From positions 1 to 29,853 of the IMG/VR virus record IMGVR_UViG_3300030943_000132: DNA of 29,853 bases; one strand, given 5' to 3'. The position numbers and the translations under genes are program-made. The stretch is from a virus. This document shows, piece by piece, positions 1-29,853 of the stretch; positions within the stretch are counted from its first letter, which is position 1; every line of letters starts with the position of its first letter. Below the pieces are notes generated by a model that worked only from the letters and a program-made list of their open reading frames with translations, did not search any database and was not told the DNA's origin.

Positions 1-1181
1 TTATTAGGATCATTAAGAATACCATCATTCCAATAAACCATTATATTTTCAGCATCATTATATAAACAACGATTCTCCCATTGTAGAGAAAAAACCCCAG
101 ATGCATCATACATTATTCTATTATCCCAATCTATTGAAATTACCGTAGCTGCCAATATTTTACCCCCCCAATCAACAGTGGTAACATCAGTAGAATCTCT
201 TAATTGATAATCGTTCCAGGCAACTGTTAAGAATCCATCAGAATTATATAGAATTCTTGAATCCCAATCAACAGATTGTGTTGATAAAGAATCTATCATT
301 GAATAAGAATTCCAATAAACTACAACGTTTCCATCACTATTAAATAATTTTCTATCTATCCATTTTAAAGCTGTTGTTCCAGAAGGATCATATAGAAATC
401 TGTTTTCCCAATCAATAGAATCTTGATTGGTACTATCTCTCATAAATCTATCATCCCATGATATAGAATTAATTTCATCGGCATCATACATTACTTTATT
501 ATACCAATCAATGGAAACTAATTCATCAGCTGTAGATTTAAGTCTTTGATTATTCCAATCAAGTGTAGCATAAGCGTTTTCATCTATCAGTTCTCTGTTT
601 TGATAATAAACAGAATTATTACCTGAAGAATCCTTAAGATATCTATTATCATAATCTATACTTATAGTACCAACAATATCTGTTATTGTAGTAGATTTTG
701 TCCATACACCACTTCTATGTTGAATAGTTTGTCCTTCTGTTCCTGGACCTAAATCAGAACCGGTATCTGTAGTAACCCAGGCACTTCCATTATATGTTAT
801 GAATGTAGAGGCACTTCCCAATAAACTTGTTTTTGCCCCGCTTCTTGGAGAAATATAAGACCATACACCACCATACCAAGTTGCTTGATAATATGCCTTT
901 CCTGACCATTCACCGGTAGGGGTAGAGCCAAGTAAATATGTATCCCCTAATGTTGGTGAAACTGGTGGAGTATTTTGATCATAATCAATTACAGGAGGAA
1001 GAAAAAAATCTTTTGCAGCGCTTAATGGCACCCATTGACCTACTAATCCATCATAATAATGAGGAATAGTAATATTTGGATCCAAAATATCTACAGGTTT
1101 GGACCAAATAATGTAGGTTTTTTCCGGTTCATCTCCCCGTAAAAGACCTACAACATTACCAAGATTATATTCAGTTGCCAT
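1..1181 (-). CDS. Tail fibre / receptor-binding protein, partial (3' end beyond window)
   Basis: The reading frame starts at the ATG at 1181 and stays open for 393 codons to the left edge, so the C-terminus is missing. Residues about 1-70 are a unique head, probably attaching to the baseplate. Residues about 75-130 resemble DUF2793, a domain of phage tail proteins (GDTYLL...TGEWSG...W...SPRSG). From about residue 172 the protein consists of 14 tandem repeats of about 16 residues with the core SIDWDNR-x-LYD-xx-G. Such repeats usually form an elongated beta-rich shaft. The gene follows gpI as gpH follows gpI in P2, and its start overlaps the gpI-like stop as TAATG. I infer a host-binding fibre; the receptor-binding tip would lie outside the window. 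The frame and repeats are seen directly; the role is inferred. Confidence 0.75.
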   Translation of the reverse strand, partial: MATEYNLGNVVGLLRGDEPEKTYIIWSKPVDILDPNITIPHYYDGLVGQWVPLSAAKDFFLPPVIDYDQNTPPVSPTLGDTYLLGSTPTGEWSGKAYYQATWYGGVWSYISPRSGAKTSLLGSASTFITYNGSAWVTTDTGSDLGPGTEGQTIQHRSGVWTKSTTITDIVGTISIDYDNRYLKDSSGNNSVYYQNRELIDENAYATLDWNNQRLKSTADELVSIDWYNKVMYDADEINSISWDDRFMRDSTNQDSIDWENRFLYDPSGTTALKWIDRKLFNSDGNVVVYWNSYSMIDSLSTQSVDWDSRILYNSDGFLTVAWNDYQLRDSTDVTTVDWGGKILAATVISIDWDNRIMYDASGVFSLQWENRCLYNDAENIMVYWNDGILNDPN

Positions 1182-2182
1182 TATATCGTGAAGATTAAAT
1201 CCCCGTTTTCATTTATTGAATAAGTTCCGGAAGAAGAGGTAACAATTATTAAATTACCATCTTCTGTTAATGTGACTGTAACATCAGGAACAGCCGAATT
1301 ATTATAATTTAAATCCCCGTTTTCATCAATCCAAATGCTTATTGATTGAGGCGCTAAAATTAAAATATCATTGTAATAAACCTTCAGCAATTCTGCATGA
1401 ACTGGTTCAAGAAATTCTATTACCCTAAAAATAGCACTATGAAGGTTTACATCCAAATTAAATTCCCCATATAGTCTTATATCATATTGAGAACAGCCTT
1501 CACAATTCATATCAAACGTTCTTGCCGGATCATCAAACTTTGTATTTATTAGTTCTGTTCCACCTCCAACAATATTATTTTGGTCAAAACTATAATTGCT
1601 ATCATAGAAATCATGTACTATTTGGCGTTTTAATTTAGCCCCGGAAGTAAAAGAAACGGAAGTAGTTATTGCATTATCAACATAATATTTATCCCCAACA
1701 ATTAATTCTATATCATCTATTCCATCATTTATAGTTACGGTACCAGAATCTTCCAATTTATTGTTTGAATCAACAACAAGAAAATAATTTCCTTCGGATA
1801 ATGACATTGATGTTGTTATGTAATAATCAACATCAAATCCAAGAATACGAAACATTATTTCATAAGAAGGAATTGTTGATTTTATCCTATAAATACGTTT
1901 CAAAAACCTTAAAAACTTCCTTCTAATATCAAAATCTTCAATAATAAAAGGTGCGCCAATATTATTTTCTGCATAAGGAATAAATTTTTCAAGAATCGTA
2001 TTAGGTACAATTGTATTATCAATCAAAAGAGATATTCCAGGCAATGAATAATTATCGGCTTCTTCTGCTAATAATTCATTATAGCGCTGAAGAATTCCTT
2101 TTCCGGACACGTCTTTATACTTGTCCCTGACTTTATCATTTTCCCCAAAAAGTTTGAATATAGTGTTCTTTAATAAAAACAT
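1181..2182 (-). CDS. Baseplate wedge protein, gpI-like (Tail_P2_I type)
   Basis: A 333-residue protein directly after the gpJ-like gene. The middle (about residues 75-120) has the gpI-type arrangement: a helical segment with IRRKFLRFLKRIYR followed by KSTIPSYEIMFRILGF, comparable to the hydrophobic and 'kGT..a...L' region of P2 gpI family proteins. In P2-like tails gpI joins gpJ in the wedge and carries the fibre. It is nearly twice the length of P2 gpI; the C-terminal 200 residues are beta-rich and end in two similar strands (ENGDLNY and ENGDLIF), possibly a fibre docking extension. The stop overlaps the fibre start by one base (TAATG), and the next upstream gene ends 1 base before this start. 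Family assignment rests largely on position plus this motif. Confidence 0.7.
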   Translation of the reverse strand: MFLLKNTIFKLFGENDKVRDKYKDVSGKGILQRYNELLAEEADNYSLPGISLLIDNTIVPNTILEKFIPYAENNIGAPFIIEDFDIRRKFLRFLKRIYRIKSTIPSYEIMFRILGFDVDYYITTSMSLSEGNYFLVVDSNNKLEDSGTVTINDGIDDIELIVGDKYYVDNAITTSVSFTSGAKLKRQIVHDFYDSNYSFDQNNIVGGGTELINTKFDDPARTFDMNCEGCSQYDIRLYGEFNLDVNLHSAIFRVIEFLEPVHAELLKVYYNDILILAPQSISIWIDENGDLNYNNSAVPDVTVTLTEDGNLIIVTSSSGTYSINENGDLIFTI

Positions 2183-2183
2183 C

Positions 2184-3839
2184 TTATATACCTCCGCTTG
2201 AATTAATTACAATGTTTGATGAATCACTTGTTGGTATGGACATATCAAGAATGCTTACAGACCCAAAATATTTGTAGGTAATGAAAGTCCATGTATCATC
2301 TACTGAATATGAATCATCGATTACAGTAAATTTTATTTCTGTTTGAACCACTTCAACTCCAATATCAAATATTCCAAGGAATTGATTTTCCTTGTATAAA
2401 TGAAATTCAGTAGAAGAAATAATAATTATCTTCCAGTTTACCGTAGTAGTAGAACCAGTTAATGTTTCTCTATTCCAAACCAATTGCGGTGCATCATCTA
2501 CAGCTATTGCGCTTGATTGTGTTGTCATTTTTTTGATTTCACTATAATCAACACCAATTGTATTTTCAACTACTTCATATATATCACCAATATTTACAGT
2601 ACCTTTTATTTTCTGGTTTTCAGCAGAAAGAAAAGAAGTAATATTTTCTACAACAAGACTTACTGTTTGAAGTCTATTTGCATTCCTTAAAATAGCAACA
2701 TCTATTTCAAATAAAATTCTTACATCACCGGCAGAACGCGCAACCACTTTTACCGTATTTATTCTCTTATCTTCAAAATAATTTTCAACTCGTTTCTTTA
2801 GTGTGCTACTGGCTTCACCTCCACCATTAGGAACAATATAAACGTACATTGGATTTTTACATTCATATTGAACACCTGCTTTTGCAACTCCATTTACAAG
2901 TTCAGCCGTATCGATATAATCTTGGTCAGTAACAGCCCTTAAATTAGTCCTGGTTGATTTTGGAATTCTACGTTGTAAATCCTCTGTTGATTCAATACTA
3001 ACGCCTCCAGATGCATCATAAACGTTATTTACAAGTAATATAATTCCGGAAGGAACAGTAATAGAAGAAACCAATTCTGTAATGTTTCCAGGACCTACAT
3101 TTCCAAGCGCTCCGGAAGAAGTGTAATATGTTGCTACAACTGAATAAGGATTTTCTGGAATCATTCCATTCACATCATCACCAAATTCAATTGTCATTTT
3201 TGCATCCTCATTTATAGAAGCAAAAAATACCTTATCGGTAGATTCTGTAAATGATAGAGATTCTACAGGTGTATAGTTTTCACCATTGATAGTTATTTGA
3301 ATAGAAGAATCTACAACATCTTCCTCCATCTCAAAAACTTGTGACTTTTGATTTGTTGTAGTTCCAAGATCAATATTTGATTTTAATATTTGTTGTGAAG
3401 CAGGTATTATTACCTGTAAATTTCCAATTGTAATTGTTCCTATTTCAGTAGTAAAATATTGAATTCCTTCTTTTGTTTTTACTTCAGTTCCTATTGGAAT
3501 TATTATATCATCAGTTGTTGGGGCATTAATATAAAAAGTCAAATCTACAGAAGCGGAATTTGTTCCTTTTACTCTATAGTCAGCACTTTTTGCCTGTTTC
3601 ACAGCTGAAGAAAATCTTCTTAGTGTAGAAAGGAAAATTTCTCTTGCTCGTGAATCGATATAATAATTCAATTGTTCAAGAATACCGCACCATATAGAAA
3701 TCATCTTTACAAAAATATCGTTTTCTGTATGATCGGTAATTTCTGGAATACGATATGGCATTTTATCGAAAATGGCTTTCTTTGCCTGTTCGTAGCTTCT
3801 TTCAATATATCCAATCCAAGGGTTTTTTAATCCAGCCAT
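2184..3839 (-). CDS. Baseplate J-like protein
   Basis: A 551-residue protein with the gpJ/T4 gp6 pattern. The N-terminal helical part has DKMPYRIPEITDHTENDIFVKMI and LEQLNYYIDSRAREIFLST, then KSADYRVKG leading into beta strands with IPIGTEVKTKEGIQYFTTE. The centre carries GGVSIESTEDLQRRIP followed by TNLRAVTDQDYIDTA, typical of Baseplate_J proteins. It forms the baseplate wedge ring around the hub and triggers sheath contraction. The C-terminal 80 residues are beta-rich and look like an added domain. It lies between gpW/gp25-like and gpI-like genes, the order seen in P2 and Mu, with gaps of one base on either side. Confidence 0.88.
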   Translation of the reverse strand: MAGLKNPWIGYIERSYEQAKKAIFDKMPYRIPEITDHTENDIFVKMISIWCGILEQLNYYIDSRAREIFLSTLRRFSSAVKQAKSADYRVKGTNSASVDLTFYINAPTTDDIIIPIGTEVKTKEGIQYFTTEIGTITIGNLQVIIPASQQILKSNIDLGTTTNQKSQVFEMEEDVVDSSIQITINGENYTPVESLSFTESTDKVFFASINEDAKMTIEFGDDVNGMIPENPYSVVATYYTSSGALGNVGPGNITELVSSITVPSGIILLVNNVYDASGGVSIESTEDLQRRIPKSTRTNLRAVTDQDYIDTAELVNGVAKAGVQYECKNPMYVYIVPNGGGEASSTLKKRVENYFEDKRINTVKVVARSAGDVRILFEIDVAILRNANRLQTVSLVVENITSFLSAENQKIKGTVNIGDIYEVVENTIGVDYSEIKKMTTQSSAIAVDDAPQLVWNRETLTGSTTTVNWKIIIISSTEFHLYKENQFLGIFDIGVEVVQTEIKFTVIDDSYSVDDTWTFITYKYFGSVSILDMSIPTSDSSNIVINSSGGI

Positions 3840-3840
3840 A

Positions 3841-4236
3841 TTAGTATATTAGTTTTCTATAAAATGGATATATGAAACTATCTATTTCATTGCTTTGTAA
3901 TACTTCAAACGTAATCAAGTTTTTTGAAATAGTCCTTTCACTTGTATCTACGTCCACGCTCAATACTTTTATTCTTTTTTCCCAAATTGCTAATGGTTCT
4001 TTTATATAAAGAATCGATAGATTTTTGAATATTATATCATTGGGTTCAAACAATAATTTATGCAATTTGCTACCATATTCAGGTAAAAAATAACGCGAAC
4101 CCAAAGGCGTTTGTAATATATTTTCTATGGATTGAGGGATTAACTCTCTACCAAAAACAGTTTTAATTCTACCGAATTGATTAACCTCTACAGGATATTT
4201 TAGTCCGTTTCCAAGAAAAGATTCTGCTTGTGCCAT
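3841..4236 (-). CDS. Baseplate wedge protein, gpW/gp25 family
   Basis: 131 residues, the normal length for this family. The diagnostic stretch is QSIENILQTPLGSRYFLPEYG followed by SKLHKLLFEPND: the conserved 'I..iL.T..GeR...PeyG..l..l.fep' of gp25-like proteins. These proteins bind the inner baseplate wedge and share a fold with the sheath, seeding sheath assembly. The second half (residues 75-131) has the usual EKRIKVLSVDV strand pattern. A 22-base gap containing a weak TATCTTTG separates it from the preceding gene. Position between gpV-like and gpJ-like genes agrees. Confidence 0.9.
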   Translation of the reverse strand: MAQAESFLGNGLKYPVEVNQFGRIKTVFGRELIPQSIENILQTPLGSRYFLPEYGSKLHKLLFEPNDIIFKNLSILYIKEPLAIWEKRIKVLSVDVDTSERTISKNLITFEVLQSNEIDSFIYPFYRKLIY

Positions 4237-4258
4237 GTTTCAAAGATATGAAATAAAT

Positions 4259-4489
4259 TTAAATTATGGTTCCTTCTTCAGTGGTTGCGCCTGTATAAAT
4301 ACCAGCTTGTAATTTTATTCCAGACTCAACTTTTCCTGTTTTCACAAATTTCTCTATTGCACTTGCCAACTTTTTTGCAAACTGCTGTTTTACAGCCTCC
4401 GGGGTAGAGCCTTCTTCCTTACACATACTTTCTATCTGATCGAGGAAACTTTTAATATCAGTTTCCAATCCTTGTGTATCAAGTGCCAT
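4259..4489 (-). CDS. Small baseplate-region protein of unknown function
   Basis: 76 residues, not recognised. Residues 5-55 are predicted helical and charged (ETDIKSFLDQIESMCKEEG; QQFAKKLASAIEKFVKTG); the last 20 are short-chain and rich in Gly/Thr (KLQAGIYTGATTEEG). It sits between the spike (gpV-like) and gpW/gp25 genes, one base after the spike stop. In several contractile systems a small spike-tip (PAAR-type) protein is encoded near here, but no PAAR His/Cys or PAAR motifs are visible, so I do not assign that role. It could be a spike accessory or chaperone. Confidence 0.6.
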   Translation of the reverse strand: MALDTQGLETDIKSFLDQIESMCKEEGSTPEAVKQQFAKKLASAIEKFVKTGKVESGIKLQAGIYTGATTEEGTII

Positions 4490-4490
4490 G

Positions 4491-5096
4491 CTAATAGAAT
4501 AATTTTTGAAATTTTACTTTTAACGCTTCGTATTCAGCAATATTAATGAATGGTTGAGGACCTAAACTTGTAGCTGTTTTTGTGTTCTTGAATGCATCAA
4601 AAAGACTATCTGTTAAGGTTCTCATATCTATATTGTCTTTCTGGAATCTGAATCCATCCTTTGAAATTTCAACATAATAACCATCCTTTGATGTGATTTT
4701 AACAAGTCCTTTTTCATCATCAAACTCTATTCTTTGTTTCTCTGGAGTTTGGAAAACAAAAATTTTATTATTTGTCCCAGGTGTTTTATGCGCTTGGGTC
4801 CAATGGCCATATTCCCAAATAGGGAATGCAGGGTCCCCATTTTCAAAAGAAACCCAAATCATATCACCTATTGAAGGAGGTGCAAAGAATCCAAAATTCT
4901 TACCTGAAGGAATTCCTTTTGGATAAACCCATTCATCAAATGTTTCTTTTCCAAACACGGCCGGACAAGTTATTTTTAATCGACAATTAAATTCTGGATC
5001 ATTATTATCAACTACAAATCCTCGATAGCTTGAATAATATCGTTTGAAATATTCAAGGCCCCATTGTTTAAGAAGTAGTTTGAATTCTGTTAACAT
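4491..5096 (-). CDS. Baseplate spike protein, gpV / gp5 OB-fold type
   Basis: 201 residues. Residues 20-105 form the OB-fold of gp5/VgrG/gpV spikes: YRGFVVDNNDPEFNCRLKI, then FGFFAPPSIGDMIWVSFENGD and PIWEYGHW, matching the family signature 'P.vGd.V.V.FE.GDp..PvW.G'. The middle (about 110-150) is a short beta section (IEFDDEKGLVKITSKDG, YYVEISKDGF), probably the trimeric spike shaft. No lysozyme domain is present, unlike T4 gp5. The C-terminus, residues 160-201, has the TATSLGPQPFI...LKVKFQKLF pattern of gpV-like baseplate proteins. The start overlaps the hub gene stop as TAATG, so spike and hub are probably co-translated. Confidence 0.85.
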   Translation of the reverse strand: MLTEFKLLLKQWGLEYFKRYYSSYRGFVVDNNDPEFNCRLKITCPAVFGKETFDEWVYPKGIPSGKNFGFFAPPSIGDMIWVSFENGDPAFPIWEYGHWTQAHKTPGTNNKIFVFQTPEKQRIEFDDEKGLVKITSKDGYYVEISKDGFRFQKDNIDMRTLTDSLFDAFKNTKTATSLGPQPFINIAEYEALKVKFQKLFY

Positions 5097-6283
5097 TAAT
5101 AATCTCCAGACGCTCCCCCGTCAATTCTATTACCATTTTTATCGTAATTATAAACCTTTTTGGTTTCTTCTCCCTGTTTTGGACCAACCTTTTTATTGAT
5201 ATCAGAAGCCTTTGTTTTTGCAGTAGGAATATTTCTATCTAATTCCAAAGTAGAAATATAACCACCTCCATTTATTGTATGAGTAACTTTTATAACCCTC
5301 CAAACACCTGCATAACGAGAAGGAACACCTGCAATTGAAATTAAATCTCCAGACTTTATTAATGTGTCTCCTTCGATAACCAAAGAAGCCGTCATTGATT
5401 TTAAAGAAGCCTTTTTATTTTCAGCATTAACAACATTAACCGCGTCCTCTTGTGTTCTTGCTGGAAAAGGAATATTTTGTCCAGTAGTATTTGAGGTATC
5501 GGTATTTTTTATTTCAAGTAATTCACCGGCAGCATTACCCATGAATCCTTCTCCTTCTGCTAATTTATCTGGTGATGCTGTAGCGTTTATGGTTTCACCC
5601 GTAACCGGGTTAACACTACTAACAGAAGCCTCTGTTTTTGCATTTTTATCCCCTTCATCAGATTCTACAGGACTAAATGCTATTACCTTTCCAGTACCAT
5701 CTCTATACGTAAAAGTAATAGCCGGTTCTTTTTTCAAATCTCGTTTTACAAAATAAGCCTTGAATTCCTTTATGTAGAAAATATAAGAACCAGATTGTTC
5801 TATTCCAGTAAGATATCTTATAAATTCAAAATCTGTTCTGTTTCCCTGGGGAATAGATGAATAAACCTTTTTTGTTGGTTCGCTTACTAATTCAAGTGAA
5901 TATCTTTCTACAATGGTTTTTATTATTTGGGAGGCTGTTTGATTCTTCCAAATCTTAGAACTTGCATTTCTTTTCATGTTGGAACCTTTATCCAAACACG
6001 TAATAGAAAGCCGAATGATATCACCGAATTTTGGTTCTATTCTTTTTACTACTGCAAATGCTGCATTTGTTATTTTATAGCCTAAATATCCATATTGAAA
6101 AAGTATTGTAGTGCCTTTTTCAATGGAAGAGTTTTCTATGAAATCTTGATTTATATCATTCAAACTGAATTTCAATAAATCATCTTCCTCCAAACAATCT
6201 TCATGCACAAAGTCGGTAACATACTTTGTGATATCTTCACCGGTATCCTTTATTTTAATTTGATAGTATGGAGACTTTGACAT
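5096..6283 (-). CDS. Baseplate hub protein, gpD / gp27-like
   Basis: 395 residues. The N-terminus (YYQIKIKDTGEDITKYVTDF, then a strand/loop with LLKFSLND) and the central KIWKNQTASQIIKTIVERY followed by GNRTDFEFIRYLTGIEQSG are typical of late-control gpD/VgrG/gp27 hub proteins ('s...tdweFl.rla...g'). The hub trimer links the spike to the tail tube. Residues 300-350 form a further beta region (GDLISIAGVPSRYAGVWRVIKVTH). The C-terminal 45 residues are charged and flexible. It is flanked by the gpX-like and gpV-like genes, with TAATG overlaps on both sides. Confidence 0.85.
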   Translation of the reverse strand: MSKSPYYQIKIKDTGEDITKYVTDFVHEDCLEEDDLLKFSLNDINQDFIENSSIEKGTTILFQYGYLGYKITNAAFAVVKRIEPKFGDIIRLSITCLDKGSNMKRNASSKIWKNQTASQIIKTIVERYSLELVSEPTKKVYSSIPQGNRTDFEFIRYLTGIEQSGSYIFYIKEFKAYFVKRDLKKEPAITFTYRDGTGKVIAFSPVESDEGDKNAKTEASVSSVNPVTGETINATASPDKLAEGEGFMGNAAGELLEIKNTDTSNTTGQNIPFPARTQEDAVNVVNAENKKASLKSMTASLVIEGDTLIKSGDLISIAGVPSRYAGVWRVIKVTHTINGGGYISTLELDRNIPTAKTKASDINKKVGPKQGEETKKVYNYDKNGNRIDGGASGDY

Positions 6284-6594
6284 TAATTTCTAAGTTTGAA
6301 ATCAAGAATATTAGGAATTACTATTTGAATACCAATGAATTCTATTTCATCCAAAGGATTTTCTATATCATTTGCCAATGCAATGACGTACCATCTTTTA
6401 GCAGCGTTTGGCACTAAATCGCTGTATTGTTCCCATGCAATTTTATCCAACCTTTGATTTTCTCCAGGTGTTAAATAAAAGTCGTTCTGAGTACCAACAA
6501 TAGAAAAATCACCTCGATCTAACTCTTGGCTTCCATCATCGAAAGTTATTATCTTTCCGGTAGAATAAAGATTGTTTTCGCTTAGTTTTATCAT
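6283..6594 (-). CDS. Tail protein X-like (LysM-type baseplate protein)
   Basis: 103 residues. Residues 40-95 match the gpX/gp53 LysM-like fold: a strand with YLTPGENQRLDKIAWEQYSD, a helix, WYVIALANDIENPLDEI and a final GIQIVIPN. This is the 'gd.ld.Ia...yg....ww.Ia.aN.i.nP..l..G..l.iP' pattern. In contractile tails such proteins clamp the baseplate to the hub or tube; despite the LysM fold there is no reason to assume a role in cell-wall binding. TAATG overlaps with the genes before and after it suggest joint translation with the hub and the tube-proximal protein. Confidence 0.8.
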   Translation of the reverse strand: MIKLSENNLYSTGKIITFDDGSQELDRGDFSIVGTQNDFYLTPGENQRLDKIAWEQYSDLVPNAAKRWYVIALANDIENPLDEIEFIGIQIVIPNILDFKLRN

Positions 6595-7088
6595 TATTTG
6601 AAATCGCTTTCTTTTAAGTTTTCGCCTGGGTCAAGTGATAATTTTAAATCAACCATTGCCTGTTGTGGCCTGAAATTATGTAATTCATGAAAATCAGAAT
6701 ACGAAACCGAAACACTCGTTACAATCCAAGTCATATTTTGATTTATAAATAAATCCCCGAAAATTAACATTACATTTTTTTTTCTTCTGCTTATTCCATC
6801 ATTGTATCTAAGGGACTGAAGCCATCTAACGCGTTGTATAACGTTCAATTTATCATCATCATCAGCATAAAGGTCGAGAATAAGATTTAAATTATCCTCT
6901 CCAGTAGTATAATGATAAAGAGGATTATTTCTCCCAACAACTTCAATTTTTGCATGATTTGCGGTAGAATCAATTTGAAGTTTTTGAGGAACAAATTGAA
7001 TTTCCATTCGTTCATCTGGATTATTAAGACTAACGATATACAAAGATTTATTGGTTGTTGAAACCGGTATATTTTCAATATTAGCCAT
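6594..7088 (-). CDS. Tube-proximal tail protein (CIS-tube / gpU-like)
   Basis: 164 residues. The layout resembles the contractile injection system tube-cap family and, more distantly, P2 gpU: an N-terminal FVPQKLQIDSTANH followed by KIEVVGRNNPLYHYTTGE, then NLILDLYADDDD, RVRWLQSLRYND, a strand pair NVMLIFGDLFINQNMTWIVTS and a closing SYSDFHELHNFRPQQAMVDL. These proteins sit at the tube/baseplate interface. It lies directly after the tape measure (8-base overlap) and before gpX-like. The family name is an inference from pattern and order; structural comparison would separate gpU-like from CIS-tube-like. Confidence 0.65.
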   Translation of the reverse strand: MANIENIPVSTTNKSLYIVSLNNPDERMEIQFVPQKLQIDSTANHAKIEVVGRNNPLYHYTTGEDNLNLILDLYADDDDKLNVIQRVRWLQSLRYNDGISRRKKNVMLIFGDLFINQNMTWIVTSVSVSYSDFHELHNFRPQQAMVDLKLSLDPGENLKESDFK

Positions 7089-9126
7089 CGTTTCTTACAT
7101 CTTTTTGCCTTTGTACCTTCTCTACTTTTTTGGCAATCAATTCACCATCCAAATATAAATTTGATTGAATAGATTCTGTTTTTGTAGTACTCTTATCAAA
7201 TACAACAGGGGCAGCTGATTTATTATTTGCTTCCTTACTCGCAAATGTGCCTTCCTTAACATTGTCCCCGTAATTGGCAAAAGAACTTAAAATTCCCTCA
7301 CTTTCAACAACGCCTTTGTTATGTTTTCCATTGGTATTTTCCTTGCTCGGAGCTATCATTTCAACAATCATATTCCCAAATTCTGATTCCATTACAGCAT
7401 TTATTCCATCGATAAGAAGTTTGAACGCTTCAACAATCAATAGAATTGGCCAATACATTGCATAAAAACCAATCTTTAAAATACCCATCATAACTTCACT
7501 TTGTTGAAACGCGGTGTATAGTTCTCTGAAAACCCAAACAATTCCCTGAAGGGCCCATGCAAGTAATCTAAATGGTGCTGTTACTGCATAACCTGCCATT
7601 TTGAACATATTCAAACCTTCAGTAGCCTTTCCTAATTCAGGAAATAATTCTACTATTATTTCAAATATGATTGAAAAAATATCTACTATTCCGGAAAGAG
7701 CATCACCTATACTTGCCCAACCTGCCATAGTACTTGAAAAGAATGCATCAAAATATTCCTTTGCTCTAACTACATACGTTGAAAAGGTTAAGAAATAAGG
7801 AAGAACTCCGTTTTTTGCAAGTGCATCATGTGTTTCCTGAGAAAGTTGAAACGCGGTACCATTCCATGTTTTAAAAACTTCCATGGTACCAATTGCCATG
7901 TATTTCATTTTTTCCCATGCGTTACCCTGTTTACCCATGTTATTAATTAGTATGTAGCCTATCGCTATAATTGCGCCAAGCGCTGCAATATATGGCAACA
8001 TTGGTGCAAGTGCTGCCCAGGTTGCTGAAGCTACAGCAGTAAGTCCACCGGCTAATCCACCTGTTGAGAATGCAGCACCCACAGCGGAAAATCCCATTCT
8101 TATAAATGATTGTGACAATCGCGCGGACATTGAAGTGGTGAATCCCATCACAACCAATAAACCTCCCATCACAACCAACAAACCAGCAAAGGCCAAAGTA
8201 ATTCCAAGGATAACTTTTCCAATTCTTGTACCAGCTAATTTTCCAACGGCACGGGCCATATTTGTAAGTAAATCAATTATTGGGTGCAATACAGGAAGAA
8301 CAGCAAAACCAATTTCAGCAAATGCATTTTTTATTTCATCTGATAATGTAGAGAATTTACCATTTATACTTTGGGCCATATCTCTCATTGCATTACCATA
8401 AATACCACCTTGTCCACCTGCTTTTTGAAGCGCTCCAGTAATCATTTCAAATGTGATATCCATCTCCTTCAATTGCGCAACGGTAGCACCTGTATGATCG
8501 GATAATAAATCCCAAAGAGGAATACCAGTATTGGTAAATTGTTTTATATCCATCATGGTAGCTCTACCAGATGATTTTATACCCTGTAAGTTTTGGGCCA
8601 TTCTAACCATCACATCTTCACCTTGTCCGAATGCTGAAGTAATATTTCCCAATGCAAGGAAGGTTTTACGTGCTTCTTCAGCGCTTCCAGTAGCTGCAAT
8701 TAACGCCCTGTTTGTAGCAAGAACACCATTAAATTCAAAAGGTGTATCGGCTGCATCCTGTCTAAGTTGTTTTATTGTAGAAGCTGCCAATTCACTACTA
8801 TGAAGCAATGTAGTAAATCCAATTTGGGCCATTTCCAATTCCCCGGCAAATTTAACCCCAAGTCCTACAGGTACTAATGCAGCAAGTCCAGCACCTATCA
8901 AACCAACGCCTGTAGCCATCATTGAATTTCCCCTATCGATAACCTCCATGTTTTTTTTCATGATGGAATCAATATTTGTAGCAATACCATTTATCTGATC
9001 ACTAACACCCTGCATGGTATTACCTAAATCAGTAACGGCACGGGCAGCATCACGAGCCGGTGCGGAAACATTATTTTCCAAACCTACAGAAATACCAAAA
9101 CCTAATTCTCTACCGGCTCCTACCAT
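7081..9126 (-). CDS. Tail tape measure protein
   Basis: 681 residues from the ATG at 9126. An in-frame TTG at 9147 is possible but lies inside the -7 promoter box, so I prefer the ATG. The N-terminal third contains the classic tape-measure domain: FAGELEMAQIGFTTLLHS, then QLRQDAADTPFEFNGV, TGSAEEARKTFLALG, GRATMMDIKQFTNTGIPLW and AQSINGKFSTLSDEIKNAF. Two long hydrophobic stretches follow (for example GLLVVMGGLLVVMG and IAALGAIIAIGYILI), as expected for a protein released into the host envelope during DNA entry. At about 1.5 angstroms per residue the length suggests a tail of roughly 100 nm. A terminator and promoter precede it. Confidence 0.93.
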   Translation of the reverse strand: MVGAGRELGFGISVGLENNVSAPARDAARAVTDLGNTMQGVSDQINGIATNIDSIMKKNMEVIDRGNSMMATGVGLIGAGLAALVPVGLGVKFAGELEMAQIGFTTLLHSSELAASTIKQLRQDAADTPFEFNGVLATNRALIAATGSAEEARKTFLALGNITSAFGQGEDVMVRMAQNLQGIKSSGRATMMDIKQFTNTGIPLWDLLSDHTGATVAQLKEMDITFEMITGALQKAGGQGGIYGNAMRDMAQSINGKFSTLSDEIKNAFAEIGFAVLPVLHPIIDLLTNMARAVGKLAGTRIGKVILGITLAFAGLLVVMGGLLVVMGFTTSMSARLSQSFIRMGFSAVGAAFSTGGLAGGLTAVASATWAALAPMLPYIAALGAIIAIGYILINNMGKQGNAWEKMKYMAIGTMEVFKTWNGTAFQLSQETHDALAKNGVLPYFLTFSTYVVRAKEYFDAFFSSTMAGWASIGDALSGIVDIFSIIFEIIVELFPELGKATEGLNMFKMAGYAVTAPFRLLAWALQGIVWVFRELYTAFQQSEVMMGILKIGFYAMYWPILLIVEAFKLLIDGINAVMESEFGNMIVEMIAPSKENTNGKHNKGVVESEGILSSFANYGDNVKEGTFASKEANNKSAAPVVFDKSTTKTESIQSNLYLDGELIAKKVEKVQRQKDVRNDG

Positions 9127-9144
9127 AATTTGTTTTTTGTTTAA

Positions 9145-9172
9145 CAAATATAACCTTTATACGCTTTCAAAA
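9145..9172 (-). promoter_or_regulatory. Candidate Bacteroidota promoter for the tape measure gene
   Basis: On the minus strand TATATTTG (9152-9145) matches the -7 box TAnnTTTG, within the longer GTTATATTTGTTA also seen at 24.77 and 28.99 kb. The nearest TTTG lies 15 bases upstream, shorter than the usual 17-23, so the -33 match is weak. It follows a terminator, which makes a restart of transcription here plausible. Confidence 0.5.
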
Positions 9173-9174
9173 GT

Positions 9175-9206
9175 AAAAACCGTAACAAAATAAATTGTTA
9201 CGGTTT
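9175..9206 (-). terminator. Intrinsic terminator after the tail chaperone
   Basis: On the minus strand, a perfect 12-bp stem (9206-9195 with 9188-9177), a 6-base loop and a run of five T ending at 9175. The stop codon of the frameshifted chaperone product (9200-9198) lies inside the stem, so ribosomes finishing the long form would run into the hairpin. Confidence 0.82.
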
Positions 9207-9377
9207 CGCGCTGCTTACCATTCTCTTCGCCTCTTCTTTTTTATATTTGGCTGTTTGATCACTTAGTTCCTGAATTTCATCAATGGTTAATTTTTCCAAG
9301 TGTTCAAGCATTAATCCAGACATTCCGGATTGAACCAAAATAACCCATAATCGAATTAAAGAACCAGCGAAGGGAAA
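9198..9377 (-). CDS. Tail assembly chaperone, -1 frame extension (gpE'/T-like)
   Basis: This frame has no strong start of its own but runs open, in the -1 frame relative to the preceding 279-aa gene, from a run of nine T followed by CCC to the stop at 9200-9198. A -1 slip would give a product of about 332 residues: roughly 273 from the zero frame plus 59, including SLIRLWVILVQSGM, EHLEKLTIDEIQELSDQ and a lysine-rich tail. The layout of a tail chaperone just before the tape measure, with a C-terminal extension made by -1 frameshifting, is conserved in P2 (E/E'), Mu and lambda (G/GT). An alternative is a free-standing gene from the ATG at 9323 (41 residues). Confidence 0.75.
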   Translation of the reverse strand, partial: FPFAGSLIRLWVILVQSGMSGLMLEHLEKLTIDEIQELSDQTAKYKKEEAKRMVSSAKP

Positions 9378-10195
9378 AAAAAACTTGCCAAGTTAATTAA
9401 ATCCACCCTGGCAGTTCTTGAAGGGTCACTTGGGTGAGCAATTACCATAGTGGTATCAATATTTCCTTCCAATTCCAAAATCTTTTCCCTAAGAAAGTTT
9501 ATATCCTTGAAAGAAAGATTATCCAATTCTAATTTTATACCTGGCTTTTTTACTCCCTTTTCATCCTGTCTTATAACAAGGGGATTTCTCATTTTTATTA
9601 GCGTATGAGATGTAATTTCATCTTCATGTTTTGGTCCAAACAATTCAGTTGTTTCACCATCTAACATTGAAAATTCTATTGTTTCGCCACTTTTAGGAAG
9701 AATGATAGTTTGTTTTTTATCATTTGCTATTTCTGAATAGCTATTCCATTTTTTAAAATATGGCTTGGCAACAAAATTTACTTCTGAATTTTTTTTATCA
9801 ATCAATTCAGTTTCTCCTTCAACTTCTTCTTCAGCTTCTTTTTTTACTACATCAACTACCGCAAAGGAAAAATCTACTTCGTATTCATGCTTTTCTCTTT
9901 TTCCTCCAGTAAGCGCAAATTCATAACTGAATTTAAATTTTGGGTCATAGTCATTTGAAAATTGACGTAATTCGATTAAAGCGTGTTTTCGGTCTGCCTC
10001 CAGCATTCTTTTAACATGATTTTGATTAACTGGAGAAATATCCCCAAGAGAAAGAATACAATCAGTTAACATTTCCGTATACGCGTTTCTGGTATCGGAT
10101 TTTTTTGTTGTTAACATTCTTTCATGTTTACCGGTAAGTTCTTGTATAACACATTTAACACCCGATAATAAAATAAATTCTTTTGTTTGTCGCAT
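9356..10195 (-). CDS. Tail assembly chaperone (gpE-like position), zero-frame product
   Basis: 279 residues between the tail tube and the tape measure, where contractile phages encode the chaperone that wraps the tape measure during tube growth. Residues 20-80 contain KKSDTRNAYTEMLTDCI and KRMLEADRKHALIELRQFS, resembling the 'L..aDR...l..lR..s' segment of phage tail chaperones and T4-type baseplate assembly proteins. A Glu/Lys-rich linker follows (KKEAEEEVEGETELIDKK). The last codons are Ser-Phe-Phe-Phe-Pro over the slippery T9-CCC. The stop at 9358-9356 comes soon after, as in programmed frameshift genes. It is three times longer than P2 gpE, so homology is uncertain; order and frameshift support the role. 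Confidence 0.72.
   Translation of the reverse strand: MRQTKEFILLSGVKCVIQELTGKHERMLTTKKSDTRNAYTEMLTDCILSLGDISPVNQNHVKRMLEADRKHALIELRQFSNDYDPKFKFSYEFALTGGKREKHEYEVDFSFAVVDVVKKEAEEEVEGETELIDKKNSEVNFVAKPYFKKWNSYSEIANDKKQTIILPKSGETIEFSMLDGETTELFGPKHEDEITSHTLIKMRNPLVIRQDEKGVKKPGIKLELDNLSFKDINFLREKILELEGNIDTTMVIAHPSDPSRTARVDLINLASFFFPSLVL
9372..9384 (-). other. Probable -1 programmed ribosomal frameshift site
   Basis: On the minus strand: G, nine T (9383-9375), then CCC. Zero-frame codons are AGT-TTT-TTT-TTC-CCT. A one-base slip back on consecutive TTT codons keeps full codon-anticodon pairing and gives TTT-CCC-TTC. No obvious stable stem was checked downstream. Confidence 0.75.
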
Positions 10196-10253
10196 AGTAT
10201 AAAGTTTATGTGAGCAAGATAATCAATTTTTGTATTAGCAAAAAACATTTAAC

Positions 10254-10281
10254 AAAAAAAGGGACCGAAGCCCCTCTTTTT
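10254..10281 (-). terminator. Intrinsic terminator after the tail tube gene, UUCG tetraloop
   Basis: On the minus strand GGGGC-TTCG-GTCCC forms a 5-bp core closed by the very stable C(UUCG)G tetraloop. The flanking AAAAAGA and TTTTTTT extend pairing to about 12 bp with two G-U pairs and supply the T run. It lies 20 bases after the tube stop codon, so it can raise tube and sheath transcripts over downstream genes. Confidence 0.88.
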
Positions 10282-10300
10282 GCAATATGACAGACAAAAA

Positions 10301-10771
10301 TTATATTCCGATTTCTGGAAGTTTAATACAATTTGTGCAAGAAAAAACAATTTCTTCCATTACGTTTTCACCATCTCCTTCTCTTTTAAAGGATAGACCA
10401 GTAACTTTTTTCGGCCAAAGTTCTATCAATTCATATCTGGCCAAAGTTCTATAAGCACCTGGAGGGCCTAAAGGTGCAACCATTTTAAGAATTGCATAAC
10501 GGGAAGAAATGTGTCGTGGTTGTGAATGAACCAAATCCAACCATGGCCAAACCCAATTATCTGGACCTTCTACTGGCATTACTTTTTTAACAGTAAAATC
10601 AGTTACCTTTTTTTTCCCTGGTGTTTTAGTATCTGGCATTCCGATACCGGCACCATGCATTACTTCAGCAACCTCAACATCTGGAAGAGTGCATTCTTGA
10701 ATTAATAATTGGTCTATACCTGCAATTTCCAATACGAAATCGTAGTTTTTTCTCATGTTTGCGCTAATCAT
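10301..10771 (-). CDS. Tail tube protein (T4 gp19 / P2 FII type)
   Basis: 156 residues, the usual size for T4 gp19-like tube proteins. Characteristic features are KNYDFVLEIAGIDQLLIQEC with LPDVEVAEVMHGAG near the N-terminus, then KKVTDFTVKKVMPVEGPDN with W and a closing RTLARYELIELWPKKVTGL. Tube monomers stack as hexameric rings inside the sheath. Two in-frame ATGs (10771 and 10756) are possible starts; the second gives a product starting MRKNYDF. The gene directly follows the sheath, and a UUCG terminator lies just after it. Confidence 0.9.
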   Translation of the reverse strand: MISANMRKNYDFVLEIAGIDQLLIQECTLPDVEVAEVMHGAGIGMPDTKTPGKKKVTDFTVKKVMPVEGPDNWVWPWLDLVHSQPRHISSRYAILKMVAPLGPPGAYRTLARYELIELWPKKVTGLSFKREGDGENVMEEIVFSCTNCIKLPEIGI

Positions 10772-10797
10772 ATGGCTATCTTTTAATGATTTAAATA

Positions 10798-12723
10798 TTA
10801 AAGATTATCTTGAACTACTGCAATCTGTAATGTTCCAGAATCAGTACTTGTTACTTCAATACCAATGTATTCAATCGCTGTAATAGGAATAAAAACAAAT
10901 CTTGCTCTATATCTTCCAGCACTTATTTCATTTGGAGTATTGAATGTTACATCCTGAATACTATCTGCATTTTGATCACCAATCCAGAACCAATTTTTTC
11001 CTTCACCGGCATAAATTGCACGATTATTTTCAAGTAATGTAATCTCTGGTTTAACAGCCCTATATAAACCACTCCATGATAATGGATCATTAGGATTGAA
11101 GACGTATTTATCGGTAATAGGTTTTATTTTTCTTATGATGTAAATCATCAATTCGGCAATGTTTTGTTTGGATAGAAGTTTTGTTTGGTCTTTCAAAAGA
11201 CTTCTATTTCCCCAATAAACAGTACTACCGGATTCATGTACGATAACAGCATTCACACCAGCTTCATAAACAGTATCAAATACACCTGAAGCAGTTTCGG
11301 CCCCAAGATTTCTAACAAGACCTTTATTCTGATCTATTTTACCTCTCTCTAAACCTGCTTCTGAAATCCATTCACCAAATTTAGAATCTACTGAAGCCCT
11401 AAGACCGCAAACATCACCGATACCAACCAATGTTTTATCTTTGGTTACATCTTGCGGATCATAATAGATAACATCACCAAAAACATAATTGGACTGCCAA
11501 GAATCGATTAATCCATTGTCTCTATATGCTTTTGCTTCATCAAATGTTAATCCTTTAGGAATAGCTAAACGAGCCAACATATTTTTTCTTCCAACAACAT
11601 AACTATTATATGCAACATCCACCGCAGCTACGTTTCTTTCTATGTTTGCCAAACGAGAAGCATTCATTACTGAATCAAAAGAATATAGTCCTGTTTTTGC
11701 AGTAACATTACCTACATAGTCGTTATCGGTTAATGCTGATGTATCATAAGTTCCACCTGCTAAAGTAGCACTACTATAAGGTAAACGAGTAGTATAGGAT
11801 ACCAAATCACACAATGTTAATTTTAAATTCAATGCTGCAATTTCTGCATCTGTTGGGGTTCTTGAAACATCAAGTACTGTAACGTCTAATTCAGTATATC
11901 CAGGCAAGGAAGTTTTTATATCTACTTTTCCAGAAGTACCAGATTTTGCAGCTGAAACAGTAATTACTAAACCTGCATATCCTGGACCAATTTCTTTTCC
12001 ATTCCAAACAGATACACCAGCATTTCCAGAAACAATTGTTGAAACGCCACCAGAAAAACCAGTTACTGTACCTGTAGCAGTACCAGTAATATTTGAACCA
12101 AGTACATAAGCATTTGCATCAGTACCTGTTCCTGTAGGAGCCGAAACAATAACATTTGCACCAGAACCAGAAGCAGAATAACCATGCGTTCCCGTCAATA
12201 AATTTATTGCAGCACGAATTCCTGTAGCTGCTTCATTGTTGGTATCCGGGGTAGAACCAGAACCGTGTCCATCAATTTCATATTCTCCCAATGAAATAAT
12301 TTCATTTCCATTGTTTGAAACCAATTCTATGATATCACCAACTTCACCTGTAGAAGTAACAACAAAGGTACCAGTTGCAAGTGTTTCTGATGTTGTGTTT
12401 ACCGTTTTTGTAACAGCTGCTTTTGTTCCTACGATTGTAGATTTATCTGAAACGTTTGTGTAGTGCGCTACACGTGAAACCCACAGCTTCGCGCCTCGTT
12501 TCAACATTTTAATTGCTTGATGTACTCCATCCATTCCATCAATGTATGAACCAAGTTTTCTGAAGAATTCAATATCCGAAGAAATAAAAATCGGCTTATT
12601 TGGTTCACCTCTTTCTGTAGCTATTTGCACACAAAAATATCCCTTTGGAGAAGGTTGACTTAGTACTGATGCATCTGTTACATCAATTACTGATTTTGGA
12701 GCGCCTGTTAATGTTGTTGACAT
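10798..12723 (-). CDS. Tail sheath protein with inserted domain
   Basis: 641 residues. N-terminal strands (GYFCVQIATERGEPNKPIFI, then FFRKLGSYIDGMDGVHQAIKM and RGAKLWVSRVAHY) and the C-terminal handshake region (LLSKQNIAELMIYIIRKIKP, FNPNDPLSW, NTPNEISAGRYRARFVFIP) are typical of contractile sheaths. Between about residues 90 and 240 lies a Gly/Thr/Ser-rich insertion (GDIIELVSNNGNEI, EAATGIRAAINLL, SGANVIVSAPTGTGTDANAY, GTVTGFSGGV), resembling a beta-sandwich often found in phage tail proteins and probably displayed on the tail surface. The 70-base gap upstream contains TATTATTG, a one-mismatch -7 box. The tube gene follows after 26 bases. Confidence 0.93.
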   Translation of the reverse strand: MSTTLTGAPKSVIDVTDASVLSQPSPKGYFCVQIATERGEPNKPIFISSDIEFFRKLGSYIDGMDGVHQAIKMLKRGAKLWVSRVAHYTNVSDKSTIVGTKAAVTKTVNTTSETLATGTFVVTSTGEVGDIIELVSNNGNEIISLGEYEIDGHGSGSTPDTNNEAATGIRAAINLLTGTHGYSASGSGANVIVSAPTGTGTDANAYVLGSNITGTATGTVTGFSGGVSTIVSGNAGVSVWNGKEIGPGYAGLVITVSAAKSGTSGKVDIKTSLPGYTELDVTVLDVSRTPTDAEIAALNLKLTLCDLVSYTTRLPYSSATLAGGTYDTSALTDNDYVGNVTAKTGLYSFDSVMNASRLANIERNVAAVDVAYNSYVVGRKNMLARLAIPKGLTFDEAKAYRDNGLIDSWQSNYVFGDVIYYDPQDVTKDKTLVGIGDVCGLRASVDSKFGEWISEAGLERGKIDQNKGLVRNLGAETASGVFDTVYEAGVNAVIVHESGSTVYWGNRSLLKDQTKLLSKQNIAELMIYIIRKIKPITDKYVFNPNDPLSWSGLYRAVKPEITLLENNRAIYAGEGKNWFWIGDQNADSIQDVTFNTPNEISAGRYRARFVFIPITAIEYIGIEVTSTDSGTLQIAVVQDNL

Positions 12724-12793
12724 AATCCGTTTTTTTAGCCTTTAAATTATTTACAATAATAACTTTTTTCTATATCAATAATAAATTTTTTGC

Positions 12794-13441
12794 CTAAATG
12801 TTTTCTGTTGGAACGTTTTCAATACTAATATCGGTAATTTGGGACGTTCTATAAAGGAAAATTCTATCTTCCAAAATTATATCCATGAAGTCATATCTGG
12901 CAGCACGTTCGATATAATCCTTACCAGATTTATCCAATGTAGTTATATAACGAGTATTGAAGCCTTCAGTTGTTTTGTTACCCAAAGAATTGATTCCCTT
13001 AAAATAATTTTTTTTACGTAGTGAATTGAATAATATACTTTGAATCAATCTATCATAATTTACATCATCCGTAATATATCCAATTTGATATTCTATATCA
13101 ACGGTTCCAGAGGCATTTTCATAAACATTAAAATATGTTTCTTCTCCTTCAACTATCTTTTCATAAAAATTGGTACACTTGAAACCAAGGGAACCATCTG
13201 CAATATCTCCACGATTAATAAAAATAGAATTATAATCCAATTCTCCCCTGGCCTTTGGGTCCCCAACACCTTTTATATCAATAATCTTTTTACCTGAATC
13301 TCTAATGGCTTTTTTTGCAGCTTCGTAACCTGCAACATCATCAGTTGGTTGATACAGCGCAATATCTGGTAGATACCCAAGGGAAACTATTTTTTTCCGG
13401 ATAACTTCAAAAACGGCACGTTCTATTTCATCGAAAGTCAT
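12794..13441 (-). CDS. Putative tail terminator / neck protein
   Basis: 215 residues, no family recognised with confidence. It begins FDEIERAVFEVIRKKIVSLGYLPDI, a helix like that at the start of tail terminator/completion proteins that take up 'elieavr..l...lp'. A mixed alpha/beta body follows with DVNYDRLIQSILFNSLRKKNY. It is placed last in the neck cluster, directly before the sheath, where gp15/gpU-type terminators are encoded. The first codon overlaps the previous stop as ATGA. Function is inferred from position. Confidence 0.6.
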   Translation of the reverse strand: MTFDEIERAVFEVIRKKIVSLGYLPDIALYQPTDDVAGYEAAKKAIRDSGKKIIDIKGVGDPKARGELDYNSIFINRGDIADGSLGFKCTNFYEKIVEGEETYFNVYENASGTVDIEYQIGYITDDVNYDRLIQSILFNSLRKKNYFKGINSLGNKTTEGFNTRYITTLDKSGKDYIERAARYDFMDIILEDRIFLYRTSQITDISIENVPTENI

Positions 13442-13938
13442 AGCTTCTTTTTTATTTCCTTTACAAATATTCCGCTATCGCGTATCCAGGATTTTAATTC
13501 TAATAGAGTAGGTTTCCAAAGCCTACGTGGTTTTATGTTTGCCTTTTCAGAACCATATTCCATTATCAATGCAATATTGGCTACTTCAATAGGTTCTTTT
13601 CCTTCTTCTGACTTTGCATAAACACCTCTTTTTACACCAACAAAACCATATCCACCGGCAACAAAGGAAGTAATTGATTGTAGATAGGTAGAAGAAGAAA
13701 TTAATGTTTTTTCACTTTTTCCAAGTGCTATTTTCCTTTTCTTATAAGCCTTATTCAACTTTCTCCATTTCAAATCTTGGTTTACAATATGCTTTACAGC
13801 TATTTTTTCACCTTTCAATGTTGTTTGAGCCAATGCAACATTCATGGCTTCATCAACTTTTTTATCCAGACCTTCCAATTTATTTACAATCGACTTCCAA
13901 TCACCGTAGGTTGTTGATGTAAATTTTGTGTTACCCAT
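13438..13938 (-). CDS. HK97 gp10-like head-tail completion protein
   Basis: 166 residues. The N-terminal helix (KSIVNKLEGLDKKVDEAMNV) and the C-terminal NIALIMEYGSEKANIKPRRLW followed by KPTL match HK97 gp10-like/minor tail completion proteins, whose hallmark is 'a..vEfGt....aRPFlrpal'. These proteins act at the neck, joining tail to head. It overlaps the next gene by four bases (ATGA) and the preceding gene by eight. Confidence 0.78.
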   Translation of the reverse strand: MGNTKFTSTTYGDWKSIVNKLEGLDKKVDEAMNVALAQTTLKGEKIAVKHIVNQDLKWRKLNKAYKKRKIALGKSEKTLISSSTYLQSITSFVAGGYGFVGVKRGVYAKSEEGKEPIEVANIALIMEYGSEKANIKPRRLWKPTLLELKSWIRDSGIFVKEIKKKL

Positions 13939-14395
13939 TTAGAATATCTATTTTGAAAGTAAATCTTACCAATAAATTTTTGTCAATAAGTGGAGCTCCA
14001 ATGGTATTTCCCATTATCAATAATTTTTGTTCCTGGTAAATAACCCAATCAGAGTTTGATTCTCCTATAAAATTACCTTTTACATCGACTAATCCAACAT
14101 CTTTCAAATCATCGATATGAAAAAGAATATATCCATCACTATCATCGAAAGAACCAGCACCATCTGAATTTTGATTATCCTTTCCAAGTCCACCTGGTCC
14201 AGGATTAAATACAACAAGGGCCTCCAAATTATATTCCTGTGTTTTTCTTTCTTGCCTATTTTCCTGAAATCTATCAAGACTTGTTGAACGTTTGATATAT
14301 TTTATAGGATAACGCATGAAAGTATCCGTAACGCTTTTAATTGCGCTTTCAATCTGTTTCAATTGAGAAGAAGAAAGAAGGCTTTTCTTTGCCAT
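13931..14395 (-). CDS. Putative neck / head-closure protein
   Basis: 154 residues. The N-terminus is a basic helix (LKQIESAIKSVTDTFMRYPIKYIKR), then a Gly/Asp-rich loop (about residues 65-90) and strands DGYILFHIDDLKDVGLVD, SDWVIYQEQKLLIMG and NLLVRFTFKID. A beta barrel with an extended loop is what head-closure (gp16/stopper-like) proteins show. No family motif is certain. The start overlaps the previous stop as TAATG. Confidence 0.58.
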   Translation of the reverse strand: MAKKSLLSSSQLKQIESAIKSVTDTFMRYPIKYIKRSTSLDRFQENRQERKTQEYNLEALVVFNPGPGGLGKDNQNSDGAGSFDDSDGYILFHIDDLKDVGLVDVKGNFIGESNSDWVIYQEQKLLIMGNTIGAPLIDKNLLVRFTFKIDILNG

Positions 14396-14883
14396 TAGGA
14401 AATAATTGAAAACGGTTTAATCATATCATATTTATACTGTGCGCACAAATTGATATTTATCCCCAATGTACGTGAAACCGCACAGGCTTGTTTAAGCATA
14501 TTTGCAGCCATTATTTCCGTATCTTGTGCTAACGTAACAGTTTTTTTCTTGTCCAATTGTTCAAATTCAGCTTCAACAACATCTGCTTTTGCTTTTTTCA
14601 AGAACGAATTATTTACTTCTTCCCCGGTAGAAGAATTTCCTCCAGCAAGTTCAATTGATTTGTTTTGAAGTAAATTATATGATACAAGCCAAGAAATTAA
14701 AATTCTCTCCAATGGTTTATATTCATCTTCTTCTTCAACTTTTTCATCCGTTTTTTTAAGATACGGTTGTAAATAATACATTACTTGTATCATTTCAGAG
14801 TTGATAAGAGAATCTTTTGATCCATCACTAAGAAACGGAAGTTTTTCTTTTACTAAACCTAATATCGGTTGAAGATTTGCCAT
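14395..14883 (-). CDS. Putative head-tail connector (adaptor) protein
   Basis: 162 residues, predicted almost entirely helical: LGLVKEKLPFL, NSEMIQVMYYLQPYLKK, ERILISWLVSYNLLQNKS, KADVVEAEFEQLDKKKT and DTEIMAANMLKQACAVSRTL. All-helical adaptor proteins of the gp6/gp15 family are encoded at this point between capsid and closure genes and bind the portal. The assignment is by position and predicted fold only. One base separates it from the preceding stop; its own stop overlaps the next start as TAATG. Confidence 0.58.
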   Translation of the reverse strand: MANLQPILGLVKEKLPFLSDGSKDSLINSEMIQVMYYLQPYLKKTDEKVEEEDEYKPLERILISWLVSYNLLQNKSIELAGGNSSTGEEVNNSFLKKAKADVVEAEFEQLDKKKTVTLAQDTEIMAANMLKQACAVSRTLGININLCAQYKYDMIKPFSIIS

Positions 14884-14884
14884 A

Positions 14885-15274
14885 TTATAATTCTGAATCT
14901 TTTAAATATCCTTTTCCAAGTTGTCCTACTTTTATTGGAGCAAACTCTTTGGCTTCATCACCATCTGGCATAACAGTACTTGGAAATACTCCCAGAACAT
15001 CAACCATTAAAACTCCAGCATCCAATAATTTGCTTTCTTCTCTATCAACTGGAATTTTCAAAAGATAGTTTTCATCACCAATTTCTAAAGCAGTTTCCCC
15101 TTCTGCTGGGTCCAATGCGAATTTAACACGATTGGAATCTTTTCCTTTGATATACAATTCAGCTTTTATAATATTTGCTGTTGACATATCAACCGTTGCA
15201 TCTTCTGCATCACGGATTTCTACAATTAGTAGTTTTGATTCGCCTTGTTTGAAAGTAAATAATTCCTGTGCCAT
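14885..15274 (-). CDS. Beta-rich structural protein of unknown role
   Basis: 129 residues from the ATG at 15274. A longer frame from a GTG at 15313 would include the terminator stem as coding sequence, so I reject that start. The sequence alternates strands (FTFKQGESKLLIVEIRDAED, IIKAELYIKG, LLKIPVDREES) and resembles the immunoglobulin-like or BppU-type N-terminal domains of phage structural proteins. It lies between capsid and connector genes, so a capsid accessory, fibre or neck whisker is possible. A terminator lies just upstream, so it may be read at a reduced level relative to the coiled-coil gene. Confidence 0.6.
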   Translation of the reverse strand: MAQELFTFKQGESKLLIVEIRDAEDATVDMSTANIIKAELYIKGKDSNRVKFALDPAEGETALEIGDENYLLKIPVDREESKLLDAGVLMVDVLGVFPSTVMPDGDEAKEFAPIKVGQLGKGYLKDSEL

Positions 15275-15296
15275 AATGTTTTTTTTAGAGTGTAAG

Positions 15297-15330
15297 AAAA
15301 AAGGGGTATACACCCAAGCGTAAACCCCTT
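15297..15330 (-). terminator. Intrinsic terminator after the coiled-coil gene
   Basis: On the minus strand AAGGGGTTTAC (15330-15320) pairs with GTATACCCCTT with one mismatch, around an 8-base loop, and is followed by six T (15302-15297). It lies 23 bases after the coiled-coil stop codon. Confidence 0.8.
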
Positions 15331-15352
15331 CTATAATTTTAACCTTTGAGGG

Positions 15353-15784
15353 CTATTTTTTTTGTTTGTTTGCTTCAGCAATGATTTGCGCAGCTTCATC
15401 TTTTGCTGATTGAATGATTTTTTTAGAATCATCTTCAGCTTTTAATTTGGCTGAAATAATTGTTTCTTCAGCTTCTGTTTTCGCGAATTCAACAATTTTT
15501 TTTGCTTCTTCGTATGCTTCAGCAATGATTTGTTTAGACTTATCTTCAGATTTATGTACTGAAATAGTTGGAGTTTTTGATATATAATCATTGTATTCGG
15601 CTTTTGTAACCTCTACAATCATCATTGATAGTTTAGCCCTTTGGAAAGCAGGAGTTTGTTCCAACGCTGCTATTTGATCGTATCCAACAATTTTTCTTGA
15701 TTCTTTCAAGGACTGCTTTTCATCCCAATAGATAGAAGCGTTTTTGTCCTTGTTTAATTTGAAGTATCCTACTATTTGTGCCAT
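15353..15784 (-). CDS. Structural protein with C-terminal 11-residue-repeat coiled coil
   Basis: 143 residues, between the major capsid and connector genes. The N-terminal 75 residues are mixed (IVGYFKLNKDKNASIYWDE; KSRKIVGYDQIAALEQ-like helix; LSMMIVEVTKAEYNDYI). From about residue 83 the protein is one long helix made of 11-residue units: SKQIIAEAYEE, AKKIVEFAKTE, AEETIISAKLK, a 15-residue unit, then AAQIIAEANKQ. Hendecad repeats form straight or right-handed coiled coils. The function is unknown; a capsid accessory or scaffold-like role is possible. The DNA shows matching direct repeats (gcttcagcaatgatttg at 15374 and 15516). Confidence 0.72.
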   Translation of the reverse strand: MAQIVGYFKLNKDKNASIYWDEKQSLKESRKIVGYDQIAALEQTPAFQRAKLSMMIVEVTKAEYNDYISKTPTISVHKSEDKSKQIIAEAYEEAKKIVEFAKTEAEETIISAKLKAEDDSKKIIQSAKDEAAQIIAEANKQKK

Positions 15785-15799
15785 GATATAAAATTTTTT

Positions 15800-15844
15800 G
15801 GGGTTTAATTTTTACAAATATAAAAATTAAACCCCAAGTTACAA
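15800..15844 (-). promoter_or_regulatory. Candidate promoter inside a perfect palindrome downstream of the capsid gene
   Basis: A 15-bp perfect inverted repeat (15800-15814 with 15821-15835; 17 bp if the flanking TT/AA are counted) encloses a 6-base loop. The loop and adjacent bases form TATATTTG (15822-15815, minus), a -7 box, with TTG at 15844-15842 exactly 19 bases upstream. A T run does not follow on the minus strand, so it is not a standard terminator. It may end or protect the capsid mRNA and restart transcription. Confidence 0.6.
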
Positions 15845-17137
15845 CTATGAATTGAATTCTTCAGCAATTCTTGTGTCAATATCCATATATGAAGGGAATT
15901 CATGACCTACATAAGTGATAGACTTGTCAAGCAATACACGTGCATCTCTACGAAGAATAGCGAATCCAACATGGTCAGAAACGTAAAGTTCGTTTTCTTG
16001 TGTAGCCGGATTTCTTTGGCGCTCCATTGTCATTCCACGATATTGCAATTTTGCCATTGCCATTGCAGAAGAAAGGAACAATACCTGGTTATCTGGCAAT
16101 ACGTGGGTATCCATTTCAAATCTTTCTGGAACACCAACAATCGATCTGATATCAGCTAATTTAGTTCCGAATTGTCCACCCTCAAATTTATCGATTCCTG
16201 TGATATCAATTCCATCTTCTTCATTTGAAATCAATCTATCAGCAGGTCTACGTAAACGTGTCATTCTTGTGAATACTCGTTTCATAGCCTTGTAATCGAA
16301 TGTGTTTGCAGTAGTAACACCTACAACCGGTGCTGATTCAGAACCATCAGCCTGTTCACCACTAACCAAAACTCTCATTGCTTCAACATCAGCACCAATT
16401 GCCATATCATTACCAACTTCCACAAGGAATTGAGCAATCATATCAATAGTACTTTCGTAAATCAATTCATCCGTAATAACGAAACCGGTACCAACTTTGA
16501 AAACTTTAACGTCTTTCTTACCGAAACGAACTGAACCAACTGGAATATTTCCACCCTCTGCAATTCTTGTTACGTTACCATCCCCTCTTTCAATACGAGG
16601 CATAGTTAAAGAACGAACAGACATTGGTTGAGTTGTAGCAATCCAATTTTGGTGCATTGAAGCGTGTTCATAAGCTACGCGAATCAATGATGCAAAAACC
16701 TCCGGAATGATAAAACGATAATCACTTGGAAAATCTTTTGTTGATGTAACTCCATTTGAACCAAAAGATTCAATCAATGCATCTTCCATTTGAATTTTAT
16801 TCATTCTTGGACCTCCAAGAACCTCTGACATATGAGAGAATGTATCTCTTTTCATATCAATTCCAATGGCAGAAAGAAACCCTTTCATATCTGTACCAAA
16901 GAATAATTCTACTCCTTTATGGAAAGACAAATCTTTAGGACCTACAGTAATTTCTTTACCTAATTTATTTTTTACGACACCAAGCCCAAGTCTTGTTTCG
17001 TATAGTTGTTTTTGAAAAGCACCAATAAGGTTTTCCTCAAGTGCTGTTCTTACTTTAGATGCTTCATATCTACCAACCTTATTTTCTTTAAGGTGTTTGA
17101 AGTGTTCCTGTACGTTTTCTAATGATAATGTTTCCAT
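15845..17137 (-). CDS. Major capsid protein (HK97 fold)
   Basis: 430 residues. Residues about 160-260 show the HK97-fold signature: SVRSLTMPRIERGDG, RIAEGGNIPVGSVRFGKKDV, KVFKVGTGFVITDELIYES and IDMIAQFLVEVGNDMAIGAD. The C-terminal part has DHVGFAILRRDARVLLDKS as in other capsid P-domain ends. The N-terminal 120 residues are helical and charged (ENVQEHFKHLKENKV...ALEENLIGAFQKQLYE) and may act as a delta domain removed by the prohead protease; this is inferred. The gene is flanked by decoration and coiled-coil genes; no SD-like site precedes its ATG. Confidence 0.93.
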   Translation of the reverse strand: METLSLENVQEHFKHLKENKVGRYEASKVRTALEENLIGAFQKQLYETRLGLGVVKNKLGKEITVGPKDLSFHKGVELFFGTDMKGFLSAIGIDMKRDTFSHMSEVLGGPRMNKIQMEDALIESFGSNGVTSTKDFPSDYRFIIPEVFASLIRVAYEHASMHQNWIATTQPMSVRSLTMPRIERGDGNVTRIAEGGNIPVGSVRFGKKDVKVFKVGTGFVITDELIYESTIDMIAQFLVEVGNDMAIGADVEAMRVLVSGEQADGSESAPVVGVTTANTFDYKAMKRVFTRMTRLRRPADRLISNEEDGIDITGIDKFEGGQFGTKLADIRSIVGVPERFEMDTHVLPDNQVLFLSSAMAMAKLQYRGMTMERQRNPATQENELYVSDHVGFAILRRDARVLLDKSITYVGHEFPSYMDIDTRIAEEFNS

Positions 17138-17188
17138 GTACGAGTATATTTAGTTTTTTAAATCTACGTTTAATTTATCAATTACTAA

Positions 17189-17635
17189 TTAAGATCCTGG
17201 AACGATTACTGGAGCCTCAAGCAATAATACTACAATAGCAGCATTTGCAGAACCACCTGAAAGAACTATTCCCATTGCATAATCACCTTCCACGGCTGCA
17301 ACATATTCTGGGATACCATCAGCATCTTTATTTCCATTTGGTTTTACAAACGAACCAGCGGATAAAGTACCACCAATTGCTTTAGCTTGTAAATCAGAAG
17401 ATGCATTTACAATTACGGAAATCAAATCAGAAAGTTCACCACCAACTTTTACGTAACCAATTGGGAATTGAGAACCCAATGTTCTTTTTGTTACAGTGTT
17501 GTTAGCTGAAATATATACTTCCTGGCCCTCTGATAGGGTGCCATCGAATCCACTTGTTAACGACAAAGAAAGTTCATCTTTGCAAAAATTCTTTCTTAGC
17601 GTTGGGTTTTTAGAAGAAATTGAACCTGTTCCCAT
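17189..17635 (-). CDS. Capsid decoration / cement protein (DUF2190-like)
   Basis: 148 residues of short beta strands and Gly/Ala/Val-rich turns: FDGTLSEGQEVYISANNTVTK, FPIGYVKVGG, AIGGTLSAGSFVKPNG and GDYAMGIVLSGGSANAAIVVL. This pattern ('aG..V....g.......Gva......G....v...G') is that of DUF2190-type capsid stabilising proteins. It is encoded between the protease-scaffold and the capsid protein, as in many HK97-fold phages. It probably trimerises on the capsid surface. Confidence 0.75.
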   Translation of the reverse strand: MGTGSISSKNPTLRKNFCKDELSLSLTSGFDGTLSEGQEVYISANNTVTKRTLGSQFPIGYVKVGGELSDLISVIVNASSDLQAKAIGGTLSAGSFVKPNGNKDADGIPEYVAAVEGDYAMGIVLSGGSANAAIVVLLLEAPVIVPGS

Positions 17636-17659
17636 TTTTTTATGATTTTATAGTGAAAT

Positions 17660-19075
17660 TTAAACTTGTTCTGAAAGGTGTGTTGTTCTGATTGGTGCTT
17701 TTTTGCTTACATCATCCGGCTCAGAAGAACGGAATGAAATCTTGTTTGAACCACAAGAATCACAACTACAAGCAAAATCTTGAATCAACTTTCCGTTGAA
17801 TAATTTAATTTTTGCTTCGAGAGATGCAACATCAGAAGATTTTTCAATCTCTAAAATGATTACTTCATCTACTTTACCCATTACTGTTTTTGAATAAGAA
17901 GATTTTGCTTCTTCTCTCAATTTGGAAATATAAGTAGTACCTACTTCACCGATAGCTTTCAAAGATTCTCTTTCTGTTTTTACAGAAGTCAATTCTTGAT
18001 TCAATGTTTGTATATCGGTTTCCTTTTCTACCACTACAGCTTCCAAATCACCGGCTTTTTTCTTGATAGTCTCTAATTCTGTAGCTGGAAGAAAAGACAA
18101 TGTTTTCAATTTGTCTAATGTTACTTCTTCTTCAGTACATCCAAGGAATTGAGCAAGTTCTTTTTTCAACATATCGTCAATTTTTTGTGGGTTGTTTTCA
18201 TTAGGAAAATTTTCTTTTCCCATAAATTCTTTTCTCAAATCTAAGAGATTTTCTTTTACAAAAGAATTTATTACAAAATATTTTTTTTCCTCGCTGTAAA
18301 TATCCTTCGTTTTATCATCATCAAATTTTGAGTTGGAAAGAATTGATGATCTATCAATGTTGATATAATTTCCGTTTTTATCCTTCATCTTTGCGTATGG
18401 GTCCGCGCCAAGATAAACCAATGATGATTCTACAAAGTCGTGAATTTGTGTTACTATCCTTCGGACCATAGTACCATCAATCATTTCCCCAAGATGCCAA
18501 TAGAAATCATTTTCATTCTCAAACTCATGTGAAGCCTCCCAATCAAAAATTACCGTAACGGAACTTGATTGAATAGGAGAAACTGGAGAAAGCATTTTTC
18601 TACATAAATCTGGATTAATTACCGAATCGATAACATAGGGACCATCAATACCAGCAGGAATATCCCCTTTCTTTGGTACAAATTGGCATTGTCCAATAGT
18701 TCCAATATCAGAACCTATTCGCAAATCATGATTCTTATAAGCAGGTTTTCCACTCATTAAACTGACTGCTTTTTTTAGGACATTTTCATCACTGAAATCT
18801 GTAGCCTTCCAAGAACCAGCACCTACAGTAGTAGCCGATATAAGGCGAAAAGGAAACAAATAAAAATCTTCTGGTTTTGGTACTAAAGAACTATTTCCGT
18901 TTGAATCAAAAGCTAATTGACCTTGAACCTTTCTTTGGATTTCGTTTGCCTTGAAAGATTCACTAAATCCAAAACGTTCTTTTATTGAAGAATCAAGACC
19001 TTTATCCTTTGGAATAGCTAAAGATTCGCCAAGGTTTTCAATAGTCAAATGAAATTTTTCGCCTTTTACTTTCAT
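17660..19075 (-). CDS. Prohead protease fused to scaffold protein
   Basis: 471 residues. The first ~240 residues look like a prohead serine protease: SGKPAYKNHD (His116), IDGPYVIDSVINP and PIQSSSVTVIFDWEASHEF (candidate Ser170-172), then HLGEMIDGTMVRRIVTQIHDF. His and Ser in this order is the arrangement of the gp21/HK97 gp4 families. Residues about 300-430 are a charged helical coiled coil (KKKAGDLEAVVVEKETDIQ...LNQELTSVKTERES), typical of scaffolds. The tail holds three cysteines (436, 438, 441) and RSSEPD (449-454), a hexapeptide repeated in the portal. One protein probably templates the shell and then cleaves it. Catalytic residues are inferred by eye. Confidence 0.78.
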   Translation of the reverse strand: MKVKGEKFHLTIENLGESLAIPKDKGLDSSIKERFGFSESFKANEIQRKVQGQLAFDSNGNSSLVPKPEDFYLFPFRLISATTVGAGSWKATDFSDENVLKKAVSLMSGKPAYKNHDLRIGSDIGTIGQCQFVPKKGDIPAGIDGPYVIDSVINPDLCRKMLSPVSPIQSSSVTVIFDWEASHEFENENDFYWHLGEMIDGTMVRRIVTQIHDFVESSLVYLGADPYAKMKDKNGNYINIDRSSILSNSKFDDDKTKDIYSEEKKYFVINSFVKENLLDLRKEFMGKENFPNENNPQKIDDMLKKELAQFLGCTEEEVTLDKLKTLSFLPATELETIKKKAGDLEAVVVEKETDIQTLNQELTSVKTERESLKAIGEVGTTYISKLREEAKSSYSKTVMGKVDEVIILEIEKSSDVASLEAKIKLFNGKLIQDFACSCDSCGSNKISFRSSEPDDVSKKAPIRTTHLSEQV

Positions 19076-19097
19076 GTTCCTGAGTTTTTAATGATAA

Positions 19098-19105
19098 CAA
19101 ATATA
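19098..19105 (-). promoter_or_regulatory. Possible -7 promoter box before the protease-scaffold gene
   Basis: TATATTTG on the minus strand, about 22 bases before the ATG at 19075, in the 69-base gap after the portal. I see no convincing TTG at 17-23 bases upstream, so this is a weak call. Confidence 0.35.
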
Positions 19106-19144
19106 TGTATCTTTTTTATTTAAAAGGAAATTTTGTCCCAATTA

Positions 19145-21628
19145 TTAAATATCGGCAACTATTCGGCCTCTACAATGACCATGATAAGGAGGTGTCATTA
19201 TACCCAATTTTTCCAATTCAGAAGAATCAAGTTTTTTAAAATCATCAATTTTTATTGATGTAGCAAACGGTGTTTTATCCGGAACATCTTCAACTGGAGA
19301 AGCAACAACTTCTTTAATCAAACTTACGGCCGTAGCAACCTCAAAGGTTTTCCCGTTCATGTGCGCGCACCATTCGCAAGTTTTTTGATCTGATACTTCT
19401 ACTATTTCAAACTTGGCTACCTTTGCCTGTTCAATATACATTACTGAAGCATAATTACGGGACTTGTTTAAAGTAGTTTCGGTAATCCTTCTAATCTTAT
19501 ATGATTCAAGGTCAGCAAGTTCTTTAAATTCTTTTAGGAATTCAGTAATTAAATTTTCATCCTTACCTATTGGATTTCCATTTTCAATGTAGTAAGCATT
19601 TACCCATTTTATAATTCTTGTCCTGGTATCTTTATCGGCAATGAATTTACCTAAATAAAAATCATCTGACCTTTCCAAATAATCTACGGTACGAAAATCT
19701 GGAAGGGAAAACATTCCATCCGGTGCCGTGAAAAATGAATTTTGTGATTTTCCAGTTTTGGTACTTTTGAAAATACTTTTATCCTTTCTATAGTGTTCGT
19801 AGGTAGAAGAAACATATTTTTTTATAATAGGGTCTATCTCCTGGGAAAAATTCTTGTCCCAATCCTTATACAGATTTACTAAAATCAAATCAGTCATTTG
19901 TGATTCTGTGTATGGCCTATTTGAATTATTCAATTCTTTTTCCAATGCACTTACAGCCTTTGAAACTGCTTTTGAATATGCAGCTTCAATTTCCTTATTG
20001 TATTTATTTTCTTGCTTAGTTAAAAAATCATCGTGCAAATCAGCACCTTCATAGGTGAAAACTTTTCCTTCAATTGGATATGATTTTTCAGCTGTCAAAT
20101 ATTCACCATCACTTATAATTGAATAATCGTATTGAGAAGAATCACCTTTCATCTTCAAAATTAAATCATTCAATTCTTTTGTATTGGAAGTATCAGCTGC
20201 TTTCTTATCTATTTTCGGTTGTGCTGCAACCGGTGCTACTGGTTGTGGTGCTTCTTTTTCAGCAGGTTCATCATAACCTAATTCATTGGCTGCTTGTGTT
20301 TGATCAATAATACCAGCATCTCTTTTTGATAAGACGTTTGCGATTTTAATTTGTTCGGCCTGTTCATCTTTCAATTGATCGCTAATACTTGGCATTTTAA
20401 ATTTAACCTCAATGTAACCAGGATTATATCCAGCTAAAACAAGGTCCAACATAAAAATTTCTTCCAATGCTTTTGCTACCAATTGTTGATAGTTTCGCAT
20501 TTGCATTGACATTTTGGAAAGAATAACACGTCCAAAAGTTTCAGTAACAGAATAATTTTCCCCATGTAAATTTGGGTCTTGTTTCATTCCGGCATAAATC
20601 ATTGATTTGATAATCTTCATCAATTGTTCAGCGCCGGCAGTATTCATATTCTGGCCTTCTAACTTAAATTCTACTCCACCTTTTATACCAACAGCAACAC
20701 CTTTAGCCATTTGCTTTTCAGCCTCTGGAACAATTTCTGTTTTAAGAAATGATGAAACTCTTTGATAATATTGTTCTTCTGTTTCTTCTGTTCTTTGTTC
20801 TGGAGCATTTACTAAAACAGAAAGAAGTCCCAACATTCCCATTTTTTTCATCATGGTTTTGAAACTTCCAATCATATCATATTCAGTAATGATATCTTCC
20901 AAAGCAGAAAGAAAAGGAGGAACACCATAAGGAGATTCGCTTACGTGACGCAATCCAAGATACGTATATGTATTTGGATTCAATGGAATATAACCTGCTA
21001 AAGTAGCGCGTGAAGTATTCCAACGCGGTTGTTGTACCCAGGAATATGTATCTTCATATTGATCGTATATTGCGCGAATCCATTTAGGAGAAACGCGAAC
21101 TACTTTTTTAATTCCCTTCAGGTTTTTATCAACCACTTTTTCAAATGACAATGCACCGAATATTGATAATTGAGTAAAAAAATCATTTATCAAAACAGTA
21201 AGTCCACCGGCAAATTCATAATAATTATCCGCACGGTCCCTTATATGTGACTTCATTTTTTGTTGAAGCGCTGAAGGCATTTTATCTGAAAACGAAATTT
21301 CATATTCAGTACTTGCAAGGGTAACAATATTCTCTATAGCGTAGGAAATGTGCCTATTATGTACGGCAAAGTATTCAAGTGCTTCAAAATGTTTTAATGC
21401 AAAATCTGGAGTTAGTACGCTGTTTTTCCCCATAAAACCAGAATTATTATTATCTGGTTCTGAAGAACGCACTCCAGCAATGGGAGAAAACTTTGCTGGT
21501 TGTGAGGTTATAAATTGACTGTCCTTGATATCATTTTTTACAACGTTATCATGTATTACCTCTCTTTTTTCTTGGGAATGTAGTTGAAGTAAAGCGTTGT
21601 TAAGTTGGTTCTGATATGTGTTTTCCAT
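19145..21628 (-). CDS. Portal protein fused to MuF-like head morphogenesis domain
   Basis: 827 residues. Residues ~70-440 look like a portal: DFALKHFEALEYFAVHNRHI, FFTQLSIFGALSFEKVVDK, VVRVSPKWIRAIYDQ and YGVPPFLSALEDI, followed by a long helical stem region (KTMMKKMGMLGLLSVLVNAP). The C-terminal ~300 residues match the Mu gpF / SPP1 gp7 minor head domain: TETTLNKSRNYA, a CxxC (Cys751, Cys754) in DQKTCEWCAHMNGKTF, and the terminal PPYHGHCRGRIV (813-824). In Mu these are separate genes (29 and 30). The N-terminal 65 residues are polar and contain RSSEPD (54-59). Portal forms the DNA entry ring; MuF domains are packaged minor head proteins. Confidence 0.85.
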   Translation of the reverse strand: MENTYQNQLNNALLQLHSQEKREVIHDNVVKNDIKDSQFITSQPAKFSPIAGVRSSEPDNNNSGFMGKNSVLTPDFALKHFEALEYFAVHNRHISYAIENIVTLASTEYEISFSDKMPSALQQKMKSHIRDRADNYYEFAGGLTVLINDFFTQLSIFGALSFEKVVDKNLKGIKKVVRVSPKWIRAIYDQYEDTYSWVQQPRWNTSRATLAGYIPLNPNTYTYLGLRHVSESPYGVPPFLSALEDIITEYDMIGSFKTMMKKMGMLGLLSVLVNAPEQRTEETEEQYYQRVSSFLKTEIVPEAEKQMAKGVAVGIKGGVEFKLEGQNMNTAGAEQLMKIIKSMIYAGMKQDPNLHGENYSVTETFGRVILSKMSMQMRNYQQLVAKALEEIFMLDLVLAGYNPGYIEVKFKMPSISDQLKDEQAEQIKIANVLSKRDAGIIDQTQAANELGYDEPAEKEAPQPVAPVAAQPKIDKKAADTSNTKELNDLILKMKGDSSQYDYSIISDGEYLTAEKSYPIEGKVFTYEGADLHDDFLTKQENKYNKEIEAAYSKAVSKAVSALEKELNNSNRPYTESQMTDLILVNLYKDWDKNFSQEIDPIIKKYVSSTYEHYRKDKSIFKSTKTGKSQNSFFTAPDGMFSLPDFRTVDYLERSDDFYLGKFIADKDTRTRIIKWVNAYYIENGNPIGKDENLITEFLKEFKELADLESYKIRRITETTLNKSRNYASVMYIEQAKVAKFEIVEVSDQKTCEWCAHMNGKTFEVATAVSLIKEVVASPVEDVPDKTPFATSIKIDDFKKLDSSELEKLGIMTPPYHGHCRGRIVADI

Positions 21629-21851
21629 TATTTATGCCTCTGTTTATAAGGAAATATTCCTCAAATTTAGCACAATAATCTACATATCTTTTATTGGAAT
21701 GCAAATTTATTAAATCGGTTTTTTGCGATTCGGTCAATTTTACATTTAAAATATGGGGGAAACTTCGTGAAGTTAATCGAATTCCGAATTCAATACAGGC
21801 TTCAGATTCTCTTAGAATTCGTTCTTTTGCAGGGTCTTTTTTAGCTTTCAT
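21600..21851 (-). CDS. Small protein of unknown function upstream of portal
   Basis: 83 residues, not recognised. It is basic with helical segments (DPAKERILRESEACIEFGIRL; TESQKTDLINLHSNKRYVDY). Its 3' end overlaps the portal start by 29 bases, and a terminator lies just before its start, so it is probably the first gene of the head transcript unit. Small genes at this point are often small terminase subunits, but no helix-turn-helix or terminase motif is apparent and I do not assign that. Confidence 0.55.
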   Translation of the reverse strand: MKAKKDPAKERILRESEACIEFGIRLTSRSFPHILNVKLTESQKTDLINLHSNKRYVDYCAKFEEYFLINRGINNGKHISEPT

Positions 21852-21856
21852 CGATT

Positions 21857-21889
21857 TAAAAATAACCGGAAAGGAACCACCCTTTCCGG
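21857..21889 (-). terminator. Intrinsic terminator separating early block from head module
   Basis: On the minus strand CCGGAAAGG (21889-21881) pairs perfectly with CCTTTCCGG (21874-21866) around a 6-base loop, followed by TTATTTTT. It lies between the 65-aa gene and the 83-aa gene before portal. A copy of AACACGTA (21891-21898) abuts its 5' side. Confidence 0.82.
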
Positions 21890-21901
21890 AAACACGTACT
21901 A

Positions 21902-22099
21902 CTAAAAGGACAACTGGTCCCGTTTAGTTGGCTTCGACCCCGTAAAGGAATCTATTTTTTGTTTGGATTCATTGATTGTTTTAGCTGTATGAGGATTATG
22001 ATCCCAATCACGGAATTCGTATAATTCTCTGATGGTATTATATACAACGTATACGTTTTTGTACCAAAAGGGAGGCTTAAATGCTTTTTTGTTGTCCAT
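21902..22099 (-). CDS. Small protein of unknown function
   Basis: 65 residues, unrecognised. The first half is aromatic (PPFWYKNVYVVYNTIRELYEF), the second polar and basic (NESKQKIDSFTGSKPTKRDQ). It follows the 111-aa gene after one base and precedes the terminator at 21.87 kb, making it the last gene of this transcript. Confidence 0.5.
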   Translation of the reverse strand: MDNKKAFKPPFWYKNVYVVYNTIRELYEFRDWDHNPHTAKTINESKQKIDSFTGSKPTKRDQLSF

Positions 22100-22100
22100 A

Positions 22101-22436
22101 TCAATCTAAGTAATAAATAAATGCTATCATAAAACCCTCTTTTCCAAGATTGGTTATTTTTGATTTATCGAATTTAACATCCATTACTCTATGGCCTTCA
22201 AAAAAATCCCCAATCTTCATAGAAGAACGAACATTTCCAATAATTCTATCTTTGCCATTTACAAGGATACCCAAAATTCCTTTTTCATCAATTGTCTTTC
22301 TGCAATATCCTTTTTTTAGAAAATCCCTTTTGATTTGTCTATTGAAGGTTAATTCAAAAAACTCATAGCATCGATTGGTATTTTTATCAAAAATAACTTT
22401 TGGCTTTGGTTCTTCTGCTATTTCTTTTTCTTGCAT
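22101..22436 (-). CDS. Protein of unknown function downstream of HNH endonuclease
   Basis: 111 residues from the ATG at 22436. A longer frame opens at a TTG (22529) but would overlap the HNH gene by 112 bases, so I chose the ATG, which overlaps it by 19. The protein is mixed alpha/beta: NTNRCYEFFELTFNRQ, FLKKGYCRKTID, GILGILVNGKDRIIGNV and NLGKEGFMIAFIYYLD. I see no known motif. Confidence 0.5.
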   Translation of the reverse strand: MQEKEIAEEPKPKVIFDKNTNRCYEFFELTFNRQIKRDFLKKGYCRKTIDEKGILGILVNGKDRIIGNVRSSMKIGDFFEGHRVMDVKFDKSKITNLGKEGFMIAFIYYLD

Positions 22437-22774
22437 TCCAATAAATGTTTGTATAATTCTATAAACTCTTTTTTGTATAAATAATTCGCATGATGCGAAA
22501 AGTTTTTTATTTCTGTTTGAATATGGCAATCATGGCATTCTAACTGTAGGTTTTTTTTATCCCATGCAAACTCTACCATACCATCATTTTGACACGCATT
22601 AACGCTTATTATGTGAGAAGCTGAACGAGGTTTTCCAGTAGTACCACAAGCCCAACAATATGATTTACCATTGTATATAGCATCTTCCTTGAATTCGTCC
22701 TTTGCTTTTTTAATTCGGGGATCAATCTTGCTTTTGCTCAATCGATCCCCGGAACTTGTTTCAAAACTACCCAT
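22418..22774 (-). CDS. HNH endonuclease
   Basis: 118 residues. It has the zinc-binding and catalytic pattern of HNH nucleases: CWAC (Cys40, Cys43), SASHII (His54), DKKN (Asn75) and LECHDCH (Cys80, Cys83, His84). HNH proteins of this size encoded next to head genes often help large terminase cut DNA at packaging; others are free-standing homing nucleases. The upstream cold-shock gene stop overlaps its start (TAATG), so it is part of a phage operon rather than an isolated insertion. No terminase gene is visible beside it. Confidence 0.78.
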   Translation of the reverse strand: MGSFETSSGDRLSKSKIDPRIKKAKDEFKEDAIYNGKSYCWACGTTGKPRSASHIISVNACQNDGMVEFAWDKKNLQLECHDCHIQTEIKNFSHHANYLYKKEFIELYKHLLECKKKK

Positions 22775-22965
22775 TAATATCTTTTGATATCTACAGCATT
22801 AAGCCCTTTTTTTCCTTCTGCTTCATCGAATTCTACTTTATCACCTTGCTTTGGGTCTTTGTATTTCAATCCGCTGAAATGGAAAAACACTTCTTCTCCA
22901 TTATCTTTTGTAATAAAACCAAATCCTTTTGATTGGTTGAAAAACTTAATCGTACCTCTTTTCAT
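22774..22965 (-). CDS. Cold-shock domain protein (CspA family)
   Basis: 63 residues, the full length of a cold-shock domain. It has the RNA-binding motifs RNP1 (KGFGFI, 13-18) and RNP2 (VFFHFSG, 26-32), beginning MKRGTIKFFNQSKG and ending GLNAVDIKRY. Such proteins bind single-stranded RNA or DNA and melt RNA structure; phage copies may act as antiterminators or assist translation. Directly upstream, 22994-23063, is a long structured RNA that its own mRNA might carry as a leader. Its stop overlaps the HNH start. Confidence 0.92.
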   Translation of the reverse strand: MKRGTIKFFNQSKGFGFITKDNGEEVFFHFSGLKYKDPKQGDKVEFDEAEGKKGLNAVDIKRY

Positions 22966-22993
22966 TTATTTATAGTTTAATTGTTACTAAAAT

Positions 22994-23063
22994 AAACGCC
23001 CCAACTTTTGGTGATGAAATAAATCATCTGTTCCAACTTTGCGATTTCCCTATTGGGGCGTTT
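22994..23063 (-). ncRNA. Structured RNA element: leader of csp or long-loop terminator
   Basis: On the minus strand an 11-bp perfect stem (AAACGCCCCAA at 23063-23053 side and TTGGGGCGTTT closing at 23004-22994) encloses 48 bases. Inside are a TTGG/CCAA stem and a GATGA/TCATC hairpin (23013-23017 with 23024-23028). ATTTTAG follows. It lies between the tRNA-like element and the csp gene. It could be the end of the upstream transcript or a 5' leader structure. Confidence 0.55.
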
Positions 23064-23090
23064 TCCCTTTGTTTTGCAGTCTCAGGATTG

Positions 23091-23203
23091 TGAACAGAAT
23101 AGGAATCGAACCTATAAGGGAACAATTTCTGGTAACGTCTTACCTTACTCTCTATTTACCTACAACATTTGTTGTTAGCGGTTACCACTTTCGCCACCTG
23201 TTC
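23091..23203 (-). tRNA. tRNA-like element with aberrant anticodon region
   Basis: The 5' end is GAACAGG (23203-23197), pairing with TCTGTTC (23098-23092; one G-U), with A as discriminator (23091) and no encoded CCA. The D-arm GCG-AAAGTGGTAAC-CGC contains the conserved A14 and G18-G19. The T-arm ATAGG-TTCGATT-CCTAT is a perfect match to consensus. Between them are 62 nt rather than about 23. One fold places AACAA/TTGTT as the anticodon stem, leaving a 46-nt loop and a standard 5-nt CCCTT variable region; another gives a long variable arm with the GGTAA-GACG-TTACC hairpin. No loop with U33 and a readable anticodon is found. It may be non-decoding, intron-like or decayed. Confidence 0.6.
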
Positions 23204-23209
23204 AATTTT

Positions 23210-23854
23210 TTAAAATACTAATTTAACAGTTTTAAATTTACCATTATATTCTATTTGCGCAATGTAAACTCCAGGAATGTTTTCAACCAAAATATATTCT
23301 TTTCCACTTGATTGAATAGTCATATAAACGCTTACAGCACCTTTTGAATCAATCAACCTAATACTTCCTTCTGTGCCATCGGTCAAAATTTTATATTCTG
23401 TTTCTGATATCTTAACAAAAGATATATCCGTTTTTACAATCGATTCATCAATTGGAGTAGTGCAATTTTGAATGTTTACCGTATAATCAACTACATACTT
23501 CCCAGAGCAAGTATAACCGGTTGGAATCCTATATTCGCAATGAATAACAGTTGTTTGAGTAAGACCGCTACAATTCAATGTTTGGCCTGTATTTATTACC
23601 TGATTTGTAATACCGTTTACCCAATATATTTGTCCAAGATTATCCGGATCGTTAAAGAGTGCGTTTCTTGTGAATGCTTCATTGATGCACTTCGTAGTAC
23701 TTCCTTCTGGGTTATTAAACCAGAAATAAGGATTCGTTATACATTCGGCTGTAGGTGGGTCCATCATTGGGTCCTCTGGATAGAATGTTAATTGAGCGAT
23801 AGAATTAAGTGCTATTGAAAGCACTAATAGAATTGAGAATATTACCTTTTTCAT
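23210..23854 (-). CDS. Secreted protein with type IX secretion C-terminal sorting domain
   Basis: 214 residues. An N-terminal Sec signal peptide (basic MKKV, hydrophobic core FSILLVLSIALNS, cleavage before Gln21) leads into a region with six cysteines (38, 56, 95, 106, 116, 131), consistent with disulfides outside the cytoplasm. Residues ~143-214 match the type A sorting domain of the Bacteroidota type IX system: GSIRLIDSKGAV, a strand SGKEYILVENIPGVYIAQI, then NGKFKTVKLVF ending the protein. In the host such domains send cargo through the outer membrane and are cleaved with anchoring or release. In a phage this suggests a lysogenic-conversion or surface-changing protein. The cargo function is unknown. 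Confidence 0.8.
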   Translation of the reverse strand: MKKVIFSILLVLSIALNSIAQLTFYPEDPMMDPPTAECITNPYFWFNNPEGSTTKCINEAFTRNALFNDPDNLGQIYWVNGITNQVINTGQTLNCSGLTQTTVIHCEYRIPTGYTCSGKYVVDYTVNIQNCTTPIDESIVKTDISFVKISETEYKILTDGTEGSIRLIDSKGAVSVYMTIQSSGKEYILVENIPGVYIAQIEYNGKFKTVKLVF

Positions 23855-23856
23855 AA

Positions 23857-24129
23857 TTATAGAGATTGTTTTTTTTTGTTTAATAATTCAATTATTGCAT
23901 CTTCAATAAAATTTTTTACTTCGCTTTTATCAAAGTCCTGAACGATTGGAACCAGAAGATTATATTTTTCTTGATCTGTTAAATCAAGACCATCAAAATC
24001 ATAACACTCTTCTTTCAAGTCGTCAAGAATAAATGTAACATCTTCTATTTCCCAGGTAGTGAATGCGTAACGTCTGTTACGCAATTCACTAATTAGTTCT
24101 TCATCGGAGAAATTTTTTAAATCTGCCAT
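23857..24129 (-). CDS. Small acidic protein of unknown function
   Basis: 90 residues, rich in Asp/Glu and predicted helical (NFSDEELISELRNRRYAF; KSEVKNFIEDAIIELLNKK). No family is recognised. It lies between the LPD29-like gene (2-base gap) and the secreted protein gene (2-base gap), so all three are probably on one transcript from the promoter at 24.77 kb. An acidic cytoplasmic protein in an early block could mimic DNA or inhibit a host factor, but nothing specific shows this. Confidence 0.55.
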   Translation of the reverse strand: MADLKNFSDEELISELRNRRYAFTTWEIEDVTFILDDLKEECYDFDGLDLTDQEKYNLLVPIVQDFDKSEVKNFIEDAIIELLNKKKQSL

Positions 24130-24131
24130 GA

Positions 24132-24740
24132 CTATTTTTTTTCAATTGAGGTTTCAGTACTATACTCTTTGCCGTCAACTTCATAGATGAAATATACAGT
24201 AAAATTATTTGTTTCTGACCAATTAACAGACTTTAAAACAATTTTACTTTCATCCTGAGTAACAAAATTTTTAACTCTGAAAAGTTTATGAGTCCAGTTC
24301 CAAGCGCTAAACAACATTGTTTTGAAATCGTTGTTGTAATCTTCTTCAGAAGTGATTTCTGGAACATCAGTAAATTTGATTGTATCAGAAATCATTTTAG
24401 CCAATTGATATTTGAAAGAAGAAGGAATTTCTTGTTTTACAAATACATATTTAAACTGTTCCAATTCGTAACCTTCAATAACAAGCGATTCAGATTTATT
24501 ATACTCATAAATATCCTCCATGCTGTTAAAGTTGCCGTATTGCAAATTACTGCAAAACGATTCTACTTCTTTTTCATAGGCTCCAAAAGTATAGCTTATG
24601 TTGATTGAAGAACCTCCAGAATAAGATTCTGTTCTAACTGAAGCAGTTATTCCGAATCTTCTTTTAAGTTCTTTTTTTAACAAATGTGTAGTTTTTCTAA
24701 CATCTGCTTTGATTGGGGCGGTTTTTGTTTCTGTTGTCAT
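24132..24740 (-). CDS. LPD29-like domain protein
   Basis: 202 residues from the ATG at 24740; a longer frame from a GTG at 24785 runs through the promoter and is rejected. Residues 15-85 resemble LPD29, a domain of large polyvalent mobile-element proteins: THLLKKELKRRFG, then SVRTESYSGGSSINISYTFG and FNSMEDIYEY. The remainder is helical followed by beta strands (SVNWSETNNFTVYFIYEVDG). LPD29 domains occur in plasmid and phage proteins thought to protect incoming DNA or interfere with host functions; the biochemical role is unknown. The start is preceded by AAACACGTACCAAA, identical to the leader at 28.74 kb. Confidence 0.65.
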   Translation of the reverse strand: MTTETKTAPIKADVRKTTHLLKKELKRRFGITASVRTESYSGGSSINISYTFGAYEKEVESFCSNLQYGNFNSMEDIYEYNKSESLVIEGYELEQFKYVFVKQEIPSSFKYQLAKMISDTIKFTDVPEITSEEDYNNDFKTMLFSAWNWTHKLFRVKNFVTQDESKIVLKSVNWSETNNFTVYFIYEVDGKEYSTETSIEKK

Positions 24741-24764
24741 TTTGGTACGTGTTTTATTATGTAA

Positions 24765-24795
24765 CAAATATAACATATATAACACGTATTAGCAA
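24765..24795 (-). promoter_or_regulatory. Bacteroidota promoter for the LPD29-like / secreted-protein operon
   Basis: On the minus strand TTG (24795-24793), 20 bases, then TATATTTG (24772-24765). The wider pattern CCTTGC-N17-GTTATATTTGTTA is the same as at 28.99 kb. The promoter lies between TACGTGTT (24788-24781) and AACACGTA (24753-24746), an 8-base inverted repeat that could bind a repressor. The TTG sits in the end of the previous gene. Confidence 0.7.
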
Positions 24796-25199
24796 GGACT
24801 ATTTGAATTATTTTCTATTAAATCTATAACTATTTGAGGTTGAACACTATATATATTGCTTTCTATAGCTGAAATTACTGCATTTATAGCGTTTATACGG
24901 CCTTTTAATGATTCAATGTATACTTTTACCTTTTCCCTGTCATTTTCGATATAATAGCCCTTTGAAGAAGCTACTAACATTGGAATATGATTCCTTCGTA
25001 AGTGATTGATTATTTTTCTTACCCTGGCACCAGAAAGTTTTATGTTGTGAATTTCTTTGAATCCGGAAATTATTCTGTGAGAAGTGACAGCGTTATTTTC
25101 GCCAACATAGTATTTATGGAAATATCTTCCAAGTAAAACAGCTGCCGTATCTTCATCAGCTGTTAATGGTTGGGTTTCATCTTCAAATCCTTCAATCAT
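24789..25199 (-). CDS. Probable winged-helix DNA-binding protein
   Basis: 136 residues from the ATG at 25199, whose ATGA overlaps the previous stop; an in-frame TTG at 25211 is less likely. Residues ~55-95 resemble a winged helix: SHRIISGFKEIHNIKLSGARVR, KIINHLRRNHIPM and a wing VASSKGYYIE. This 'vr..i..LR..gipi.s...GYy.' pattern occurs in phage replication/regulatory proteins. The C-terminal helix (ESLKGRINAINAVISAIES) could dimerise. It may regulate the early region or act in replication initiation. Confidence 0.6.
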   Translation of the reverse strand: MIEGFEDETQPLTADEDTAAVLLGRYFHKYYVGENNAVTSHRIISGFKEIHNIKLSGARVRKIINHLRRNHIPMLVASSKGYYIENDREKVKVYIESLKGRINAINAVISAIESNIYSVQPQIVIDLIENNSNSPC

Positions 25200-25384
25200 A
25201 AAAGTATACAACCAGAATAATATTTATCAGCTATTTCTGAGTTATGCGATTTATGAATATAAATTGCATAATTATCAATTCCTCTTGCTATATTTTTTCC
25301 CATTTCTATTAAAAACACCTCTGAAATTTTACGACTTGATTTTTTCGTTTTATAAGGAAGTTTGATACAAGGTCTTTTATACAA
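25196..25384 (-). CDS. Small protein of unknown function, start uncertain
   Basis: The open frame begins with a TTG at 25384 directly after the in-frame TAA of the previous gene, giving 62 residues; the first ATG (25303) would give 35. The sequence is basic at first (KRPCIKLPYKTKKSSRK), then EVFLIEMGKNIARGIDNYAIYI. Because it shares frame with the 163-aa gene, it could be a TTG-started gene, a detached C-terminus or a readthrough extension. Its stop overlaps the next start (ATGA), which supports translation through this region. Confidence 0.4.
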   Translation of the reverse strand: MYKRPCIKLPYKTKKSSRKISEVFLIEMGKNIARGIDNYAIYIHKSHNSEIADKYYSGCILL

Positions 25385-25876
25385 TTAACTATGTCCTGTT
25401 TCATCTTCTTTTTCTTTTTTTGAATATTCTGAAAACGTATATCTAAATTCTGTCCAATGAATTATTTGTCCTTTGAATCCCTTGGAGAAGAATCTATAAA
25501 ATTTTTGTAGAGAAGGAAAACCATCATTCATTGCTATTGATTCATGCGCTGATTTTTCAACTTTAATTCCATCAATCCAAATATCTGGAGTTGGCGCACC
25601 ATAAGAACGTTTTATTTCTATCGATTGTACACCGGTACAAGTAGTAAATTGATACTTATTTATACGCTTGTAATTCTTTGAACGAATACCAGTAGCCATT
25701 TGTATACTCATGCCTCCTTTCCATCGTTCGTTACGTCTAAGAGTATGAATCTTATTGAATGGTTCTTTGTCTGGCCATTCATCAAATGGTCCAATAAAAC
25801 CACCATCGTGAATTATTCTTTCATAAAAGAACGTTGGTTCACCCCATGGAAACTTTGTATAAAATCCTAAATTCAT
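25385..25876 (-). CDS. Conserved phage protein, possibly ASCH/PUA-like fold
   Basis: 163 residues. KFPWGEPTFFYERI is followed by FNKIHTLRRNERWKGGMSIQM, like the 'K.hTiR...rWk.G..I' segment of ASCH-type (PUA-like) domains that bind RNA or modified bases. Strands follow (YQFTTCTGVQSIEIKRS; DIWIDGIKVE) and a C-terminal FFSKGFKGQIIHWTEFRY. Similar short proteins are common in phages of Bacteroidota; none that I know has an assigned reaction. The start overlaps the previous stop (ATGA). The ASCH link is an inference from one motif. Confidence 0.6.
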   Translation of the reverse strand: MNLGFYTKFPWGEPTFFYERIIHDGGFIGPFDEWPDKEPFNKIHTLRRNERWKGGMSIQMATGIRSKNYKRINKYQFTTCTGVQSIEIKRSYGAPTPDIWIDGIKVEKSAHESIAMNDGFPSLQKFYRFFSKGFKGQIIHWTEFRYTFSEYSKKEKEDETGHS

Positions 25877-26157
25877 TTTTTCGGTGTGTATTTTTTAATA
25901 TCGATAACCGGCTTTTTTTGCATCATCGAAAGTTGCATTCCTACTTCAGCTTTGAACCAATGTTTTTTTAGATAATCATAGTTAACGAACTTGTGCGCAT
26001 CACCTATTTTATACGGTAACTTGTAAGCTAATTTTACTTGGACTTCATCTTCAGGATTCTTTGAAACTATATACATACAAAGCATTTTTTTTGAAAGAGG
26101 AAGTTCTCGCATCATGCATTGTCCGTATTTCAATTCTTGCTTTGATTCTTTAGCCAT
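25873..26157 (-). CDS. Small protein of unknown function
   Basis: 94 residues, basic. Segments include YGQCMMRELPLSKKMLCMYIV, EDEVQVKLAYKLPYKIGDAH and FVNYDYLKKHWFKAEVG. No motif is recognised. It is the second gene of the run that starts with the helix-turn-helix gene (13-base gap) and overlaps the next gene by four bases (ATGA), so the three are probably co-transcribed. Confidence 0.55.
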   Translation of the reverse strand: MAKESKQELKYGQCMMRELPLSKKMLCMYIVSKNPEDEVQVKLAYKLPYKIGDAHKFVNYDYLKKHWFKAEVGMQLSMMQKKPVIDIKKYTPKK

Positions 26158-26170
26158 ATTAATTAATCAA

Positions 26171-26440
26171 TCAATATTTTCTGGACGTTAAATCCTTCAG
26201 AATTAAATCATCAATAGAAACTCCATATAGTTTTGACAATTGAATTAAAATTTCAATTGTTGGCCTACAATATCCCGTTTCATGATGCCCTACTAATTGA
26301 TAATTACATTTTAAAATTCTTCCTAAATCTTGCTGAGTATAATTATTTAGCCTTCGGAAGAAGCGCAAATTTTTCCGCAATGTATCGCAAACATCACTTA
26401 CTATATCTTCTTTATTTGGTATCGAGTTTCTTTTTTTCAT
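26171..26440 (-). CDS. XRE-family helix-turn-helix regulator
   Basis: 89 residues. Residues 20-80 are a standard HTH_3 domain: LRKNLRFFRRLNNYTQQDLGR (helices 1-2), CNYQLVGHHETG (recognition helix), RPTIEILIQLSKLYGVSIDDL. The order and spacing fit Cro/CI-like regulators, but no dimerisation or cleavage domain is present. A promoter lies directly upstream. It may repress its own operon or the adjacent early genes; candidate operators are the AACACGTA sites, although none lies at this promoter. Confidence 0.88.
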   Translation of the reverse strand: MKKRNSIPNKEDIVSDVCDTLRKNLRFFRRLNNYTQQDLGRILKCNYQLVGHHETGYCRPTIEILIQLSKLYGVSIDDLILKDLTSRKY

Positions 26441-26445
26441 TGATA

Positions 26446-26474
26446 CAAATATACAATATTTAGTTTAATACAAA
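26446..26474 (-). promoter_or_regulatory. Bacteroidota promoter for the XRE regulator operon
   Basis: On the minus strand TTTG (26474-26471), 17 bases, then TATATTTG (26453-26446), within the known spacing. The ATG follows 6 bases after the box, so the transcript would have almost no leader. Confidence 0.6.
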
Positions 26475-26487
26475 CCATTTTAGGGTA

Positions 26488-26754
26488 TTATTTAATTGAT
26501 ATTGGATTAAAGGTCTTATCATTAGTATATTCTATAAAATCATAGATATTTTCTCCCATCCAATTGCACAGCTTTATAATATTCAAAAGTCCTGGAATAT
26601 TTCCCTCGAGTGTAGATTTTATTATTCGGCTGCTTACTCCAGAATCAAATACAACATCATTCCAATTATATTTTGGTCCCTTTGATTCTTTGAATTCTTT
26701 AAGAGAAAGAATAAAGGAGTTGATATTAAAATATGGTTCGTTTTTCTTTGGCAT
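26488..26754 (-). CDS. Small helix-turn-helix-like protein
   Basis: 88 residues from the ATG at 26754; an in-frame TTG two codons earlier would overlap the previous stop. Residues ~8-75 look like a divergent Cro-type fold: NINSFILSLKEFKESKG, a SGVSSRIIKSTLEGN recognition segment, then LLNIIKLCNWMGENIYDFIEY. It neighbours the XRE gene, which starts 48 bases further on from its own promoter. Two small regulators side by side could form a switch, but both are on the same strand, unlike CI/Cro. Confidence 0.65.
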   Translation of the reverse strand: MPKKNEPYFNINSFILSLKEFKESKGPKYNWNDVVFDSGVSSRIIKSTLEGNIPGLLNIIKLCNWMGENIYDFIEYTNDKTFNPISIK

Positions 26755-26756
26755 AA

Positions 26757-27095
26757 TCAAACATTTAATTGGTCTGGAGAATCAAATTGTTTTGCGTTTT
26801 CCATCGGATCATCTATAACTTGTATTTCTCCAGAAAAATATTGGCGCAATAACTCTTCAATTACTTTTATGTGTTGGTAATAATGCATTTCGGCTTCAGT
26901 AGAATTTTCTTCAGCGTTCATTGCTTTGTAGAAATCATAAATAAACTTCTGTAGTTCTTGGCTGAATAATCTACCTCTATATTTAATTTCATTTCGGAAA
27001 ACCATTTTATCTTTGGAGAGTAAATCTATTTCCTCCTGTAGCGCGTGAATCATTGCTACTACCTTTGTAGCGCGTTCTAATGTTTCTGGATTCAT
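26757..27095 (-). CDS. Coiled-coil protein of unknown function
   Basis: 112 residues, predicted mostly helical: ERATKVVAMIHALQEEIDLLS, RGRLFSQELQKFIYDFYKAMN, MHYYQHIKVIEELLRQYFSG. No family is recognised. The start overlaps the previous stop as ATGA, so it is likely translated with the 265-aa protein. Confidence 0.55.
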   Translation of the reverse strand: MNPETLERATKVVAMIHALQEEIDLLSKDKMVFRNEIKYRGRLFSQELQKFIYDFYKAMNAEENSTEAEMHYYQHIKVIEELLRQYFSGEIQVIDDPMENAKQFDSPDQLNV

Positions 27096-27889
27096 ATTGT
27101 TGATTTAGCGTTGCGAACATAACCAGATTTGGCAAATGGTTCTATCCATATTAATTTTCGTTTCTTACGTCCTTCTCCAAAAGGTTGAAGCCTTAAATGA
27201 CCATCAACACTAAAACCTTCTGAACGTACTACAGTAGTATTCCAGGAAGAATCTACAACCTGTACATCATTGCGCGTTAAATTATAGTATCCGTTTTTCT
27301 TTGTACCTACTTTTTTACCTGAAGGAATAACTTTTACTTCTGGTTCGGTATACTTCAGAAACATTAATATTTGTAAGAATCGAATACAATACGGTTCCCA
27401 ATTTTCAACTTTATAATCCTCTGGCTTTCCACCAAGACCAATATGCCATACCGAATAACCTACATTATCAATTCCATTGTTATCATACAAATAACAATGC
27501 ACAACATAAATATTAGATGCTACAATCATGTATCGATAGAATTCACGATTGAAAGAGATGTGAGCAAATACATCCGGGGCATATTCTATATTGGTAGAAG
27601 TATCAACTTCTTCAATCATTGAAATTGTTTTTCCAGTAATGTTTATTTTGGAAATTATTTCATTTGTTGTTTTAGTGAAAATGTATTTCGGTATATCTCT
27701 ACAAAAAGCAATATCTTCATTTTCGCCTCTGAATTCTCCATTGAATCCAGCACCAATTAAATATTGTGCCATGCTTAGAAGCATAGGATTAATTTCTTTA
27801 TCTTCTTTCCAAACTGGAATAATGTGTTTGCGCAAATGACTTATTTCCGGTTCATCTATTCCGTAAAATGTTTTGTGATTGATAAACAT
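27092..27889 (-). CDS. Conserved phage protein of unknown function
   Basis: 265 residues. The most distinctive part is the C-terminal 60 residues: VQVVDSSWNTTVVRSEGFSVD, GHLRLQPFGEGRKKRKLIWI and FAKSGYVRNA, a highly basic, aromatic stretch typical of a conserved domain seen in phages and mobile elements of Bacteroidota. The N-terminal part has PMLLSMAQYLIGAGFNGEF and a YRYMIVASNIYVVHCYLY core. The pattern of a basic, glycine-rich end suggests nucleic-acid contact, but no catalytic motif is visible. It is the third gene of a tight run (gap of one base upstream, ATGA overlap downstream). Confidence 0.55.
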   Translation of the reverse strand: MFINHKTFYGIDEPEISHLRKHIIPVWKEDKEINPMLLSMAQYLIGAGFNGEFRGENEDIAFCRDIPKYIFTKTTNEIISKINITGKTISMIEEVDTSTNIEYAPDVFAHISFNREFYRYMIVASNIYVVHCYLYDNNGIDNVGYSVWHIGLGGKPEDYKVENWEPYCIRFLQILMFLKYTEPEVKVIPSGKKVGTKKNGYYNLTRNDVQVVDSSWNTTVVRSEGFSVDGHLRLQPFGEGRKKRKLIWIEPFAKSGYVRNAKSTI

Positions 27890-27890
27890 A

Positions 27891-28085
27891 CTATCTTAAT
27901 TTAATATCAAAATTTCCGTGTTCCTGTCTTAATTGGTCCATATTATCTTCTATGTAATCAAGTACCTTTTGATCTTTACAATCATTGTTCTTTAACCAAA
28001 GAAGATAAGACGCTGGTACATTGGCCATTTTTTGCCCTTTATATTTGCCGAAAGGCATCAAAGAATTATCCGTTAGTTTCTCCAT
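27891..28085 (-). CDS. DUF3820-family protein
   Basis: 64 residues. MPFGKYKGQKMANVPASYLLW followed by L is the DUF3820 signature ('mpFGKykG..l.dvP..YL.Wl'). This short domain also occurs fused to DNA polymerase III epsilon-type exonucleases, so a link with DNA metabolism is reasonable but unproven. Its start overlaps the previous gene by 20 bases, and the next gene starts two bases after its stop. Confidence 0.82.
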   Translation of the reverse strand: MEKLTDNSLMPFGKYKGQKMANVPASYLLWLKNNDCKDQKVLDYIEDNMDQLRQEHGNFDIKLR

Positions 28086-28743
28086 TTATTGTTTCAAATA
28101 ATGCGTTTAACTGTGCAATAATTTCTTCCCGTGTTGGTGGTACACCGTCTTGCCAATCACTCATAAATGAGAAATCAGAATATGTTTCCAGATTATAATC
28201 TATGAATTCATCCTTTTGTTTCTGGGTAAGATTAGACCATAATTTCAATGTTTCAAGCGTTGGCGCTTCTTCTATTTCGTTAAACAATTCTTGCATCCAA
28301 TCAACTCCCAATGGGTAAAGTTTTTCTTTCATGAAATCATCAACAACATCTAAAAATTCACCGTCCCACTCTCTATTCTTATGCAATTGTTGAAAATCAA
28401 TAGTATATTCTTTTGCGAGTTGATAAATACCATACATTCCTTCTTTGGCTTGTGTTTCTTCTATTAATTCGCAAGGCTTATCCAAATTATTTTCCCAAGC
28501 GAGTATTTCAGAAATACGATAATGTGTTTCTAAAAATGAATCCAAATCATCTATAGCAGTAGTTCCGGAATCGTAACGGGAACAAACATCATTAATTACT
28601 TCAGCTGTTAAATCGGAACTTCCAAGCATTATTCCGCTAAATATTTCGTGCCTATCAGAAACGGTTAATTCTTCATTCATTTCTTCGCTTCTGAAATAAG
28701 CCATGAATTCTTCTCTGGTTATTACTTTTCTTGATTCGTTCAT
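28066..28743 (-). CDS. Acidic protein of unknown function
   Basis: 225 residues, strongly acidic and predicted helical throughout (DRHEIFSGIMLGSSDLTAEVI; EFLDVVDDFMKEKLYPLG; SNLTQKQKDEFIDYNLETYSD). No catalytic or binding motif is recognised. The 17 bases up to and including its ATG (28757-28741) are identical to those of the LPD29-like gene, including AACACGTACC, hinting at shared control. It may be a DNA-mimic or host-directed early protein, but that is speculation. Confidence 0.55.
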   Translation of the reverse strand: MNESRKVITREEFMAYFRSEEMNEELTVSDRHEIFSGIMLGSSDLTAEVINDVCSRYDSGTTAIDDLDSFLETHYRISEILAWENNLDKPCELIEETQAKEGMYGIYQLAKEYTIDFQQLHKNREWDGEFLDVVDDFMKEKLYPLGVDWMQELFNEIEEAPTLETLKLWSNLTQKQKDEFIDYNLETYSDFSFMSDWQDGVPPTREEIIAQLNALFETINGETNG

Positions 28744-28764
28744 TTTGGTACGTGTTTGGTTTTT

Positions 28765-28965
28765 TTATAATTCTACTAATGTGCAATGTTCTTCTAATTC
28801 AGAAAGGGGAATTCGTCCGTTATTACTGGAATAATAACCTTGTGATTGAAATCTATTTTTCCATTCGTTAAAAGCCTCTTTAGCTTTTTCTGGAGAATTA
28901 TATTTCTTCTCTCTATCTATTGGAAAACCATCTGGAGATAGAATATTATATTTTGGCTTTTTCAT
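28765..28965 (-). CDS. Small conserved protein of unknown function
   Basis: 66 residues. KYNILSPDGFPIDREKKYNS, then KEAFNEWKNRFQSQGYYSS and ELEEHCTLVEL. The pattern of a short strand, a helix and 'RF..QGYYS' recurs in small proteins of Bacteroidota mobile elements as I recall them, without known function. It has its own promoter and terminator upstream, forming a separate little transcription start between two related leader motifs. Confidence 0.6.
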   Translation of the reverse strand: MKKPKYNILSPDGFPIDREKKYNSPEKAKEAFNEWKNRFQSQGYYSSNNGRIPLSELEEHCTLVEL

Positions 28966-28990
28966 ACGTATTTTGTTTTAATTGATATAA

Positions 28991-29021
28991 CAAATATAAC
29001 ATAAGTTATACAAAAAAGCAA
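28991..29021 (-). promoter_or_regulatory. Bacteroidota promoter for the 66-aa gene and following early operon
   Basis: On the minus strand TTG (29021-29019), 20 bases, then TATATTTG (28998-28991). CCTTGC-N17-GTTATATTTGTTA is shared with the 24.77-kb promoter. The CCTTGC is also the 3' arm of the terminator just upstream, so the two signals overlap. Confidence 0.7.
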
Positions 29022-29051
29022 GGACAAAAAGATATTTTTTTTCGCCCTTGC
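29012..29051 (-). terminator. Intrinsic terminator after the DUF6166-like gene
   Basis: On the minus strand GCAAGGGCGAAAAA pairs with TTTTTGTCCTTGC (one bulged G, one G-U), followed by six T (29017-29012). It lies 23 bases after the stop codon. Confidence 0.83.
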
Positions 29052-29074
29052 CAAACAATTGTAACACGTAATCT

Positions 29075-29560
29075 TTAATTCCTATCGATATCTTTATTTA
29101 TTAACTCTCTAAGCCAATCGTAATTTTGAACTACTACTGGCTTTCCCTGTTCGCTTTCGCACTTTGGCGCAAGTCCAGGAATAAGAGTTTTAAAGTTAGA
29201 ATCTACCATTCTTGTTTGAGGCTTCTCTATAATATTGATATGAGAGGTAATAATTTTATTACTCATAATCATTACCATGACAGTAGCGCGAAAATCTGAT
29301 TCACGGGGAATTTTTGCAATGATACTTTTTACAAAATCTTCATGTAAGTATGCAGCATCATTGAAGGAAATTCCAGCTTCTAAAATTATTGCTAATGCAG
29401 ATTGTGCCGGTTGTGAACCACAATAGCCCCAATCAAATTCTTCAGCATATCGAATAAAAGATTGTGATTTTGTAATATCAACAATTCTATCATTGAACTT
29501 TAGTTCGGTTCGGTGCGGTAACTTAGTACCTTCGATTACAAAAAGTAAGTCTGTTGTCAT
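29075..29560 (-). CDS. DUF6166-like protein
   Basis: 161 residues. The central FDWGYCGSQPAQSALAIILEAG resembles the core of DUF6166 ('F.WGYgGSGPAQLALAIL'), a family of unknown function frequent on plasmids and phages. The stretch before it (LKFNDRIVDITKSQSFIRYA) and after it (YLHEDFVKSIIAKIP) fit the family layout; the last ~60 residues are variable. The start overlaps the previous stop (ATGA). A terminator follows the gene. Confidence 0.65.
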   Translation of the reverse strand: MTTDLLFVIEGTKLPHRTELKFNDRIVDITKSQSFIRYAEEFDWGYCGSQPAQSALAIILEAGISFNDAAYLHEDFVKSIIAKIPRESDFRATVMVMIMSNKIITSHINIIEKPQTRMVDSNFKTLIPGLAPKCESEQGKPVVVQNYDWLRELINKDIDRN

Positions 29561-29853
29561 TTTAGTAATTCGGTTTCAATGTATAGTTTGATTATATTAT
29601 AAGAATTACAAATTTCAGCCATATAGTAAGGATATCTGTATGTACCAAAACTTTCTGATGTTCCTTTTCTTTCATCAATTTCTGATTTATGCCAATCAAG
29701 AAACGATTTTTCAAAAAGCCATAAAGCAAGGGTTCCATTTTTAAGATAAAAAACATCTTCATGTTTTGTCTTAACTCCATTTTTCAAAATGCTATAATTT
29801 ATCTTGATAGTATTTGCGTTATCTTGATAAAATATTTCTGATTGAACTTCAAT
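29557..29853 (-). CDS. Unknown protein, partial (5' end beyond window)
   Basis: The frame is open from base 29853 to the stop at 29559-29557, at least 98 residues, with no ATG near the edge, so the start lies outside. Visible parts are INYSILKNGVKTKHEDVFYLK, GTLALWLFEKSFLDWHKSE and YRYPYYMAEICNSYNIIKLYI. It is aromatic and mixed alpha/beta, with no recognised motif. The stop overlaps the DUF6166-like start as ATGA. Confidence 0.55.
   Translation of the reverse strand: MEVQSEIFYQDNANTIKINYSILKNGVKTKHEDVFYLKNGTLALWLFEKSFLDWHKSEIDERKGTSESFGTYRYPYYMAEICNSYNIIKLYIETELLK

Follow-up and report, generated by a model that had tools for sequence, protein, structure and literature searches.

A 214-residue protein encoded on the minus strand of a 29.85-kb linear virus record (the stretch of DNA analysed here, hereafter the window) at positions 23210..23854 combines a Sec signal peptide with a C-terminal domain resembling the type A sorting domains of the type IX secretion system (T9SS). 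We consider it likely, with a probability of roughly 0.7, that the gene is an accessory gene of the phage, encoding a product that would cross the inner membrane by Sec and the outer membrane by the T9SS of a host from the Bacteroidota. T9SS export is the favoured reading because a TIGR04183 match at the exact C-terminus is combined with a signal peptide that conforms to the Q-rule. Points against it include the weak domain score, the missing motif A, and the partial motif E; in addition, four distant relatives of the window phage, as identified by their portals, all lack a T9SS tail (0/4).

The gene, its phage setting and its product

Nearly all plausible genes of the window lie on the minus strand. 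The structural module of a contractile-tail phage occupies the region from the left end of the window to 21.6 kb, with a portal bearing a MuF-like tail, a head protease, the major capsid protein, sheath, tape measure, and baseplate. The cargo gene lies upstream of this module, on the same contig and the same strand, and its start codon follows the stop of a preceding 90-residue gene of unknown product (23857..24129, minus strand) by 2 bp; given the shared strand and the 2-bp gap, the two genes are probably cotranscribed. Past the cargo gene come a tRNA-like element and then, at 19145..22965 on the minus strand, genes for a cold-shock protein and an HNH endonuclease, small genes, and the portal-MuF fusion (identified through PHROGs and Pfam). 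Codon use and GC content (0.332) of the cargo gene fall within the spread seen for the remaining genes of the phage. The original prediction had placed the gene inside a phage accessory block and had named residence in host DNA as a ground for its own rejection; the tightly packed array of phage genes, with structural genes on the same strand and contig, supports a location in phage DNA.

The tRNA-like element (23091-23203, minus strand) starts 6 bp past the cargo stop codon and matches Rfam RF00005 at 31.3 bits, i.e., above the gathering score; it was not called by ARAGORN. Its acceptor and T arms are good, and a surplus of ~39 nt corresponds either to an anticodon-loop insertion, as in the Rfam alignment, or to a variable arm of excessive length in an RNA resembling tRNA-Leu. 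The start of its D arm is similar to that of a tRNA in contig L086. A perfect 11-bp inverted repeat (AAACGCCCCAA / TTGGGGCGTTT; 22994-23063), the arms of which are separated by 48 nt, is located between this element and the cold-shock gene. A portal related to that of the window (31% identity) is also encoded on contig CANQPD010000018.1, which is binned as Dysosmobacter and is possibly a misbinned phage contig.

Residues 1-20 of the protein (23795..23854, minus strand) read as a predicted Sec signal peptide of the classical three parts, MKKVIFSILLVLSIALNSIA|Q, with cleavage predicted at SIA|Q21. Glutamine at position +1 of the cleavage site (the Q-rule) is a feature of the Bacteroidetes (PMC5837995), and the fit of this signal peptide to the rule thus supports a Bacteroidota host for the window phage. 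The same residue occupies the predicted mature start in 48 of the 48 full-length phage T9SS cargos that were picked for a signal-peptide-like start.

The mature cargo (approximately residues 21-140; 23435..23794, minus strand) contains all six cysteines of the protein, at positions 38, 56, 95, 106, 116, and 131. No credible homologue of this segment was found in Pfam, NCBIfam, PHROGs, PDB, INPHARED, PLSDB, IMG/VR, or GTDB contigs, the IMG/VR and GTDB scans requiring conserved 8-residue words and thus reaching close relatives while missing distant ones; the cargo is therefore an orphan in the sense that no close relative is known. For the protein as a whole, INPHARED, PLSDB, IMG/VR, and GTDB contigs likewise yielded no credible close homologue. 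The original prediction of a Sec signal peptide, six cysteines, and a cargo resembling nothing recognisable accordingly stands, the last of these within the reach of the scans.

Several candidates for the cargo were set aside. A Pfam scan of the segment returned nothing significant, and an Ig-like CHU_C-associated domain (PF19081) gave no match at E <= 10 in residues 21-140. A PDB sequence match to salicylate hydroxylase (E 0.43) is of the order expected by chance, and PHROG 16509, of unknown function, matched residues 85-171 at E 0.015.

An exported product need not serve the phage. T9SS cargo otherwise characterises the Bacteroidota (PMC10202324), and the lack of a T9SS tail in the phages with related portals would also suit a recently acquired host gene (a moron), the T9SS-exported product of which benefits the bacterium through adhesion or niche fitness and plays no part in phage competition. 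Such an origin concerns purpose and not export, and overlaps with the explanation preferred here. We regard it as rather unlikely, though as the strongest of the alternatives: no bacterial homologue was found in GTDB contigs (by the scan that reaches close relatives only), GC content and codon use match the rest of the phage, and no lysogeny genes were recognised in this partial contig except for a small HTH regulator.

The C-terminal domain

The type A-like sorting domain, as modelled, covers residues 136-214 (23213..23449, minus strand), within which the TIGR04183 match spans residues 158-213 (23216-23383), i.e., ending one residue short of the C-terminus. This was the sole match in a search of the ORFs across the window (24.6 bits; cut-off 23). 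The isolated tail of ~75 residues scored 25.2 bits (E 1.2e-5) against the same cut-off, and the whole protein fell just under it with 21.6 bits (E 1.5e-4 across 18,950 models). Neither the reversed tail nor the cargo alone gave a match. With PF18962, scores of 8.8 and 13.9 bits remained under the cut-off of 27. The search with the TIGR04183/Por_secre_tail profile that the original prediction had proposed, with failure to find a hit counting against it, thus did not refute the assignment, the isolated tail scoring above the TIGR04183 threshold and the whole protein below it, with PF18962 also below threshold.

A phage-only HMM built from 54 distinct phage sorting domains gave the tail 13.9 bits, compared to a maximum of 12.3 among 5000 composition shuffles, and placed the cargo ORF first among the 253 ORFs of the window. 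Since this score tops the shuffles and ranks first in the window, the resemblance of the tail to a sorting domain exceeds chance by sequence comparison, yet the tail is a divergent example.

Type A sorting domains are described as having motifs A-E and a seven-strand Ig-like fold (PMC10202324). In an alignment with 38 phage tails, limited to the tail region, motif B (DxxG; glycine G172) and the GVY of motif D (residues 195-197) are kept. Motif A (PNP) is absent from the tail, and motif E is partial, with KLVF at the end compared to the usual K-I-I-K-x of other phage tails, so that the usual near-terminal lysine is missing. The domain has the C-terminal position, opposite the signal peptide, and by the criteria of PMC10202324 the tail is, as read from its residues, a divergent type A domain. 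The stretches GSIRLIDSKG, IPGVYIAQI, and KTVKLVF quoted for it at the outset are present in the protein, and the claim is supported as one of homology. According to PMC10202324, efficient secretion needs the final 13 residues and, in particular, the lysines of motif E; with the protein ending in KLVF, export might thus be poor.

AlphaFold2, supplied with the tail and the 38 phage tails as an alignment, predicted a seven-strand sandwich (pLDDT 85, pTM 0.72), and a single-sequence model of the full protein was poor (pLDDT 40). Among the Foldseek matches of the tail model is 8gl8_D (TM 0.69/0.72), a chain of 75 residues from the SprA-PorV-PPI-RemZ translocon complex, in our reading the RemZ tail; many Fn3 domains score equally well. 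Matches in the viral library include a phage entry bearing the name 'Secretion system C-terminal sorting domain' (TMq 0.75). Absence of a beta sandwich had been put forward as an outcome that would overturn the assignment, and seven strands were predicted instead, though this test leans on the family alignment. Because the phage-tail alignment itself carries family information, the model agrees with the sorting-domain assignment and is not proof of one.

The loss of motif A and of the near-terminal lysine, the whole-protein scores under curated cut-offs, and the equally good matches to generic Fn3 structures could together indicate a periplasmic or outer-membrane-associated phage protein, in which the Ig/Fn3-like C-terminal domain does not work as a T9SS signal, being either the remnant of a sorting tail or a sandwich of other origin. 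We judge this to be unlikely, given that the profile match is significant and placed at the exact C-terminus and that motifs B and D are kept; moreover, the last 22 residues of HBP35 (motifs D and E) were enough for the export of GFP in work cited in PMC10202324.

Proposed export and role

In the export pathway that we favour, (i) the protein would be exported to the periplasm by Sec and cleaved at A20|Q21, after which (ii) it would fold there and its six cysteines could form disulfides. (iii) By homology, the host T9SS would recognise the C-terminal Ig-like domain and move the cargo of ~120 residues across the outer membrane, such that (iv) the cargo would end up at the cell surface or in the medium. 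(v) The surface of the infected cell would thereby be altered, most likely through the masking or blocking of phage receptors, i.e., superinfection exclusion. Recognition by the T9SS is the step most open to doubt, given how far motifs A and E diverge.

Surface change, a block to superinfection, and adhesion are all plausible roles, as originally suggested. That blocking superinfection is the purpose is speculative and our best guess, and the idea is shared with PMC7468147. A further-reaching conjecture is that the cargo founds a new family of small cysteine-rich phage surface proteins, sent through the T9SS to block superinfection, and that such exports are a widespread and largely unstudied strategy of Bacteroidota phages; this we consider doubtful.

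A further alternative is that the gene is bacterial DNA, fused to phage sequence in a faulty assembly or at the border of a prophage. Although no second contig was found over the cargo gene (23.2-23.9 kb), with the 16,970-bp contig of another record that shares 99.98% identity with the window spanning positions 3419-20388 only, the common strand, the 2-bp gap to the upstream gene, the phage-like genes on both flanks, and the uniform composition make such an artefact highly improbable.

If T9SS export does take place, the phage takes advantage of its host's outer-membrane secretion apparatus to present a protein while the infection is under way. A single case would be modest news; the 72 IMG/VR contigs and the isolated Flavobacterium phage described below make the idea testable in culture, since the isolation host of phage immuto is known by name (LMO8) and Flavobacterium johnsoniae offers T9SS mutants.

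Relation to known systems

Phage-borne T9SS cargo is a class already described, and what is new here is the orphan cargo. In 2020, Bellas et al. reported three genes of Cryophage that encode type A sorting domains, with superinfection exclusion or inter-strain competition already proposed for their products (PMC7468147), and T9SS domains beside crAss-BACON ORFs were reported in 2019 (PMC6949934). A consensus-tail search of annotated phages returned six records, including Flavobacterium phage vB_FspM_immuto, whose gp15 carries a cohesin and a TIGR04183 tail (44.8 bits) and is encoded two genes away from one for a C-type lectin. One scan of IMG/VR yielded 72 contigs with a T9SS tail (54 distinct tails), and in 72/72 the tail continues up to a stop codon close to the matched segment. 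Among 41 larger records tested, a terminase was above cut-off in 5 and a tail sheath in 4 (seven records in all), the remaining records counting as viral by IMG/VR's own classification. The layout of signal peptide and sorting tail recurs in the isolated Flavobacterium phage and in the IMG/VR contigs. Any implication in the original prediction that phage T9SS cargo lacks precedent therefore has to be dropped in light of these two publications, phage immuto, and the 72 contigs.

Two further observations concern these other phages. In Flavobacterium phage immuto_2-6A (5342-8237), the C-type lectin gene is clustered with the cohesin and T9SS-tail gene, and the lectin protein displays by eye a dockerin-like stretch in its C-terminal half, for which no Pfam dockerin match was obtained; the cluster may represent phage-encoded cohesin/dockerin surface display. 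Many viral contigs (L010, L012, L013, L016, and others) encode long T9SS-tailed proteins of about 670 to 1370 residues with cysteine-containing repeats (GC.D..A.NY...AN.DDGSC), a recurrent type of phage cargo.

The window protein shares with the TIGR04183/PF18962 domain its C-terminal place, motifs B (DxxG) and D (GVY), a seven-strand model, and a signal peptide at the opposite end; it differs in having no PNP, only part of motif E (KLVF), a weak score, and a phage as its carrier. As with the Cryophage cargos (PMC7468147), it is the product of a gene, probably of a Bacteroidetes phage, with a type A sorting domain for which use of the host T9SS is proposed; however, the Cryophage proteins are an endoglucanase, a GH39 protein, and a PA14 protein, whereas the window protein has a short cargo that is rich in cysteine and lacks known close relatives. 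The gut phage genes of crAss-BACON cluster 2 (PMC6949934) likewise lie near the head module and encode T9SS sorting domains, but their cargo contains BACON repeats, and no BACON domain was detected in the window protein. The gp15 of immuto, an isolated phage, likewise has a signal peptide, a small cargo, and a C-terminal T9SS type A domain; in contrast to the window protein, gp15 possesses a strong canonical tail and a recognisable cohesin, clustered with a C-type lectin gene.
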